Shown one piece after another: positions 1 to 60,447 of a stretch of 60,447 nucleotides of DNA. The DNA lies in NCBI GenBank assembly GCA_019456305.1, contig VRUD01000016.1:1-60447 (forward strand). The letters are read 5' to 3'. This DNA is from Cytophagales bacterium (lineage in GTDB: Bacteria; Bacteroidota; Bacteroidia; Cytophagales; VRUD01). Below the pieces are notes generated by a model. It did no database searches and was not told the DNA's origin. It saw only the letters and a list, made by a program, of their open reading frames with translations. Position 1 is the first letter of the stretch. Every line of letters starts with the position of its first letter. The position numbers and the translations under genes were made by a program.

Positions 1-2
1 AT

Positions 3-185
3 GGTTATCCCCGGATGTACATATTAGATGGTTCTATTATTCCCTGCAACCTGGGCGTCAATCCCAGCTTAACGATCACAGCTCTGAGCGAATATGCCAT
101 GTCTTCAATCCCTGAAAAAGAGGGGAATCAGAATATATCACTTGATGAGCAACTTGAAAGTATAACTCAACAACTTGTCCCGTAA
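3..185 (+). CDS. GMC oxidoreductase, C-terminal end (partial)
   Basis: Only the last 60 codons are inside the window; the frame is open from base 3 and stops with TAA at 183-185. The peptide contains [20 protein letters not shown] followed by LSEYAM, the C-terminal signature of GMC-family flavoenzymes, closest in pattern to bacterial cholesterol oxidase-like proteins (family knowledge). In that family this segment closes the FAD site, and the Asn of the GVNPS stretch lies near the active site. About 30 residues follow the signature as a polar tail. The next intact gene is another FAD enzyme of lipid type, so a lipid or sterol context is plausible but only inferred. Confidence 0.8.
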
Positions 186-187
186 AC

Positions 188-218
188 TTGGGGTTTAGTA
201 GGATTCATTATAATTTTG
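188..218 (+). promoter_or_regulatory. Bacteroidota-type promoter
   Basis: TTG at 188-190 and TAATTTTG at 211-218, separated by 20 bases, fit the TTG-N19/20-TAnnTTTG pattern of Bacteroidota primary-sigma promoters. It would drive the short reading frames at 233-451 and possibly the FAD oxidase beyond. Confidence 0.5.
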
Positions 219-232
219 CTCAAATAGATTAA

Positions 233-451
233 ATGAATGAAAAAGAAGTGAGAACCTTTAAAGCAGATATACCAATGGCCATGCCCGCTTAAATGAGTGT
301 TTACAAAACAAGTAATGTTTCCCTAAAAAATTTTAGAAAGTTTTTAGAAAAAATTGGGGCAAAGCACAAGCGTGACAGAGGCGGTCACGAAATCTGGTTC
401 CACAAGGACTTACCTCGCTCAATTCCTCTTCAAAGTCATAATGAAAGATAA
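233..451 (+). pseudogene. HicA-like toxin remnant
   Basis: One frame holds a 19-codon ORF (233-292), a TAA, then immediately an ATG at 293 and a 52-codon ORF ending at 451. The second ORF reads KNFRKFLEKIGAKHKRDRGG, then HEIWFHKD and IPLQSH. This matches the front of HicA mRNA interferases (helix, then G-(S/G)-H with the catalytic His, then a VP-H strand). About 20 C-terminal residues expected in HicA are missing, because the frame runs into the start of the FAD oxidase at 441. The first 19 codons are not recognisable as HicB, and no antitoxin is adjacent. I read it as a decayed or truncated hicA. A small functional protein cannot be excluded. Confidence 0.5.
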
Positions 452-2135
452 AGATGTAAAGCCATACAATCCCACCTGGTGGAAATGGGGCGACCCCAAA
501 AAGTCCTTCCATTTAAACGACTTCCCAAAATTAAAGCAATTCCTTGAAGAAAAGTGGAACAAAACACTGGTTGATGATCTGGTTCTTCCTGATAGAACTT
601 CACACATTACGAACTCCTCTTTTACTGAAACTGATCTCAAATCTATATTTCCTAACCTGAAACCCGATCAAATTTCTCTTGATAATGAAGACCGCCTGCG
701 ATATGCCTTTGGAAAAAGCTACCACGATATTATTCGCATACTCACTGCTGATGAAGTAAGAGCGCCTGATTTTGTTCTTTTCCCCGAATCGCAGGATGAT
801 GTTGTTCATATCCTTCAACAAGCCGGAAAGCATCAAATAAAAATTATAACATTCAGTGGCGGAAGCAATGTTACAGGGGCTGTTGATATCGACAATAAAG
901 AGGGCCTGACATGTTCATTAAACATGCAACGAATGAATCGGCTGGTTGATATTGATACCACCTCTTTTACAGCCACTTTTGAAGCAGGCATTTATGGCCC
1001 CCAGCTTGAGAAAATCCTCAACGAACAAGGATTCACTTTAGGCCATTTCCCCCAATCCTTTGAATTTTCAACGCTTGGCGGCTGGCTGGCAACCAGGTCT
1101 GCGGGACAGGAATCCGGCCTCTACGGCAAGATTGAAGATATGGTGCTCGGCATAACAGCCGTCACACCACAGGGCACATTTGAACATGCCGACTATCCAA
1201 AACATGCCTGCGGTATAGATATTTACCCGCTGTTTATAGGTTCAGAAGGAACGCTTGGGGTGATCGTTCAGGCCAAAATGCGTATTCACCACAAACCACA
1301 AAAATATAGGTGGGTAGTTGCCCTTTTTAAAGACTTTGAATCAGGGGCAACGGCTTTGCGAACCATGATTCAATCAGGTATCCACCCGGCTTTAGCAAGA
1401 TTATCTGATCCGGAAGAAACAAAAATGCTTTCCTTATTCAGTCAAACAAAAAAAAACTTTCCTAAACCCTGGAGGTTTAGGAAAGTTCTAAATCGATGGA
1501 TGAAATCTTATTTGTTATCAAAGGGATTCCAAAAACCCTGTATTTTGATGATGCGGTTTGCCGTTAAAAATGAGAGTGATTTCGCTGCAACCAAAATAGC
1601 TGCTCAAATTGCAAAAGCGCATCAGGCAAAGCTGCTGCCCGCCTCGGTTTCAGGCAGTTGGGAGAAAACCCGTTTTGACCTGCCCTATTTACGCGATACA
1701 CTTATTGAACATCGTATTTTAATAGATACGTTTGAGACCGTAACATATTGGAAGGATCTGTTATCCCTTTACCATCATGTTAAAAATACGCTTGATAAGG
1801 AAAGTGATTATTTTGAAAAAGGGGGGCTTCTGCTTTGCCATATCTCACATATTTATGATACAGGGGCTTCGTTATATTTTACAATGATGGCTCCGCAGGA
1901 AAAAGACAATGAACTCAACCAATGGTCAGGGCTAAAAGAGATTGTTTCAAATGCGATTACAGGCCATGGAGGTGCGATCAGCCACCATCACGGGATCGGC
2001 AGGGATCATCGTGTTTGGTACCTGGAGAAATTGAGCACAGAAGAACGAAAGCTTTTACAGGCAATAAAGCAGCATCTTGACCCGAATTGCATTTTAAATC
2101 CGGGGAAATTGTTTGATAAGGAAAATAGAAAATAA
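441..2135 (+). CDS. FAD-linked oxidase, alkyl-DHAP synthase-like
   Basis: A 564-residue flavoprotein of the PCMH-type FAD oxidase family, most like alkyldihydroxyacetonephosphate synthase (ether-lipid synthesis) and related FAD/FMN dehydrogenases. The first third carries the PP-loop region (SGGSNVTGAVD) and the FAD-binding stretch TLGGWLATRSAGQESGLYG; IGSEGTLGVI follows. Near the C-terminus SHHHGIGRDHR matches the His-rich active-site motif of alkyl-DHAP synthases. The frame is open back to a TTG at 354, but ATG 441 is preferred because homologous N-termini begin close to the WWKWGDP motif and the upstream part reads as the HicA remnant in another frame. A perfect 14-bp stem at 1455-1487 lies inside the frame and encodes the atypical stretch NFPKPWRFRKVLN, probably an inserted palindrome. 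Whether it makes ether lipids is not shown here. Confidence 0.85.
   Translation: MKDKDVKPYNPTWWKWGDPKKSFHLNDFPKLKQFLEEKWNKTLVDDLVLPDRTSHITNSSFTETDLKSIFPNLKPDQISLDNEDRLRYAFGKSYHDIIRILTADEVRAPDFVLFPESQDDVVHILQQAGKHQIKIITFSGGSNVTGAVDIDNKEGLTCSLNMQRMNRLVDIDTTSFTATFEAGIYGPQLEKILNEQGFTLGHFPQSFEFSTLGGWLATRSAGQESGLYGKIEDMVLGITAVTPQGTFEHADYPKHACGIDIYPLFIGSEGTLGVIVQAKMRIHHKPQKYRWVVALFKDFESGATALRTMIQSGIHPALARLSDPEETKMLSLFSQTKKNFPKPWRFRKVLNRWMKSYLLSKGFQKPCILMMRFAVKNESDFAATKIAAQIAKAHQAKLLPASVSGSWEKTRFDLPYLRDTLIEHRILIDTFETVTYWKDLLSLYHHVKNTLDKESDYFEKGGLLLCHISHIYDTGASLYFTMMAPQEKDNELNQWSGLKEIVSNAITGHGGAISHHHGIGRDHRVWYLEKLSTEERKLLQAIKQHLDPNCILNPGKLFDKENRK
1455..1487. repeat. In-frame palindromic element
   Basis: Two 14-base arms, AACTTTCCTAAACC and GGTTTAGGAAAGTT, are perfect reverse complements around the 5-base loop CTGGA. 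It lies in the FAD oxidase frame without breaking it and resembles the palindrome at 3118-3146. Confidence 0.8.
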
Positions 2136-2250
2136 TTTGGCAGATTATTCGTACCCCCCTCTCCTACCCTTAAAACCATCAGTGTGGGAGCACGATGAGC
2201 AGCCAACAATTTAATAATTTAACCATTTAACCACTATACCATTTTCAACC

Positions 2251-4584
2251 ATGAAACCACCATCAAAATTCCCAAAACTAATCATGTTAATTATGCAAAT
2301 CAAGATTCACCCCGTTAGATATTTATTATCAAACTGGTTAATGAAAATTAAATATCATATGGTCATTTATTTAGTGACAATTTTAATATTAGCTTTATCT
2401 AATGGGGTTAAGACAACTGCCCAATCCCTCAACTACCGCCTCACCGCCTTCTCCCCCAAAGAATACTCCGCACATTTCCAGATCTTCTGCCTCACCGCTG
2501 ACACCGCAGGGAGGATATTTGCAGGAACCGCTTTAGAAATCCTCTCTTATGACGGCAATGCTTTCCAAAAGCACTTTGTGAAAGCGGGGATGTATATTAT
2601 GTCTATGGACATAGACCCGGCAGGCAGGATATGGCTTGGCGGACAGGGAGATTTTGGGTACATGGGAATAAGTAGGCAGTTGGCAGTCCCGATAAATCGA
2701 GATATCCGCTACGCTCCGATAGGCAGTAGGCAAAAGAGCAGTCCCGACAAATCGGGATCTCCTCTGCGCTCCGATCAGCAACTGGCAGAGAGTGAAAGTG
2801 TTAAGTTGCAGTTCTATTCATTATTGCACCTGCTGCCTGATTCGCTCAGGGACTTTAACGTCATCTGGAATACCCATGTCTATAACGGCAAAGTGTATTT
2901 CAACGGCTACAAATATTTATTCGTTTATGACCCACAGACAGGTGTGCTCCGTACAATTTTTCCACAGAAAAGATTTTATCGTTCTCATAACCTCAAAGAC
3001 CGGCTCATCATTAAGGACTCAAGGCATGGGCTTTATGAGGTGGGCGCGGACGACAGCCTGCGCCTTATTGACGGCAGCGGCTTTTTTAAGGATAAAGGCG
3101 TGATGGCTGTTATAAATACTTCCGAAATCTCAAAGATTTCGGAAGTTTATGATCAATACATCATCGTCACCAGGCGCTCAGGCATCTATCGGCTGACAGG
3201 CGGTGAGGTAACGCTCTTCACCACCCCCCGCTGGCAGGAGGCACTAAGCAAGGCGCAAGCATACTGTGCCATACCACTGAACCAGCTCAATTCGGTATCA
3301 GCAGAGAGCAGCGAAGGACCTGTCCTGTGGAATTCGAAAAGCAAAGATTCCACCGTGCTGCTTGCGGTTGGAACTTTGTTATCCGGAATATGGCTCTTTT
3401 CCCCGGATGGCGGGCTCATAAAGGTGATTGACCGGCAAAGCGGCATGCCGGATAACTACGTCTGGTACCTGCATGAGGACCGGTACGGCAGCCTGTGGGC
3501 AGGTACCAACAACGGGCTTACCCTCATCCATACCCACAGCCCGCAGGAACTGGAGCCGGAAGGGGAAAAATATGCAGGCAGTATACAGGATGTGGTGGTA
3601 AGGACCGGCAAAGGAGCACAGGAGGAAGTGCTGCTCGCAACCATGCAGGGTGTTTACCGTTACCTTCCCGACACGGCATTGGACGAAAACGGATTGCTGA
3701 AGATGGGATACGGTTTCGTGCGCATCAGCGGCACCGAAGAGCAGTGCATGGACCTTCATATGACAACCCAGGGCTCCGGCAGCCATGGTGGGAGGAAAGC
3801 AAACCGGGTGTTGGTTGCAGCAGCAAATAAAGGGCTGCTGGAGCTGCGAAGGAAAGAAACGCCTGAAGGCATAACATGGAAAGTGGCAGAGCTGAGCAGC
3901 TACCATTGCTATACCATCACCGGCATGGAGCAGGTGACCGGCAAGAAGTTGGTAGCTTTTGGCGGCAGGGATGGGGTGGTAGTGTATGACCTTACCGCAA
4001 ATGCGGTACTCCTGCATACCAAAGACCTGCCCGAAGAGGTGTTCTCCCTTGCCTGCGAGCCACGAGCTATCAATGATTCCCTCACGCTGTGGGCAGCGCT
4101 GCCCACAAGGGGCCTGCTGCAGCTCCGTATGGACACGATCTTCACCAGCTGCAGCCTCACCTTATATGACACAAGCCACGGGCTACCGGAGGGAGAAATA
4201 TTGTGCTTTCAATACGGGGGTGAGGTTAAGTTTGGGACGGATAGGGGGCTGTATCAGGTCAAAAGGCAAAAGGCAAAAAGCAAAAGTGGGGAGGTGAGGT
4301 TCTCCCCCGACTCCACCTTCGGCTCTATGTTTGCAGACGGGTCAAGGGAGGTCTTCCGGCTGGTGGAAGGATATGACGGGGAGGCGTGGTTGTATTCAGA
4401 TAAGCTCTACCATCTCATCCCCACCTCAAACGGCTACCGCACAGACAGCCTCCCCTTCCTGCTGCTGGAAATAGGTGATATACGCGCTATTTATCCAGAG
4501 CAAAACTCTCCTCCTCTTAAAGGAGGGGTTGGGGGGGGGCGGTGTAGTCTGGATAGGTGGAGACCATGGTCTGGTGCGCCATGA
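2251..4584 (+). CDS. Propeller sensor protein, N-terminal part (frameshifted)
   Basis: First part of a membrane sensor of the two-component-regulator-propeller type. After a hydrophobic N-terminus (about residues 20-65, ending SNGVKTTAQ, a plausible export signal) come beta-propeller blades with motifs such as GRIWLGGQGDFGYMG and GSLWAGTNNGLT. The frame leaves the protein at a run of nine G (4531-4539) and stops at 4584; with eight G it would read on into VVWIGGDHGLVRH of the next entry. Several stretches look inserted: a 100-bp inverted-repeat element in the signal region (2309-2408), two CCCGA..TCGGG palindromes (2687-2757) and a perfect 13-bp stem (3118-3146). Base composition of 3300-5400 is much richer in G+C than its neighbours. 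The start at 2251 is uncertain; ATG 2284 and ATG 2293 are alternatives. Confidence 0.75.
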   Translation: MKPPSKFPKLIMLIMQIKIHPVRYLLSNWLMKIKYHMVIYLVTILILALSNGVKTTAQSLNYRLTAFSPKEYSAHFQIFCLTADTAGRIFAGTALEILSYDGNAFQKHFVKAGMYIMSMDIDPAGRIWLGGQGDFGYMGISRQLAVPINRDIRYAPIGSRQKSSPDKSGSPLRSDQQLAESESVKLQFYSLLHLLPDSLRDFNVIWNTHVYNGKVYFNGYKYLFVYDPQTGVLRTIFPQKRFYRSHNLKDRLIIKDSRHGLYEVGADDSLRLIDGSGFFKDKGVMAVINTSEISKISEVYDQYIIVTRRSGIYRLTGGEVTLFTTPRWQEALSKAQAYCAIPLNQLNSVSAESSEGPVLWNSKSKDSTVLLAVGTLLSGIWLFSPDGGLIKVIDRQSGMPDNYVWYLHEDRYGSLWAGTNNGLTLIHTHSPQELEPEGEKYAGSIQDVVVRTGKGAQEEVLLATMQGVYRYLPDTALDENGLLKMGYGFVRISGTEEQCMDLHMTTQGSGSHGGRKANRVLVAAANKGLLELRRKETPEGITWKVAELSSYHCYTITGMEQVTGKKLVAFGGRDGVVVYDLTANAVLLHTKDLPEEVFSLACEPRAINDSLTLWAALPTRGLLQLRMDTIFTSCSLTLYDTSHGLPEGEILCFQYGGEVKFGTDRGLYQVKRQKAKSKSGEVRFSPDSTFGSMFADGSREVFRLVEGYDGEAWLYSDKLYHLIPTSNGYRTDSLPFLLLEIGDIRAIYPEQNSPPLKGGVGGGRCSLDRWRPWSGAP
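2309..2408 (+). repeat. 100-bp inverted-repeat element, copy 1
   Basis: Ends ACCCCGTTAGATA (2309-2321) and TATCTAATGGGGT (2396-2408) are inverted repeats with one mismatch. An element of exactly the same length and ends lies at 22848-22947. Both encode HPVRYL near one end and SNGVK at the other, inside the signal-peptide region of a sensor gene. Confidence 0.75.
2687..2757. repeat. Two CCCGA..TCGGG palindromes
   Basis: TCCCGA-TAAA-TCGAGA (2687-2702) and TCCCGA-CAAA-TCGGGA (2742-2757), each followed by a similar tail with GCTCCGA. Both are in the sensor reading frame. A third copy with the same tail is at 19134-19169. Confidence 0.75.
3118..3146. repeat. In-frame palindromic element
   Basis: ACTTCCGAAATCT (3118-3130) and AGATTTCGGAAGT (3134-3146) are perfect 13-base arms around a 3-base loop. 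It encodes NTSEISKISEVYD between propeller strands without breaking the frame. Confidence 0.8.
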
Positions 4585-5476
4585 CCCTGCTTATCAGAAA
4601 GACTACCGACAAAAGTATTATACGCTCATCACGGAGGCGGCAATCACCGTGCCTGCACTTAAAGAAGGAGAAAAGGCAAGAGACAGCGTGCTTTTTGCGG
4701 GCTTTTATCCTCCGGGGAGCATGGGCCAGCCGGAAGCGTGGGTGCCGATGCTAACGTATGAGATGAACAGCATAAGCTTCAGCTTTGCAGCGCCCTTTTA
4801 CGAGCGCAGCAATGCGCTGCAGTACAGCTACCTGCTGATGGGCTTTGACAAAAACTGGAGCGCGTGGAGCAAAAAAACAAACAAAGAGTACACCAACCTG
4901 CCGCCCGGCAAATACACCTACTACGTCAAAGCAAAGAACATCTATCACCACGAAAGCGAGGTGGGGGAGTACCGCTTTCGTATCCTGCCGCCCTGGTGGT
5001 TAACGTGGTGGTTTTATGCGCTGCAGGGAGGGGTGCTTATCGGCTTATTCTGCATCATACTAATACTGCGCGGCACAGGAGAAAAACGCCAGAAGCTCAT
5101 AAAAGTGCTTGCTTACATGTTCATCTTCCTGGTGCTGGAATACGCGCAAAACTACACCGAGGAAGCGCTTGCCTCATATATCACCGGCATCGTGCTCCTG
5201 AAGATCGTGCTCAACGTGGTCATCGGGGCGCTGCTTATCCCGTTTGAGGGCTTCGTCCTGCGCATCGCCCGTGCCACCGCAAAGCTAAAAACAAAAACAC
5301 AACGAGGCTTTGGCGTAAAAATGCTCACAAAGCGTGTGGAGAATACGATTGTGAAGAAGGCGAGGAAGGAAAATACTTATGAGATTGCGAAGAACATGCT
5401 GGGTCAGAATATAGATATGAAGGTAATAGCACAGGTAACCAGGTTGAGCCTGGCGAAAGTGAATGGATTGATGTAG
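4475..5476 (+). CDS. Propeller sensor protein, C-terminal part (frameshifted)
   Basis: Second part of the preceding sensor. The true protein sequence begins about base 4540 (VVWIGGDHGLVRHDPAY, last propeller strands); codons before that are an out-of-frame run-in. It contains a Y_Y_Y beta-sandwich (KNWSAWSKKTNKEYTNLPPG, then YYVKAKN), a membrane helix after PPWWLTWWFY, further hydrophobic helices, and a basic tail. There is no histidine kinase, SpoIIE or HTH effector domain, unlike most relatives. The last 35 residues (YEIAKNMLGQNIDMKVIAQV, then TRLSLAKV) look like the C-terminal helical motif common in Rpn/PD-(D/E)XK proteins, an odd ending for a sensor. The joined product would be about 1070 residues. 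Confidence 0.7.
   Translation: MIYALFIQSKTLLLLKEGLGGGGVVWIGGDHGLVRHDPAYQKDYRQKYYTLITEAAITVPALKEGEKARDSVLFAGFYPPGSMGQPEAWVPMLTYEMNSISFSFAAPFYERSNALQYSYLLMGFDKNWSAWSKKTNKEYTNLPPGKYTYYVKAKNIYHHESEVGEYRFRILPPWWLTWWFYALQGGVLIGLFCIILILRGTGEKRQKLIKVLAYMFIFLVLEYAQNYTEEALASYITGIVLLKIVLNVVIGALLIPFEGFVLRIARATAKLKTKTQRGFGVKMLTKRVENTIVKKARKENTYEIAKNMLGQNIDMKVIAQVTRLSLAKVNGLM
4508..4539 (+). repeat. Palindrome ending in a nine-G run; frameshift site
   Basis: CCTCCTCTTAAAGGAGG forms a short hairpin, followed by GGTT and nine G (4531-4539). The run is where the sensor gene changes frame: eight G would join the two parts, nine do not. It may be a slippery phase-variation tract or a sequencing or assembly error. 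Confidence 0.7.
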
Positions 5477-5625
5477 AATTTAGAGCAGAATTGTGTTTTC
5501 TCAGGTATAGCCGGCTGTTGCCTATGGCGGTATTATCTTCTATCAGCGCCATGCCCCAGCCATTTGCGCTAACTGGATTAAAAAATAAGATTACAGTCAG
5601 TAATAATAATCAACCAACTCCCTCT

Positions 5626-7419
5626 TCATCTTTTATGAAAACTCTTCATATAATTACCCTTTTCAGTCTGTATCACCAGAAAATACATACTCTTTTTCAG
5701 TTTACTAATATCAACAGTTTGTACGTTTTTGGGATGCAGCATGGAGGGGATCTCAATTAACTTTCTGCCTACAATATCCACTACAATGATCATCGTATGG
5801 GCATCAATCTCAAGTAACTCAGGATAGTTCAGCTTGATTTCTAATTGATTGGTTGCAGGATTGGGATAAAGATCAAAGGAATTACCGGGTAATTTTCTTT
5901 TGCTTACAATTCCAACCACGCTGCTGTCATAGAGCATCAGATCAGCAACCAAATCACCATTCACATCAATGATGGAAAGTTGTACCGAATCATTTCCATA
6001 AACATCTATCCTGCCGTAGGCATCGTTAAAATTAAAGTTACCAAGGCCTTGTCCACCGGCATTCCAGACATTGAAATTCTGGTTGACTTCTGGTACAAGC
6101 GAGTCGGCATTAGCCATAAAATATGCTACGTATGAATTTGGTTTAGCGAGATTACCTGCCATAATTTCAGGAAACCCGGCATTGGTGCCGTCATCAATTG
6201 CCGAGGTATGCGAATCACTGGAGAGCCAGATCACATTGCGAATATTATTCTGCTTACAGTAATTGAGCAAAGTGTCCTGATCGGCAGGAAATCCTGACCA
6301 GGTGTCTACAATGCCCCCCAGGGCTGATCTTACGGTACCCATGCCGAATAAATCAACAGCTTGTATGGATGAATCGCCAGACATGGCATTTATTACGTCA
6401 CGGTAACCTTTATTAAAAGCAACACCGGTGATCACAAATTTCCATTTTGCTGTTGAATTTTTTAAGCCGTTCATCAGCCATTGTAATTGCTGCTGTCCGA
6501 GTATGGAATGCCCCGGAGGTGTGATAAAGAAATAGGCGGTGTCCTGCCATACCAATGCATCAAGATTAGGAGACCTTGCCGAACGGTTATCACACATAAA
6601 GACCTCAACATTGCCATAACGAAAGCTGTGATAGATTCCTTCAGCAGTATCGGGAAGTGTATAATGCGGAAAAAAACGGTAATAAGCATCAATGCTGTTC
6701 CTCCTGGTTGAAGCAGGGAAACTCAGTTCCCTGAAAGGCATTATTGAATCATAATAAGATGAAGAGGTACGTGAAGTGTTATCGTTCACATAATCGTGGT
6801 CATCGTAAATATAATCAATCGCCACCTGGCTCATCAGGTTTTTTACCTGTGCTCCGCTGTAACGGGCACGATAGGTCTCAATAATTTTTTGAGGATCTGC
6901 GGCAAAAAAACTGCTGTCAAAAGGCATATTATCGGTACTATCGGGATAGCCCCAATCTCCGCATTGAAGAAAAAAGCGGGGCTTATCCAATAGTATCTGA
7001 TCAAAAATAGGGTCATTGGTAGGTGGAACGGTGTTAAACCCCTGGCAGGAGCCGAATGCAAAGTGGAAGTTACTGACCGTACCGGGCAGCGGAAAGGTCA
7101 TAAACGATCCATTGCTTGAATCCGAACCTGCGATCACTGCTTTGTAAAAGTATTTGGTGTTTGTTTGTAATGCTGTCAGGTCAATAATGCCTGAAGAATC
7201 ATCTGCAGCATTGGTTGCACCGCTGAAAGTAGCCGGACCGGAAAACAGCGAGTCGGTAGACAGAACAATATCTATGGCGGTGGCTGTTGAAGTACGAACG
7301 TATACACGTGCAGCGTTTTCTGTAACGGCACCTATGATCGGGCCATGGGTTATCGTTTGAGCATTTGCAATGCTCACCATGGCAGCTAATAACGATAATA
7401 ATAATGGATGTTTTAACAT
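5626..7419 (-). CDS. PhoD-like phosphatase with T9SS sorting domain
   Basis: A 597-residue secreted metallophosphoesterase. It has a signal peptide (MLKHPLLLSLLAAMVSIANA), an N-terminal beta-sandwich of the PhoD type (about 20-110), then the phosphatase domain with FGSCQ, QCGDWGYPD, YDDHDYVND and SSDSHTSAI, which supply the metal-binding Asp, Asn and His residues in this family. The C-terminal 80 residues (FDLYPNPATNQLEI, ending in a Lys/Arg-rich strand) are a type A T9SS sorting domain, so the protein is probably exported by the type IX system and released or anchored at the cell surface. Substrate is unknown; the family hydrolyses phosphodiesters and monoesters. Confidence 0.88.
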   Translation of the reverse strand: MLKHPLLLSLLAAMVSIANAQTITHGPIIGAVTENAARVYVRTSTATAIDIVLSTDSLFSGPATFSGATNAADDSSGIIDLTALQTNTKYFYKAVIAGSDSSNGSFMTFPLPGTVSNFHFAFGSCQGFNTVPPTNDPIFDQILLDKPRFFLQCGDWGYPDSTDNMPFDSSFFAADPQKIIETYRARYSGAQVKNLMSQVAIDYIYDDHDYVNDNTSRTSSSYYDSIMPFRELSFPASTRRNSIDAYYRFFPHYTLPDTAEGIYHSFRYGNVEVFMCDNRSARSPNLDALVWQDTAYFFITPPGHSILGQQQLQWLMNGLKNSTAKWKFVITGVAFNKGYRDVINAMSGDSSIQAVDLFGMGTVRSALGGIVDTWSGFPADQDTLLNYCKQNNIRNVIWLSSDSHTSAIDDGTNAGFPEIMAGNLAKPNSYVAYFMANADSLVPEVNQNFNVWNAGGQGLGNFNFNDAYGRIDVYGNDSVQLSIIDVNGDLVADLMLYDSSVVGIVSKRKLPGNSFDLYPNPATNQLEIKLNYPELLEIDAHTMIIVVDIVGRKLIEIPSMLHPKNVQTVDISKLKKSMYFLVIQTEKGNYMKSFHKR

Positions 7420-7429
7420 AATTGATATG

Positions 7430-7481
7430 GGTTAAGGGTTAAAGGTTAAAGGTTAAAGGTTAAAAGGTTAAATGTTAAATG
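7430..7481. repeat. Heptamer tandem array (GGTTAAA)
   Basis: About seven units of GGTTAAA, slightly degenerate, lie between the start of the phosphatase gene and the stop of the retropepsin-like gene (stop at 7491-7493 on the minus strand). Confidence 0.85.
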
Positions 7482-7490
7482 TTTTGAAAA

Positions 7491-7886
7491 TTAAATAACT
7501 CTGGTTATTTCTTCATCACGCATATCATGCCCAACAACAATTGTCGTTTTCCCGTTTTTATTTTTAATTGTTATATCCCAGGATTGCATTGTTTTAGCGC
7601 CGATAATAAATTCCGTGCTAAGATCAGGTGAGACATAAGCGCTCGTTTCTATCATTTTATTGCCAATCTTTATTACCAGATTAATAATAGCAGTAATTTC
7701 TATTTTACCTTTTTTATCAGCAGTACCAAATTCGCGCTTGGTTTTATAAATAGATAATTTTGTACCTTTTGGCAATATATCTTTTTGGAGAATAGTATAA
7801 AAAGAACCAGAATCAAAAAGAGCATTTGCTTCTCCTTTTTTCTCCTCAGGAGTCATAAATTTAATATTTAAAATAGGATTACTCAT
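7491..7886 (-). CDS. Retropepsin-like aspartic protease family protein
   Basis: A 131-residue protein with one retropepsin-type half-barrel. The motif ALFDSGSFYTIL (about residues 22-33) matches the catalytic D-(S/T)-G signature, and EFIIGAKTMQSWDI matches the IIGxxxL segment that supports the flap and C-terminal strand in this fold. There is no signal peptide or membrane segment, so it is probably cytoplasmic. Single-domain proteins of this kind must dimerise to form an active site (family knowledge). The gene stands alone: a heptamer array follows its stop and an AT-rich region with a palindrome precedes it. Substrate unknown. Confidence 0.7.
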   Translation of the reverse strand: MSNPILNIKFMTPEEKKGEANALFDSGSFYTILQKDILPKGTKLSIYKTKREFGTADKKGKIEITAIINLVIKIGNKMIETSAYVSPDLSTEFIIGAKTMQSWDITIKNKNGKTTIVVGHDMRDEEITRVI

Positions 7887-7909
7887 TATTGAAAATAAAA
7901 AATTTGCAG

Positions 7910-7927
7910 CACGAAATTTATTTCGTG
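7910..7927. repeat. Short palindrome CACGAAAT-TT-ATTTCGTG
   Basis: Perfect 8-base arms with a 2-base centre, 24 bases upstream of the retropepsin-like gene. It could be an operator or another dispersed palindrome; nothing decides between them. Confidence 0.6.
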
Positions 7928-8026
7928 GAATAATATAAAAATCAGCAATATAAATATCGCGCTACAGGCTAGACGAAATTAATGATAATTATTACAAATT
8001 TTATTACTTTTCATTGAAGCAACACG

Positions 8027-8056
8027 CAAATATAACTAATTTTACATTTATAACAA
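8027..8056 (-). promoter_or_regulatory. Minus-strand promoter TTG-N19-TATATTTG
   Basis: On the minus strand, TTG (8056-8054), 19 bases, then TATATTTG (8034-8027). It fits the Bacteroidota pattern exactly and points toward 7491-7886, leaving a leader of about 135 bases. Confidence 0.45.
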
Positions 8057-8063
8057 AATAGTA

Positions 8064-8996
8064 ATGAAAAAAGTCACCTTTATCCTGCATGGCAGATTAA
8101 GAAAAAAAGAGCTGTTAAAAAATAAGATCAATCAACGATTATCAGGGCAATTTGAACTACAATATTTCCAAACCGGTGCATCAGGGGATGGAATTCATTT
8201 GGCTAAATTAGCCGTTGAAGGGCAAACGGACTACCTGATCTCTGTGGGTGGGGATGGGATGCTTAATGAAGTTGTAAACGGTTATATGAATTGTACCGCA
8301 ACATTTATGTTGCAATCACAAGGCGTTACAAATCCTGCGCTTGGTTTATTGCCATACGGCACCGGCAATGATTTTTCCAAAACGATAGGTATGCGAAAAG
8401 ATATCGAACAGCTTGCCCGTCTCATTGAAAATGATCAAATCCAACCGGTAGATATCGGTGAAGTTCAATATAGATCTCATGAAGGCGAAACCAAAACAAG
8501 ATATTTTATCAATATAACTGACCTGGGAATTGGAGGGCAGGTGGTGAAAATGGTAAATCAAAGCAGCAAATTTTTAGGACCCAATCTAACTTATAAAAAA
8601 GCGATCATTTGTTCGTTTTTTACCTATAAACACAAAAAAGTTAGTTTAACGAGCGATTCTTTTCAATGGGAAGGCCCTATACTGAGTTTGTGCATGGCAA
8701 ACGGACGCTATTTTGGCAGCGGTATCTGCATTGCCCCCCAGGCAGATGTTTCTGACGGTAAGATCCAGCTTGTTATCATGGGAAATCTTAGTCTTATAGA
8801 TTATCTCAAAAACATGCCAAAGATCAAAAAGGGTGAAATATTGGAACATCCGGAGGTGCATTATGAACAGGTGCATACCTGCCGTATTGTACCGCTTGAA
8901 GGAGAATGTCCTGTTGATATGGATGGAGAATTTATCGGTTATGCGCCTATTGAGCTTCGGATACATAAACATGCTTTGAAATTTCTCAGGGAATAA
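8064..8996 (+). CDS. Diacylglycerol/lipid kinase family protein
   Basis: A 310-residue DAGK-catalytic-domain protein, as in YegS and DgkB. The nucleotide loop ISVGGDGMLNEVVNG (about 73-87) has the GGDG motif, and LGLLPYGTGNDFSKTIG (about 113-129) has the GTGNDF motif, both diagnostic. The C-terminal beta-sandwich includes VDMDGEFIGYAP, the usual (D/N)GE segment. It should phosphorylate a lipid alcohol such as diacylglycerol with ATP at the inner face of the membrane. The exact substrate (diacylglycerol, sphingoid base, other) cannot be read from the sequence. It appears to be a single gene, with about 180 bases of unassigned DNA after it. Confidence 0.88.
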   Translation: MKKVTFILHGRLRKKELLKNKINQRLSGQFELQYFQTGASGDGIHLAKLAVEGQTDYLISVGGDGMLNEVVNGYMNCTATFMLQSQGVTNPALGLLPYGTGNDFSKTIGMRKDIEQLARLIENDQIQPVDIGEVQYRSHEGETKTRYFINITDLGIGGQVVKMVNQSSKFLGPNLTYKKAIICSFFTYKHKKVSLTSDSFQWEGPILSLCMANGRYFGSGICIAPQADVSDGKIQLVIMGNLSLIDYLKNMPKIKKGEILEHPEVHYEQVHTCRIVPLEGECPVDMDGEFIGYAPIELRIHKHALKFLRE

Positions 8997-9200
8997 AAAT
9001 TGCATGGCTCAAGATTCAGAGTTTAAAGGTTGAAAGTGTTTTAAAATATTAAAAACAATGAAATTCCGATATCACCCGTAAGTGTAACATTTAATTAATA
9101 ACTATGATCAGAGCAATTTTCATTTTTTTTTACCATTTTGTCATTATTATGACATCATAGATCAGAAGTATAGTGTATTTTGCATAAAAAAATTAAAATT

Positions 9201-9665
9201 ATGGAACAACAAAAAAATTTGTCTGGGCAGGCAGGAGCTTCTGCGCAGACAGAACCAAACTCGCTTAAATGGGCCTTAAAAATAGCTGCTTCAGCCAGTT
9301 TGGCCGGAATGATCTGTTGTGTTGCCCCTGCAGTGCTTTTTATGTTTGGCCTGATGGGTGGCATATATGCAATTTCTTTTGCTAACTTTTTCTATGCTGA
9401 TGATGGCGGAGCTGGCTTGGGAGCATGGATATTGAGGGGGATAGCAGTTGTTATTGGTATTGCCGGTGTATATTTTTACAGACGTAAGCAAAACCAATGC
9501 TCCGTTGATCCTAAGAGGAAACGTAAAAACCTGGTATTGGTAAGTGTACTCATACTAATATTAGGAGTTGCATTTTTCTTATCTTTGGAAAAATTGACGT
9601 CCTGGTATTTTGGCGAAAAAATTGTACCTCAGCAACAAAAGGAATATCAATTAAAATCGGATTAA
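9201..9665 (+). CDS. Small membrane protein with CC motif
   Basis: A 154-residue integral membrane protein with about three or four hydrophobic helices. The first helix has GMICCVAPAVLFMFGLMGG, a double-Cys pattern reminiscent of MerT-type metal transporters, but the resemblance is too short to name it. A basic loop (RRKQNQC..PKRKRK) separates the helices. ATG 9201 is chosen; an in-frame TTG at 9180 exists. Near the N-terminus LSGQAGASAQT is encoded by an imperfect palindrome (9221-9250), probably an inserted element. The stop TAA (9663-9665) touches the ATG of the glycosyltransferase, so the two genes are translated from one transcript. Confidence 0.7.
   Translation: MEQQKNLSGQAGASAQTEPNSLKWALKIAASASLAGMICCVAPAVLFMFGLMGGIYAISFANFFYADDGGAGLGAWILRGIAVVIGIAGVYFYRRKQNQCSVDPKRKRKNLVLVSVLILILGVAFFLSLEKLTSWYFGEKIVPQQQKEYQLKSD
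9221..9250. repeat. In-frame palindromic element (30 bp)
   Basis: GTCTGGGCAG (9221-9230) and CTGCGCAGAC (9241-9250) are inverted repeats with one mismatch. Length 30 is a multiple of three. The GGCAGGCAG core resembles the element at 38528-38566. Confidence 0.55.
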
Positions 9666-10364
9666 ATGCCTTTGCAAAAGATCATTGTAATTATACCGGC
9701 ATTTAACGAAGCCAAAGCTATTCAAAAAGTTATTAAAGATATTCCCGAAAACCTGGTTTCAGAAGTAATAGTAGTCAATAATAACTCCACAGATAAAACG
9801 GCTCTTAATGCCCGCAATGCAGGCGCAATTGTGCTCAATGAGCTTAGAAAAGGATATGGCTATGCTTGTTTAAAAGGGATAGAATATGTCAGGCAAAAAC
9901 CTGCTGGAAATCATCCGGATATCCTCGTATTTTTAGATGCTGATTATTCGGATTATCCCCGGGAAATGACCCGGCTTGTGTTACCCATTTTGGAAGAAGA
10001 TTATGACATGGTAATAGGATCCAGGATGACAGGAAAAAGAGAAAAGGGATCAATGCTGCCGCAAGCAATTTTCGGAAACTGGCTGGCAACAAAACTGCTA
10101 CGCTGGTTATATGGCGTAAGTTTTACAGACCTTGGACCTTTCAGGGCTGTAAAATTTGACAAATTACTTGACCTGGATATGCAGGATAAAACATTTGGCT
10201 GGACTGTAGAGATGCAGGTGAAAGCAGCTAAAAAAAAACTAAAATGTTGTGAAATACCCGTGAGCTACAGAAAAAGAATTGGTGTCTCTAAAATTACAGG
10301 TACTGTGATGGGTAGCATAAAGGCAGGATTAAAGATTTTGTGGACTATCTTCAGATATTTATAA
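9666..10364 (+). CDS. Family 2 glycosyltransferase (dolichyl-P-mannose synthase-like)
   Basis: A 232-residue GT-A glycosyltransferase. IIVIIPAFNEAKAIQKVI starts the nucleotide-sugar fold, VVNNNSTDKT and GYACLKGIEY follow, FLDADYSDYP carries the D-x-D metal motif, and TDLGPFRAV and FGWTVEMQVKA match the acceptor-side motifs of polyprenyl-phosphate glycosyltransferases. No C-terminal membrane anchor is visible. It probably transfers a hexose to a lipid phosphate or an acceptor at the inner membrane. It directly abuts the small membrane protein gene, so a joint role is possible. Confidence 0.85.
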   Translation: MPLQKIIVIIPAFNEAKAIQKVIKDIPENLVSEVIVVNNNSTDKTALNARNAGAIVLNELRKGYGYACLKGIEYVRQKPAGNHPDILVFLDADYSDYPREMTRLVLPILEEDYDMVIGSRMTGKREKGSMLPQAIFGNWLATKLLRWLYGVSFTDLGPFRAVKFDKLLDLDMQDKTFGWTVEMQVKAAKKKLKCCEIPVSYRKRIGVSKITGTVMGSIKAGLKILWTIFRYL

Positions 10365-10434
10365 AATTTAGTTTTAATTTTAGTTCATTTTAGGCATTTC
10401 TCATTTTTATTGTGGGTTAAATCATAAATCGTAA

Positions 10435-11613
10435 ATGATAAAGAGGGTCATTCTAATTATATTAGACAGCTTGGGTATCGGTGCACTACCCGATGCTGAT
10501 AAATATGGGGATGTTGGAAGCAATACCCTTGGCAATATTGCCACAAGCATAAACAATTTTTCCTTACCAAATCTTATAAAACTGGGTCTTGGGAATATCA
10601 ATGAAAACATCAATGTGGGATTGGCAACCCGGCCTACTGCCTGCTTTGGCAGCGCCATGGAGCGATCACCCGGTAAGGATACTACGACCGGGCACTGGGA
10701 AATTGCAGGAATTGTCCTGCAAGATCCTTTCCCGGCCTTTACAAATGGATTTCCTCCAGAGGTCATTGAATTGTTTGAAGATAAGATAGGTACCAAAACG
10801 CTGGCAAACATACCTGCTTCCGGAACCGTGATCATTGAAGATTTTGGGGAACAACATATCAAAACCGGCTATCCCATAGTATATACTTCGGCAGACAGTG
10901 TTTTTCAGATTGCTGCCCATGAAGAAATTATCTCTGTTAAAAGATTGTATGAAATATGTCAAACTGCGCGGGTAATATTAAAAGATGAATATGCTGTCGG
11001 AAGAGTCATTGCAAGGCCATTTATTGGCAAAAAGGGTTCGTTTCAAAGAACTACCAATAGAAAAGATTTTTCACTGAAGCCGTTTGGAAAAACCGTTTTG
11101 AACCATATTGCCGAATCAGGCAAACAGGTAATGGCTGTGGGCAAGATAGAAGACATTTTTGCAGGGTATGGAGTGACGGACGCTGTCCATACTGAGAATA
11201 ACATGGATGGTGTAAATAAAACCCTGGATTATATGAAAACAAATTCAAGCGGGCTTATTTTTACTAACCTTGTTGATTTTGATTCGCTGTATGGCCACCG
11301 TAATAACGTTGAAGGATATGCCAATGCACTCATGGAGTTTGATAAAAGAGTTCCTGATATCCTCCAATCATTGAAAGATGATGATGTTTTGATAATCGCA
11401 GCAGACCATGGCAACGACCCCACCATTAAAGAAAGTACCGATCATACAAGAGAATATATTCCGATCCTGATCTATGGTAAAAATATAAAAGAAGGGATTA
11501 ATATCGGCACAAGAAAAAGCTTTGCGGATATAGGAGCAACCATAGCAGAAATGTTGGCTGTTAAATCCACAAATTGGGGTGAAAGTTTTCACAAAAAAAT
11601 ACTTAAAAAATGA
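10435..11613 (+). CDS. deoB: Phosphopentomutase DeoB
   Basis: A 392-residue alkaline-phosphatase-superfamily mutase that interconverts (deoxy)ribose 1-phosphate and 5-phosphate. Metal and phosphate motifs are in order: LIILDSLGIGALPDA at the N-terminus, SPGKDTTTGHWEIAG with the phosphorylated Thr region, then NLVDFDSLYGHRN, IAADHGNDPT and STDHTREYIPIL near the end. Length fits the family. Its TGA overlaps the ATG of the next gene by four bases (ATGA), so it is co-translated with purine nucleoside phosphorylase, whose ribose 1-phosphate product it uses. Confidence 0.96.
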   Translation: MIKRVILIILDSLGIGALPDADKYGDVGSNTLGNIATSINNFSLPNLIKLGLGNINENINVGLATRPTACFGSAMERSPGKDTTTGHWEIAGIVLQDPFPAFTNGFPPEVIELFEDKIGTKTLANIPASGTVIIEDFGEQHIKTGYPIVYTSADSVFQIAAHEEIISVKRLYEICQTARVILKDEYAVGRVIARPFIGKKGSFQRTTNRKDFSLKPFGKTVLNHIAESGKQVMAVGKIEDIFAGYGVTDAVHTENNMDGVNKTLDYMKTNSSGLIFTNLVDFDSLYGHRNNVEGYANALMEFDKRVPDILQSLKDDDVLIIAADHGNDPTIKESTDHTREYIPILIYGKNIKEGINIGTRKSFADIGATIAEMLAVKSTNWGESFHKKILKK

Positions 11614-12446
11614 ATTTAGAAAAAATAAACCAGGCAACAAACTTCATTAAAGAAAAAATACACTTCACACCTGAAATAGGTCTTATTCTTGGTTCAGGAC
11701 TCGGCAGCCTGGCAGACGAGATAGAAAATCCTGTTAAGATCAGTTACAATACCATCCCGGGTTTCCCCCACCTACCTGCTGACAAGCAAGGTTCAACAGT
11801 TACCGGACATGCAGGGCAGTTAGTACTTGGTAAATTAGAAGGCAAACAGGTCATTGCCATGCAGGGAAGATTTCATTATTACGAAGGGTATTCTTTACAG
11901 GAAGCAACCATTCCTGTCCGTGTAATGAAAAAAACAGGGGTTGAAAAAATTATTGTGACCAATGCAGCGGGTGGAGTAAATGAAACGTTCGAGCCCGGTG
12001 ACTTGATGATCATCACAGATCACATCAATTTTGCTTTTGCCAATCCTCTTATAGGAAAAAATTACAATGAATTTGGCCCAAGATTTCCGGATACTTCTGA
12101 AGCCTATGCTCCTGAACTTATAAAAGTAGTAAAAGAAGTGGCAGCATCTCAGAACATAAATATCAAGGAAGGTGTTTACCAATTTTCCTCCGGCCCAACC
12201 TATGAAACCCCGGCTGAAACAAAAGCTGCCCGGTTTTTAGGAGCCGATGCCGTTGGTATGTCCACCGTTCCGGAGGTGCTTGTTGCCGTGCATTCAGGCA
12301 TAAAGGTGGTCGGTATTTCATGCATTACCAATATGGCATCAGGTATGAATAACCAACCGCTTTCTCATGACGAAGTTATTGAAACTACAGAAAGAGTTAA
12401 AGGAATGTTTTGTAAATTAGTAAGGGGGATTGTCAGCAAAATTTAA
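11610..12446 (+). CDS. punA: Purine nucleoside phosphorylase
   Basis: A 278-residue family I phosphorylase that splits purine nucleosides with phosphate into base and ribose 1-phosphate. The phosphate site GLILGSGLGSLAD, the GRFHYYEGY loop, TNAAGGVNETFEPGDLM and GPTYETPAETKAAR with VGMSTVPEV are all present. Together with deoB it forms a two-gene nucleoside salvage operon with a 4-base overlap. The 3' end of this gene (from 12423) resembles a 31-base stretch at 12541 on the far side of an inverted-repeat element, with five differences, all transitions. Confidence 0.95.
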   Translation: MNLEKINQATNFIKEKIHFTPEIGLILGSGLGSLADEIENPVKISYNTIPGFPHLPADKQGSTVTGHAGQLVLGKLEGKQVIAMQGRFHYYEGYSLQEATIPVRVMKKTGVEKIIVTNAAGGVNETFEPGDLMIITDHINFAFANPLIGKNYNEFGPRFPDTSEAYAPELIKVVKEVAASQNINIKEGVYQFSSGPTYETPAETKAARFLGADAVGMSTVPEVLVAVHSGIKVVGISCITNMASGMNNQPLSHDEVIETTERVKGMFCKLVRGIVSKI

Positions 12447-12453
12447 TCACAAA

Positions 12454-12539
12454 AAATCCGAATTTAACCGCAAAGACGCAGAGACGCAAAGTTTTTTTAG
12501 AAAAATCATTCTTTTCGTCTCCGCGTCTTTGCGGTGAAA
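12454..12539. repeat. 86-bp inverted-repeat element, copy 1
   Basis: The arms carry ACCGCAAAGACGCAGAGACG and its near-complement CGTCTCCGCGTCTTTGCGGT. A nearly identical 86-bp copy lies inside aroA at 12711-12796. This copy sits between the convergent 3' ends of punA and aroA, where it could also act as a two-way terminator. Confidence 0.9.
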
Positions 12540-12550
12540 AAGGGGGACTG

Positions 12551-13927
12551 TTAGCGAAATTTGATTACAAATCCTGCTTTACGCAGATCATTCCAGAAGT
12601 TTGGATATGACTTTTCTACTACATTTGGTTCGTCAATAGTGATGTTAGCCAAAAGCCCTAACGGAGCAAACGCCATCGCCATTCTGTGATCGTTATATGT
12701 TTGAAAACATAAATCCGAATTTAACCGCAAAGACGCAGAGACGCAAGGTTTTTTTAGAAAAATCATTCTTTGCGTCTCAGCGTCTTTGCGGTGAAATCCG
12801 AAATCCGAAATTATTTCCATCTTTCCCCGTCCTTTAATATCAATTTTAGCGCCCATCTTACTTAGTTCATTCTTTAACGCTTTAATCCTGTCCGTTTCCT
12901 TGATCCTAAGATTTTCAATGCCACTCATGGATAAAGCAATACCTTTTGCAGCACACAATACAGCGATGGTCTGGACAAGGTCAGGATTTTCGGTAAGATC
13001 CAGGTCAATCCTTTGTAACGTGGAACCCTTTTTTCTGATAATGACCTCATCAGAATTAAATGTGGTTTTTACACCCAATTTTTCTCCGATCTCTGCGATG
13101 ATGCTGTCACCCTGGAAAGAGTTTTTTTTTAAGTCCGGGAGAGTTATCTCCGCTTCATCCGCTAACGCAACCATACTATACCAATAGCTCGCAGCCGACC
13201 AGTCCGGTTCAACGGTATAAACAGGAGGGACATAATTTTGACCCTGCTTATTCATAATTGAAATGATATCGCCTTCCCATTCGTGTTTTATACCAAAATG
13301 TTCCATTATTTTAAGCGTCATCCTGATATAGGGTTTTGAGGTAATATTGCCTGCAAGTTGCAGCCTCAGTCCGGTTGGCAATACCGGAGCGATCATTAAC
13401 AGCGCAGAGATGAACTGGCTGCTCATACCGGCATTAATTGAGATTTTATTGGCGCTGGTTAAATTTGATCCGCCATTTATCCTGATAGGAGGAAAACCTT
13501 CCTTTTTAATATACCTGATATCTGCTCCCAATTCCTTCAGCGCATCAACAAGGGGGCCGATTGGCCTCTCCTGCATCCTTAATGAACCGGTGAGCATTTT
13601 ATTTTGCTTAGTGGCAACATAATAAGCGGTAAGAAAACGCATCGCGGTGCCGGCATCTTTTACGTCAACGGTATCTTCATCTAATGTGGTGTCAGGTGCC
13701 TGCCCCGAATTCCTCGGGGTTTCCACCTGACGCCCATTAAGGATATTGTTCAAAATAACGGTATCACTTGCCTCTGAAAGGTTACAAATTCCACACCTGT
13801 TTCCTGTCAGGGCAGCCATGATCAAAACCCGGTTACTCTCACTTTTTGAAGCCGGGAGGCTGATCGTCCCTTTTATCACTTTTGCCGGGTGGGACAGGTG
13901 GAGTTTCTTTTTGTGATGTTTTAGCAT
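12551..13927 (-). CDS. aroA: EPSP synthase with two in-frame insertions
   Basis: 5-enolpyruvylshikimate-3-phosphate synthase, sixth step of the shikimate pathway. Seen: LPASKSESNRVLI, DAGTAMRFLTAYY, RMQERPIGPLVDAL, INAGMSSQFISALL, KETDRIKAL and YNDHRMAMAFAPLG, all family signatures. ATG 13927 is chosen (MLKHHKKK); an earlier in-frame ATG at 13960 adds 11 hydrophobic residues. Two regions look inserted. NGRQVETPRNSGQAPDTTL is encoded by a hairpin at 13691-13731, and FHRKDAETQRMIFLKK with the following PCVSASLR is encoded by the 86-bp element at 12711-12796, a copy of the element just outside the gene. The frame survives both, and conserved motifs flank each, so the enzyme may still work. About 458 residues against the usual 410-430. 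Confidence 0.93.
   Translation of the reverse strand: MLKHHKKKLHLSHPAKVIKGTISLPASKSESNRVLIMAALTGNRCGICNLSEASDTVILNNILNGRQVETPRNSGQAPDTTLDEDTVDVKDAGTAMRFLTAYYVATKQNKMLTGSLRMQERPIGPLVDALKELGADIRYIKKEGFPPIRINGGSNLTSANKISINAGMSSQFISALLMIAPVLPTGLRLQLAGNITSKPYIRMTLKIMEHFGIKHEWEGDIISIMNKQGQNYVPPVYTVEPDWSAASYWYSMVALADEAEITLPDLKKNSFQGDSIIAEIGEKLGVKTTFNSDEVIIRKKGSTLQRIDLDLTENPDLVQTIAVLCAAKGIALSMSGIENLRIKETDRIKALKNELSKMGAKIDIKGRGKMEIISDFGFHRKDAETQRMIFLKKPCVSASLRLNSDLCFQTYNDHRMAMAFAPLGLLANITIDEPNVVEKSYPNFWNDLRKAGFVIKFR
12711..12796. repeat. 86-bp inverted-repeat element, copy 2, inside aroA
   Basis: Nearly identical to 12454-12539 over 86 bases, in the same orientation, about 170 bases away. In the aroA frame it encodes an extra segment just before the conserved YNDHRMAM motif. 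Confidence 0.9.
13691..13731. repeat. Hairpin element inside aroA
   Basis: Outer arms GTCAGGTG (13691-13698) and CACCTGAC (13724-13731), inner arms CCCCGA (13703-13708) and TCGGGG (13714-13719). The core belongs to the CCCGA..TCGGG family. Confidence 0.8.
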
Positions 13928-14056
13928 AAAAATTAATACAAAATTAATAATAAAAACCAAAATTTAATATCTTTATTATTTAGTTATGTAACATTGCCTG
14001 CAAAAAATAAAATAAAAAAATTACTCCGGCATTCCACAGGGTAAATCACCTTTTAC

Positions 14057-14064
14057 TATCTTTG
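14057..14064 (+). promoter_or_regulatory. -7 box TATCTTTG upstream of der
   Basis: TATCTTTG fits TAnnTTTG. No TTG is found at the usual upstream distance. It is followed at once by the 20-base palindrome. Confidence 0.4.
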
Positions 14065-14084
14065 TGTCCCGACATGTCGGGACA
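14065..14084. repeat. Perfect 20-base palindrome in the der leader
   Basis: TGTCCCGACATGTCGGGACA is its own reverse complement. It belongs to the dispersed CCCGA..TCGGG family and lies between the -7 box and the der start codon, so it would be transcribed as a leader hairpin. Confidence 0.85.
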
Positions 14085-14156
14085 GACAGGTGTGCGGCAG
14101 GACAGGAACGAGCTTTTAAATACCCGCATACCTTTTCACACCATCCGTTACTTTTT

Positions 14157-15464
14157 ATGTCAAACATAGTAGCCATAGTAGGAAGGCCCAATGTAGGTAA
14201 ATCTACATTATTTAACAGGTTAATTGGCCAGAGAAAAGCTATTACCGATAATGAGAGCGGAGTCACCCGTGACAGGCATTACGGTTATTCAGACTGGGGC
14301 GGCAGGTATTTTACAGTGATTGATACAGGCGGCTATGTTACCGGTTCTGCCGACATTTTTGAGGAAATGGTAAGAGAGCAGGTTGACCTGGCGATGGATG
14401 AAGCGGACGTTATCCTGTTTATGGTTGATTGTATTGAAGGCATTCATGGATTAGACAATGATTTTGCAAATATTTTAAGGAAAAACAAAAAGCCGGTAAT
14501 TGTTACTGCCAACAAAGCTGATAATACCGAACGTTTTCACATGGCCGGAGAATTTTATTCTTTCGGTTTAGGTGAAGTTTTTCCAATATCATCTCAGGAT
14601 GGTTCCGGCACAGGTGAGCTGCTGGATGAAGTAATAAAGCATTTCCGCAGCAGTTCTGATGAAAGTACAGATAATGACATTCCCAAATTAGCCGTATTGG
14701 GAAGGCCTAATGTAGGCAAATCATCCCTTGTTAACGTTCTGCTGGGCAAGCAAAGAACCATTGTTACGGATATTGCAGGTACAACAAGAGATGCCATTCA
14801 TACACATTATAATGCCTTTGGAAAAGAATTTTTATTGATTGACACTGCCGGGCTTAGAAAAAAGTCAAAGGTCAGGGATAATATTGAATTCTATTCTACT
14901 TTACGTGCAGTCAGAGCTTTGGAAGAAGCTGATGTTTGTGTTATAATGCTGGATGCCACAAGGGGAATTGAAATTCAGGATATTAATATCGTCACACTGG
15001 CTGATAGAAAGAACAAGGGAATTGTGCTATTGGTTAATAAATGGGACCTGGTAGAAAAAGACCATGATACAGCCAGACAGCTTGAAGATCATATCAAAAA
15101 GCGTCTTAAGCCAATCAACTATATGCCAATCATTTTTGCTTCGGTGGTTAATAAACAAAGAATTCACCGGGTTCTGGAGGAAGCTGTAAAAGTCTATGAA
15201 AAAAGAAAACAAAAAGTGCCAACGTCCAAATTGAATGACCTGCTTTTGAAAGAAATTGAAAATCATCCTCCGCCAGCCAAAAAAGGCAAGCATGTTAAAA
15301 TAAAATATGTGACCCAATTACCCGTATCAATTCCTGTTTTTGCTTTTTTTTGCAACCTGCCGCAATACATCCAGGAACCATATACGCGGTTTCTTGAAAA
15401 CAAAATAAGAGAACATTTTAATTTTGAGGGCGTACCGATAAAAATAATTTTCAAAAAAAAATAG
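14157..15464 (+). CDS. der: Ribosome assembly GTPase Der (EngA)
   Basis: A 435-residue double GTPase needed for 50S subunit assembly. The first G domain opens with IVAIVGRPNVGKSTLFNRL and has DTGGY and NKADN; the second has AVLGRPNVGKSSLVNVLLG, DTAGLRKKSK and NKWDLV. The C-terminal KH-like domain ends FEGVPIKIIFKKK. ATG 14157 is chosen because MSNIVAIVGRP is the normal N-terminus; the frame is open further upstream but that part holds the palindrome and is not conserved. A hairpin with a T-run follows the stop. Confidence 0.96.
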   Translation: MSNIVAIVGRPNVGKSTLFNRLIGQRKAITDNESGVTRDRHYGYSDWGGRYFTVIDTGGYVTGSADIFEEMVREQVDLAMDEADVILFMVDCIEGIHGLDNDFANILRKNKKPVIVTANKADNTERFHMAGEFYSFGLGEVFPISSQDGSGTGELLDEVIKHFRSSSDESTDNDIPKLAVLGRPNVGKSSLVNVLLGKQRTIVTDIAGTTRDAIHTHYNAFGKEFLLIDTAGLRKKSKVRDNIEFYSTLRAVRALEEADVCVIMLDATRGIEIQDINIVTLADRKNKGIVLLVNKWDLVEKDHDTARQLEDHIKKRLKPINYMPIIFASVVNKQRIHRVLEEAVKVYEKRKQKVPTSKLNDLLLKEIENHPPPAKKGKHVKIKYVTQLPVSIPVFAFFCNLPQYIQEPYTRFLENKIREHFNFEGVPIKIIFKKK

Positions 15465-15500
15465 GTTTTAATAGTATCGGGTTACGAAATTATGTTCTCC

Positions 15501-15549
15501 ATTTTGAAGGTAAAATTTTGAAACTTCACCTTCAAAATATTTTTTTTTA
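15501..15549 (+). terminator. Terminator after der
   Basis: ATTTTGAAGGT (15501-15511) pairs perfectly with ACCTTCAAAAT (15528-15538), followed by a run of T. AT-rich stem, but placed about 35 bases after the der stop. Confidence 0.65.
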
Positions 15550-15569
15550 AAAAAAAAATAAAAAAATTC

Positions 15570-15599
15570 TTGCTTTTATAAATATTATATTTACTTTTG
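15570..15599 (+). promoter_or_regulatory. Promoter TTG-N19-TACTTTTG
   Basis: TTG 15570-15572, 19 bases, TACTTTTG 15592-15599. A full match to the Bacteroidota promoter pattern, 36 bases before the ATG of the first small lipoprotein. Confidence 0.75.
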
Positions 15600-15634
15600 C
15601 AAACTATTTATTTAACTAAAACATTTTTTAAATC

Positions 15635-15853
15635 ATGAAACGATTATTAGCATTATTAGCGATTGGAGGTATGATCACTTTCGCATCTTGTAACGGAACC
15701 TCTGAAGGTACAGAGGAAGAAACAGAAGAAGTTACAGAAGAAGCTGTAGAAGAAATGGTAGAAGAAGTATCTGAAGAAGAAATGTCTGAAGAGGAGATGT
15801 CTGAAGAAGGCGAAGAAGGTACTGAAGAATCTACCGAAGAAACTTCTGAGTAA
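15635..15853 (+). CDS. Small acidic lipoprotein
   Basis: A 72-residue protein. A lipoprotein signal peptide (MKRLLALLAIGGMITFASC) ends at the lipobox Cys; the rest is almost only Glu, Ser and Thr, a strongly acidic and probably unstructured tail. It is flanked by a good promoter and a strong hairpin terminator, so it is a single-gene unit. The gene at 16066 is a paralogue with the same signal peptide and a Cys-rich insertion. Function is unknown; surface-exposed acidic lipoproteins could bind cations, which is only a guess. Confidence 0.75.
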   Translation: MKRLLALLAIGGMITFASCNGTSEGTEEETEEVTEEAVEEMVEEVSEEEMSEEEMSEEGEEGTEESTEETSE

Positions 15854-15879
15854 TTATTTTCTATCAAAATCCGGATTTT

Positions 15880-15910
15880 AAAAAAGCCTTTAGAAATAGA
15901 GGCTTTTTTA
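15880..15910 (+). terminator. Terminator after first acidic lipoprotein
   Basis: AAAAAAGCCT (15880-15889) pairs with AGGCTTTTTT (15900-15909); the T-run is part of the second arm. Typical intrinsic terminator. Confidence 0.85.
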
Positions 15911-16025
15911 TATTTTTATACTTGTATTTTATAAAGAAAATACAGGATTTATTCAGATTTTTCGTATTTAATAATATTGTTTTAAAAAATAACAAAAATT
16001 ATTTTCTTTCTTTTAATATTATCTT

Positions 16026-16033
16026 TACATTTG
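16026..16033 (+). promoter_or_regulatory. -7 box TACATTTG
   Basis: TACATTTG, 32 bases before the ATG of the second lipoprotein, at a position like that of the first paralogue's promoter. No clear TTG upstream. Confidence 0.55.
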
Positions 16034-16065
16034 TGAATTAATTAACTAAAAACATTTTTTTAATT

Positions 16066-16329
16066 ATGAAACAATTATTAGCATTATTAGCAATTGTAGG
16101 TATGATCACTTTTGCATCCTGTGATGGAACCTATGAAAGTACAGAAGGAGAAACAGAAGAAGTTGTTGAAGAAACTACTGAGGAAATGGTTGAAGAAGTT
16201 TCTGAAGAAGCAGGTGGAGAAGAAATGTTGGCAGAGCATGTTTGCAGTGACCAATGTGCTGAAGACAACCACGCTTATCTTCATGGCGAAAAAGGACACG
16301 TTTGTGGCGAATCCTGTGGAGCTATGTAA
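16066..16329 (+). CDS. Small lipoprotein with Cys/His-rich C-terminus
   Basis: An 87-residue paralogue of the gene at 15635. The signal peptide and lipobox (GMITFASC) and the acidic stretch match, but the C-terminus is replaced by EHVCSDQCAEDNHAYLHGEK, then GHVCGESCGAM, with four Cys and three His spaced like a small metal-binding module. The codons after the TAA (16327-16329) stay in frame as EEGEGSVVETSE and match the acidic tail of the first paralogue. The gene therefore seems to have gained the Cys-rich segment plus a stop inside an older acidic tail. Zinc or copper binding is inferred from spacing only. Confidence 0.72.
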   Translation: MKQLLALLAIVGMITFASCDGTYESTEGETEEVVEETTEEMVEEVSEEAGGEEMLAEHVCSDQCAEDNHAYLHGEKGHVCGESCGAM

Positions 16330-16395
16330 GAAGAAGGTGAAGGATCTGTCGTAGAAACTTCTGAGAATTTATCTCTTAAAAAATTCTGAACTTTA

Positions 16396-16432
16396 AAAAA
16401 AAGAGCCCTGGCTTTAAAGGTGCTCTTTTTTT
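16396..16432 (+). terminator. Terminator after second lipoprotein
   Basis: AAAAAAAGAGC (16396-16406) pairs with GCTCTTTTTTT (16422-16432), the T-run included. Confidence 0.85.
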
Positions 16433-16450
16433 ATTTCGGGTTTGTTTTTT

Positions 16451-17254
16451 ATGAAGAAAATACAGGATTTTAACCGGTTTCGTAATTTATTTCCTGAAAA
16501 TGCAGTAAGATATTGTTTTGATCTATGGAAAAAATATCATTTCGAATTTATTGTTACAAAAAGCAGGATTACAAAACTAGGTGATTGTCGTTTAAACCTG
16601 CCTGGTAAGTCAGACTTAAAGTATACCATAACAGTAAATGAAGATTTGAATCAATATTCTTTTTTGATCACCTATCTTCATGAAATTGCTCACCTTGTAA
16701 CGGGCCTTGAATTTGATGAGACAGCCTGCCGGACATACGGACGCAGACGGGTAGCTCCTCATGGTAAAGAATGGAAAAAAAATTTAAAAAAGTTAATAGA
16801 ACCTTTACTACTTAATGACATTTCCTCCGGACCTTCGCGAAACGGTACAGGCAGTGAAAGTGGATTAAGCATAGCAGGAAATATTTTCCCTGACGATCTA
16901 TTATACCCTCTGATCAAATTCTCACAAAATCCAAAAGCTTCTTCTTACACTGATTTCGAATTAATAAAAGCGCTCCATAAATATGACGAAAAGCCTGCCA
17001 GCCAGCAGTCTGTTTCAAACTCCCCGGAAGTTACACGTCAAGACGCCCCGTCAAATATCCAGAGTACTCAGGACACGGGACAGGCAGAATTTCTTTGCGA
17101 GTTAGAAGAAGGAGTGCATTTTAAATTAAGCAGGCGTATTTTTATAAGAGGGAATTTAATTAGAACCCGCTATAAATGCAAAGAGATCAATACAGGAAAG
17201 ATTTATTTGATTCCAAAAGCAGCAAGAGTGAAGAAGTTGACAGTTAACAATTGA
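16451..17254 (+). CDS. SprT-like zinc protease family protein
   Basis: A 267-residue protein with a SprT-like domain: LITYLHEIAHLVTG (about 76-89) gives the H-E-x-x-H zinc motif, and GRRRVAPHGKEWKKNLKKL supplies the third His region typical of SprT/Spartan-like proteins. The rest has a low-complexity middle part with an imperfect palindrome (17058-17073) and a C-terminal beta-rich segment (YKCKEINTGKIYLIP). ATG 16451 is chosen over the in-frame TTG at 16442. The last codons and the TGA stop (17252-17254) lie inside a heptamer array. The cellular substrate is not known. Confidence 0.82.
   Translation: MKKIQDFNRFRNLFPENAVRYCFDLWKKYHFEFIVTKSRITKLGDCRLNLPGKSDLKYTITVNEDLNQYSFLITYLHEIAHLVTGLEFDETACRTYGRRRVAPHGKEWKKNLKKLIEPLLLNDISSGPSRNGTGSESGLSIAGNIFPDDLLYPLIKFSQNPKASSYTDFELIKALHKYDEKPASQQSVSNSPEVTRQDAPSNIQSTQDTGQAEFLCELEEGVHFKLSRRIFIRGNLIRTRYKCKEINTGKIYLIPKAARVKKLTVNN
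17058..17073. repeat. Degenerate CCCGA..TCGGG-family palindrome
   Basis: TCCAGAGTACTCAGGA differs by one base per arm from the perfect copy at 20852-20867 and is followed by the family's GGGACAGGCAG tail. It is within the SprT-like reading frame. Confidence 0.5.
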
Positions 17255-17256
17255 CA
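17236..17256. repeat. Heptamer array at the SprT-like stop
   Basis: Units GTTGACA, GTTAACA, ATTGACA. The stop codon of the SprT-like gene (17252-17254) is formed by the array. Confidence 0.7.
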
Positions 17257-17382
17257 GTATACAAAAAAGCATTCAAATTGGCTATGGATATATTTGAGAC
17301 GAGTAAAAGTTTTCCTAGGGAAGAAATATATTCTCTTACATCCCAGATCAGAAAATCATCTCGTTCAGTTTGTCAACTATAA
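17257..17382 (+). pseudogene. Four-helix-bundle protein remnant
   Basis: The plus frame from 17257 reads KAFKLAMDIFETSKSFPREE, then IYSLTSQIRKSSRSVC, and stops at 17380-17382. This is the conserved first part of the four-helix-bundle family related to 23S rRNA intervening-sequence proteins (S23/TIGR02436-like); intact members run on with an A-N-I motif and about 80 more residues. No ATG opens it. It is enclosed by two heptamer arrays of opposite orientation, and its end overlaps the last bases of the minus-strand gene. Confidence 0.7.
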
Positions 17383-17393
17383 ATTATCAACTG
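17371..17393. repeat. Heptamer array at the stop of the 17945 gene
   Basis: TGTCAAC, TATAAAT, TATCAAC units, opposite in orientation to 17236-17256. It supplies the stop (17375-17373) and last codons of the minus-strand gene. Confidence 0.6.
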
Positions 17394-17945
17394 TTTTACC
17401 ACCTTAGTTATTTTTTCATACAGCTCGGGGGGCGACAAGGTACGCCAGTCAACTATTTCAGCAAATTCATCAAAGTTAATATAGGAATCCAGGTTATACT
17501 TTTTCCATTCATCGATTACATATTGTTGAAAATTGATTGCCGTTATCCAACCATCTTCTATATCGGCAAACCATTCTTCATAATAGCAATCGTCAGAGCC
17601 ATGGAAGTTAAAGACATTTTCACCAATAAGTATGAATTGATTAATCCCTTTTTTGATCATGTAGTCAACGATGTTTCTTTTAAAATACATGATGTCATTG
17701 TGAACGGCATCATTCCACTCGCCTATCATTTCGATGATAGTAAAGCCCCTGTTATAATCTGTAAATAATATTTTGATATAAAGGGTTTCGGATCCAATAA
17801 AATCCCATTGCGGATGGATGTAATGATCATAGATAGCGTCTGTATATTCCAGCATGCTATGCTGTTTACCATAAAATGGAGAATTCACGTCTTCATCTGA
17901 GACATAAAATTTTTCCCAACTATAATATGGTTCTATGTTATGCAT
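17373..17945 (-). CDS. Conserved-looking protein of unknown function
   Basis: A 190-residue soluble protein rich in Tyr, Trp, Asp and Ile with no signal peptide or membrane helix. I do not recognise a family. It has a mixed alpha/beta pattern with a central hydrophobic strand (FTIIEMIGEW) and a strand-loop QFILIGENVFNFHGSDDCYY. Codon usage and uninterrupted length support it as real. Its last residues (LIIYS) and stop are encoded by a heptamer array that also bounds the four-helix-bundle remnant, so its natural C-terminus may have been altered. Confidence 0.6.
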   Translation of the reverse strand: MHNIEPYYSWEKFYVSDEDVNSPFYGKQHSMLEYTDAIYDHYIHPQWDFIGSETLYIKILFTDYNRGFTIIEMIGEWNDAVHNDIMYFKRNIVDYMIKKGINQFILIGENVFNFHGSDDCYYEEWFADIEDGWITAINFQQYVIDEWKKYNLDSYINFDEFAEIVDWRTLSPPELYEKITKVVKQLIIYS

Positions 17946-18059
17946 AATCCGAAATCATAAACCCGGGATCAAATTTTTTTTAATATTCTAAAACTTTTTT
18001 TGCACTTCCAAATTTTTTGGGTATTTTTTTTAAGAAAGACTAACGGGCTGAACGTTAAG

Positions 18060-18944
18060 TTACTGATGAAATAAAGTAAGCCCGGCAATCGGGCTTTCCA
18101 GGATGTTTCCGATTGTCACACCTTTATCAGCAGCTACCTGTCTTAATACATGATTGTAATAAAACGCTACAGACCCCACAAAGTGGACCCTGTAATCTTT
18201 ATAGTTTGAATATTTGTATACATTTTTATCAAAAAAAGCCGAAAACCCGTCATATATTAATTTAAAGATGTAAGGTTCTTTCAGGTTATGAAAAAGAAAT
18301 TTCGAGAATGATGCCAGGTAAACATTTGGCTGGGAAGCTGCGTAAACCTTATCCAGGATTTCGGATCCTAGGTTCCGGTTTTTAGATTTATTAGCGTATT
18401 TTTTCATAAATTTTTTGCTAATGTTTTCCGGCATTTCATTATTTAAAAAATCCTGGATCAATCTCTTACCGAGATAGCCTCCGCTGCCTTCATCACCTAA
18501 TATAAAACCTAATGAAGGGATATTTTTAATGATCTTTGTGCCGTCATAATAGCATGAATTGGAACCTGTGCCGAGTATGCAGGCGATTCCAGCCCGGTGT
18601 CCGCACAATGCCCGCGCTGCTCCAACCAGGTCATGATGGACCTCAATATTTGCTTTTGGGAAGGTCTTTTTTAGCGCTGAATAAACAATTTTGCATTTTT
18701 CTTCATTAGAACAACCGGTACCGTAAAAGAAAATTTCGCCTGTCCCGATAAAATCGGGAGATTTATTATTTACGACTTCTGGTTTTATATGGGGAATTAA
18801 TTCATTTTGCACCGCTTTTGATATCTCTTCATCTGTTTGATAAAATGGATTAGTACCCGATGTTTTAGCCTGGTGGATGGCGTTATCATCTGTAATGATC
18901 CGCCAATCGGTTTTTGTGGAGCCGCTGTCTGCTATTAATTTCAT
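18060..18944 (-). CDS. BadF/BadG-type ATPase, GlcNAc kinase-like
   Basis: A 294-residue ASKHA-fold kinase. MKLIADSGSTKTDWRII gives the phosphate-1 loop (DSGSTKT), ACILGTGSNSCYYDG the phosphate-2 loop, and LGFILGDEGSGGYLGKRLI the GDEGSG motif of N-acetylglucosamine kinase-like members. It probably phosphorylates an amino sugar with ATP in the cytoplasm; the exact sugar is inferred. The stretch NNKSPDFIGTGEIF is encoded by the palindrome at 18743-18759 (TCCCGA-TAAAA-TCGGGA) and looks inserted before the FFYGTG strand. A heptamer-rich region lies upstream. Confidence 0.85.
   Translation of the reverse strand: MKLIADSGSTKTDWRIITDDNAIHQAKTSGTNPFYQTDEEISKAVQNELIPHIKPEVVNNKSPDFIGTGEIFFYGTGCSNEEKCKIVYSALKKTFPKANIEVHHDLVGAARALCGHRAGIACILGTGSNSCYYDGTKIIKNIPSLGFILGDEGSGGYLGKRLIQDFLNNEMPENISKKFMKKYANKSKNRNLGSEILDKVYAASQPNVYLASFSKFLFHNLKEPYIFKLIYDGFSAFFDKNVYKYSNYKDYRVHFVGSVAFYYNHVLRQVAADKGVTIGNILESPIAGLTLFHQ
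18743..18759. repeat. CCCGA..TCGGG palindrome in the BadF-type gene
   Basis: TCCCGA, five bases, TCGGGA: perfect 6-base arms, in frame. Confidence 0.75.
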
Positions 18945-18962
18945 TATGAAATAATTTTGATA

Positions 18963-19004
18963 GTTACCCGTTAGCCGTTAGCTGTTAGCTGTTAGCCGTT
19001 AATT
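18963..19004. repeat. Heptamer array (GTTAGCY)
   Basis: Six units of GTTAGCC/GTTAGCT-type, upstream of the BadF-type gene. Confidence 0.8.
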
Positions 19005-19061
19005 TCAGTGTAATAATGAAACTGTTGATCATGCGTTGCTCTTCATGCAACCCTTCAAAAA

Positions 19062-19131
19062 GCTGTTAGCTGTTGGCTGTTAGCTAAAAGCCAAAAGCTA
19101 ATAGCTAAAAGCTAAAAGCTAACAGCTAACC
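19062..19131. repeat. Heptamer array (GCTGTTA/GCTAAAA)
   Basis: Ten 7-base units, GCTGTTA changing to GCTAAAA and GCTAACA. The first and last units are complementary in sense, so the array can fold on itself. Confidence 0.85.
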
Positions 19132-19133
19132 CT

Positions 19134-19193
19134 TCCCGACAAGTCGGATCTCCTCTTTGCTCCGACAGGCTTTTTTCCCCGCCAACTGGCGGG
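19134..19193. repeat. CCCGA palindrome tail and GC hairpin after the sensor gene
   Basis: TCCCGACAAGTCGGA with the tail TCTCCTCTTTGCTCCGA (same tail as at 2742), then CCCCGCCA-AC-TGGCGGGG (19176-19193), a perfect 8-base stem just past the stop of the sensor phosphatase. On the minus strand the hairpin is followed by A, not T, so it is not a standard terminator. Confidence 0.65.
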
Positions 19194-19195
19194 GC

Positions 19196-22100
19196 TCACA
19201 TCCTGATCCCAATCACCAGGATATCATCTACTTGCTCTTCATTTCCCTTCCATTGTTCAAAGGTTTTGTCTATGGATTTTTGCTGGTCTTCCATAGAAAG
19301 GTGCTGGATATCCAGGAATATTTGCATAAATCTTTTACGCATGAATTTCTTACCTTTCGGCCCTCCAAACTGGTCAGCATAGCCGTCAGAGAAAATATAA
19401 AGCGTATCGCCTTTTTGCAATTTTATTTCGTGGTTGGTAAATTTTTTTGAACTTTTACCTGGAAATATTCCAATGGGAAATCTATCTCCATTAATTACTT
19501 TCAGTGTATTATTTCTGATCATATATAAAGAATTATAAGCTCCGGCAAATTGCAGTTCTCTCTTATGAAGGTCTATTGAGCATAATGCCATATCCATCCC
19601 ATCCTTTACGGATGAATCTTTCAATTCAGACTGTGTGGGAGGTAAAACACCCCCCAATTGATCTCTTACTCCTTTGTTCATTTCATCCAGGATTTCAGAT
19701 GGTACAATAATCCATTTTTCCTTTACTGTCTGATTCAATTGGTCCTGGCCAATAATAGACATAAATGCCCCGGGCACACCATGCCCGGTACAGTCAACTG
19801 CGGCAATGATCACCGAGCTGGCAACCGTCTCTGTAATCCAGTAAAAATCACCGCTTACTATATCCCTGGGTTTATAGTAGATGAATGATTCAGGAAGCAA
19901 ATGTTTCATATAGCTGACTGAAGGAAATATGGCTTCCTGAATTAGCTTTGCGTAATTGATACTGTCTATGATGTTTCTGTTTTTTTCTTCAAGAAGATTT
20001 TTTTGTTTCTCAATCTCTTCTTTTTGTTTTACAATTTCCACTGTACGCATTATCACCTCTTGTTCCAACATTTTCTTAGCTGCCTGCAAATTTCTTACAC
20101 GAATTTTAATAAAACCAAATATTCCGCTTAGTGTTGTAATGCCACAAAACATATAAAACCACCAGGTTTGCCAGAAAGGTGGGGTTATAATAAAGCTAAA
20201 TGTAGCGGCCTGTTCGTTCCACATACCATCATTATTACTAGCCTTTACTTTAAAAGTATATTCCCCAGGTGGAATATTAGGATAGACCGCTTCCCGCTTT
20301 GATGTAACAGGCGACCACTTTGCATCTAATCCTTCAAGCTTAAACTTATACCTCACTTTTTCAGTAATATTTAAACTAATACCTATAAATGAGAATGATA
20401 TATGATTTCGGTCATAAGGCAGCGCTAAGTTGATTGGTAATGGATACCATTTAGACACGCCATCGTAATTAATTTCATCCAGCAGAGACGAGGCATACTT
20501 CGTCTCTGCAAGAGATGGGTGGAGGATATTGTCCCGCTTATATCCAAGGCCATCCTCAGAACGAGATATTGGATATTTGGGATATATCCCACCTGTCCCC
20601 CCGGGTACTCGGGGTTCGGGGAGTCCTGGGGATTGGGATTTTATTTGCCATCCTATTTCTTCAAAAAATAGCTTTATTCCCGTTATATGTGTTTGCGGTT
20701 CAATCGTGTTGGGGATGTCAGCGCCAGGGTTATATTGGGTAACTCCATTGATCGTACCAAACCAGATAAACCCTTTGCTATCTTTATAAACCGCTCGTGA
20801 ATTGGTCTCAATGCCAACAAATCCTTCCGCTTTTCCATAATGTCTAATTTCTCCCGAGTACTCGGGAACAATTTTGTCAAGTCCTTTCTCAGTGCCTGCC
20901 CATAAATTGCCGGTATTATCAAATACCATTAAGTAAATATTATTTGAACTCAATCCATTTTCAGTAGTTATATGAATAAATGAGGGAGGCGTACCTTGTT
21001 TTTTACTTAAGACTAATTTATTTATGCCACCGCCTTCAGTACCAAACCACATATTTCCTACACTGTCTTCAACGATACAACTAACACTATTTGAAGACAA
21101 TCCCACGACACAATCATGTTTGTTAGTTATAGGGCAAGACCCTTTCTTTGTTATATGGATAAATTCAGGCATTAACCGGAACGTATCTCTAAAAGACAGC
21201 ATAGTAATGCCCCATCCACTGGTGCCTATCCATATATTACCCGAGTGGTCCTCTAACATTGACACAACCCTGTTGCTTGCAAGTCCATCTCTTTCGGTAA
21301 AATATGTAAAAGCTCCTGAATTGTTTACCGAAATATCAGGATCATAACGAGCTACACCACCTCCAAACATTCCAAACCAAAGTTTACCTCTGCGATCTTC
21401 TATCATTGTATAAACACTGTTGTCAATCAGCCCTTCTTTTTCAGTGATATAATAAAATGATTTTGAGCTGATTGGTTTTTGAAGCGGATTGAAACGTGTT
21501 AATCCACCTTCTGTGCCAAACCATATGTAACCGTTATGGTCTTCCAAAATAGTCCTGACTATATTGCCGGTCAAGCCATTATTTTTAGTAAAATTCGTAA
21601 ACAAATCAACATTACTGTTTGCCCCGGTTATCATCGGGATTTCTCTTTGTTCTACAATTTTCAATCTTTCCCGGGTATTCGGGACAATCTTCAATTGTGA
21701 CGCTCCTCCTCCATCGGTACCAAACCATAAATTGCCTCTGCGATCCTCTAAAATAGACCATACAATATTATTTTTTAATCCATCATTTTCTGTATAATGT
21801 TTAAATATCTCACGGCTCAATTTACAAACGCCCCCTCCAGACGTGCCAATCCATAGATTGCCTGCAGTATCCTCCAGTATTGAATTCACCATGTTATTGC
21901 TCAATCCCTGGTTTTCTGTATAATGTATTAATTTTGTTGCTCGCGTTTCAATCTTTGTATTTTTAATCTGTATAATCTGTGTTTTAAGAAGCTTGCTAAC
22001 TCCCCCACCGGATGTTCCAAACCAAATGTTGCCATCCCGGTCTTGAATAATTGACCTGACTATGTTATTATTTAAACCTTTACCTATTTCAAAATTAGTG

Positions 22101-23014
22101 AACAAATTGACATCGCTTTTATTATTGTTTTCAATCTGCAATAGAGACACTCCTCTCCCATCACTTCCAAACCATAAAATACCACTGCGATCTTTGAGCA
22201 TACTCAGAATATAATTACTGCACAAACCTTCTTTAATAGTATAATTTTCAAAAAGTTGTCCCTGGCGAAGCGAGGGATCCCTAACAAATTTAAAGACGCC
22301 CCCTCCATAAGTGCCAAACCACATATTACTTTCATTATCTTCAACTATTGAGATAACAGTATTATTACTTAAGCCATCCCGGGCAGTATAGTTCCTGATT
22401 TTTAACCCTTTTTTTCGTTTCGGATCATAGCGAGTGATGCCATTGTGAGTTCCAAACCATAGATAACCGTGACGATCTTCAAAAATTGCCCATATAATAT
22501 CATTAACAAGGCCCTTAATACACTCGTTCTGATCGTGGGGACAGTCATCATTTTGAGTAAAATGGGTAAAAGTTAACCCATCATATTTTGTTACACCGCC
22601 TCCAAGAGAACCAAACCACAAATTACCGGCCCGATCTTCTACTATTACCTGTATATGATCGTTGCCTAATCCTTCTTTTTTTGTAAAATGTCTGAAGCTC
22701 GCACCATCATATACACTAACGCCACCACCACCAGTACCGAACCAAATATTGCCCCGTTTGTCCTCACAAATAGAAAAAACCTGTGATTGGGCAAGGCCAT
22801 GTTCTATAGAGTAGGTACGGAAATTATACGTCTGGGCTTTTAATTTCACCCCGTTAGATAAGATTAATATCAACAATACAATAATATAATAATAGTGCGA
22901 AAAACTATTAACCCACTTCGCTTTCAAAAATAAATATCTCACGGGGTGAAGATTGAATCCCGATAAAATCACGAGAAAATTAGAAAGTAATAATATTAAG
23001 ATATATTGTTTCAT
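19196..23014 (-). CDS. Propeller sensor with SpoIIE-type phosphatase
   Basis: A 1272-residue membrane signalling protein. Order: hydrophobic N-terminus; about a dozen propeller repeats with the motif WFGTxGGG (roughly residues 70-790, periplasmic); Y_Y_Y domain (YTFKVKASNNDG, about 890-950); a membrane helix (WWFYMFCGITTLSGIFGFI); a coiled coil rich in Glu and Lys (about 985-1030); and a PP2C-like SpoIIE phosphatase domain with DFYWITE, AAVDCTGHGVPGAFMS and DTLYIFSDGYADQFGG giving the metal-binding Asp residues. It should sense an outside ligand and dephosphorylate an anti-sigma-factor antagonist inside. ATG 23014 is chosen over 23044. Several palindromic elements lie in frame (20482-20509, 20599-20614, 20852-20867, 21669-21684, 22259-22277) and the 100-bp element makes part of the signal region. 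Confidence 0.9.
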   Translation of the reverse strand: MKQYILILLLSNFLVILSGFNLHPVRYLFLKAKWVNSFSHYYYIIVLLILILSNGVKLKAQTYNFRTYSIEHGLAQSQVFSICEDKRGNIWFGTGGGGVSVYDGASFRHFTKKEGLGNDHIQVIVEDRAGNLWFGSLGGGVTKYDGLTFTHFTQNDDCPHDQNECIKGLVNDIIWAIFEDRHGYLWFGTHNGITRYDPKRKKGLKIRNYTARDGLSNNTVISIVEDNESNMWFGTYGGGVFKFVRDPSLRQGQLFENYTIKEGLCSNYILSMLKDRSGILWFGSDGRGVSLLQIENNNKSDVNLFTNFEIGKGLNNNIVRSIIQDRDGNIWFGTSGGGVSKLLKTQIIQIKNTKIETRATKLIHYTENQGLSNNMVNSILEDTAGNLWIGTSGGGVCKLSREIFKHYTENDGLKNNIVWSILEDRRGNLWFGTDGGGASQLKIVPNTRERLKIVEQREIPMITGANSNVDLFTNFTKNNGLTGNIVRTILEDHNGYIWFGTEGGLTRFNPLQKPISSKSFYYITEKEGLIDNSVYTMIEDRRGKLWFGMFGGGVARYDPDISVNNSGAFTYFTERDGLASNRVVSMLEDHSGNIWIGTSGWGITMLSFRDTFRLMPEFIHITKKGSCPITNKHDCVVGLSSNSVSCIVEDSVGNMWFGTEGGGINKLVLSKKQGTPPSFIHITTENGLSSNNIYLMVFDNTGNLWAGTEKGLDKIVPEYSGEIRHYGKAEGFVGIETNSRAVYKDSKGFIWFGTINGVTQYNPGADIPNTIEPQTHITGIKLFFEEIGWQIKSQSPGLPEPRVPGGTGGIYPKYPISRSEDGLGYKRDNILHPSLAETKYASSLLDEINYDGVSKWYPLPINLALPYDRNHISFSFIGISLNITEKVRYKFKLEGLDAKWSPVTSKREAVYPNIPPGEYTFKVKASNNDGMWNEQAATFSFIITPPFWQTWWFYMFCGITTLSGIFGFIKIRVRNLQAAKKMLEQEVIMRTVEIVKQKEEIEKQKNLLEEKNRNIIDSINYAKLIQEAIFPSVSYMKHLLPESFIYYKPRDIVSGDFYWITETVASSVIIAAVDCTGHGVPGAFMSIIGQDQLNQTVKEKWIIVPSEILDEMNKGVRDQLGGVLPPTQSELKDSSVKDGMDMALCSIDLHKRELQFAGAYNSLYMIRNNTLKVINGDRFPIGIFPGKSSKKFTNHEIKLQKGDTLYIFSDGYADQFGGPKGKKFMRKRFMQIFLDIQHLSMEDQQKSIDKTFEQWKGNEEQVDDILVIGIRM
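20482..20509. repeat. In-frame palindrome GCAGAGACGA..TCGTCTCTGC
   Basis: Perfect 10-base arms around 8 bases, encoding LAETKYASSLLDE in the sensor gene, in a linker before the Y_Y_Y domain. Confidence 0.75.
20599..20614. repeat. CCCGA..TCGGG-family palindrome in sensor
   Basis: CCCCGGGTACTCGGGG, next to the family tail CCTGTCC. It encodes part of the Pro/Gly-rich stretch SPGLPEPRVPGGTGG, unlike the surrounding protein. Confidence 0.65.
20852..20867. repeat. Perfect 16-base palindrome in sensor
   Basis: TCCCGAGTACTCGGGA, own reverse complement, in frame (VPEYSGEIR). Confidence 0.75.
21669..21684. repeat. CCCGA..TCGGG-family palindrome in sensor
   Basis: TCCCGGGTATTCGGGA, near-perfect, within a longer non-propeller stretch (KIVPNTRERLKIVEQREIP) between two blades. 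Confidence 0.65.
22259..22277. repeat. In-frame palindrome TCCCTGGC..GCGAGGGA
   Basis: Arms TCCCT and AGGGA with inner GC/GC pairs. It encodes RDPSLRQGQ, inserted between GGGVFKF and the next blade's ENYT motif. Confidence 0.6.
22848..22947 (-). repeat. 100-bp inverted-repeat element, copy 2
   Basis: Ends ACCCCGTTAGATA (22848-22860) and TATCTCACGGGGT (22935-22947), one mismatch. Same length and ends as 2309-2408, and the same place in a paralogous sensor gene (HPVRYL ... SNGVK). A degenerate CCCGA palindrome (22958-22974) lies next to it. Confidence 0.75.
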
Positions 23015-23137
23015 TTTCACACAAAAAGTTTTGTTTGAACACACAAGAAAATAATTTTTACAAATATTCTAAAATATCTTGATATTTATTGTTAATTTTA
23101 GGTAAAATTGCGCATAGTCATATTATTTTATATCCAA

Positions 23138-24754
23138 ATGGGTAACATAAATAACTCTAAATTCCAAACAAGATTACCTTTGTTCATATCGCTGGCAATA
23201 GCAGGTGGTATATTTATTGGGGCTACTATGTTTGGAGCTAAAGGCTCTGTTATCAATATTGCAAAGACCTCTTTTAAATTCCGCAGAATACTGGATTATA
23301 TTGACAATTATTATGTTGATTCGGTAAATGTGGATGAACTTGAAGTGCATGCCATCAGGGTAATGCTAAAAAAGCTTGACCCGCATACCATATACATTTC
23401 GCCAGAAGAAGTGGCTGCTGCCAGGGAACCGCTGACCGGAAATTTTGAAGGGATAGGAATAGAGTTTGATATCATTAAGGATACGCTGATCGTTGTAGCG
23501 CCCATTAGTGGCGGGCCATCCGAAAAGTTAGGAATATTATCGGGTGATAAGATCATCAAAGTAGATGAAGAAGACATTGCCGGGATTGGCCTTACTAATA
23601 ACAAAGTTTACAAACTGTTGAGAGGTCAAAAGGGCAGTAAAGTTGATGTTACAATTTTGCGGAAGGTCAATAAAAAACTCTTGCGGTTTACCATCACCAG
23701 GGATAAAATACCAACTTATTCTGTGGATGTAAGCTATATGGTAGACGAAATTACGGGCTATATGAGGATAACGCGTTTCTCTGCCAAAACGTATGATGAA
23801 TTTAAAGGCGCCCTGTCAAAATTAAAATCAAAAGGATTAAAAAGGCTGATCATAGACCTGCGAAACAACCCGGGGGGGTATATGGAACATTCCATAAAGA
23901 TTGCTGATGAATTTATTTCAGGCAACAAGCTGATCGTTTATACAGATGGGAAAGATCCGAGATATGATACCAAATACAGGGCGAATTTTACGGGACTGTT
24001 TGAAACCGGGCCGCTTATTGTTCTCATAAATGAAGGCAGCGCATCTGCATCTGAAATTGTAGCGGGGGCATTGCAGGATAATGACCGGGCGCTTATCATT
24101 GGCAGAAGGTCGTTTGGGAAAGGCTTTGTACAAATACCATTCACTTTTGAAGACGATTCAGAGATCCGGCTTACGATCTCACGATACTATACGCCAAGCG
24201 GTAGATGTATTCAAAAACCAATTGATGATGATTATGATTTTGATCTTCTTAACAGGTATCTGCATGGAGAATTTTATTATGCCGATAGCATTAAATTTAA
24301 AGATTCAACTAAATTCAAAACATTAAAAGGCAGAACTGTCTATGGAGGTGGGGGCATTATGCCCGATATTTTTGTTCCGAGAGACACCAGTTACTTTAGC
24401 AATTATTTAAGCAACCTTTTGAATAAAAATATTTTAACCGAGTATGGTCTGAATTATTATGATGAACACAAACAGTCACTTGAAAAAAGAGGATTTGACG
24501 ACTTTTACACAAATTTCAGGATCACAGATAAAATGCTGGATGAAATTGTGAATATGGCCTCAAAAATGGATATACCATTTAATGAAGAGGAATTTGAACT
24601 ATCTAAATCAATTATTAAAAACAATTTAAAGACGGAAATTGCAAAGTGGGTATGGCAGAATGAGGGAGCTGTTCCGGTTAGGTTAGAAAAAGATGAAATT
24701 TTCCAGGCAGCATTAAAACATTTTAAAGAAGCGGAGAGGATCAGTAGGCAGTAG
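23138..24754 (+). CDS. S41 C-terminal processing peptidase
   Basis: A 538-residue membrane-anchored serine protease of the CtpA family. An N-terminal anchor (LPLFISLAIAGGIFIGATMF) is followed by a PDZ domain (about 85-165, with FEGIGIEFD) and the tail-specific protease domain: LIIDLRNNPGGYM, then INEGSASASEIVAGALQDN (catalytic Ser region, near base 24035) and GRRSFGKGFVQ (catalytic Lys region, near 24120). It cleaves C-termini of envelope proteins. ATG 23138 is chosen over TTG 23108. The last codons and stop (24752-24754) are formed by a heptamer array, so the natural C-terminus may have been lost or changed. Confidence 0.93.
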   Translation: MGNINNSKFQTRLPLFISLAIAGGIFIGATMFGAKGSVINIAKTSFKFRRILDYIDNYYVDSVNVDELEVHAIRVMLKKLDPHTIYISPEEVAAAREPLTGNFEGIGIEFDIIKDTLIVVAPISGGPSEKLGILSGDKIIKVDEEDIAGIGLTNNKVYKLLRGQKGSKVDVTILRKVNKKLLRFTITRDKIPTYSVDVSYMVDEITGYMRITRFSAKTYDEFKGALSKLKSKGLKRLIIDLRNNPGGYMEHSIKIADEFISGNKLIVYTDGKDPRYDTKYRANFTGLFETGPLIVLINEGSASASEIVAGALQDNDRALIIGRRSFGKGFVQIPFTFEDDSEIRLTISRYYTPSGRCIQKPIDDDYDFDLLNRYLHGEFYYADSIKFKDSTKFKTLKGRTVYGGGGIMPDIFVPRDTSYFSNYLSNLLNKNILTEYGLNYYDEHKQSLEKRGFDDFYTNFRITDKMLDEIVNMASKMDIPFNEEEFELSKSIIKNNLKTEIAKWVWQNEGAVPVRLEKDEIFQAALKHFKEAERISRQ

Positions 24755-24837
24755 ACAGTAGACAATAGACAATAGACAATTGCCGACTGTGGACTGTGGA
24801 CTGCCGATTGCCGACTGCCGACTGAAGACTGCCGACT
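24744..24837. repeat. Heptamer array, 13 units
   Basis: Units GTAGGCA, GTAGACA, ATAGACA, then GCCGACT, GTGGACT and variants. Starts inside the last codons of the S41 peptidase gene and provides its stop. Confidence 0.85.
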
Positions 24838-24888
24838 TAAAGGTATTCAATGCAATTTCGAAAAATTATACATTAATTGTAAATAAAA

Positions 24889-26046
24889 ATGGCATACTAC
24901 GTAAAATCAGGGTTAATTCCACCTAAGCGCCACACCCAATTCCGTCAATCTAATGGTGATTTGTATAAGGAAGAGTTGGTAAGCTCAAAAGGATTTTCAG
25001 GGATATATTCTCTTTTGTATCACATAAATCCCCCTACCAGGGTAAAGCAGATCGAAAAACCGAAGCCGGTCAGCCCCAGGATCGCTAAAGATTATCCATT
25101 GATGCATACCCATCTGAAAACCTGTGAAGTTGATATCACCGGTAAGGATTTTTTAGAATCCAGGAAAACAATGCTCATCAATGATGATGTATCCATGTCA
25201 ATATGCTGTCCTACCGATAAAACTATGGATTATTTATATAAGAACGGGCAGGCTGATGAAGTTTTATTTGTCCATGATGGCAGCGGAACGCTCACCACTC
25301 AATTTGGCAAAATTGAGTTCCGGCAGGGGGATTATCTGGTCATACCAAGAACCACAATATATAAGATTGAATTCGATGAAAAGCCCGTAAGGCTTTTGAT
25401 TATAGAATCTTCCGGTCCTGTTGAAACAGTAAAAAAGTACAGGAATGATTTAGGGCAGCTTCAGGAACATTCACCCTATTGTGAGCGGGATATCCGGCCG
25501 CCATCCGAACTAATCACAAAAGATGAAAAGGGTGAATTTTTAGTCAAAATAAAAAAGCAGGGGTTTTTGCATCAATATATTTATGATCACAATCCGTTGG
25601 ATGTGGTTGGGTGGGATGGTTTTCTATTCCCTTATGCTTTGTCAATCCACGATTTTGAGCCCATTACAGGTAGAATTCACCAGCCGCCTCCCGTGCATCA
25701 GACATTTGAGGCGCCCAATTTTGTGATCTGCTCGTTTGTACCCAGGATGTTTGATTATCATCCGTTATCAATCCCGATCCCCTATAACCATTCCAATATA
25801 GACTCCGATGAAGTGCTTTATTATGTAGAAGGAAATTTTATGAGCCGCAAAGGCGTTGAAAGAGCCTCCTTTACACTGCATCCCGGAGGTATCCCTCACG
25901 GGCCGCATCCCGGCACCGTTGAAGCAAGCCTTGATGCCAAAGAAACAAAAGAGCTGGCTGTGATGCTGGATACTTTCAGGCCCCTGCTCCTGACTGAAGA
26001 AGCTATAAAATATGTGGATGAGAAGTATCCGATGAGCTGGAATTAA
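24889..26046 (+). CDS. hmgA: Homogentisate 1,2-dioxygenase
   Basis: A 385-residue non-heme iron ring-cleaving enzyme of tyrosine/phenylalanine breakdown (homogentisate to maleylacetoacetate). Seen: IPPKRHTQFRQSNGDLYKEE, ELVSSKGFSGIYSLLYH, the cupin segment DEVLFVHDGSGTLTTQFGKI with GDYLVIPRTTIYKI, HQPPPVHQTFEAPNFVICSF, and the C-terminal HPGGIPHGPHPGTVEASL with the iron-binding His and Glu region. It stands alone: no fumarylacetoacetase, maleylacetoacetate isomerase or HPPD is adjacent. A short run of heptamer-like units (CTGGGTG) begins right after the stop. Confidence 0.92.
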   Translation: MAYYVKSGLIPPKRHTQFRQSNGDLYKEELVSSKGFSGIYSLLYHINPPTRVKQIEKPKPVSPRIAKDYPLMHTHLKTCEVDITGKDFLESRKTMLINDDVSMSICCPTDKTMDYLYKNGQADEVLFVHDGSGTLTTQFGKIEFRQGDYLVIPRTTIYKIEFDEKPVRLLIIESSGPVETVKKYRNDLGQLQEHSPYCERDIRPPSELITKDEKGEFLVKIKKQGFLHQYIYDHNPLDVVGWDGFLFPYALSIHDFEPITGRIHQPPPVHQTFEAPNFVICSFVPRMFDYHPLSIPIPYNHSNIDSDEVLYYVEGNFMSRKGVERASFTLHPGGIPHGPHPGTVEASLDAKETKELAVMLDTFRPLLLTEEAIKYVDEKYPMSWN

Positions 26047-26246
26047 CTGGGTGCTGGGTGCCGGATGGGTGGCCATCATCCGATGGCTCAGTTGGATTTA
26101 GAGCCATCCGATGAATTTGCTGGCAGGGTGCTGGATATTTGATATTGGCAAATAAAAAAAGAAATGTAGAATTTAGAATTTTGAATGTAGAATGTATACG
26201 CCTGGGCAACTTCTACATTCTAAATTCATCATTCTACATTCATTAT
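26047..26246. repeat. Heptamer-like arrays between hmgA and pth
   Basis: CTGGGTG, CTGGGTG, CCGGATG follow the hmgA stop; at 26166-26196 GTAGAAT, TTAGAAT, TTTGAAT, GTAGAAT; and at 26211-26246 the reverse-complement type TTCTACA, TTCTAAA, TTCATCA, TTCTACA. The last two could pair as a long hairpin. The rest of this roughly 300-base gap (26247-26343) has TTGTCATAC-type repeats and no gene. Confidence 0.7.
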
Positions 26247-26343
26247 TTTTTTAGTAGAACCTAAGTAATTCGCTTGTTATTTGGTTGTCATACAATTGTC
26301 ATACGACTGTATTACTATTGTATGACTATTGAATTACGATTGA

Positions 26344-26901
26344 CTAATTATAAGCACTCATAGTCCTTTCAATCCCAACAGTACAAAACGAATGTATCAT
26401 ATCACATGCTTTCTTCATCAACTCGGGGAGGGCTGAAAATTCTTCTTTTGTGAAATTGCTTAACACATGATCCACCTGCCTGCCTTTTGAAAAATCGCTT
26501 CCGATGCCAAATCTAGTGCGGGCATAAGCGGAGGTTGAAAGCGCTGATTCGATACTAATAAGTCCGTTATGCCCCCCGCTGGAGCCTTTGGCACGCATTC
26601 TTATTCTGCCGAAAGGCAAAGAAATATCATCCGTTATCACCAATAGATTTTCAACCGGCATTTTTAGTTCGTTCATCCAATAATTCACAGCCTTGCCGCT
26701 TTGGTTTACGAAAGTAGTGGGTTTTATGAGATGAACGGTTCTGCCTTTATATTTTAATTGTGATTTTAATGTTAGCCGGTTTGATGAAAATTCCTCATTG
26801 TGTACTTCAGCCAACTGGTCCAGGATCAAAAAACCGATATTGTGCCTGGTGAGTTCATATTCCGCGCCAATGTTTCCTAAGCCTGCTATTAAGTATCTCA
26901 T
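26344..26901 (-). CDS. pth: Peptidyl-tRNA hydrolase
   Basis: A 185-residue Pth that releases peptides from peptidyl-tRNA. YLIAGLGNIGAEYELTRHNIG contains the N-terminal loop and catalytic His20; TFVNQSGKAV, LVITDDISLPFGRIRMRAKG and SSGGHNGL are the other hallmark segments, and RTRFGIG follows. Full length for the family. In many Bacteroidota pth sits next to rplY; here rplY is 8 kb away beside prs. Confidence 0.95.
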   Translation of the reverse strand: MRYLIAGLGNIGAEYELTRHNIGFLILDQLAEVHNEEFSSNRLTLKSQLKYKGRTVHLIKPTTFVNQSGKAVNYWMNELKMPVENLLVITDDISLPFGRIRMRAKGSSGGHNGLISIESALSTSAYARTRFGIGSDFSKGRQVDHVLSNFTKEEFSALPELMKKACDMIHSFCTVGIERTMSAYN

Positions 26902-26914
26902 AAATGAAAATTTA

Positions 26915-26922
26915 CAAAATTA
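26915..26922 (-). promoter_or_regulatory. -7 box TAATTTTG upstream of pth
   Basis: On the minus strand TAATTTTG, about 14 bases before the pth ATG. Confidence 0.4.
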
Positions 26923-26956
26923 TTAAAGTATTGGAACTTAATTGTGCATTAGTTCG

Positions 26957-26964
26957 TATATTTG
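26957..26964 (+). promoter_or_regulatory. -7 box TATATTTG
   Basis: TATATTTG 23 bases before the ATG of the coiled-coil gene; TTG at 26931-26933 is slightly too far (23 bases). Confidence 0.5.
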
Positions 26965-26986
26965 AGAAAAGCAAAAACAAACTATC

Positions 26987-27442
26987 ATGGCATTTACAAC
27001 AGATCAATTAGTCGAGGAGGTATTTCAATTAAAAGGAGCCTATAACGGAATTGCAGACGATGTAAAAGAGATCAAGCAGCGTCTGGATGGTATTTATCAA
27101 AAAGGATCTCAAGATAAAACTGATCTTATTGAACGTTCAGAGCAAAATAAAACCGATCTTATTTAACGTTCAGAACAAAATAAAACCGAATTAATTGAAC
27201 TTATAGTACAAAATAAAACCGATTTTATTGAACGTTTAGAACAAAATAAAACAGAATTAATTGAGCGTATAGTACAAAATAAAACAGAATTAATTGAACG
27301 TATAGAGCGATCCCATACATCTTTATTTGAACATATAGAATCAACCAAGACCAAAATGATACAATGGATGGTTGGATTGCTGTTAGGATTCTCGGTTTTG
27401 ATCATCACTGCCATGTGGGCAATATTAAGCTTTGCAATATAA
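26987..27442 (+). pseudogene. Coiled-coil membrane protein with internal stop
   Basis: The frame from ATG 26987 to TAA 27440-27442 encodes 151 residues but is broken by TAA at 27164-27166. Around it the 11-residue unit KTDLIERSEQN repeats about six times (33-bp units), a hendecad pattern typical of coiled coils, followed by one membrane helix (MVGLLLGFSVLIITAMWAIL). In the other units the same codon is GAA (Glu), so one G-to-T change made the stop. The rest of the frame is intact, so the change is recent, a sequencing error, or read through. The architecture resembles small DUF1640/LRR-free coiled-coil anchors, but I cannot name a family. Confidence 0.75.
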
Positions 27443-27465
27443 AAATATAGAATAATGAATAAAAA

Positions 27466-27491
27466 AAAGCCCCTCAAAATTAAGGGGCTTT
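27466..27491 (-). terminator. Bidirectional terminator
   Basis: AAAGCCCCT (27466-27474) pairs with AGGGGCTTT (27483-27491). Read on the minus strand it ends in a T-run, so it terminates the S74 gene; on the plus strand it can also serve the coiled-coil gene. Confidence 0.85.
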
Positions 27492-27515
27492 AACAATGTT
27501 AGCAAAATAATAATA

Positions 27516-30500
27516 CTATTTTGTTAGCACCATTTTCTTTTTATCAATAACCTCTCCATCTGCTACGATACTGTAAGAATAAATACCAGAGCTCAGATCA
27601 GAAGCAAAAACCTCGATACTGCCAAACCCTTTTTCAATAGGTACTTCCTTGATGAATTTACCGGTAAGGTCATAGATCATAAGCTGTGCGTTATTTACGT
27701 TATCCGGTATGAAATATCTGATAATTGTAGATTCTTTAAAAGGATTGGGGTCGTTTTGGTTTAAAATGACCCTCTGTTCATTAACTTGTAATTTCACATT
27801 TTTAGGATCTGAATATAAACCATAGGCGATCAGTATTGATTTCATCTGAGCGAATTCTTCTTTGAGCTCCTGATAGCCATTATCTTCATTGCCTGCTGGT
27901 TTGGATAATTGGTTTGAGCAGCATTGAGTAACTATTGCTTTTAAGCTGTCAAATTCAACTTTTGATACTTTTATTGAATCCAATTCATTAATAGCATTGA
28001 TCGCTACAAAAAGCAGCGGGCCTGTATTAGTGCTTAATAATGCGGTTTCGGTCAGGTCTGCAGAATCTAACTTTGCATAAAAGGTATCTACTACATAAGG
28101 TGCAAGTTGCAGCAAATCCTGACCAATTAAACCAATATATGCTCTATCTGTAGGTGTTCCTGCTTTGCCATTATATCTGTAGTTAACGGAATTGATTTGT
28201 TTGGTTACATTTAATCCATCAGTAAAAGGAGTAATGTCTGTTTTTAGTTGTTGGTCAGATAAGGTATTCCATGAGCCTCCACCCGGTTTTTGAACTGCAC
28301 CAGCAAGTACCTGAATAGCTATATTTTTTCCTGTTGGTGCATCTGATGCAACAAAGATAGCTCCTATATTTGTGGCAGTAGTTGTTTTATTTGTTATAAT
28401 AAATTGAGCTCCAATATTTCTATTAAATGCGTTTTGGGAGGTAAAAAGACCACCTATATTGTCTAAGTTCAATCCAGTAGCCTCGCTTTTTAAACCAAAA
28501 GATATTCGAAATATTTTAACTAATGAACTTAAATCCTCATTAACAATATTTAAAGCAGTTGAGTTAGCTACTGGCGGTGTTGTTAATGTACGTAATACAT
28601 CTAATTTTGCAGTAGGCGCTGCTGTAAACTGGCCGACACCTACATTTCCTGTGGGTTGGGCAATCATATCATTAGGGAAAGTAGTTAAGTCCCAGTCTCC
28701 ATCTGGGACTGCAGTGGGGGCTGCCCAGGTTACGTTACCTAAAGCATCTACACTTGTTAATATATCTCCAATATTTCCTGAACCGCTTGTAACCTGAAGA
28801 TCAGTTGTTTTGGTTTTTCCAGCTACTTCAAGTTTTTCCGTAGGTGCCTGAAATGTGCCTGTTCCTCCAATTTTAACATTTCCGGTTGTACCTGCTCCGG
28901 CACTCGGTCCTACAAAAAAAGTAGGAATATCACTATTAAAACCAATCATTAAAGAATTTTCAATATTATTAATTATCCCACTTCCCGTACCATTCCCCAT
29001 AACAAAAGAGTTTACTGATTGTGCTGTTATATTATTTCCTATTGCAACAGAATTGGATTGATTGGCAATTGCAAAATTACCCATAGCAATAGATACTGCT
29101 CCCCTTGCTTCAGATAATTTACCAATAGCAAAAGAGACGTCACCAAGTGCAATAGTTCTATCACCAAAAGCAGTAGAAAAATCACCAATATTTACATCAT
29201 CCCATTTTGTTCCGTTTGCAAAACCTGCACGAAAAGCTCCTTTACGAGGATACCAAAACATACGTATCTTGTTAGAGGTAGGTACAATAGGGCCAATACC
29301 AGACACTGTTCCACCTTCGGCCCATATACCTCCATTTGTGTTGATCCCATTACCTGCCAATGTAAGTGAGAAAACCGTATTTGTTGTTCCTATACCTATT
29401 TTTCCTAATGAACCCGAGGTGCCATCACTCCTTTCTACAAAGAGCGAAGGTACATCAGAGTTAAATCCCACCATTAAAGAATTGGGACTATTGTTGATGA
29501 TAGGATTATTAGATAATCCAACACCTATAACAACAGAGTTATTTGCTAATGCTCTTACATTAGCTCCAATTGAAGTGGTTTTTTGCCCTGAAGCTATTGT
29601 ACGAAAGCCCATTGCTGTGGAATTTGTCCCTGAGGCTGTTGTATGGAAACCAATTGCAGTAGAGAACAAACCGCTTGCAATAGTTTTCTTTCCCATTGCA
29701 GTGGAAACAAATTCGCTTGCGATGCTACTGTCACCTATCGCAAAAGAGATGGCTCCACTTGCAATAGTACCGTTACCCATTGCAGTGGAAGCAGATCCAC
29801 TTGCTTCTGTATTTAAACCGGTAGCAAAATCCATAACTTGTAATGCTTTTGTATTTCTGCCGAATGCAACAGAAAATCCTCCACTAGCTGTTGTATTTAC
29901 ACCTGCTGCAAATGAATGACTTCCACTTGCTGTAGTACTTTCACCAAATGCAGCAGAAAAATCACCAATATTACCATCATCCCATTGAGTTGTAACTACA
30001 TGTCCTGCCCTAATAGCTGCTTTACGTGGATACCAAAAGAATAGTGTTCGGGGAAATAATGCAAAACCAGGAACTGTTGGCCCAGTACCTAATGTTCCTT
30101 CGGATAATATACCTCCGTTGGTGTTGATGCCGTCTCCGGCAAGACGGAGTGTAAAATCGCCTGCTACTGGCTGGATACCAACACCTAAACGGATTTCGTT
30201 AAAGTTTGGGTCTCCACCAATGCCTAATAATCCACTAGTTGATGTAATTAAATCAGGACCACCTGCAACAATTCCACCAACTGTTAGAGAATTTGGTCCG
30301 ATTTTAACTCTACCTAACACTCTCAAATTATTTTCAATCCGTACATTACCATTCTTTAAAATGGTCATCCTTAACAAATTGTTAGTCCTAATTCTAAAAT
30401 CCTCATCAATGGTAGTACCAATAAAATCAGTACCATTTACATTGTTATTGCCTGTAAGTTTCCAGTTATTGCCTTGGCTAAAGGCAATGTTTGATGAAAT

Positions 30501-30554
30501 AGCTATTACAAAAATTAAAGTTGCAATATTTTCTATGTTAATTTTTGTTTTCAT
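27516..30554 (-). CDS. YadA-head/S74 chaperone surface protein with T9SS domain
   Basis: A 1012-residue secreted protein. After a signal peptide (ends SNIAFSQ) come two blocks of YadA-head-type repeats with the pattern S-x-A-x-G-x-x-T-x-A-S-G (about residues 195-345 and 455-530), a spacer, then an intramolecular chaperone/peptidase S74 domain starting WNTLSDQQLKTDITPF (Ser-Asp cleavage signature, about 770) through IGLIGQDLLQLAP, a coiled-coil-like stretch, and a type A T9SS tail (NQNDPNPFKESTIIRYFIP). S74 domains are best known from phage tail spikes, where they help trimers fold and then cut themselves off. Here the T9SS tail lies after S74. A strong Shine-Dalgarno AAGGAG is 7 bases before the ATG, unusual in this phylum. 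Antisense ORFs over the repeats are shadows. Confidence 0.87.
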   Translation of the reverse strand: MKTKINIENIATLIFVIAISSNIAFSQGNNWKLTGNNNVNGTDFIGTTIDEDFRIRTNNLLRMTILKNGNVRIENNLRVLGRVKIGPNSLTVGGIVAGGPDLITSTSGLLGIGGDPNFNEIRLGVGIQPVAGDFTLRLAGDGINTNGGILSEGTLGTGPTVPGFALFPRTLFFWYPRKAAIRAGHVVTTQWDDGNIGDFSAAFGESTTASGSHSFAAGVNTTASGGFSVAFGRNTKALQVMDFATGLNTEASGSASTAMGNGTIASGAISFAIGDSSIASEFVSTAMGKKTIASGLFSTAIGFHTTASGTNSTAMGFRTIASGQKTTSIGANVRALANNSVVIGVGLSNNPIINNSPNSLMVGFNSDVPSLFVERSDGTSGSLGKIGIGTTNTVFSLTLAGNGINTNGGIWAEGGTVSGIGPIVPTSNKIRMFWYPRKGAFRAGFANGTKWDDVNIGDFSTAFGDRTIALGDVSFAIGKLSEARGAVSIAMGNFAIANQSNSVAIGNNITAQSVNSFVMGNGTGSGIINNIENSLMIGFNSDIPTFFVGPSAGAGTTGNVKIGGTGTFQAPTEKLEVAGKTKTTDLQVTSGSGNIGDILTSVDALGNVTWAAPTAVPDGDWDLTTFPNDMIAQPTGNVGVGQFTAAPTAKLDVLRTLTTPPVANSTALNIVNEDLSSLVKIFRISFGLKSEATGLNLDNIGGLFTSQNAFNRNIGAQFIITNKTTTATNIGAIFVASDAPTGKNIAIQVLAGAVQKPGGGSWNTLSDQQLKTDITPFTDGLNVTKQINSVNYRYNGKAGTPTDRAYIGLIGQDLLQLAPYVVDTFYAKLDSADLTETALLSTNTGPLLFVAINAINELDSIKVSKVEFDSLKAIVTQCCSNQLSKPAGNEDNGYQELKEEFAQMKSILIAYGLYSDPKNVKLQVNEQRVILNQNDPNPFKESTIIRYFIPDNVNNAQLMIYDLTGKFIKEVPIEKGFGSIEVFASDLSSGIYSYSIVADGEVIDKKKMVLTK

Positions 30555-30560
30555 AATAAT

Positions 30561-30566
30561 CTCCTT
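30561..30566 (-). promoter_or_regulatory. Shine-Dalgarno of the S74 gene
   Basis: AAGGAG on the minus strand, 6-7 bases before ATG 30554. It fixes the start codon. Confidence 0.7.
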
Positions 30567-30593
30567 GTATTAATAATAATTAAAATGATTGTG

Positions 30594-30601
30594 CAAATAT
30601 A
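30594..30601 (-). promoter_or_regulatory. -7 box TATATTTG of the S74 gene
   Basis: TATATTTG on the minus strand, about 40 bases before the start codon. Confidence 0.55.
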
Positions 30602-30699
30602 AATTAAATAGTATAAAATAAAAAATCTATATACAATAATAATCTCTTGAAATAGAAAATACTCTTATAGTATTTAATAATTGTTAATGTGATATTAAA

Positions 30700-33600
30700 T
30701 TACCTTATCAAAGTAACATCCCCTTTTTCAGTTTTCTTTTCTCCATCCAAAAACTCAACTTCAAGATAATAAACAAAAACAGCCATGTCGGATTTTTTTC
30801 CTTTGTATTTTCCCTCCCAGCCCTTATTAATTTCCCTGGTCTCAAAAATTTTTTCTCCCCATCGATTATAAAAGACAAGATAAAAGGTTTTTATATTGTT
30901 TCCTATTACCTTTAATATATCATTTACTCCATCTCCGTTAGGACTAAAGGCATTGGGTATAAAAAAGAAATTTTCTGTTAATTCTAAAATTATAAACCCA
31001 CAAATAGAATCTATACCGCATAGGTTAGAAACTGTTAAACATACATTGTATGTTCCTGTACTTTTATAACTATGTAGAGGGTTTTGTACCGAATCAGTAA
31101 TACCGTCTCCAAAATCCCACCACCAACTATCTGCACTGATAGAGGAATCGAAAAAGTTCATAATTAAATTAGATTGACCATAACCGAAATTAGCAATAGG
31201 TGGAATACATGACGTTACATTTATTAATTGACAGGTACTATCCGACTTGCAAGCGTTTTCAGCAATAAAACACACATTATAAGTGCCTGAACTGATGTAA
31301 GTATGGGTAGGATTTTGAACCGTGTCTGTATTGCCATCTCCAAAATCCCAGAGCCAACTTGTTGCATATTTTGATGAATCTGAAAAACTAAGGGTAAGTA
31401 AAGAATCAGAATAACTGAATGTTGCAGCCGGAATGGGGCACGTTACAATAACAGAATTACAAATAGTATCTGAACCACATAAATTTGTTGCTGACAAACA
31501 AACAGTATAGTTTCCGGCAGAATTATAAATATGTATGGGATTTTTAATTGTATCTGTATTACCATCCCCAAAATCCCAGGACCAGCTAATAGCATTCGCA
31601 GATGAATCCAGAAAGTTGACCGTTAAATTAGTATCAATATAACTAAAATTTGCTGTGGATAATACACCGGTACTATTTACAGTTACTGATATCGAATCTG
31701 CACAACCGTTGGAATCTGTAACGATAACCGAATAACCTCCAGAAAATAAACTGTCAGTCGTAGTATTCGTGTCTCCATTACTCCATAAATAACTATAAGG
31801 ACTTGTACCACCAGATACAGTTACAAAAGCTAAACCATCATTCACACCACAATTAGCATCTGTACTTGTAGCAGATAAATTTAATGAATCGGGTTGGTTA
31901 ATAACAATAGTATCACTTTTGATACAATCATTACTATCTGTTACAGTTACTATATATGTTCCTGCCAAAATATTGGTTATATCTTTGGTTGTATCTCCAT
32001 TAGACCAGGAAAAAGAATATAAAGGAGTACCCCCTGAAACGGTTAAATCTATTGCACCGTCACTGCTTCCATAACAACCGGCATTGATAATAATAGCACT
32101 TAATATTATCGCTGATGGTTCAAAGATGCTTGCCGTATCACTGATAATACAATTATTAGAATCTGTAATTGATACAGAGTAAGTACTGGCAGACAAACCA
32201 GAAATATCTTCAGTAGTATCTCCTGAAGACCAATTATAAGTATAAGGAGGAACCCCACCTGAAAGTGTTAAATCAACTGCACCATCACTTTCTCCCTTAC
32301 AGCTTACACCAGTACTTACGATACTTGTATTTAAAGCTGGCGGTTCACCTATTATTACTGAATCATTAGCTACACACCCAAGCGAATCGGCAACAGTTAC
32401 TATGTATATACCTGGTAATAATCCTGAAATATCCTCAGTATTTGCACCATTTGACCAAGAAAAAATATAAGATGAAGAATTACCTGAAACAGTCAGGTCA
32501 ACATTACCATCATTAGCTCCGTTGCAATTGACGTCTGTCCCAATAATATTAATTATTGAAGATGGTAATTCACTGATAGTCACTGAATCAACTGCTTTAC
32601 AACCATAAGCATCTAATATTGTTACAATATAAGTTGTTGTAGTATCAGGGAATGCCACAGGATTTGCAATAGTAGAATCACTTAAACTATATCCAGGGGT
32701 CCAATTATAGCTAATGCCCCCTGAAGCATTTAATTGAACGCTATCTCCCTGGCATATAATAGATGTATCAGAACTAATATTTATGATTTTTGGACATAAC
32801 CATTGGCACTCAGTAGGAGGTGTAATTTCAACAACTGCGGCTATACTATCAATTCCTCCTGAAGATGAGAATGGAGTTGTATCAGAAACTGTGAGGGTTG
32901 GTATTATAACCGTTAGATTTATGAGTGAATCACCACATCCTGTATTACCTAAACTGTCTGTTTTTAAAAAATGAATATCACGTCCTGAACCGGTTATATT
33001 TACCGTTTCTCCTGCCATAATAAATCCTCCATCATTGACTTTCAAAACAGAAGGACCTCTAATCCAAAAATCTCTTTCACCAGTCGTTGTATTCCACAAT
33101 AAATTACCAATACTATCAGTTTTTACTATTAGTACATAATTTTTATACGGGCTAAAATGAGTCGCATTACCTGTAAAAATGAAACCATTATCCTCTGTTT
33201 GTTGAATTGAACTAGAACGTATATCAGTGAAGGTAATGCTATCTCCATAAGTTTTTGACCACTTTAAGTTACCTAAACTATCGACTTTAAGTAAAAGGAT
33301 ATTCATGAAACCTACTCCGAAACTTGCAGTTTCACCTGCTATAATATATCCACCATCTTTTGTACCTCGCATAAAACTAGGCTTATCCCAATCAGTGCCT
33401 CCATAAGTTTTGAACCAGAGCAAATTACCTATACTATCTGTCTTGAAAATACATATATCATTTGAACCTACTCCAAAGCTACCAGTTGTACCTAAAATAA
33501 TATACCCATTGTCATTTGTTTGCTCCACATAAACACCATAATCAAAAGCGCTTCCTCCAATGGTTTTAGTCCATTGCAAATTACCAAGACTGTCTAATTG

Positions 33601-34107
33601 CAACAAATAAATGTCACCATTTCCAGCACCAAAACTTTGGGAGTATCCTGTAACTATATAACCATTTTCTGATGTTTGATTGACAAAATACCCTGCATCC
33701 CCACTATTTCCTCCGATGTGTTTAGACCACTGTAAACTTCCTGAACTATCAGTTTTTACAAGTAAAATATCACCTAGCACATTAGGTCCAAAACTATGGG
33801 TATGCGTAGTCATAATAAACCCTCCGTCATTTGTTTGTATTCCATATACAAAATCTTCACCACTCCAACCGCCATAAGTTTTAGACCATAGTAAATTTCC
33901 TAAGCTATCAGTTTTGATAAGATACATATCTGTACTACCTGCACCGAAACTATTTGTATAACCAATTAATGCATATCCACCATCATTTGTTTTTTGGATT
34001 AAGTTAGCTTGTTCAGTGTTATTTCCTCCAAAGGTCTTTTGAAAAGTAATCTGTGCATTTACAATTGTAGCAATTAAAACCGGAAACACGAATATTATTT
34101 TTTTCAT
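30700..34107 (-). CDS. Large surface protein with PKD domains and gliding-type C-terminus
   Basis: An 1135-residue exported protein. Signal peptide MKKIIFVFPVLIATIVNA; then seven or more 50-60-residue blades (pattern NDGGYALIGYTNSFGAG, then TDSLGNLLWSKTYGG) forming a likely beta-propeller to about residue 390; Ig-like/SprB-type repeats (DISGLLPGIYIVTVADSLGC) to about 820; three PKD domains (SWSWDFGDGNTDTIKNPIH, then YNVCF); and a CHU_C type B sorting domain (FIPNAFSPNGDGVNDILKV, ending GDVTLIR). It is probably secreted by the type IX system and held at the surface, as gliding-associated adhesins are. ATG 34107 is chosen over 34128. Binding partner unknown. Confidence 0.88.
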   Translation of the reverse strand: MKKIIFVFPVLIATIVNAQITFQKTFGGNNTEQANLIQKTNDGGYALIGYTNSFGAGSTDMYLIKTDSLGNLLWSKTYGGWSGEDFVYGIQTNDGGFIMTTHTHSFGPNVLGDILLVKTDSSGSLQWSKHIGGNSGDAGYFVNQTSENGYIVTGYSQSFGAGNGDIYLLQLDSLGNLQWTKTIGGSAFDYGVYVEQTNDNGYIILGTTGSFGVGSNDICIFKTDSIGNLLWFKTYGGTDWDKPSFMRGTKDGGYIIAGETASFGVGFMNILLLKVDSLGNLKWSKTYGDSITFTDIRSSSIQQTEDNGFIFTGNATHFSPYKNYVLIVKTDSIGNLLWNTTTGERDFWIRGPSVLKVNDGGFIMAGETVNITGSGRDIHFLKTDSLGNTGCGDSLINLTVIIPTLTVSDTTPFSSSGGIDSIAAVVEITPPTECQWLCPKIINISSDTSIICQGDSVQLNASGGISYNWTPGYSLSDSTIANPVAFPDTTTTYIVTILDAYGCKAVDSVTISELPSSIINIIGTDVNCNGANDGNVDLTVSGNSSSYIFSWSNGANTEDISGLLPGIYIVTVADSLGCVANDSVIIGEPPALNTSIVSTGVSCKGESDGAVDLTLSGGVPPYTYNWSSGDTTEDISGLSASTYSVSITDSNNCIISDTASIFEPSAIILSAIIINAGCYGSSDGAIDLTVSGGTPLYSFSWSNGDTTKDITNILAGTYIVTVTDSNDCIKSDTIVINQPDSLNLSATSTDANCGVNDGLAFVTVSGGTSPYSYLWSNGDTNTTTDSLFSGGYSVIVTDSNGCADSISVTVNSTGVLSTANFSYIDTNLTVNFLDSSANAISWSWDFGDGNTDTIKNPIHIYNSAGNYTVCLSATNLCGSDTICNSVIVTCPIPAATFSYSDSLLTLSFSDSSKYATSWLWDFGDGNTDTVQNPTHTYISSGTYNVCFIAENACKSDSTCQLINVTSCIPPIANFGYGQSNLIMNFFDSSISADSWWWDFGDGITDSVQNPLHSYKSTGTYNVCLTVSNLCGIDSICGFIILELTENFFFIPNAFSPNGDGVNDILKVIGNNIKTFYLVFYNRWGEKIFETREINKGWEGKYKGKKSDMAVFVYYLEVEFLDGEKKTEKGDVTLIR

Positions 34108-34136
34108 TTTTAAATTATCAAAAATCATTCGGTTTG

Positions 34137-34877
34137 TTATCTATCATCCACCTTCTTTTCAAGAAATTCAAGATTATTCTTCACAAGCATAAATTCAGGA
34201 AATATCTTTAAGGCTTCTGTAAAGCAGCTTTTTGCCTCATCATTTTCATTCATATCCATAAACATTACGCCTTTGATATTCCATACCGCTGCTTTGAGAG
34301 GCGCTGCCTGCCGGCTTCCATCAGCCATGGTAATATTTATTTTTTGCTTGTCTGTGTCGGGGTAGGCAAAAAGCGCATCAAGAGATAATTTACATTCTCC
34401 ATATCTTTTCAATCTGTATTGTAAAAAAGCGATCTGGTACAAATACAAAACATTAAACCCCAATGAATTCAATTTTTCATAATCAGCCAAAGCTTCTTTG
34501 AATAAACCGATACTATGTTCTGAAATAGCTTTTATTTCCAGAATGTTTGTATTACCAGGCGCTTTTTTAAGAATATCATTGCATACTAAAATAGATTGGG
34601 GAAACAAATTTGATTTAAAGTACAAAAAAGCCAATGTATCTGTCAGGTATATATTTCCCGGATCTAAGACAATCATCTCATATAACGCCTGCTTGGCCAC
34701 ATCCAGGTCACCGTATTTCAAACCTGTTTTAAATATCTGTTCCTGGATTGCATATAATTCGATATTTTTTGAGCCGGTTTTCCCGGACTCTTTTTTGCTT
34801 TTCTGGGCATAGAGTTCTGTATAGCGTAATCCAAACAATGCAAAGATCATTGCAACGATTAAAAAATATTTTTTCAT
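34137..34877 (-). CDS. TPR-repeat exported protein
   Basis: A 246-residue protein with a signal peptide (MKKYFLIVAMIFALFGLRYT, then ELYAQ) and four or five tetratricopeptide-like helix pairs (for example YLTDTLAFLYFKSNLFPQSI and AVWNIKGVMFMDMNENDEAK). TPR arrays hold protein partners; the position 30 bases before the large surface protein gene suggests the two are co-transcribed, so it may assist export or assembly of that protein (inference). ATG 34877 is chosen over 34886. Its promoter region contains the heptamer array that ends rplY. Confidence 0.8.
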   Translation of the reverse strand: MKKYFLIVAMIFALFGLRYTELYAQKSKKESGKTGSKNIELYAIQEQIFKTGLKYGDLDVAKQALYEMIVLDPGNIYLTDTLAFLYFKSNLFPQSILVCNDILKKAPGNTNILEIKAISEHSIGLFKEALADYEKLNSLGFNVLYLYQIAFLQYRLKRYGECKLSLDALFAYPDTDKQKINITMADGSRQAAPLKAAVWNIKGVMFMDMNENDEAKSCFTEALKIFPEFMLVKNNLEFLEKKVDDR

Positions 34878-34898
34878 ACAATCCAACTTATAGTCATT

Positions 34899-34954
34899 GT
34901 CTATTGTCTACTGTCTATTGCCTACTGTCTATTGTCTACTGCCTACTGCTTACT
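34899..34954. repeat. Heptamer array, eight units, overlapping rplY
   Basis: Exactly eight units of GTCTATT, GTCTACT or GCCTACT (56 bases). On the minus strand it encodes the last three or four codons and the TAG stop of rplY (34945-34943). Confidence 0.88.
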
Positions 34955-35698
34955 ATCTTTCCCTTTCCCTTTATCTTCTCCGGATCCTTTTCCTTTATCA
35001 TCTTTAGCTTCCTTAGATTCACCTTTTTCTTTATCTTCAGCAGCGCCCTCCTTAGCTTCAGCAGCCTTTTCACCTTCTGCACCTTCGACTCCTTCTTCAG
35101 CTTCCAGGGCTGCTGCAGCAGCAGCAGCTTCTTCTTCCTCCTCCAGCTTTTTAAGCGCTCTTGGAACAGTTATGATCGCAATGGAAACTTTTTCATTTGT
35201 TAAAATAGTGTAATCCTCAGGAGAAAGATCTCCAACTCTGACAGCATGACCCAACTTAAGATGTGAAATATCAACATCAATATGATCGGGTAATTTTTCA
35301 GACAATGCTTTTACCATGAGTTTCTTGTTTTTTAAATAAACAGAACCCCCTTCTAATTCAGCGGGTGAAGTACCTGTAAGCTTCACAGGTATATTCATTT
35401 TAACTACCTTACCTGGGGTTAATTCAAGGAAATCTGCATGAAGAAGCGTTTCACTTACAGGATGAAACTGGACATCCTGTAATATTGCATTATGGATCTT
35501 TCCTTCAATGTTTAAGTTGACTTTATAAGCATTTGGGGTGTAGACCAGATCCCTGAAAAGGATCATGGGAGCATAGAAATGCACTTGTCCATTCCCGCCA
35601 TACAAGACACAGGGAACGCTTGCCTCGTGTCTTATTCGTTTGGCTTCTGACTTACCCAGTTTTGTTCTTTGATAACCTACAATTTCTAATGTTTTCAT
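34943..35698 (-). CDS. rplY: Ribosomal protein L25/Ctc
   Basis: A 251-residue L25 of the long (Ctc/TL5) type. The N-terminal 5S-rRNA-binding domain starts MKTLEIVGYQRTKLGKSEAK and has VPCVLYGG; the C-terminal beta domain has LLHADFLELTPGKVVKMNIP. After residue 185 comes a 65-residue tail of only Ala, Glu, Lys, Gly and Asp, common in Bacteroidota L25. The final residues (DSKQ) and stop come from a heptamer array. It lies 39 bases after prs on the same strand, the usual prs-rplY pair. Confidence 0.94.
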   Translation of the reverse strand: MKTLEIVGYQRTKLGKSEAKRIRHEASVPCVLYGGNGQVHFYAPMILFRDLVYTPNAYKVNLNIEGKIHNAILQDVQFHPVSETLLHADFLELTPGKVVKMNIPVKLTGTSPAELEGGSVYLKNKKLMVKALSEKLPDHIDVDISHLKLGHAVRVGDLSPEDYTILTNEKVSIAIITVPRALKKLEEEEEAAAAAAALEAEEGVEGAEGEKAAEAKEGAAEDKEKGESKEAKDDKGKGSGEDKGKGKDSKQ

Positions 35699-35737
35699 TT
35701 TGCTTTATTTTTTTGATCATTTTTAAAGTTAAGTTCA

Positions 35738-36664
35738 TTATAAAAACAACGAACTCACCGACTCCTGGTCATGAATATTTCTGATCGCTTTAGCAAATAA
35801 GTTTGCAACAGAGAGTACTTTTATTTTTAAAGATTTGTTATTTGATGGTATTGTATCAGATACAACCATTTCTTCCAGCACTGAAGATTCGATTTTATCA
35901 ATAGCATTTCCCGAAAGCAACGGGTGTGTGCATGCTGCTCTCACTGTTTTAGCGCCTTTATCTTTAAGCGCCTTAGCTGCCAGGCATATTGTTCCACCTG
36001 TATCAACAATGTCATCAACCAAAAATACGTCAGCGCCTTTTACATTGCCTATAACCTGCATAGAGGCTATTTCATTGGGTTTTTCCCTGTATTTGTCGCA
36101 TACTACGATCTCACCTGTAAAATATTTTGCATAACCCCTTGCCCTTCCAACAGCGCCTACATCAGGAGCTGCAAAAATAATATTATTTAGATTAAGTGAT
36201 TGAATGTAGGGGACAAAAATATTAGAGGCATATAAATGGTCAACAGGCTGGTCAAAAAATCCCTGGATCTGACCGGCATGCAGGTCACAGGTTACTATCC
36301 TGTCGGCACCTGCGGCCGAAAGTAAATTGGCAATCAACTTAGCAGAAATAGATACCCTCGGCTTATCCTTTCTGTCTTGCCTGCCATATCCAAAATATGG
36401 CATCACCACTGTCACCTGCGCTACTGACGCTCTTTTTGCAGCATCTATCATCAGAAGCAGCTCAAGTAAATTATCAGCAGGAGGGAATGTTGATTGAATT
36501 AAGTAAACGTCATAGCCCCTGACCGATTCGTCAAAACTCGGAGATAATTCCCCGTCACTAAACCTTTGAGTAGAAAGCAACCCTAATTTTGTACCATAGG
36601 CATCTGCAATCTTTTGGGCAAGATAGGTAGTATTGGTGCCGGAAAATAATTTTACAGAAGACAT
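35738..36664 (-). CDS. prs: Ribose-phosphate pyrophosphokinase
   Basis: A 308-residue PRPP synthase (ribose 5-phosphate plus ATP to PRPP). Seen: VKLFSGTNTTYLAQKIADAY, RFSDGELS, MPYFGYGRQDRKDKPRVSIS, TCDLHAGQIQGFF, and the PRPP loop VFLVDDIVDTGGTI. Full length. Upstream gene of the prs-rplY unit. Confidence 0.96.
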   Translation of the reverse strand: MSSVKLFSGTNTTYLAQKIADAYGTKLGLLSTQRFSDGELSPSFDESVRGYDVYLIQSTFPPADNLLELLLMIDAAKRASVAQVTVVMPYFGYGRQDRKDKPRVSISAKLIANLLSAAGADRIVTCDLHAGQIQGFFDQPVDHLYASNIFVPYIQSLNLNNIIFAAPDVGAVGRARGYAKYFTGEIVVCDKYREKPNEIASMQVIGNVKGADVFLVDDIVDTGGTICLAAKALKDKGAKTVRAACTHPLLSGNAIDKIESSVLEEMVVSDTIPSNNKSLKIKVLSVANLFAKAIRNIHDQESVSSLFL

Positions 36665-36738
36665 TTTAAAAAATTAGATAATTAATCAATTTGAAAATTT
36701 GTAAAATAAACTAACTAATAAATCGGCAAATTAAATTT

Positions 36739-36788
36739 GGAGCATAGTACGTGGCGCTTTGCTCTATGCTCCATGCGCTATGCACATT
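36739..36788. repeat. Heptamer array beside tRNA-Gln
   Basis: GCTCTAT, GCTCCAT, GCGCTAT, GCACATT, preceded by the complementary GGAGCAT. It ends two bases from the 3' end of the tRNA gene. Confidence 0.7.
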
Positions 36789-36790
36789 GT

Positions 36791-36862
36791 TGTCCGGCCA
36801 GGGCTCGAACCTGGACTCTTCTGGACCAAAACCAGACGTGTTGCCAGTTACACCACCGGACA
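36791..36862 (-). tRNA. tRNA-Gln (UUG)
   Basis: On the minus strand the 72 bases start TGTCCGGTGGTGTAA and end GGCCGGACA. The acceptor stem TGTCCGG/CCGGACA is perfect, the anticodon stem TCTGG/CCAGA encloses the loop TTTTGGT with anticodon TTG, and the T arm contains GGTTCGAGCCC. CCA is not encoded. Confidence 0.95.
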
Positions 36863-36911
36863 AGATTATTTGGTGATTTTTTGATTTAGAGATCTGGTGA
36901 TTTTCAGACCG

Positions 36912-36919
36912 CAAATATA
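36912..36919 (-). promoter_or_regulatory. -7 box TATATTTG upstream of tRNA-Gln
   Basis: TATATTTG on the minus strand, 50 bases before the tRNA 5' end. Confidence 0.5.
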
Positions 36920-36996
36920 AGCTAAATTTAGATGATTTAAAAAAAATAAATGAAAATTGTATGAAATATACGATGGAAATATACGAATTTTGTATA

Positions 36997-38511
36997 ATGA
37001 AAATACTAACTTCAAAACAGATCAGGGAAGCAGATGCTTATACCATTGCACATGAACCTATTGCTTCAATAGATTTGATGGAGCGGGCATCGGCATCCTT
37101 TGTGAAATGGTTTGTTGATCACTTTCACAAACAAAAAGCGATCAAAATATTTTGCGGTTTGGGCAATAATGGCGGAGATGGACTGGCTGTAGGGAGAATG
37201 CTTCTTGAAAAAAATTATAAAGTCGAGGTTTTTGCTATAAGACATAGTGATGTTACCTCTGAAGATTTTACAGTTAATGAACAGCGATTATCTAACCTTA
37301 CTGGTATCAAAAATATCTATCCCGGTAAAAACCTTCCCTCTATCAGCAAAAATAATGTAGTCATTGACGCTGTTTTTGGCTCAGGGCTGACCAGGCCTGT
37401 AAAAGGGTTGTGCGGAGAGGTGATCCAACATATCAATAAATCCAAATGTACGGTTGTTGCCATAGATATAGCTTCGGGGCTTTACTGTGATGAATTGAAC
37501 AATGATAAAAATATAGTTCATGCCACTCACACAGTATCATTTCAAAATCCTAAATTGTCTCTCCTGCTGCCGCAAAATGAAGTATATACAGGAGATTGGC
37601 ATCTTGTGCCGATTGGCCTGGATGAAGGTTTTATTGAAAGCATGGATACCAACAATTATTACATTGACAGGTACCTGGTAAAAAAAATTGTTAAACGCAG
37701 GGCAAAGTTTTCTCATAAAGGCACCTTTGGCCATGCCCTTCTGATCACAGGAAGTTATGGAAAGATGGGGGCTGCACTACTAGCTGCAAAGGCATGTTTA
37801 AGAAGCGGTGCAGGACTGCTCACAATGCATATTCCGAAATGCGGCTACGAGATCGTACAAACTGCACTGCCTGAAGCTATGGTTACAGTTGATGATTCAA
37901 ACGATTACTTTACTACCATTCCTGAAATTGAGAAGTATTCTGCCATCGGGATTGGTCCCGGTCTCGGAATGGACAAACTGACCCAAAAAGCCTTATCACA
38001 GCTTATACAAAAATCTTCAAAACCATTAGTGATAGATGCGGATGCGATCAATATTATTGGAAAGAACAAAGATATTTTTAGGCAAATCCCGGCAAACAGC
38101 ATTTTTACACCACACCCCAAAGAGTTTGAGCGTGTAGCTCGGATTGTTAATCCGAGTAGGCCTGCCAATGATTATGAAAGATTGGATTTATTAAGAACTT
38201 TTGCAGCGAAAACTAAATCATTCATAGTTTTAAAAGGCGCCCACACCTGCATTGCAACGCCTGATTGTGATTGCTATTTTAATTCAACAGGAAACCCTGG
38301 CATGGCTACGGCAGGCAGCGGTGATGTATTAACAGGGATAATTACCGGACTTTTGGCACAGGGATATTCTCCTTTTGAAGCTGCAATTTTAGGCATTTAC
38401 CTGCATGGATTGGCGGGTGACATAGCCGCTAAGAAATTTGGTAAAGAGGCAATGATCGCTTCGGATATGGTGAAGATGTTAGGGAATGCGTATAAAGAAA
38501 TATATTTTTGA
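36997..38511 (+). CDS. nnr: Bifunctional NAD(P)HX epimerase/dehydratase
   Basis: A 504-residue fusion enzyme that repairs hydrated NAD(P)H. The N-terminal YjeF_N epimerase domain has READAYTI, FCGLGNNGGDGLAVGRML and AVFGSGLTRPVKG. The C-terminal YjeF_C/carbohydrate-kinase-like dehydratase has HKGTFGHALLITGSYGKMGA, GIGPGLG, FTPHPKEFERV and the ATP-side NSTGNPGMATAGSGDVLTGI. ATG 36997 is chosen (MKILTSKQIREAD); an in-frame ATG at 36961 is less likely. The 3' end runs into a direct repeat (38499-38676). Confidence 0.95.
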   Translation: MKILTSKQIREADAYTIAHEPIASIDLMERASASFVKWFVDHFHKQKAIKIFCGLGNNGGDGLAVGRMLLEKNYKVEVFAIRHSDVTSEDFTVNEQRLSNLTGIKNIYPGKNLPSISKNNVVIDAVFGSGLTRPVKGLCGEVIQHINKSKCTVVAIDIASGLYCDELNNDKNIVHATHTVSFQNPKLSLLLPQNEVYTGDWHLVPIGLDEGFIESMDTNNYYIDRYLVKKIVKRRAKFSHKGTFGHALLITGSYGKMGAALLAAKACLRSGAGLLTMHIPKCGYEIVQTALPEAMVTVDDSNDYFTTIPEIEKYSAIGIGPGLGMDKLTQKALSQLIQKSSKPLVIDADAINIIGKNKDIFRQIPANSIFTPHPKEFERVARIVNPSRPANDYERLDLLRTFAAKTKSFIVLKGAHTCIATPDCDCYFNSTGNPGMATAGSGDVLTGIITGLLAQGYSPFEAAILGIYLHGLAGDIAAKKFGKEAMIASDMVKMLGNAYKEIYF

Positions 38512-38676
38512 AGTTGGGGGTAAGGGCCTGCCTACCTCCAATTTGCCGCTTGTTAGGCAGGCAGGCAAAGATGTGGTGCAAATCAAAGATTTGAAAATGA
38601 TATCAGGGGTTGGATAATATTGAGATGGGTATCACCAATAAGATACCGTTGTGGGTGTATGGATTTTTGTATTGAA
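38499..38676. repeat. Direct repeat, left copy (with insertion)
   Basis: From ATATATTTTT-GAAGTTGGGGG to TTTTTGTATT it aligns with 39251-39389, on the other side of the brnT/brnA pair. It differs by substitutions and by one 39-base insertion (38528-38566). Confidence 0.8.
38528..38566. repeat. 39-bp palindromic element with visible empty site
   Basis: Arms GCCTGCCTA (38526-38534) and TAGGCAGGC (38554-38562). The right copy of the direct repeat reads TAAGGGC-AAAGAT without it, so the 39 bases (a multiple of three) inserted after the duplication or were lost from the other copy. Confidence 0.8.
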
Positions 38677-38687
38677 ATTACCCAGAC

Positions 38688-38942
38688 CTACAATTTTTGA
38701 TATTTTTTTGCATATAAATCTATCACCTTTTTTATCATTATCTGATACGGAATACCAATTTCTTTCGCTTTTCCTTTAAAGAATGCTATACTTCTTTTAT
38801 TTAAGTTTAATGTTATTTTTGCGGTGTCCTCTTTAAATATCAATTGATTTGGAGTAGGTAAAAAATCTTCAATAATTACAGATTCTACAATTCCATCAGC
38901 AATTGATTTAGGAGCGTTTTTATATTTTATTTCCTTTTTCAT
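38688..38942 (-). CDS. brnA: BrnA-like antitoxin
   Basis: An 84-residue protein with a ribbon-helix-helix-type C-terminus: ITLNLNKRSIAFFKGKAKEI followed by GIPYQIMIKKVIDLYAKK, the pattern of BrnA/CopG-like antitoxins. ATG 38942 is chosen; the frame is open to 38975. It overlaps the end of the toxin gene by 23 bases, so it is translationally coupled. BrnA neutralises BrnT and represses the shared promoter (family knowledge). Confidence 0.8.
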   Translation of the reverse strand: MKKEIKYKNAPKSIADGIVESVIIEDFLPTPNQLIFKEDTAKITLNLNKRSIAFFKGKAKEIGIPYQIMIKKVIDLYAKKYQKL

Positions 38943-39198
38943 ATATTTCTTTTCCTTCTCGCCAGTAACCGGCACCGAAAATTCTTATTTTTTTACCTCT
39001 ATAGGTAAACCGTACAGTAACTATTTTATTATTTACTTCTCCAAAACAAAAATATCTTTTTTCTTCTTTAGTGCTATGTTTTAAATTTTCAGCAATAATT
39101 CTGTCAGGATCAGCAAAAGCATACTGCGCTGTTTCAAAACTAATATTATGTTTTTCCTGATTAGCTTTATTTTTATTATTATCCCATTCAAAATCCAC
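38920..39198 (-). CDS. brnT: BrnT-like toxin
   Basis: A 92-residue protein with the BrnT signature: FEWDNNKNKANQEKHNISFE near the N-terminus, YAFADPDRI, EEKRYFCFGEV and VRFTYRGKKIRIFGAGYWRE. BrnT toxins are RelE-fold ribonucleases that slow translation. It is first in a two-gene operon with the antitoxin. The pair is bracketed by direct repeats, suggesting a mobile or duplicated cassette. Confidence 0.88.
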   Translation of the reverse strand: MDFEWDNNKNKANQEKHNISFETAQYAFADPDRIIAENLKHSTKEEKRYFCFGEVNNKIVTVRFTYRGKKIRIFGAGYWREGKEIYEKGNKI

Positions 39199-39222
39199 TT
39201 AACTACTATTATTAATAACATA

Positions 39223-39251
39223 CAAATATACACATTATTTTTAAATAACAA
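39223..39251 (-). promoter_or_regulatory. brnT promoter
   Basis: On the minus strand TTG (39251-39249), 18 bases, TATATTTG (39230-39223), 25 bases before the brnT ATG. Confidence 0.6.
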
Positions 39252-39389
39252 ATATATTTTTTAAGTTGGGGGTAAGGGCAAAGATTTCAAGCAAATTAAA
39301 GATTTGAAAAATTCATACATGGTGTTGGATAATATTAAGGTGGGTATCAGGAATAAGATACAGTGGTGGTGGTTTGGGTTTTTGTATTA
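39251..39389. repeat. Direct repeat, right copy
   Basis: Aligned with 38499-38676; carries the empty site for the 39-bp element. Beyond it, 39390-39463 is short unassigned DNA before the asnS stop. Confidence 0.8.
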
Positions 39390-39463
39390 AAAAGATTTGG
39401 ATATTAAATGGACATATTGCAATCCTCATTATACGCCATAAATGTCGTACTACAATTTGGCTA

Positions 39464-40882
39464 CTAAAACTCCGCACTACCCACCGTCCTCGGAAAAGGA
39501 ATTACATCCCGTATATTGCCCATACCGGTAACGAACTGTACCAATCTTTCAAACCCCAGCCCAAATCCGCTGTGCGGAGCAGTACCGAATTTGCGGGTTT
39601 CAAGATACCACCAAAGCTCTTTTTCGTCAATGTTGAGCTCTTTGATGCGGTTATAAAGTTTGTCATAGTTTTCCTCTCTCTGCGAACCGCCAATGATCTC
39701 ACCAATCTGTGGAAACAGTACATCCAATGCCCTTACGGTTTTGCCGCTTGCCCCGCCCGGAGTGTTCGGGGCGGGGTCATCGTTTTGTTTCATGTAAAAG
39801 GCTTTGATCTCTTTTGGAAAATCTGTGATCATCACGGGGCTTTTAAAATGCTTTTCTGCCAAATATCGTTCGTGCTCTGTTTGAACATCAAGCCCCCATT
39901 CTACAGGGAATTCAAATTTTTGCCCGGAACTTTTTAGGATCCCCATTGCTTCTGTATAACTTATTCTTTCGAATGTTGCACCGGCAACTTTCTTTAATCT
40001 TTCCACCAGTTCATTATCATACATTTTGTTGAGGAATTCCAGGTCGTCCTGGCAATACTCCAGCACATAGCTAAGCAGGAACTTCAGAAAATCCTCTGCC
40101 AGATCCATGTTGTCGTCAATGTCATAAAACACCATTTCCGGCTCGATCATCCAGAATTCAGCAAGGTGCCGTGTTGTATTTGATTTTTCTGCCCTGAAGG
40201 TCGGGCCAAAAGTATAAACCTCAGAAAGCGCTAAAGCTCCCAGTTCGGCTTCTAATTGTCCCGATACCGTAAGGTTGGTCTCTTTACCAAAGAAATCTTT
40301 TTTAAATTCAACGGTACCGTCACTTTTTTTAGGAGGTTTTAACAAATCCATCGTTGTGACTCTGAACATTTCACCTCCACCTTCGCAATCAGAACCGGTA
40401 ATGATAGGTGTGTGTATATAAACAAATCCTTTGTCGTTGAAATATTTGTGAACAGCAAAAGCCAACGCATGCCTTACCCTGAATACTGCTCCAAAAGTAT
40501 TCGTTCTGGGCCTGAGATGAGCAATTTCACGTAAAAATTCTAACGAATGACCCTTTTTTTGCAAGGGGTAGGTTTCAGGGTCGGCTGTACCATAGATCGA
40601 AATGTCTTTCGCCTGGATTTCAACGTTCTGCCCCTTGCCTGATGATTCAACAAGCGTACCCACCACTGAAATACATGCACCGGTAGCAATTTGGCTGCGC
40701 AGCTCTTCATCAAACCTGGCTGCATCAACAACAACCTGGATACTGTGAATAATCGAGCCGTCATTCAAAGCGATGAAGGCAATATTTTTGCTGCCCCGCA
40801 TAGTGCGTACCCAGCCTTCTACTTTAACTTCTCTATCAAACTTCTTTGATATTAAAAGGTCTTTTATTTTTGTTCGTTTCAT
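39464..40882 (-). CDS. asnS: Asparaginyl-tRNA synthetase with in-frame insertion
   Basis: A 472-residue class II synthetase that charges tRNA-Asn. The N-terminal OB fold has [20 protein letters not shown]; the catalytic core has [39 protein letters not shown] (motif 2), [22 protein letters not shown] and [15 protein letters not shown] (motif 3). Between QNDD and [11 protein letters not shown] lie ten extra residues, [10 protein letters not shown], encoded by 39746-39775, which is a GC-rich hairpin. AsnRS proteins normally read ND-D/E-GKTV without a gap there. The frame is kept, so the gene is probably functional. Confidence 0.95.
39751..39776. repeat. In-frame GC-rich palindrome in asnS
   Basis: CCCCGCCC (39751-39758) pairs with GGGCGGGG (39769-39776), with an inner GA/TC pair. 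It encodes the ten-residue insertion in AsnRS. Confidence 0.85.
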
Positions 40883-40892
40883 AACAACGATG

Positions 40893-40900
40893 CAAATATA
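40893..40900 (-). promoter_or_regulatory. -7 box TATATTTG of asnS
   Basis: TATATTTG on the minus strand ends 10 bases before the asnS ATG, implying a very short leader. A 14-base inverted repeat AAAATGCCTAAAAT (40905-40918) and ATTTTAGGCATTTT (40942-40955) lies between asnS and rpoN. Confidence 0.5.
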
Positions 40901-40993
40901 CGTGAAAATGCCTAAAATTTAAAATACCAAAAATTTTAGTCATTTTAGGCATTTTAGGCATTTTTAATTTATTTAGTATATTGGCATCGGATT

Positions 40994-42439
40994 ATGCAAA
41001 AACTTGTTTTAAAACAAACGCTTACCCAGAGGCTTTCACCCCAGCAGATACAATTCATAAAGCTGCTGCAGGTACCTGTTACAGAATTGCAGGCACGGAT
41101 AGAAGAAGAGCTGGAACACAATCCCGCTTTGGATGAAGGGTCTGAAGAAGATGCTGATGAAGATAATTTTTCTGATGAGGAACCTGAAACAAAAGAAGAA
41201 GAGCTTAACGAGATTGATATTGATGACTATATTAGAGATGATGATGTAGATGGATACAATACGTATGGAGACAGGGGTAGTTCAGAAGAACATAAAGAAA
41301 TACCAATTCCCGTAACTGCTACCCCCACAGAAGCATTATTGACCCAGTTGAGCTTTCTCAAGTTGAATGAAAGGCAAAGCATTATCGGGAAGCAGCTTAT
41401 TGGGAGTATCGAAAGTGACGGCTATATCAGGCGAGAACTGGAATCTATAGCGAATGATCTTGCTTTTACGCAAAATATAGAGGCAGAAGTTGAAGAGTTG
41501 AAGTTTGTATTAAAAAAAATCCAAACTTTTGACCCACCGGGAATAGCTGCACACGACCTTCAGGAATGTTTGCTATTACAGTTAGATCGTAAAGATGGAC
41601 ATGATGCTGCAGTCATTCTGGCAAAAAAGATCCTCGTAGAATATTTTACAGAATTTACCAAAAAGCATTATGATAAAATACAAAAAAAGTTGGAGATAAC
41701 TGAACAACAATTAAAGGATGCGATTATGCTCATCACCAGGCTCAACCCCAAACCGGGCGGCACAACGATCAGTGCAGCAAAGGCACAGTATGTTGAGCCG
41801 GATTATATTTTGACAAACAATAATGGAAAATTGGAACTAACTTTAAATACATGGAATGCCCCGGAGCTAAGAATAAGCCGCTCCTACGCTGAAATGTTTG
41901 ACACCTATAAGAAAAGTGATAAAAAAGATAAAAAGATGAAGCAGACGGTTGCATTTGTAAAGCAGAAATTGGATGCTGCCAAATGGTTCATAGATGCCAT
42001 TATACAAAGGCAGCAAACGCTTTTAAAAACCATGAATTCTATCGTTCAATACCAATATGATTATTTTTTAAGTGGTGATGAAAGTAAGCTAAAACCTATG
42101 ATATTAAAAGATATTGCTGAAAAAATAGATATGGATATCTCTACAGTTTCACGTGTGGCAAATAGTAAATATGTTCAGACAGAATTTGGTGTTTTTCCCC
42201 TTAAATCCTTCTTTTCTGAGAGCATCTCTACAGATTCAGGTGAAGAAGTAAGTAACAGGGAAGTTAAGCAAATACTAAGAGAGATAACAAATAATGAAAA
42301 TAAGAATAAACCTCATTCAGATGATAAGTTAGCAATGTTGTTAAGAGAAAAAGGCTATAATATTGCCCGTAGAACAGTCGCTAAATACAGGGAACAATTA
42401 AATATACCGGTTGGGAGGTTGAGAAAAGAAATAGGATGA
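40994..42439 (+). CDS. rpoN: RNA polymerase sigma-54 factor
   Basis: A 481-residue sigma-54. Region I is Gln/Leu-rich (LKQTLTQRLSPQQIQFIKLL), then an acidic region II, the core-binding region III with FDPPGIAAHDLQECLLLQL, the HTH region (DIAEKIDMDISTVSRVANSK) and the C-terminal RpoN box ARRTVAKYRE. It recognises -24/-12 promoters and needs an AAA+ activator, none of which is in this window. Divergent from asnS. Confidence 0.96.
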   Translation: MQKLVLKQTLTQRLSPQQIQFIKLLQVPVTELQARIEEELEHNPALDEGSEEDADEDNFSDEEPETKEEELNEIDIDDYIRDDDVDGYNTYGDRGSSEEHKEIPIPVTATPTEALLTQLSFLKLNERQSIIGKQLIGSIESDGYIRRELESIANDLAFTQNIEAEVEELKFVLKKIQTFDPPGIAAHDLQECLLLQLDRKDGHDAAVILAKKILVEYFTEFTKKHYDKIQKKLEITEQQLKDAIMLITRLNPKPGGTTISAAKAQYVEPDYILTNNNGKLELTLNTWNAPELRISRSYAEMFDTYKKSDKKDKKMKQTVAFVKQKLDAAKWFIDAIIQRQQTLLKTMNSIVQYQYDYFLSGDESKLKPMILKDIAEKIDMDISTVSRVANSKYVQTEFGVFPLKSFFSESISTDSGEEVSNREVKQILREITNNENKNKPHSDDKLAMLLREKGYNIARRTVAKYREQLNIPVGRLRKEIG

Positions 42440-42515
42440 AATGAGGTACCTAATAGTGTTCATGTACTCATGTGTTCTCGTATGCTCTCATGAACACATA
42501 AACACAAATTTTAGA

Positions 42516-43136
42516 ATGAACAGAAAATTAGCCTATATCTTATCTGTATTACTCCATCCCTTATTACTGCCTACAATATTATTTGCCGTAATTATTTTTT
42601 TTGCCCCCATTTTACTATCTCCATTTCCGGAAAACAAAAAATATTACTTTTTACTGATCGTTTTTATTTCAACGTTCATTATACCTTCTATCATGATCTT
42701 TTTTCTATATAAGGTAGGAAATATTTCCAGCTTAAAAATGGACAAACGAAATGAAAGGATTTGGCCGTTAATTTCTACCTCAATACTCTATATTGCAAAT
42801 GCTTATATGTTTTACAGTCAATTAAACTTCAATGATTTGTTGGTATTAATTATGATTTTTATTTCTTTTACCATCTGTATAGTAACATTAATAACTCTTT
42901 TTTGGAAGATCAGCGCACATAGCGTTGGGATAAGTGGTTTTGTTGGATTTTTAGCAGCTATAAGTTGCAGAAATCCCGGAAATGAGCTACTATACCCAAT
43001 CATGGCTGCTATTATTGTTGCAGGTATTCTTATGTCTGCAAGATTATCTTTAAATTCACATACGCCTGCTCAGGTGTTTGCAGGTTTCGGTTTGGGATTG
43101 ATTATTAGTTTTGGTTCAATAATTATTTTTATATAA
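42516..43136 (+). CDS. PAP2-like membrane protein
   Basis: A 206-residue protein with five or six membrane helices. ISAHSVGISG and ARLSLNSHTPAQVFAGFGLG resemble the second and third phosphatase motifs of PAP2 lipid phosphatases, but the first Lys/Arg motif is not clear, so activity is uncertain. ATG 42516 (MNRKLAYILSV) is chosen; the frame is open to 42441, but that part is a repetitive CTCATG/GTTC-rich stretch. It lies 12 bases before the enoyl-CoA hydratase gene. Confidence 0.65.
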   Translation: MNRKLAYILSVLLHPLLLPTILFAVIIFFAPILLSPFPENKKYYFLLIVFISTFIIPSIMIFFLYKVGNISSLKMDKRNERIWPLISTSILYIANAYMFYSQLNFNDLLVLIMIFISFTICIVTLITLFWKISAHSVGISGFVGFLAAISCRNPGNELLYPIMAAIIVAGILMSARLSLNSHTPAQVFAGFGLGLIISFGSIIIFI

Positions 43137-43147
43137 ACTTACTTGAA

Positions 43148-43924
43148 ATGTACAAGTGTTTAATATTTGAAGCAAAAGACTCAATTGCTGCAATTACTTT
43201 AAACAGGCCCGATTTTTTCAATGCTTTTAATGAAGAACAAAGCTATGAATTGCAGGATGCTCTGAAAAAAACAGAAAAGAATGACCAGATCAGGGTAGTG
43301 GTGCTTACAGGTGCAGGCAAGGCATTTTGTTCTGGGCAGGATTTAAAATCCATTGTAGGAGAAACACGTCCTTTGAGTGAGGCAGTGCGTAAATGCTATA
43401 TCCCAATTATTAAGGCAATGCGTGATCTGCCAAAGCCAATTATCTGCAGACTCAATGGTGTAGCGGCAGGAGCAGGATGTTCATTAGCGCTTGCAAGTGA
43501 TTTCATCATTGCTTCTGAAAAAGCGAGCTTGATAGAAGTATTTGTTAGCGTGGGATTAGTCCTTGATTCCGGTTCTTCTTATTTTCTGCCAAGAGTAGTA
43601 GGTTCAGCCAAAGCCTTTGAGCTAAGTACAATGGGGACAAAGGTAAATGCTGATGAAGCTTTAAAATTAGGGATGGTGAATAGGGTGGTTCCTCATGATA
43701 AATTAGATGAAGCAGTTGATGAAATAGTAAATTATTACGCCAACGCCCCTACTAAAGCTATTGCACTGATCAAGACAATGCTGAACAAATCTTTTCATTT
43801 ATCTCTCGAAGAAGCATTGGAACTTGAAGCACAATACCAGGAAATTGCCGGCAATTCTGAAGATTACCAGGAAGGTTTGAAGGCTTTTATTGAAAAACGA
43901 AAAGCTGAATTTAAAGGGAGGTAG
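43148..43924 (+). CDS. Enoyl-CoA hydratase/isomerase family protein
   Basis: A 258-residue crotonase-fold protein. GAGKAFCSGQDLKSI is the first oxyanion-hole segment and LNGVAAGAGCSLALASDFII the second; EVFVSVGLVLDSGSSYFLPR occupies the catalytic loop. The Asp in VLDSGSS matches PaaG-type ring-epoxide isomerases of phenylacetate breakdown better than simple hydratases, which have Glu here. The substrate is therefore likely an aromatic-derived or fatty acyl-CoA, but no other paa gene is in view. Confidence 0.85.
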   Translation: MYKCLIFEAKDSIAAITLNRPDFFNAFNEEQSYELQDALKKTEKNDQIRVVVLTGAGKAFCSGQDLKSIVGETRPLSEAVRKCYIPIIKAMRDLPKPIICRLNGVAAGAGCSLALASDFIIASEKASLIEVFVSVGLVLDSGSSYFLPRVVGSAKAFELSTMGTKVNADEALKLGMVNRVVPHDKLDEAVDEIVNYYANAPTKAIALIKTMLNKSFHLSLEEALELEAQYQEIAGNSEDYQEGLKAFIEKRKAEFKGR

Positions 43925-43963
43925 TAATGTAGGTAGTAAAAAAAAAGTGAAATTGTCAACGCT

Positions 43964-45403
43964 CTATTTCGTAGTATTGAACTTTCGTAATAACCGAGAT
44001 TCTTCAGCAACTTCATGTTTAGCAAAAACTTCAACTCCTGAATAATCTCCCTTGCCGACAACGGTTGGGAAATAACAATTCTCATTGCAAACCTTTGAAG
44101 TATCAACTTCCATTGTTCCGGTGACAAAGTGATGTAATTGTTGACCGACATCAGCGACACCAGACGGAGTAATAAATAAACTCAACATTTGCAAAACTTC
44201 CATTGATGCAAGATGTGAACTGAAAACGAAAACATTTTCATGAGCATTTATAAAAGCTGAATCTTTAAATCCTTTTATGTATGCTGGATCATCCATCATT
44301 CCTGATTTTTCAAGAACTGCATTTTTAGTTTTGTATTGACCCAAACATTCAAGGCAAGTTCGTTTGTAACCGACAGTTTGTGCTTTCCAATCAGCACCGA
44401 CAATGTTTGTGTTTCGCTTATTTGTTCTCACCATTATTCCGCCATCAATGACAGGAATCAATTGAGCATAAGCGATAAAGTTCAAAACCTGACGAGCCCA
44501 AGGTCTATCAACGCAACTGAAAAGAACATCACAGTTCAAAGCAGATTCAAAACCTTCTTTTTCACAGACACTGTATTCACAGCAATCAGTAGAAATATTT
44601 GGAGAAGTTGCACTTCTCTCAATTCCATCTTTGATTGCAAGAACTTTAGCACGACCAATATCACTCTTAAAAACATTAGTAAGACGGTCAAGATTTTTTT
44701 CTTCAACTGCATCAAAATCTATCAGAGTAAAATTTGAAATTCCAGTTCGTGAAAGTATTTCAGCTACGATACTGCCAACGCTTCCAAGCCCGACAATTCC
44801 AACTCTAAGCCGTGATAAATCTTCTTGCGTTCTTTCACCCCAAGCAGAAATTGTTCGGAGTTGTTTTTCAAGATCAAAGTTTGGTGCAAGTAAATTGTCA
44901 TTGAAAGTAATTTTCAAACCTTTACCAATCACACGAACTGTTTCACACCAGTCGCGATTGTATTTTCTTTTTTCGGTTTTGTCTTTCAGCCAAAACCTTG
45001 CACTCCAAGCACCATCAGTTCCAAGAGTTAATCCAAGCAAAGGCAAACCTGTTGTTGCAAAAACAGTAGGCGACATTCTTGTTTCAGCAGTTACATCATC
45101 TCTACTCATTCCCTGCCAACCGGGGAACGGATGCGAATGAAGGAATGCAATTCCTTTTTTTCGTTCAGTAGCAATTTTTAAAACCCGTTCAAAATATTCA
45201 GGCAGGAAACCAACATTACCATGAACCTCTCTATCATTTTCTTCAGGAAATATTATTTCCGTTACGATTCCACTAAACCTTTTGCCACCACTACTCGGAA
45301 CATAAGTAGCGAAACATAAATCTTCATCCCCATCTTCACGAATGAGATGATTGAATAATTGCTGATGAGTTTCATCAGTCATTACAACGCTAAAATTTTC
45401 CAT
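43964..45403 (-). CDS. JAB peptidase-E1 fusion of a ubiquitin-like system
   Basis: A 479-residue two-domain protein. Residues about 1-150 are a JAB/MPN isopeptidase: FLHSHPFPGWQGMSRDD gives the complete JAMM motif (His89, His91, Ser100, Asp103). Residues about 190-450 are a ThiF/E1 adenylating domain: VGIVGLGSVGS (nucleotide loop, 202-210), LIDFDAVEEKNLDRL with the acidic and Arg residues, CVDRPWARQ, and KRTCLECLG (Cys350, Cys353) as candidate thioester Cys. It should activate the C-terminus of the neighbouring ubiquitin-like protein and trim or remove it. It is last in a three-gene minus-strand operon, sharing one base with the E2-like gene's stop. Thiamine or molybdopterin synthesis is unlikely because of the JAB fusion and neighbours. 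Confidence 0.9.
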   Translation of the reverse strand: MENFSVVMTDETHQQLFNHLIREDGDEDLCFATYVPSSGGKRFSGIVTEIIFPEENDREVHGNVGFLPEYFERVLKIATERKKGIAFLHSHPFPGWQGMSRDDVTAETRMSPTVFATTGLPLLGLTLGTDGAWSARFWLKDKTEKRKYNRDWCETVRVIGKGLKITFNDNLLAPNFDLEKQLRTISAWGERTQEDLSRLRVGIVGLGSVGSIVAEILSRTGISNFTLIDFDAVEEKNLDRLTNVFKSDIGRAKVLAIKDGIERSATSPNISTDCCEYSVCEKEGFESALNCDVLFSCVDRPWARQVLNFIAYAQLIPVIDGGIMVRTNKRNTNIVGADWKAQTVGYKRTCLECLGQYKTKNAVLEKSGMMDDPAYIKGFKDSAFINAHENVFVFSSHLASMEVLQMLSLFITPSGVADVGQQLHHFVTGTMEVDTSKVCNENCYFPTVVGKGDYSGVEVFAKHEVAEESRLLRKFNTTK

Positions 45404-45753
45404 TACAGTTTTGCTAATAAATTTTTGATGTGTGCGAAATAGGTTTTCACTTTTCTATCAGTCCTGTTCCAATCAGGAAAAGGTCTGCTCCAATATTTCC
45501 ATTCACCACCAAATGCACTTGCATGAATGTTATTCGGAGGTTCAACCCAATCTTGAATTCCAATAGATTTAAAATGTGGTCCAGGTGGACAACTCATTGG
45601 ATAATCGTTTTGAACTTCAAACCCTATCTGCAATTTTTTTCCAATGTTCCGACCAATAGTAACTTCGTATTCAAACGAAACTTTGAGAGCATCCGGCTCT
45701 TGGACGGTAAACCCAAGAGCCGTTAGCTCTGCGATAAAATCTGATTTTGCCAT
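45403..45753 (-). CDS. E2-like protein of a ubiquitin-like system
   Basis: A 116-residue protein placed between the multiubiquitin and JAB-E1 genes. The strand pattern, the YPMSCPPGPHF segment (similar to the YP-x-x-PP strand of E2 enzymes) and the later FGGEWKYWSRPFPDW stretch fit the prokaryotic E2/UBC-like families linked to such operons. The only Cys in the protein is Cys55 in that YPMSCPP segment. No Cys is found downstream, where classical E2 enzymes keep theirs, so it either uses Cys55, acts without a thioester, or is a non-catalytic adaptor. It lies 11 bases after the multiubiquitin gene. Confidence 0.75.
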   Translation of the reverse strand: MAKSDFIAELTALGFTVQEPDALKVSFEYEVTIGRNIGKKLQIGFEVQNDYPMSCPPGPHFKSIGIQDWVEPPNNIHASAFGGEWKYWSRPFPDWNRTDRKVKTYFAHIKNLLAKL

Positions 45754-45764
45754 AGGTGAAAATT

Positions 45765-46310
45765 TTAGGATACAGGTGTTTCACCACGAAATACACTTAC
45801 AAACTTCATTGCCGGACACTTCATTTTTATTGGAGTTGTCGGAGTGTCTTTGTAAGATTTTTGGCTGCCATCATGATTGATTTGAACCAAGTAGTAATCA
45901 CTCACAGGAGTAATACCAGCCAACTCCAAAATTTGATTTGGAGTTAACTCCTTTTGGTCGGTGGTTTCAGGTTCACCATCAACAGTGTAGTGAAACACTT
46001 CAGGCGGTTTTACAACAAAATGTTCAATACCGGGCTTTGCCAAGTCCACTTTTTCGTTAAGATCAATTTTCTCAAAGTCGCAATGTTTCAACTTCTGATA
46101 AAGGGTATAACACTCTACCGGAGTTTTACATGCCTTTTCAAGAATCTCTTTTCCTGTTACAAACTGATGGTCAAAAACGAAATACTCGTTATCAATTTTC
46201 ACCTTATACCTTTTACCTACAGGAGGTTTTTTGTCGGACTTGGCGTAAGTTTCCAAGTCAATCACCTCATTTGCACCTTGTGCGTCTTGATTTTGTTCTT
46301 CTTTTTTCAT
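45765..46310 (-). CDS. Multiubiquitin protein (two ubiquitin-like domains)
   Basis: A 181-residue protein of the multiubiquitin family. After a 30-residue polar leader, the first beta-grasp domain starts RYKVKIDNEYFVFDHQFVTG and runs KEILEKACKTPVE to IEHFVVKPP; the second starts FHYTVDGEPETTDQKELTPN, with QILELAGITPVSDYYLVQI, and ends MKFVSVFRGETPVS. One Gly precedes five final residues, so the JAB domain of the neighbour may expose a Gly C-terminus by removing ETPVS (inference). First gene of the operon; its start faces the sigma-like gene across a 146-base control region. Confidence 0.9.
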   Translation of the reverse strand: MKKEEQNQDAQGANEVIDLETYAKSDKKPPVGKRYKVKIDNEYFVFDHQFVTGKEILEKACKTPVECYTLYQKLKHCDFEKIDLNEKVDLAKPGIEHFVVKPPEVFHYTVDGEPETTDQKELTPNQILELAGITPVSDYYLVQINHDGSQKSYKDTPTTPIKMKCPAMKFVSVFRGETPVS

Positions 46311-46335
46311 TTGAATAATTTTTGATTATACCTAT

Positions 46336-46434
46336 ATATGTTACCCTGATGATTATTTTTGCAGGTGGGTAATAAAGATTTTACAGAAAAGAATTTTTAT
46401 ATGACCTGCAAAAAAGGGTACTTTGATAACATAT
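46336..46434. promoter_or_regulatory. Divergent control region with inverted bipartite motif
   Basis: ATATGTTA (46336-46343), 12 bases, TTTTTGCAGGT (46356-46366) on the plus strand; ACCTGCAAAAA (46404-46414), 12 bases, TAACATAT (46427-46434), the same motif inverted with the same spacing. The left copy includes TATTTTTG (46354-46361), a TAnnTTTG box toward the plus-strand genes. The symmetry suggests a shared operator or paired promoters for both operons. Confidence 0.7.
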
Positions 46435-46456
46435 GTAAGTATGAAACAATTCTATA

Positions 46457-47077
46457 ATGAAAAACTCATATTCAGGAAAAGATGAAATCGACTGGAAGGA
46501 TTTACTACCCAAGCTTTATGCCTATACTCATTACTTGCTAAATAAAATGCGATGGTTTAGAGGAGAAGATGTAGATACCTACTTAAAGGGAAAAACGGTT
46601 GACGACTATGTCTATGGTGGGATAGAACAGTATTTGTTGTACCCGGAAAAATATGATCCTACAAAAAATCGTTCTTTGGCAAACTACATCAAGCTACATA
46701 TAATTCAAAATCTTGTTGGCAACGATGCCCGTTCCCCAGAAAATAAAAGAAGTGTTGATCCAATAATAGAAAATGATGTTGATACTGAAGATGACTTCGA
46801 ATATTCAGATAATATTTTGCTTGGTGTTTCTGAGGCTATGTTCGATCAAGATTTTGACTTTAACATGATTACTTCGTCTATCGAGGAAGAACTTAAATCA
46901 GATGAAGTTGCCGAAAAGATTTTCATCGGCCTTCGCTGTATGGGATATAAAAGGCGTGAAATAATAAAAGATACAGGATTAAGTGCAAATGATTTTGACA
47001 ATGGTATGAGACGACTAAACACGGTTCTAAATAATGTAGCAAAAAAATTCCAATTAAAAAAACCAGCAAAACTATGA
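46457..47077 (+). CDS. Sigma-factor-like protein
   Basis: A 206-residue protein. The first part (LPKLYAYTHYLLNKMRWFRG, then YLLYPEKYDPTKNRSLANYI and KLHIIQNLVGND) has the helix pattern and the P-x-x-x-SLANYI signature seen in region 2 of sigma-70-like factors. The C-terminal part (FIGLRCMGYKRREIIKDTGL, then SANDFDNGMRRLNTVLNNVA) has a region-4-like helix-turn-helix. It is short and acidic in the middle. It may direct transcription of the island, or act in another way on DNA. First of three genes whose ends overlap; stop and next start share ATGA. Confidence 0.65.
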   Translation: MKNSYSGKDEIDWKDLLPKLYAYTHYLLNKMRWFRGEDVDTYLKGKTVDDYVYGGIEQYLLYPEKYDPTKNRSLANYIKLHIIQNLVGNDARSPENKRSVDPIIENDVDTEDDFEYSDNILLGVSEAMFDQDFDFNMITSSIEEELKSDEVAEKIFIGLRCMGYKRREIIKDTGLSANDFDNGMRRLNTVLNNVAKKFQLKKPAKL

Positions 47078-47496
47078 ATGCTAATAACAAATACAGCAAC
47101 ACCGAATTCATCAGGTTTGTTCTTGGAAGTATGGATTTTATTAGCTCTGACAGTGGGAAGGCAAGAGAGTACATGTCATCTCAAGGGTTGAATGTTGATG
47201 CAATCGTTTCGGAAGGTCTTAAGCGAATTAAGAAATTGCAGATGCAAATTCAAGCAGGTAAGACACAAATGGAAATGATTTCAGCCGAGACCGTAAAACA
47301 GAAAGCAAAAGAATGGGTTGATTCTCTTTTAAACAATATTGATTTTTCTTTACCAGCACTCGTTAAAGAAGAAGAACTTTCTATGAGTTTTAGAAACATA
47401 GAATCTTTAAGCCAAGAGGACATCAAAAATATTTTGGTAAAACACTTTACCTTGAAATTTTTGGAAGAACAGAAGATAAAATCTAATGGACTTTAA
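47074..47496 (+). CDS. Unknown helical protein of the island
   Basis: A 140-residue protein predicted almost entirely helical, with charged heptads (EGLKRIKKLQMQIQAGKTQM and VKQKAKEWVDSLLNNIDF). No signal peptide or membrane segment; I recognise no family. It overlaps the sigma-like gene by 4 bases and the ImmA-type gene by 11, so it is made in step with both, perhaps as an adaptor or an inhibitor cleaved by the peptidase (inference). Confidence 0.6.
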   Translation: MNANNKYSNTEFIRFVLGSMDFISSDSGKAREYMSSQGLNVDAIVSEGLKRIKKLQMQIQAGKTQMEMISAETVKQKAKEWVDSLLNNIDFSLPALVKEEELSMSFRNIESLSQEDIKNILVKHFTLKFLEEQKIKSNGL

Positions 47497-48274
47497 ATAT
47501 TCCAAAGCTGAACTGATTGCCAAAAAAGTTTTGGAGGAATGTGGTCTTGACGACCCAACTCAATTTCCACTAAGTGAAATAATTTTAGGAAGAAAGGCAT
47601 TTTACGAAGAAGTTCCTTTACAAGGCAAGGATGGAGAAATTGTTTCTTATCGTGGCAATTCAATAATCCATGTCAACTCAGATATTCCGTTTGAATCAAG
47701 AAAGAGATTTGCCTCAGCACATGAACTTGGACATTACGAAATGCACAGAGATATACAACCTGTTTTTTCAGATACTGAAGAAGATATGATGAACTGGTAT
47801 AAAGCCGGACCTCAGGAAATGGAAGCTAATGAATTTGCGGCAGAATTCTTAATGCCTTCAGAAGTATTTTACAATGAATGTGCAAGAAAAAAATTTGGAC
47901 CCGATGTAATTGAACATTTGGCAAATCGTTTTCAAGTCAGCAAAACAGCAACAATTTTGAAATTTGTAAAGAGAGGAAATCACCCTGTAGTAATTGTATA
48001 TTGCAAAGACAATAAAATGAAATGGTGGAAACCCTCACATGACTTTCGTTACTTTTTAGAATTTGAGAAAGACAAGCCACCACCAACAGGTTCAGTTGCG
48101 TATGAATTATTTACTACCAAAAAAATTTATTCTAGTGATGAATCAAAGCAAGACATTTGGAAATCTGACTGGTTAAGGATGCGAAATGATGATGAACCTG
48201 ATTCAAGATTTTTTGAATACTGCTTATTCGTTAAGTCATACAATTATTCTATCAGTGTGATTTGGGAGAAATAA
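47486..48274 (+). CDS. ImmA/IrrE-type zinc peptidase
   Basis: A 262-residue protein. RFASAHELGHYEMHRD carries the zinc motif H-E-x-x-H (His79, Glu80, His83), and EMEANEFAAEFLMPSEVF gives the downstream Glu and the LMP segment standard in ImmA/IrrE (COG2856) peptidases. Such enzymes cleave repressors or anti-factors when triggered. The N-terminal 50 residues form the usual helical and beta part; the last 80 residues are a variable C-terminal domain. It has no Xre domain of its own, but an Xre protein and a sigma-like protein are neighbours. Likely target: a regulator of the island. Confidence 0.85.
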   Translation: MDFKYSKAELIAKKVLEECGLDDPTQFPLSEIILGRKAFYEEVPLQGKDGEIVSYRGNSIIHVNSDIPFESRKRFASAHELGHYEMHRDIQPVFSDTEEDMMNWYKAGPQEMEANEFAAEFLMPSEVFYNECARKKFGPDVIEHLANRFQVSKTATILKFVKRGNHPVVIVYCKDNKMKWWKPSHDFRYFLEFEKDKPPPTGSVAYELFTTKKIYSSDESKQDIWKSDWLRMRNDDEPDSRFFEYCLFVKSYNYSISVIWEK

Positions 48275-48309
48275 AATTTAAAAACAAAAATATCTCTGAC
48301 CATTTTCCA

Positions 48310-48317
48310 TACATTTG
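48310..48317 (+). promoter_or_regulatory. -7 box TACATTTG upstream of the PLD nuclease
   Basis: TACATTTG 26 bases before the nuclease ATG. No clear TTG upstream. Confidence 0.45.
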
Positions 48318-48342
48318 TTGAAACATTATCTTTCGGACAAGA

Positions 48343-49524
48343 ATGAATATTACACTTTTAGGACAAGGATATGAAGCCAAGTCGGAATATTCGGTAGGCA
48401 ATCAGCTAATCAAATTCTTTTCACAAAAAGAGTTTCACACTTTTACAGGCATCTCTGCATTTGTAAGTCAGGCAGGAGTTAATGGACTTTCAAAGCACAT
48501 TACAGCAGCGAAAAAGCATTTCAACATTATTACCATTGTTACAGGTGTTGACCAGAAAGGGACATCAAAAGAAGCGTTGGAAAAATTATTGAAACTGAAC
48601 ATCAACACTTTTGTTTTCTATCAACCTTCATTCACAATTTTTCACCCGAAAATTTATTTGTTTGAAGGTGCAGACAAATCGGAACTCATTATCGGTTCTT
48701 CAAACCTCACAGCACAAGGGTTGTTCACCAATGTTGAGGCATCGTTACTTGTTAGCATTGACAATAGCATTGAGGCAGACAGAAAAATTGTTGAGCAACT
48801 GAAAGATTATTTCAAAGGCATATTTGATTTCACCGACCCGAACCTGAAAAAACTTTCCAAAAAACTTATTGCTGATTTGGTAAGAGCTAATGTTGTTCCA
48901 ACGGAAGAAGAAAGGAAAGCAGCACTAGACAAAGCAGTAAAGGGAGAAAGAAAAGAAACTGAAAATATTATTTCAAAAATATTCCCGAAACGAGCAATTG
49001 CAAAAATTCCAAGTGAGTTCAGAGGAACATCAACAGGAAAAGCGAAAGCAGCCACAGCGAAAAAAATTCCAGTTGGTAAACCAACTGCACATGGTAAATT
49101 ACTTTGGACAAGAAAAAAACTGCCTTCTTCAAGTGTGCAGGGTGGCGGAGCAGGAACTAATCCGACAGGCGGGCTTCGTTTGGTTCAAGATGATTTTGTT
49201 TTGGGTAAAAAGAAAATTAGCCACACTACTTATTTTAGAAATAAACTTTTTGGAAAATACACTTGGAATAAAATCCGAAAAACTCCATTTGTTGAGATAG
49301 CAACCATTCCTTTTGAAATTACAATCAAAAGAAAATTCATTGGTAAGTTTGACCTTGAAGTAAGACACAAGCCAAGTGGTGAAGCGGGACAAGGAAATTA
49401 TACAACTTCAATTTCATGGGGTGAAGTTGGCAAAATAATCAGTAAAGCGAAACTCACAGGCAAGCGACTTGACATTTATGCACCAAAGGGAAAAGGCAAG
49501 CCATTCCACATTCTTATCAGTTGA
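48343..49524 (+). CDS. PLD-family restriction endonuclease (NgoFVII/BfiI-like)
   Basis: A 393-residue protein. The N-terminal 200 residues are a single phospholipase-D nuclease domain: FHPKIYLFEGADKSELIIGS, then SNLTAQG, gives the H-x-K plus S/N motif (His101, Lys103, Asn121). A Lys/Ala-rich linker (about 225-260) leads to a C-terminal domain (GKYTWNKIRKTPFVEIATIP, then FEITIKRKFIGKFDLEVRH) that may be a B3-like DNA-binding module as in BfiI. Such enzymes cut DNA as dimers without a metal ion (family knowledge). The adenine methyltransferase and controller gene lie just downstream, so this is probably the nuclease of a type II system. Confidence 0.82.
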   Translation: MNITLLGQGYEAKSEYSVGNQLIKFFSQKEFHTFTGISAFVSQAGVNGLSKHITAAKKHFNIITIVTGVDQKGTSKEALEKLLKLNINTFVFYQPSFTIFHPKIYLFEGADKSELIIGSSNLTAQGLFTNVEASLLVSIDNSIEADRKIVEQLKDYFKGIFDFTDPNLKKLSKKLIADLVRANVVPTEEERKAALDKAVKGERKETENIISKIFPKRAIAKIPSEFRGTSTGKAKAATAKKIPVGKPTAHGKLLWTRKKLPSSSVQGGGAGTNPTGGLRLVQDDFVLGKKKISHTTYFRNKLFGKYTWNKIRKTPFVEIATIPFEITIKRKFIGKFDLEVRHKPSGEAGQGNYTTSISWGEVGKIISKAKLTGKRLDIYAPKGKGKPFHILIS

Positions 49525-49571
49525 CATCGCTTTTAACTACCGATTGTTGAAAACTTTTTTTCAAAAAACAT

Positions 49572-49601
49572 TTGCCAGTTCATTTTATATATCTACCTTT
49601 G
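49572..49601 (+). promoter_or_regulatory. Promoter TTG-N19-TACCTTTG of the controller gene
   Basis: TTG 49572-49574, 19 bases, TACCTTTG 49594-49601. The start point would fall about 10 bases before ATG 49618, an almost leaderless message. Confidence 0.7.
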
Positions 49602-49618
49602 GACTGAAGTAGTCCAAA
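49598..49618. promoter_or_regulatory. C-box-like operator
   Basis: TTTGGACT (49598-49605), five bases, AGTCCAAA (49611-49618): perfect 8-base arms. The core GACT..AGTC is the same as the half-sites bound by controller (C) proteins of type II restriction-modification systems. It overlaps the -7 box and the start codon, so binding would repress the gene. Confidence 0.65.
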
Positions 49619-49935
49619 TGAAACTTGAAAAAACATTCGGTGATACGGTAAAAAAACTTCGTGGGGAAAAAAAATTACCCTTACGAGAAGTGGCAGAAGC
49701 ATTGAAGATTGACACTTCAATGTTGGGCAAGATTGAGAAGAACAATCGCAAACCGACCAAGCAACTGATTGAGAAGTTTGCAAGGTTTTTCAAAGTAAAC
49801 GACCGAGATTTGACGATTGCATTTCTAAGCGACACCGTTGCTTATCATATTATGGACGAAGAAGATTTTGCCAGTGAAGTTTTAAAAGTAGCAGAGAAAA
49901 AAGTAAAGTATTTAAAAACCATAAAAACTCCTTGA
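49618..49935 (+). CDS. Xre-family controller protein
   Basis: A 105-residue DNA-binding protein. The helix-turn-helix is in EKKLPLREVAEALKIDTSML, continuing GKIEKNNRKPTKQ (about 20-52), standard for Xre/C proteins. A C-terminal helix (DEEDFASEVLKVAEKKVKYL) may dimerise. ATG 49618 is the only sensible start and lies in the operator. It lies 3 bases before the methyltransferase gene, so the two are one transcript. Expected role: timing the expression of methyltransferase and nuclease. Confidence 0.85.
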   Translation: MKLEKTFGDTVKKLRGEKKLPLREVAEALKIDTSMLGKIEKNNRKPTKQLIEKFARFFKVNDRDLTIAFLSDTVAYHIMDEEDFASEVLKVAEKKVKYLKTIKTP

Positions 49936-49938
49936 CCG

Positions 49939-51549
49939 ATGAAGCTAATCACAGAAGCATCAGCCGAAAAATTAAGAGGTGGTTTTTACACCCCCGAACC
50001 CATAGCAGAATTCATTTTGCATTGGGGAATTAACGGAAGCGATGACTTTGACATACTTGAACCAAGTTGTGGTGTTGGAGTTTTTTTAGAGCAGCTTCAA
50101 AAACACAAACTGAAATACAAATCAATTACAGCAGTTGAACTTGACGAAGCAGAAGCGGAAAAAGCAGAACAAATAAATTTGAAGAACAAGCAAATCATCA
50201 ATGATGATTTTCACACTTACTGCAATAACACATTACAACGCTTTGATTTAATCGTAGGCAATCCACCATACATACGCTACCAGTTTTTTGACAGGCAGCA
50301 ACAAGTTGAAGCGGGTGACATTTTTATCAAAGCAGGTTTGACTTATTCAAAACTCACTAACGCTTGGGTTTCATTTGTTGTTGGTTCATCTCTCCTACTT
50401 AAAGAAAAAGGCGGAAGAATTGGTTTTGTTTTGCCAGCGGAGATTTTACAGGTTTCATTTGCCCAACAACTAAGAAATTTCATTGCACACTTTTACAATA
50501 AAATCAACATAATTTCATTTGAAAAACTTGTGTTTCCAAACATTCAGCAAGAAGTTGTTTTACTTCTTTGCGAAAAGAACGAAACCAAAAATCACAACAT
50601 TGAACACATTGAATTGAGAGATGCAAGTGAATTGCAAACGCTTGATGTTGCAAGATTGAAAAGCCCTAAAAAGAAAATTGATTTCAAGTCAAACAAATGG
50701 ACTTTCTATTTTTTGGAGCAAGAAGAAATTGACTTTTTAGAAAATATTTCAAAGCACAGGAATATTCCAACACTGGGTAAGTTTGCAAAAGTTGAAGTAG
50801 GAATTACAACTGGCTCAAACGATTTCTTCACCGTTCCATTGACAACAGTTGAAGAATATGACTTGCACGATTATGCAAGACCAATGGTAGGTAGAAGTGT
50901 TCAGGTAAATAGTGTAATCTTTACAGAGAAAGATTGGGAGAAAAATAAATTCTCGAAAGCTAAAGCGCACTTGCTTGTTTTCCCTGATGGAAAAAATCTT
51001 ACTCGTAAAAACGGTGCAGTAAAATATATTGAACACGGTGAGAGTTTGGAAATTCATAAAGGTTACAAAACAGGAATTCGTGATGATTGGTTTGTAGTTC
51101 CATCTATCAAAATTTCCGATGCGCTTTTTATTAGAAGAAATAATCTTTACCCAAGATTGATAATTAACCAAGCGAAAGCATATACTACGGATACTATGCA
51201 TCGTGTATTTGTGCGACCAGGGACAAACATCAAAGCATTGACAGCAAGCTATTACAATTCACTTTCCCTTGCGTTTACAGAGGTTTCAGGTCGAAGCCAC
51301 GGAGGCGGGGTTTTAGAGTTAATGCCAAATGAAGCAGAAAGAGTTTTGCTTCCATATCACACGGACAATGCTTCGTTACTTCCACAAATTGACAAGCTAA
51401 TCCGCAACAAGACAGACATTGAAGAAGTTTTGAAAATCACCAACCAAGTAATTTTGAAAGAACATTTTGGTTTGACACAAATGGAAATAAAGTTAGCTCA
51501 CAGCATTTGGAAAAAACTTTCTTCAAGACGATTAAACAGAGGTAAATAA
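49939..51549 (+). CDS. N6-adenine DNA methyltransferase (NPPY type)
   Basis: A 536-residue class I methyltransferase. FYTPEPIAEFIL (17-28) and LEPSCGVGVFLEQL bind S-adenosylmethionine, and FDLIVGNPPYIRYQFF (NPPY at 108-111) is the catalytic motif IV of gamma-class adenine methylases. Residues about 260-500 form the target-recognition region (KVEVGITTGSNDFF, VGRSVQVNSVIF, GRSHGGGVLELMPNE), as in TaqI/Eco57I-like enzymes. It protects host DNA from the adjacent PLD endonuclease. Target sequence cannot be read. Confidence 0.93.
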   Translation: MKLITEASAEKLRGGFYTPEPIAEFILHWGINGSDDFDILEPSCGVGVFLEQLQKHKLKYKSITAVELDEAEAEKAEQINLKNKQIINDDFHTYCNNTLQRFDLIVGNPPYIRYQFFDRQQQVEAGDIFIKAGLTYSKLTNAWVSFVVGSSLLLKEKGGRIGFVLPAEILQVSFAQQLRNFIAHFYNKINIISFEKLVFPNIQQEVVLLLCEKNETKNHNIEHIELRDASELQTLDVARLKSPKKKIDFKSNKWTFYFLEQEEIDFLENISKHRNIPTLGKFAKVEVGITTGSNDFFTVPLTTVEEYDLHDYARPMVGRSVQVNSVIFTEKDWEKNKFSKAKAHLLVFPDGKNLTRKNGAVKYIEHGESLEIHKGYKTGIRDDWFVVPSIKISDALFIRRNNLYPRLIINQAKAYTTDTMHRVFVRPGTNIKALTASYYNSLSLAFTEVSGRSHGGGVLELMPNEAERVLLPYHTDNASLLPQIDKLIRNKTDIEEVLKITNQVILKEHFGLTQMEIKLAHSIWKKLSSRRLNRGK

Positions 51550-51931
51550 AATGCTAACGCACAAAAAAATACTCTTCAATTCGCACAAGCCGACACACAA
51601 ACCAAAACTTGCAAAAGTTTGCAAATTTCCACACAAGAAAAATTATTTTATAAAATTTGGTCTAATAGCAAAAAGTTGGTGCTTAAAATGATGTTCAAAA
51701 GTAATACTATTGCGGGTTTAACCCCTAATTTTTATTACAATGAATAAAAATGTAGGGTAATGTTTTAAAAAAACATCCTAAAATACCCTTTTTGAATGGC
51801 ATTAAATGTTTTAATGACAAATAAAGTTTAGTTTTATTTACACCTCCACTCAAAATAGCAGCTCTTTTGGTTAAATTTCTCATAATCAATGTTCTAGTAG
51901 AAATAAAAATTGTAACTTTTTCACTTCCTGA
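51550..51931. other. Intergenic region, no gene seen
   Basis: About 380 AT-rich bases between the methyltransferase and the T9SS tail of the M43 protease. It holds a hairpin (AGGGTA at 51754-51759 with TACCCT at 51784-51789, inner TGTTT/AAACA pairing, then a T-run) that may terminate the methyltransferase transcript. No tRNA, integrase, attachment site or palindrome family member was recognised. Confidence 0.5.
51754..51793 (+). terminator. Possible terminator after the methyltransferase
   Basis: AGGGTA..TGTTT and AAACA..TACCCT arms with mismatches, followed by five T. About 200 bases after the stop. Confidence 0.4.
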
Positions 51932-54900
51932 TTACTTATTTATACCTACATTCTTCATGAACATACCCTTGTTGGTATATATTTGCAGGAAATAAATACC
52001 TTGTTCAAGCCCGGAAACATCCAATCTATAAGAATTCTTATCAATGAGTTTCTTAACTATTACAACCTGACCTAATGAATTGATTATTGTTATACTACGT
52101 AACTGGATATTAATAGCTTCAATGTTCAAAAGATTGTTTGCCGGGTTAGGATATATTTTCAAATTATTTGAAAGTTCAAGATCAAAAACACCTGAAACAG
52201 CTACAAATAAAGAATCTGAAGTTGCAGTACATCCATTTGTGTCAGTAACACTTACTGAATAAGAACCTGCAACTATTACTATATGGAATTGGAATGTATC
52301 ACCTGGCATAGGAATTCCATATAGCAGCCATTGATAAGAATTATAAGTAGTGTCAACTCCTAAAAGAGTATCAAATTGATTGATTACTGGAACAGGTAAA
52401 GGATTAACAGCCATCACCACAGCATTAGAAGTTGCAGGTGATCCGGTAGCACACGTTAAAGAAGAGGTCATGATACAAGTAATACTATCTCCATCGTTTA
52501 AGCCTGAAGTTGAAAAAATTGCTGAATTTGCACCTACAATACTTCCATTTACCTGCCATTGATAAGCCGGTGTACCTCCGCCATTTGTTGGTGTGGCAGT
52601 AAAGATCACGTTATCACCTCCACATATTGGATTATCACTTACTGATATGGCAACACTTGCCGGCAGGGATGGGGTCACAGTCATCGTAATAGCATTTGAA
52701 GTATCCGGTGAGCCAGTAACACAGCTTAATGATGAAGTCATTATACAGGTAACAACATCACCGTTATTTAAAATTGTAGTAGAATAAGTTGGTGAATTTG
52801 TACCAACATTGCTTCCATTTACCTGCCATTGATAAGCTGGTGTACCTCCACCATTTGTTGGTGTGGAAGTAAATATAACATTATCACCGCTACATATTGT
52901 ATCCGTATTCGAAGCTATAGAAACACTTGCAGGTAATGATGTATTTACAGTTACAGCAAGGCTTACCGGGTTGTTTGTGCAACCATTTGTATCTGTTTGA
53001 GTTACCTGGATATTACCGCTTGTTGATCCCCAATTTACAGTAATGGAATTGGTGCCCTGCCCGGAAAGTATGGTGGCTCCTGGAGGCGCTGTCCAATTGT
53101 AAACTGAACCTATTGTATTTATTACTGAATAAGCCACACCCGTTTCATTTTCACAAACTGATGTAATTCCTGTTATTGCAGAAGTTACTGGCAATGGATT
53201 TACAGTGATAACTACTAAACTGGATGGGCTTTCACAACCCGATACTGTTTCTGTCACATAATAAGTTGTTGAGCCAACAATTGTATCCGGTGTAAGCGTT
53301 GTTCCTGTATCAATAATCGTAGTTAATCCGAGATCAGAATACCAGGTGAGAATACCTCCTGAGCCTGCTGTTGCCGTTAGATCAGCCATAACATCGCCAT
53401 TACAATAGGTTGCATTTGTGCCTGCAATAGGAGCCGCTGGTGCACCTGGAGTAGTTATTATCAATGTATCTCCAGTTATTATGCAACCATTAGAGTCAAA
53501 TACTACTACTGAATAATTTCCGGTAGATAACCCCGTAAAAATTCCACTGCCAAAGAAAGTAGAACCTCCATCAATAGAATATTGTAAAGGTAGCGTACCA
53601 CCACTTGCAGTGATTGTGATCGTTCCGTCACTTGCACCACAAACAGAAACATTTGTTGATGATGCTGAATCAATGGATAGAGCAGGAGTGACTATAATGA
53701 TCATATCATCTGTAGAGTTGGTACAAGAGCCATTTGAAATGATCCATCTTAAAACAGTTGTATCACCAACCAAAAGACCTGTAACAACTGATACAGGCGA
53801 TGACGGAGTGGCGATGGTAGCTGTGCCTGAAACAACAGTCCAGGTTCCTGTTCCTATAACGGGTGAATTACCTGCTAATATAGCAATGGTGTCATAGCTG
53901 CAAAGAGTCTGGTCAGGTCCGGCATTAGCAGTAGTAGGTAGTAGATCCACCGCAATTAACATTGTGTCAACAGAACTTGTACAAGACCCGTTAGAGATAG
54001 TCCACGTTAAAGTAGCTGAAGCACCAGCAACGAGGCCTGTAACACCTGATGTAGGTGATGTAGGAATAGTGACTGTAGCTGTACCTGAAACAACAGCCCA
54101 TAATCCCGTACCTACTGCAGGTGTATTACTGGCAAGTGTTGTGGTAGTAATATTACATAGATTCTGGTCAGGGCCTGCATTTGCAACTGTAGGTAGTTGA
54201 TCAACATTAATAATTACAGAATCAATAGAGTTCGTGCATGAACCGTTTGAGATCGTCCATGTCAAAGTAGCTGACGCACTGGTTATTAGTCCGGTAACAC
54301 TTGACGTAGGTGAAGTGGGTGTAGTGATCGTAGCTGTACCGGAAACAACAGCCCAAATTCCCGAACCTACAGCAGGTGCATTACCAGTAAGTGTCGTTGT
54401 AGTAACATTGCATAAGTTTTGGTTGGGGCCTGCGTTGGCGGAAGTTGGCAGAGCATCAACAGAAATCACCGTAGTGTCTACTGAACTTAGACAAGACCCA
54501 TTAGAGATTGTCCATGCCAAAGTAGCTGAAGCACCGTTTATTAGTCCGGTAACCCCTGATGCTGATGAAGCGGGTGATGTGATCGTAGCTGTACCGACAA
54601 TAACAATCCAAACTCCCGTACCTACTATAGGCGTATTACCGGCAAGTGTGGTTGTTGTAACATTGCACATGTTCTGATCAGGGCCTGCATTGGCAGTTGT
54701 GGGCAGTTGGTCAACGTTAATAATGACAGAATCAACTGAGGTAGGGCAAGAGCCGTTAGAAATAGTCCATGTTAAAGTAGTTGAAGCCCCGGCTATTAGT
54801 CCTGTAACTCCTGATGCAGGTAAAGCAGGGGAAGTTATTGTAGCTGTACCGGAAACGACAGTCCATAATCCAGTACCTACTGCTGGTGTATTACCAGCAA

Positions 54901-57900
54901 GTGTTGTGGTAGTGATATTACATAGGTTTTGGTCAGGGCCCGCATTGGCAGTTGTAGGTAGTTGGTCAACTGTGATGATGACTGAATCAACGGAGCCTGG
55001 GCATGAGCCATTAGATAACGTCCATGTTAAGGTAGCGGATGCACCGACAATAAGTCCTGTAACTCCTGATGCTGGTGAAGCTGGTGTGGTGATCGTAGCT
55101 GTTCCTGAAATGACAGCCCAAATTCCTGTTCCTACTACTGGCGTATTACCTGCAAGTGTGGTTGTGGTAACATTGCATAGGTTCTGGTCAGAGCCTGCAT
55201 TAGCAGTTGCGGGCAGTTGGTCAACGTTTATATTGACAGTATCCACCGAGTTTGGGCATGAACCATTAGAGATTGTCCATGTCAAAGTAGCTGACGCACC
55301 GGTTATTAGTCCGGTAACACCTGATGTAGGTAAAGCTGGTGTGGTGATCGTAGCTGTTCCGGAAACGACAGCCCAAATTCCAGTTCCTACGGCAGGCGTA
55401 TTTCCTGCAAGTGTGGTTGTGGTAATATCACATAAGTTCTGGTCAGGGCCTGCATTGGCAGTTGTGGGCAACTGATCAACATTAACAATGACAGTATCAA
55501 AAGAGCTTGGGCATGAGCCGTTTGATATCGTCCATGTTAAGGTAGCGGATGCACCGACAATAAGTCCTGTAACTCCTGATGCTGGTGAAGCTGGTGTGGT
55601 GATCGTAGCTGTTCCTGAAATGACAGCCCAAATTCCTGTTCCTACTACTGGCGTATTACCTGCAAGTGTGGTTGTGGTAACATTGCATAGGTTCTGGTCA
55701 GAGCCTGCATTAGCAGTTGTGGGCAGTTGGTCAACGTTTATATTGACAGTATCCACCGAGCTTGGGCATGAGCCATTAGAGATTGTCCATGTCAAAGTAG
55801 CTGACGTACCGGTTATTAGTCCGGTAACACCTGACGTAGATGAAGTGGGTGTAGTGATCGTAGCTGTACCGGAAACGACAGTCCAAATTCCAGTACCTAC
55901 GGCAGGAATATTTCCTGCAAGTGTGGTTGTGGTAATATCACATAAGTTCTGGTCAGGGCCTGCATTAGCAGGTGTTGGTGTTTGATATACTAAAATAACA
56001 ACAGAATCATAAGGACTTTGACAACCGTTAACAGTTTGAGTTACATAGTAAATAGTAGTACCTATACCTGGAAAAATAGCAAAAGGAGAACCAGTTCCTA
56101 TCAAAGTGGTAAGTCCCGCATCAGAGAACCATTCTATACCGGTACCTGTAGCAGTGAGGTCAGCAACAGGGTCACCACTGCAATAGACTGCATCAGTTCC
56201 TGCTGTTGGTGCGGCAGGAATCGGATTTACAGTTACAGTAACAGTATCTTCACTGTCACAGTTATCAGTATTAGTTCCAATTACTATATATGTAGTGGTT
56301 GTAGATGGTGAAGCAGTAACGGTATCACCTGAAGTGGTATCTAAACCTGTGGATGGTGACCATGAATAATTATCTGCTCCACTGGCAATTAACAAAGTAG
56401 ATTGTCCTGTACATATTGTATCGCCTGGAGGTGTAACCGATACGATTGGATTGACATTTACACTCACTGTAACAGTACCAGTATCTGCACAACCAGGACT
56501 TGTTCCTATTACAGTATAAGTGGTAGTCGTTGAAGGAAATGCGATCACAGAGGAGCCGGTACCAGCGCTTAAGCTTGCTGAAGGTGACCATGAATAGGTT
56601 GTAAATCCTCCACTGGCATTTAATGTTGTAGAATCCCCTTCACATACAAAAGATGAGGGGCTTAACGTTAGGGTTGGACAAGCATCAATAACATTTAGTC
56701 TTACAAAAGAAGTTGAACTTAGTAATGACCAGGTTCCTGTACCGGCTGTATCTCTTAAAAATGATGTATATGATGGCTGATCAATATCACTTCCACTTGC
56801 CACAGCAACTGTATCATCAAAGTTAGGCTGGGCGATAACAGCGAGGTAAGCTGCAGGTGCAAGGATTGGAGTAATTAAGAATGGCAAGGTAATAAATCCA
56901 GAATTGATATTACCTACCTGAATAGTATAGTTGGCAGAAGAATCAATCGGTGTTAACGATCCGTCATATAGCTTAGCTTTAATTATACTACCGGCAACAG
57001 TAGCAGGATGAAGGTAAACGGAAACAGATAATGCTTCAGCCGAATTAGTGATTTCAAATGTATTGCCTAACTCGTAACTATTCCCTGCTCCGTTCCATAA
57101 ACCTGCACCGGTATAATTACCGTTATCTCTGGCATATACAGAATCGGAAACCACAAATGTGGCTGAATCAGAATTATCAGGGGGGAACTGTTCTGCTTCG
57201 TTTTGAGACAGTGTAAAGTCCATATTATAGTTGCCACCGGGCGAAGGCGTAAAGGATGTTGTCATGGTTAATAGTGAATCGGTTCCGGGTGATAATGTAA
57301 CGCCTGCAGGGCTGGCTCCGGAATAAGTACCACTACCGGTTATGTTAACACTAAGTATAACGTTGTTTTGAGGATCAGCGCCATTATTAGCACACCTACC
57401 TTCAAAGAATATGGAATCTATCTGGCTCTCAGGAATTGAAGAATAATAATCTACCGTATTAAGAGCAACATCATTATTATAAGGTGTATAAACAAAATTT
57501 GGACGAATAACAAATGCAAGTTGAAACCCACCTAAATTTTCAAGGTTATTGAACGCCCCGCCATTAATACTGGCAAAGGTTGTATTAGGTGTATAAATAT
57601 TATCAGAGTAAACACCAAATAAACTGTCACTTGGAGCATTGAATGCTTCAAGCGCTACAAAATAGGTGCCTGCAGCCAGAACTAAAGGCCCCCCGTTGAT
57701 TGGCAGCGTTAATATTGCAGAAGGCATATCTCCGGATGTAAGCGTATAATTACTTGATGCACCAAGCAAGGTGTTCGGTAATCCAGCTGCCATATTATAA
57801 ACTACTAATCTCATAACAGCGCCAACATTACCTGATACCCAGCATGTAATACTTTTCAGATTGTCTGTCGCTTGAAGTTGGTATGTTTGTCCAAAAATGT

Positions 57901-58156
57901 AATCATTACTGTCACCAGCCCATAGTGAACCCGAACCAGTGCCATCATCCCTTGCATAAACGGTATCTGTTACTTCAAAAGAACTGGACAGAGTATTGTT
58001 TCCCGGAACACAATCTGTTGAGTCCTGAGTAACAAGAAAATCAACATTATAAATACCTTGCCATGGTGGGGTATAAGTTGTGGATATTGTGAAATTTTGA
58101 CTTGCTGCAAATGGTATGTTAGCAGGGGGGGGTAGAACTACCGGAAAACGAGTCAT
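51932..58156 (-). CDS. Giant M43 protease, C-terminal part (frameshifted), T9SS tail
   Basis: Continuation of the gene at 58119-60170 after a poly-C frameshift; the true sequence starts near base 58130 (PPANIPFAASQNF). About 2070 residues: CARDB-like and jelly-roll segments (VYARDDGTGSGSLWAGDSND), Ig-like repeats of the SprB type, nine tandem repeats of about 85 residues (NAGPDQNLCNVTTTTLAGN, then WTISNGSCPSSVDTVNINVD), more Ig-like repeats, and a type A T9SS sorting domain (LKIYPNPANNLLNIEAINI). The repeats make a long stalk. The plus-strand ORFs over the repeat block (53610-55985) are antisense shadows. With seven instead of eight C the two parts join into about 2750 residues. Confidence 0.85.
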   Translation of the reverse strand: MTRFPVVLPPPANIPFAASQNFTISTTYTPPWQGIYNVDFLVTQDSTDCVPGNNTLSSSFEVTDTVYARDDGTGSGSLWAGDSNDYIFGQTYQLQATDNLKSITCWVSGNVGAVMRLVVYNMAAGLPNTLLGASSNYTLTSGDMPSAILTLPINGGPLVLAAGTYFVALEAFNAPSDSLFGVYSDNIYTPNTTFASINGGAFNNLENLGGFQLAFVIRPNFVYTPYNNDVALNTVDYYSSIPESQIDSIFFEGRCANNGADPQNNVILSVNITGSGTYSGASPAGVTLSPGTDSLLTMTTSFTPSPGGNYNMDFTLSQNEAEQFPPDNSDSATFVVSDSVYARDNGNYTGAGLWNGAGNSYELGNTFEITNSAEALSVSVYLHPATVAGSIIKAKLYDGSLTPIDSSANYTIQVGNINSGFITLPFLITPILAPAAYLAVIAQPNFDDTVAVASGSDIDQPSYTSFLRDTAGTGTWSLLSSTSFVRLNVIDACPTLTLSPSSFVCEGDSTTLNASGGFTTYSWSPSASLSAGTGSSVIAFPSTTTTYTVIGTSPGCADTGTVTVSVNVNPIVSVTPPGDTICTGQSTLLIASGADNYSWSPSTGLDTTSGDTVTASPSTTTTYIVIGTNTDNCDSEDTVTVTVNPIPAAPTAGTDAVYCSGDPVADLTATGTGIEWFSDAGLTTLIGTGSPFAIFPGIGTTIYYVTQTVNGCQSPYDSVVILVYQTPTPANAGPDQNLCDITTTTLAGNIPAVGTGIWTVVSGTATITTPTSSTSGVTGLITGTSATLTWTISNGSCPSSVDTVNINVDQLPTTANAGSDQNLCNVTTTTLAGNTPVVGTGIWAVISGTATITTPASPASGVTGLIVGASATLTWTISNGSCPSSFDTVIVNVDQLPTTANAGPDQNLCDITTTTLAGNTPAVGTGIWAVVSGTATITTPALPTSGVTGLITGASATLTWTISNGSCPNSVDTVNINVDQLPATANAGSDQNLCNVTTTTLAGNTPVVGTGIWAVISGTATITTPASPASGVTGLIVGASATLTWTLSNGSCPGSVDSVIITVDQLPTTANAGPDQNLCNITTTTLAGNTPAVGTGLWTVVSGTATITSPALPASGVTGLIAGASTTLTWTISNGSCPTSVDSVIINVDQLPTTANAGPDQNMCNVTTTTLAGNTPIVGTGVWIVIVGTATITSPASSASGVTGLINGASATLAWTISNGSCLSSVDTTVISVDALPTSANAGPNQNLCNVTTTTLTGNAPAVGSGIWAVVSGTATITTPTSPTSSVTGLITSASATLTWTISNGSCTNSIDSVIINVDQLPTVANAGPDQNLCNITTTTLASNTPAVGTGLWAVVSGTATVTIPTSPTSGVTGLVAGASATLTWTISNGSCTSSVDTMLIAVDLLPTTANAGPDQTLCSYDTIAILAGNSPVIGTGTWTVVSGTATIATPSSPVSVVTGLLVGDTTVLRWIISNGSCTNSTDDMIIIVTPALSIDSASSTNVSVCGASDGTITITASGGTLPLQYSIDGGSTFFGSGIFTGLSTGNYSVVVFDSNGCIITGDTLIITTPGAPAAPIAGTNATYCNGDVMADLTATAGSGGILTWYSDLGLTTIIDTGTTLTPDTIVGSTTYYVTETVSGCESPSSLVVITVNPLPVTSAITGITSVCENETGVAYSVINTIGSVYNWTAPPGATILSGQGTNSITVNWGSTSGNIQVTQTDTNGCTNNPVSLAVTVNTSLPASVSIASNTDTICSGDNVIFTSTPTNGGGTPAYQWQVNGSNVGTNSPTYSTTILNNGDVVTCIMTSSLSCVTGSPDTSNAITMTVTPSLPASVAISVSDNPICGGDNVIFTATPTNGGGTPAYQWQVNGSIVGANSAIFSTSGLNDGDSITCIMTSSLTCATGSPATSNAVVMAVNPLPVPVINQFDTLLGVDTTYNSYQWLLYGIPMPGDTFQFHIVIVAGSYSVSVTDTNGCTATSDSLFVAVSGVFDLELSNNLKIYPNPANNLLNIEAINIQLRSITIINSLGQVVIVKKLIDKNSYRLDVSGLEQGIYFLQIYTNKGMFMKNVGINK
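53690..55980 (-). repeat. Nine 255-bp tandem repeats in the M43 protein
   Basis: Units of 255 bases (85 codons); the marker CTGGTCAG..CCTGCATT recurs at 54918, 55173, 55428, 55683 and 55938. Alternate units are nearly identical: 55019-55209 repeats at 55529-55719, a 510-base shift, so two-unit blocks were copied recently. Confidence 0.88.
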
Positions 58157-60170
58157 TACCTGTTACATCCACATTTAAGACGGTACCGCTTTGTGGATTA
58201 AGACCGTTATTAACAACCCTGCCCCCAAAGGTAATGGGAGAGGCATGAGCAGCGGGGGTTATAGTATATTCTCCGCTGTAAATTGAATCTAAGGCAAGCT
58301 CGTTTCCATGCTGCTTATTCACTGTGATATCATCAACACAAAATCCATATCCCCAGTTACCAAAGTCTGCATAAAAGAACCTGATGCGTACATCATTCAT
58401 ATTATCATAAGCGCTTAAATCTACTGAAAAAGTAGTCCAGCTCTTAATTTTAGGGACAGTGAAAATTTTATTCCACGTAAAACCACCATCAGTGCTTACT
58501 TCAACAAAAGTAGTATCTTGATATGCTGGTGTTGGATCATCTTCGCTATAAGAGGTGAAGGTTAAAAAATAACCTGAAAGTCCTGTAAGGTCAATGCTGG
58601 GCATTTGAAGGTAATCTGCAGATTTATTACAATTGCAGTTGTCATCATTGGTATAGGCAAATTGTGTATGAGGTGGGATAGTAAAAAAACCGCTGCTTGC
58701 TGTTGCATTATCTCCTGTTTTAAAAAGATCACTTCCAGCTTGCCCATAGGTAGTCCATCCTGCAGGTAATGCGGGGATAACTACTCCCTCAAAATCTTCA
58801 GATAATATCACCGCACCACACCCTTGCAGTGGAACCACTTCAATATAATCTGTTTTAGTCATAACATCTGAACCAAATCCATTGCTTACGGTCAAAGTAA
58901 CCGTGAATAATCCAATCGAATTAAAAGTAATGACTGGATTTTTAACTGTGGAAGTATTTGGTGTACCGCCACCCCCAAAGTCCCATGACCAGGTAGCAGG
59001 AACACCTGTTGACAAGTCTGTAAAAGTAATATCAGTGCCGGTAACAACAAAAGTAGCGCTGGCAGTAAAATCAGCAGTAGGAGGGCCAGTGGCTTCACAA
59101 CCACCTGAGGTTTTCAAGCTTACCCTTGTAGTATTTAAAAAACCGTTCATTCTTGAAGCCTGACCCAGGGAAAACATGTTTTGACAGGCCTCATTAGTAT
59201 AATCCATATAGTTCATAAACATATCATCCGAGCCACATGATGCTTGTGGAAATGCAGGACATAACCCGAAATAATTATCTCCCTGGTTAGGTGTATCTCC
59301 TACCAGGTCGCTACCTGTACATGCACCTCCATCATCTCCCCAAATATGACGCAGGCCCAGCCAGTGACCAACCTCATGCGTAGCGGTTCTGCCTTTGTTG
59401 AATGAAGGAGTGAATGGAGCCCTCCCGATTGTTGTATAGTCACATACTATACCATCTGTTGAAGCCGGTCCCCCTGGGAACTGGGCATAGCCGCCTAAAC
59501 CTGACACTAAATCACATACCCAGAAATTCAGATACTTATCCCTGTTCCAGGCATTTTTACCTCCCTGAGCATCAAATTTCACGTCATTATTTGTAGAAAA
59601 TGGTCCATGAGTAGTAGATGTTCTGGTAATTCCACTGGTAGCAAATCCGCCCGGGTCTTTTGTGGCAAGGCAAAATTCAATTTCAGCATCTGCTGCAATT
59701 GATTTGAAAACAGAAGGCGTATTGGATGTATCGGTATTTAAACGTCTGAAATCCTCATTTAAAACATCTAATTGCGAATTAATCTGAGCATCGGAGATGT
59801 TTTCAGAACCATTATTATACACTACATGAAACACAACAGGGATCGTTATTATTATCTGGGCTTGCTTACTTGTATTCTGATTATTAATCCATTGCCGGAG
59901 CGTTGTTTCGTTTTTTTGCATTTGATACGCAAGCCCTGGATTTTTTGATTTCAGGTATTGCATGTACTGAGTTGTACCGCACCTGTCTACATTCACAAAA
60001 CTACCATCTTTGTTTTTTTTGGATATAGTGGTTTTTGTTGGTACGATTTGTTTTTGAATAGACTGGATTTTGCTAACGGGATTACCTGTTAGCTTCCTGA
60101 TTTTGTATTGCTGAGCAAACAATGCAAATGATACAAAACCCAATAACAAAAATAGATTAAGTTTTTTCAT
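58119..60170 (-). CDS. Giant M43 metalloprotease, N-terminal part (frameshifted)
   Basis: A 683-residue frame with a signal peptide (MKKLNLFLLLGFVSFALFAQ), a propeptide, and a pappalysin/cytophagalysin (M43) domain: TATHEVGHWLGLRHIWGDD gives H-E-x-x-H-x-x-G-x-x-H (His265, Glu266, His269, His275), and MFMNYMDYTNEACQ is the Met-turn. A PKD domain (WSWDFGGGGTPNTSTVKNP) and a MAM/jelly-roll-like domain (WTTYGQAGSDLFKTGDNATA) follow. The frame ends with STPPC right after eight C (58132-58125); one C fewer continues into PPANIPFAAS of the downstream frame. Secreted protease, probably cell-surface or released through T9SS. Confidence 0.88.
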   Translation of the reverse strand: MKKLNLFLLLGFVSFALFAQQYKIRKLTGNPVSKIQSIQKQIVPTKTTISKKNKDGSFVNVDRCGTTQYMQYLKSKNPGLAYQMQKNETTLRQWINNQNTSKQAQIIITIPVVFHVVYNNGSENISDAQINSQLDVLNEDFRRLNTDTSNTPSVFKSIAADAEIEFCLATKDPGGFATSGITRTSTTHGPFSTNNDVKFDAQGGKNAWNRDKYLNFWVCDLVSGLGGYAQFPGGPASTDGIVCDYTTIGRAPFTPSFNKGRTATHEVGHWLGLRHIWGDDGGACTGSDLVGDTPNQGDNYFGLCPAFPQASCGSDDMFMNYMDYTNEACQNMFSLGQASRMNGFLNTTRVSLKTSGGCEATGPPTADFTASATFVVTGTDITFTDLSTGVPATWSWDFGGGGTPNTSTVKNPVITFNSIGLFTVTLTVSNGFGSDVMTKTDYIEVVPLQGCGAVILSEDFEGVVIPALPAGWTTYGQAGSDLFKTGDNATASSGFFTIPPHTQFAYTNDDNCNCNKSADYLQMPSIDLTGLSGYFLTFTSYSEDDPTPAYQDTTFVEVSTDGGFTWNKIFTVPKIKSWTTFSVDLSAYDNMNDVRIRFFYADFGNWGYGFCVDDITVNKQHGNELALDSIYSGEYTITPAAHASPITFGGRVVNNGLNPQSGTVLNVDVTGNDSFSGSSTPPC
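58125..58132. other. Poly-C frameshift tract in the M43 gene
   Basis: Eight G on the plus strand (eight C in the coding strand). Seven would give one continuous frame. Either slippage-based switching or a sequencing error. Confidence 0.7.
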
Positions 60171-60223
60171 GATCGTATGGTATTAGAGTAACTCTAAAAA
60201 CTCAAAATTGAGTAAAAACATTA

Positions 60224-60313
60224 GGGCATCTCTAAAAACTACATATTTTTTAAAACACACACCTTGCCCCTCTTGATAGAGGGGAATGTATGGTGTAGTT
60301 TTTAGAGATGCCC
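60224..60313. mobile_element. 90-bp MITE-like element with 4-bp target duplication
   Basis: Perfect 20-base terminal inverted repeats (60224-60243 GGGCATCTCTAAAAACTACA, and its reverse complement at 60294-60313), an inner CCCCTC/GAGGGG hairpin, and ATTA directly on both sides (60220-60223 and 60314-60317). No coding capacity. It lies about 55 bases upstream of the M43 gene, within its probable promoter region. Confidence 0.85.
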
Positions 60314-60447
60314 ATTATTAAATGTAAGGGGAAAAAATGTTAAAAAGAATAGGAAACAACTTAATACTCTTGTAGCAACAATTTAGTTTTGCAACATTAA
60401 TTTGTAATAAATAGATTCTTTCGTTATTAATCAACAAATGGTTATAT

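What the first reader, a model, noticed from the sequence alone, without database searches (positions are those of the whole stretch)
43964..51549. Defence island combining a ubiquitin-like conjugation operon with a sigma-like/ImmA triad and a type II restriction system
Seen: multiubiquitin, E2-like and JAB-E1 genes on one strand; sigma-like, helical and ImmA-type genes with 4- and 11-base overlaps on the other; then PLD nuclease, Xre controller and NPPY methylase. Known: E1-E2-JAB-ubiquitin-like operons in bacteria (Bil, the Cap2/Cap3 genes of CBASS, and predicted multiubiquitin operons) act in or are predicted for antiviral conflict. I do not know of a described system in which the multiubiquitin module is paired with a sigma-like factor plus an ImmA-type peptidase. 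Inference: the triad senses or regulates, and the conjugation module is the effector.
Basis: partly seen in the sequence, partly recalled or inferred. Interest (0 to 1): 0.85.

Follow-up and report, generated by a model that had tools for sequence, protein, structure and literature searches.

The report
Sigma-factor switch controlling bacterial immune operons
Next to a ubiquitin-like gene set, this bacterium carries a portable three-gene switch (a sigma factor, a small protein that probably restrains it, and a CapP-type protease) that recurs across Bacteroidota beside many antiviral gene sets and probably turns them on when DNA is damaged, by a route I found no description of.

Summary
All genes are real and placed as described. 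The minus-strand operon is a known kind: multiubiquitin, a Prok-E2_E protein lacking any conserved cysteine, and JAB-E1 (polyUbl type 6e / Bub-like). The plus-strand triad is the discovery. Its third gene is CapP, the ssDNA-activated protease known from CapH+CapP; here it is paired with a divergent ECF-like sigma factor and a small helical protein with a CapH-like tail. The triad is not specific to multiubiquitin: of 80 triads found through CapP, 17 have multiubiquitin within 5 kb; many others lie divergent to CBASS, Pycsar, E1-E2/MBL or Tn7-like operons. In 395 Bacteroidota genomes, 32 of 38 full-length CapP loci have a sigma factor, only 5 an HTH CapH. The shared intergenic region carries mirror-image copies of one promoter-like motif, one facing each operon (45 of 77 loci versus 0 of 502 controls); the immune-facing copy follows sigma identity, not operon type. 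Best model: CapP, activated by DNA damage, cleaves an anti-sigma factor; the freed sigma transcribes triad and immune operon from twin promoters. Sigma, anti-sigma and cleavage activities are inferred. The restriction system is an independent neighbour.

The parts
43964..45403 (-). JAB peptidase fused to E1-like ThiF adenylyltransferase (479 aa)
   Evidence: ThiF 9e-30; JAMM-like motif HSHPFPGWQGMSRDD; conserved CxxC...CxxxC, probably zinc
45403..45753 (-). Prok-E2_E-like protein (116 aa), no conserved cysteine, probably catalytically inactive
   Evidence: Relatives hit PF14462 at 1.8e-6 and 4.9e-6; alignment without a conserved Cys; matches the 'inactive E2/RWD' of polyUbl operons (PMC1779556)
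45765..46310 (-). Multiubiquitin, two ubiquitin-like domains (181 aa)
   Evidence: PF14452 6.7e-18, two stretches
46337..46364 (-). Immune-facing promoter-like element CTGCAAAAA-N10-GGTAACATA
   Evidence: Zero-mismatch match; only two such sites in the 4.25 Mb genome
46406..46433 (+). Sigma-facing promoter-like element CTGCAAAAA-N10-GATAACATA, mirror image of the other with identical spacing
   Evidence: Zero-mismatch match; only two such sites in the genome
46457..47077 (+). SIG: divergent ECF-like sigma factor (206 aa)
   Evidence: Family profile hits sigma-H 3mzy over 49-190 at 1.7e-5 and RpoE 9n9q; AF2 model (pLDDT 80) has ECF sigma factors as its leading Foldseek hits, top 6jcx E 5.6e-3; a few members hit Sigma70_r2/r4 weakly
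47074..47496 (+). MID: all-helical small protein (140 aa), proposed anti-sigma factor and CapP substrate
   Evidence: 33 of 65 family members match PADLOC capH (best 2.2e-6), alignments ending at the C-terminus of the profile; AF2 pLDDT 81; one relative (L042) is fused to an M78 peptidase domain
47389..47397 (+). MID residues F106-R107-N108, conserved [FY]-R-N in an inter-helix loop; proposed CapP cleavage region (inferred)
   Evidence: F/Y in 57 of 65, R in 50 of 65, N in 53 of 65 sequences; RN also in CapH tails; DdrO is cut in a C-terminal loop containing Arg118 (PMC10904395)
47486..48274 (+). CapP: M78 zinc peptidase with C-terminal domain (262 aa)
   Evidence: PADLOC capP 1.4e-66 over residues 7-261; solved CapP 7t5t 5.7e-15; AHELGH motif

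Best explanation
The triad is a self-contained, portable transcription switch that controls whatever immune operon lies divergent to it. At rest, MID holds the ECF-like sigma factor SIG inactive. DNA damage or phage replication produces ssDNA, which activates the protease CapP; CapP cuts MID in its CapH-like C-terminal tail and releases SIG. SIG with RNA polymerase then fires two mirror-image promoters in the shared intergenic region: one for its own operon (positive feedback, more CapP) and one for the immune operon, here multiubiquitin / inactive E2 / JAB-E1. Shown here: the gene set and its recurrence, CapP homology, sigma-like fold of SIG, CapH-like tail of MID, the twin motif, and its dependence on SIG type. 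Inferred: sigma and anti-sigma activity, cleavage, ssDNA as signal, antiviral outcome.
For: (1) CapP full-length homology. (2) SIG is ECF-like by profile and fold; its profile also draws in many ECF-sized ORFs across the phylum (not individually verified). A second, recognisable sigma family occupies the same place beside CapP (Sigma70_r2 5.5e-9, 6.3e-9, 6.7e-7, above the Pfam cut-off). (3) In 395 genomes 32 of 38 full-length CapP loci have SIG or the second sigma upstream, 5 an HTH CapH, 1 neither (my tally). (4) MID tail resembles CapH; MID is fused to M78 in L042. (5) SIG and MID genes overlap by exactly 4 bases in 40 of 80 loci. (6) Twin motif: both copies at or above 10 bits in 45 of 77 loci versus 0 of 502 control intergenic regions; the two -10-like hexamers match within a locus (0.77 versus 2.16 mismatches, 0 of 5000 permutations). 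(7) The immune-facing copy follows SIG identity (Mantel r -0.52, 0 of 2000), not operon class. (8) L047 has a near-orthologous ubiquitin operon, a different sigma family, and lacks the window motif. (9) The exact motif occurs only at these two places in the genome.
Against: No biochemistry. SIG as a single sequence has no Pfam hit, and Foldseek TM-scores are low over the whole protein (about 0.3), high only for region 4 of some hits. MID has no structural match. With the MID tail model only 2 of 5 HTH CapH proteins exceed other XRE proteins. The mirror-image motif could be an operator instead of two promoters. ssDNA activation is transferred from other CapP/PprI proteins. Linkage alone could make promoter and SIG similar.
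Confidence: 0.68

Rival explanations
1. The motif is one long palindromic operator and SIG (or SIG with MID) is a DNA-binding repressor, with CapP relieving repression as in CapH+CapP.
For: The two copies are inverted repeats usually spanning about 58 bp, as a dimer site would be; CapH+CapP acts by derepression (PMC13373217).
Against: Distance between copies varies (-54 to -62, and -95 in the window) while the -35/-10-like distance inside each copy is constant; ECF-like fold; true sigma-70 domains in the second family at the same position; the Bacteroidota primary promoter signature TANNTTTG is depleted on the immune side (2 of 77 versus 92 of 502, p 1e-4).
Confidence: 0.15
2. SIG is a sigma factor but CapP cleaves SIG itself, or MID is a sigma cofactor or CapP regulator rather than an anti-sigma factor.
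For: No direct evidence for MID-SIG binding; MID has no known anti-sigma fold.
Against: MID, not SIG, resembles the CapP substrate CapH, lies between SIG and CapP with overlapping genes, and is fused to M78 in L042.
Confidence: 0.12
3. The triad is an unrelated defence-island neighbour without regulatory link to the ubiquitin operon.
For: The island also holds an independent type II restriction system; most triads lie next to other operons.
Against: Recurrent divergent placement beside known immune operons, shared motif unique in the genome, covariation of the two copies.
Confidence: 0.05

Closest known systems
CapH+CapP controllers (Lau et al. 2022, as described in PMC13373217 and PMC10904395)
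   Same: CapP homologue; substrate-like tail on the partner; located at the promoter of CBASS and Bub operons
   Different: Partner is a sigma factor plus a tail-bearing helical protein instead of an HTH repressor; module is divergent with twin promoter-like elements; proposed logic is activation with positive feedback instead of derepression
CapK+CapS (PMC13373217)
   Same: DNA-damage controllers beside CBASS and Bub, and beside yegP; the triad also lies divergent to DUF1508 genes (PF07411, the family I know as YegP; L073)
   Different: Kinase and repressor there; protease and sigma factor here
PprI/DdrO of Deinococcus (PMC10904395)
   Same: M78 protease activated by ssDNA cuts a regulator in a C-terminal loop containing Arg
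   Different: DdrO is a repressor of repair genes, with no sigma factor involved
PolyUbl operon type 6e (Iyer et al. 2006, PMC1779556) / Bub
   Same: Tandem ubiquitin-like protein, inactive stand-alone E2-like protein, JAB-E1
   Different: The window copy lacks the metal-binding protein; no sigma-factor controller is mentioned in the passages read there

Membership tests
CapH+CapP controller | Full-length CapP peptidase | tested here: met
   PADLOC capP 1.4e-66, residues 7-261
CapH+CapP controller | CapH with N-terminal helix-turn-helix repressor domain | tested here: not met
   P0005 has no HTH family match; only the tail resembles CapH
CapH+CapP controller | ssDNA-stimulated cleavage of the partner | not testable with these tools
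   needs purified proteins
ECF sigma factor | Sigma region 2 and region 4 joined by a linker | tested here: inconclusive
   Fold and profile agree but the window protein itself has no Pfam hit
ECF sigma factor | Recognises its own promoter with a fixed -35/-10 spacing | tested here: inconclusive
   Motif with constant 21-bp start-to-start spacing on both sides; no transcription assay
Bub / polyUbl type 6e operon | Tandem ubiquitin-like protein with JAB-E1 fusion | tested here: met
Bub / polyUbl type 6e operon | Inactive E2/RWD-like protein | tested here: met
   PF14462 in relatives, no conserved Cys
Bub / polyUbl type 6e operon | Metal-binding protein (DUF6527-like) | tested here: not met
   Absent from the window operon, present in other subtypes such as L066; I treat it as an accessory, so filing under this operon type is with that reservation

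The most novel reading that the evidence does not exclude
In Bacteroidota the usual partner of CapP is not a repressor but a dedicated ECF sigma factor with a cleavable anti-sigma factor, forming a portable positive-feedback switch that swaps between CBASS, Pycsar, ubiquitin-like, MBL and Tn7-like operons: alternative sigma factors devoted to antiviral immunity, released by an M78 protease in the cytoplasm.
Probability: 0.65. Interest if true: 0.87.

Novelty: new variant of a known kind. Interest (0 to 1): 0.76.

Why it matters
Immune operons are dangerous to the host and must be kept off. The controllers I found described (CapW, CapH+CapP, CapK+CapS) are repressors. A sigma/anti-sigma/protease switch would add the opposite logic, activation with positive feedback, and is apparently the commonest CapP arrangement in a large phylum. 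It gives a promoter signature with which to find unknown immune operons, and it explains how one controller can serve so many different systems. It also offers a natural promoter-swap series in which regulator and effector have been exchanged.

Tried and rejected
Viral contigs with P0004: no relatives. Pfam and NCBIfam on P0004 alone: nothing. PDB profile search for SIG returned pentatricopeptide designs first; these are sums of many 6-9 bit repeats over 32 residues and were rejected as artefacts. PDB profile and fold search for MID gave no credible match. MID-tail model against individual CapH proteins was only weakly positive. Own-genome search for further promoter copies: no other site with fewer than 2 mismatches, so no wider regulon at this stringency. 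Chance neighbourhood and multiubiquitin-specific pairing were considered and rejected. Inclusion of the restriction system in the module was rejected, as triads in relatives lack it. Literature: one 2026 paper treats CapP beside Bub operons and in the parts read names only CapH as its partner; a search for CBASS with sigma factor and metallopeptidase found none. The original CapH+CapP paper, the Bub structure paper and bioRxiv preprints are not held, so prior mention cannot be excluded.
Full report
1. The observation. Every gene is present at the stated place with the stated overlaps. Family searches name the ThiF/E1 domain, Multi_ubiq, Peptidase_M78, a PLD/NgoFVII-like nuclease, an XRE protein and an M.Eco57I-type methylase. 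The ImmA-type protein is CapP over its whole length (PADLOC 1.4e-66; solved CapP 7t5t at 5.7e-15).

2. The ubiquitin-like operon. It matches row 6e of Iyer et al. 2006 (PMC1779556): tandem ubiquitin-like protein, a stand-alone E2-like protein that lacks the catalytic cysteine, and a JAB-E1 fusion. The window E2-like protein belongs with Prok-E2_E by its relatives, and no cysteine is conserved among six sequences. The E1 cysteines 350, 353, 439 and 443 are invariant and resemble a ThiF/MoeB zinc site (the parallel with ThiF is from my own knowledge), so the proposed Cys350 mutant would not test catalysis. The multiubiquitin ends in FRGETPVS, without Gly-Gly. Conjugation is therefore possible but not shown. 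The window operon lacks the DUF6527 metal-binding gene found in other subtypes.

3. The triad recurs. A scan of genome contigs with a CapP alignment gave 80 loci. Nearly all have a SIG-like gene, a MID-like gene and CapP in that order; 80 ordered triads, the window included, could be measured, with SIG and MID overlapping by exactly 4 bases in 40. These loci were selected by CapP, so a less biased sample was taken: 395 genomes of the phylum searched for CapP. Among 38 full-length CapP loci I count 20 with SIG, 12 with a second sigma family, 5 with an HTH protein of CapH type and 1 with neither (L228 was counted with SIG because the SIG and MID matches there were missed by the automatic labels). 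The second family includes members over the Pfam cut-off for Sigma70_r2 and one also for r4.

4. What the triad stands next to. The divergent operons include multiubiquitin operons (17 of 80 within 5 kb), CBASS with SMODS cyclases and 2TM-NUDIX or Cap15 effectors, Pycsar cyclases with an E2-type protein, E1-E2 CBASS with Cap3, E1-E2 with an LmuA/MBL-type protein, and Tn7-like TnsA/TnsB/TniB genes. So the triad is a general controller. In the phylum sample 7 of 25 multiubiquitin loci have a sigma-CapP triad (counting the L042 fusion), far above a rough chance estimate. L066 has a CapP 84% identical to the window's but a different ubiquitin-operon subtype, while L047 has a close relative of the window's E1 (2e-221) but the second sigma family: controllers and effectors have been exchanged.

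5. SIG is ECF-like. Its family profile hits sigma-H 3mzy across both regions at 1.7e-5, RpoE 9n9q at 9e-4 and the sigma-4-like 1s7o. AlphaFold gives two helical domains with a disordered linker, pLDDT 80. The leading Foldseek hits are ECF sigma factors (SigH 6jcx, E 5.6e-3, probability 1.00); whole-protein TM-scores are low, and region 4 alone reaches about 0.7 normalised by the target. Pfam recognises sigma regions in only a few members.

6. MID carries a CapH-like tail. 33 of 65 MID proteins match the PADLOC capH model, while every other model matches one. Where alignments were listed they end at residue 100-102 of the 103-residue profile. The tail has a conserved [FY]-R-N (57, 50 and 53 of 65), in the loop between helices 93-100 and 114-138 of the model. 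The five HTH CapH proteins of the phylum sample carry ARNL, MRNV, MRNL or YRNI at the same place, although a tail model separates only two of them from other XRE proteins. In Deinococcus the related PprI cuts DdrO in a C-terminal loop whose Arg118 contacts ssDNA in a model (PMC10904395). In L042 MID is fused to an M78 domain. I infer that MID is the CapP substrate, with the HTH of CapH replaced by a sigma-binding part.

7. Twin promoter-like elements. In the window the two upstream regions share CTGCAAAAA-N10-GRTAACATA on opposite strands with identical spacing; these are the only two exact sites in the 4.25 Mb genome, and the next best have 2 mismatches. An unsupervised motif trained on one strand of 77 non-redundant upstream regions finds the mirror copy on the other strand: both copies reach 10 bits in 45 of 77, versus 0 of 502 control intergenic regions; mirrored pairs at 8 bits in 50 of 77 versus 0.4% of shuffles. 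The consensus is TGGCAAAAAA with AGCATA starting about 21 bp after GGCAAA, on both sides. Usual copies overlap by only about 6 bp, and in the window they are apart, so they are largely independent sequences. The -10-like hexamers agree within loci (0.77 versus 2.16 mismatches, 0 of 5000 permutations).

8. The immune-facing element follows the sigma factor. Over 43 loci, similarity of SIG predicts similarity of the immune-facing motif (Mantel r -0.52, 0 of 2000). Loci with the same operon class but distant SIG differ at 7.4 of 15 core positions, loci with different operon class but similar SIG at 3.7. L047, with the other sigma, lacks the window motif. The Bacteroidota primary promoter signature TANNTTTG (from my own knowledge) is depleted on the immune side (2 of 77 versus 92 of 502, p 1e-4). 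Joint inheritance of promoter and triad as one cassette may contribute to this correlation.

9. Comparison with what is known. [quoted passage not shown] that paper counts 219 of 544 Bub operons with CapW or CapH+CapP and does not mention a sigma-factor partner in the parts I read. The triad fails the HTH criterion of CapH, so it is not CapH+CapP, although it shares CapP. I call it a new variant of CapP control. Prior mention in papers not held, or in preprints, cannot be excluded.

10. Limits. Sigma activity, anti-sigma activity, cleavage and ssDNA sensing are inferences; phage protection by Bub operons has not been demonstrated according to PMC13373217. Gene calls in other loci are mechanical, and some small ORFs are spurious.

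Noticed in passing
L064, L094-L097 (e.g. L097 3467-9000): A SIG-MID-CapP triad lies divergent to Tn7-like genes (TnsA PF08722, Mu/rve transposase, TniB), suggesting damage-controlled transposition.
   Followed up: partly
L073 4987-5325, also L075 and L079: Triads lie divergent to a short DUF1508 (YegP family) gene, the same unexplained gene reported beside CapK+CapS (PMC13373217).
   Followed up: no
L042 9818-11452: MID fused to an M78 peptidase domain, with a long C-terminal region that looks by eye like a macro domain; Pfam confirms only M78.
   Followed up: partly
L065 6391-8580: MID-like N-terminus fused to an SNF2 helicase, next to a SIG gene and without CapP in the module.
   Followed up: no
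L041 8577-9813: A clear ECF sigma factor (Sigma70_r4_2 8e-11) and a 203-aa protein divergent to a multiubiquitin operon, without CapP.
   Followed up: no
L114, L115, L119 and others, intergenic regions: A small conserved ORF (about 57-77 aa, ATG-GCA-ACA start region repeated across loci) is often the first gene of the divergent CBASS or Pycsar operons.
   Followed up: no
window 48343-51549: Type II restriction system (PLD/NgoFVII-like nuclease, XRE controller, M.Eco57I-type methylase) directly downstream of CapP; absent from triads in relatives, so probably independent.
   Followed up: partly
window 38688-39198: BrnT toxin (PF04365 1.5e-22) with a CopG-type antitoxin.
   Followed up: yes
window 51932-58156 and 27516-30554: Large repetitive surface proteins: a 2074-aa protein with tandem repeats and a C-terminal sorting-like end, and a 1012-aa protein with YadA-like head repeats (by eye).
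   Followed up: no
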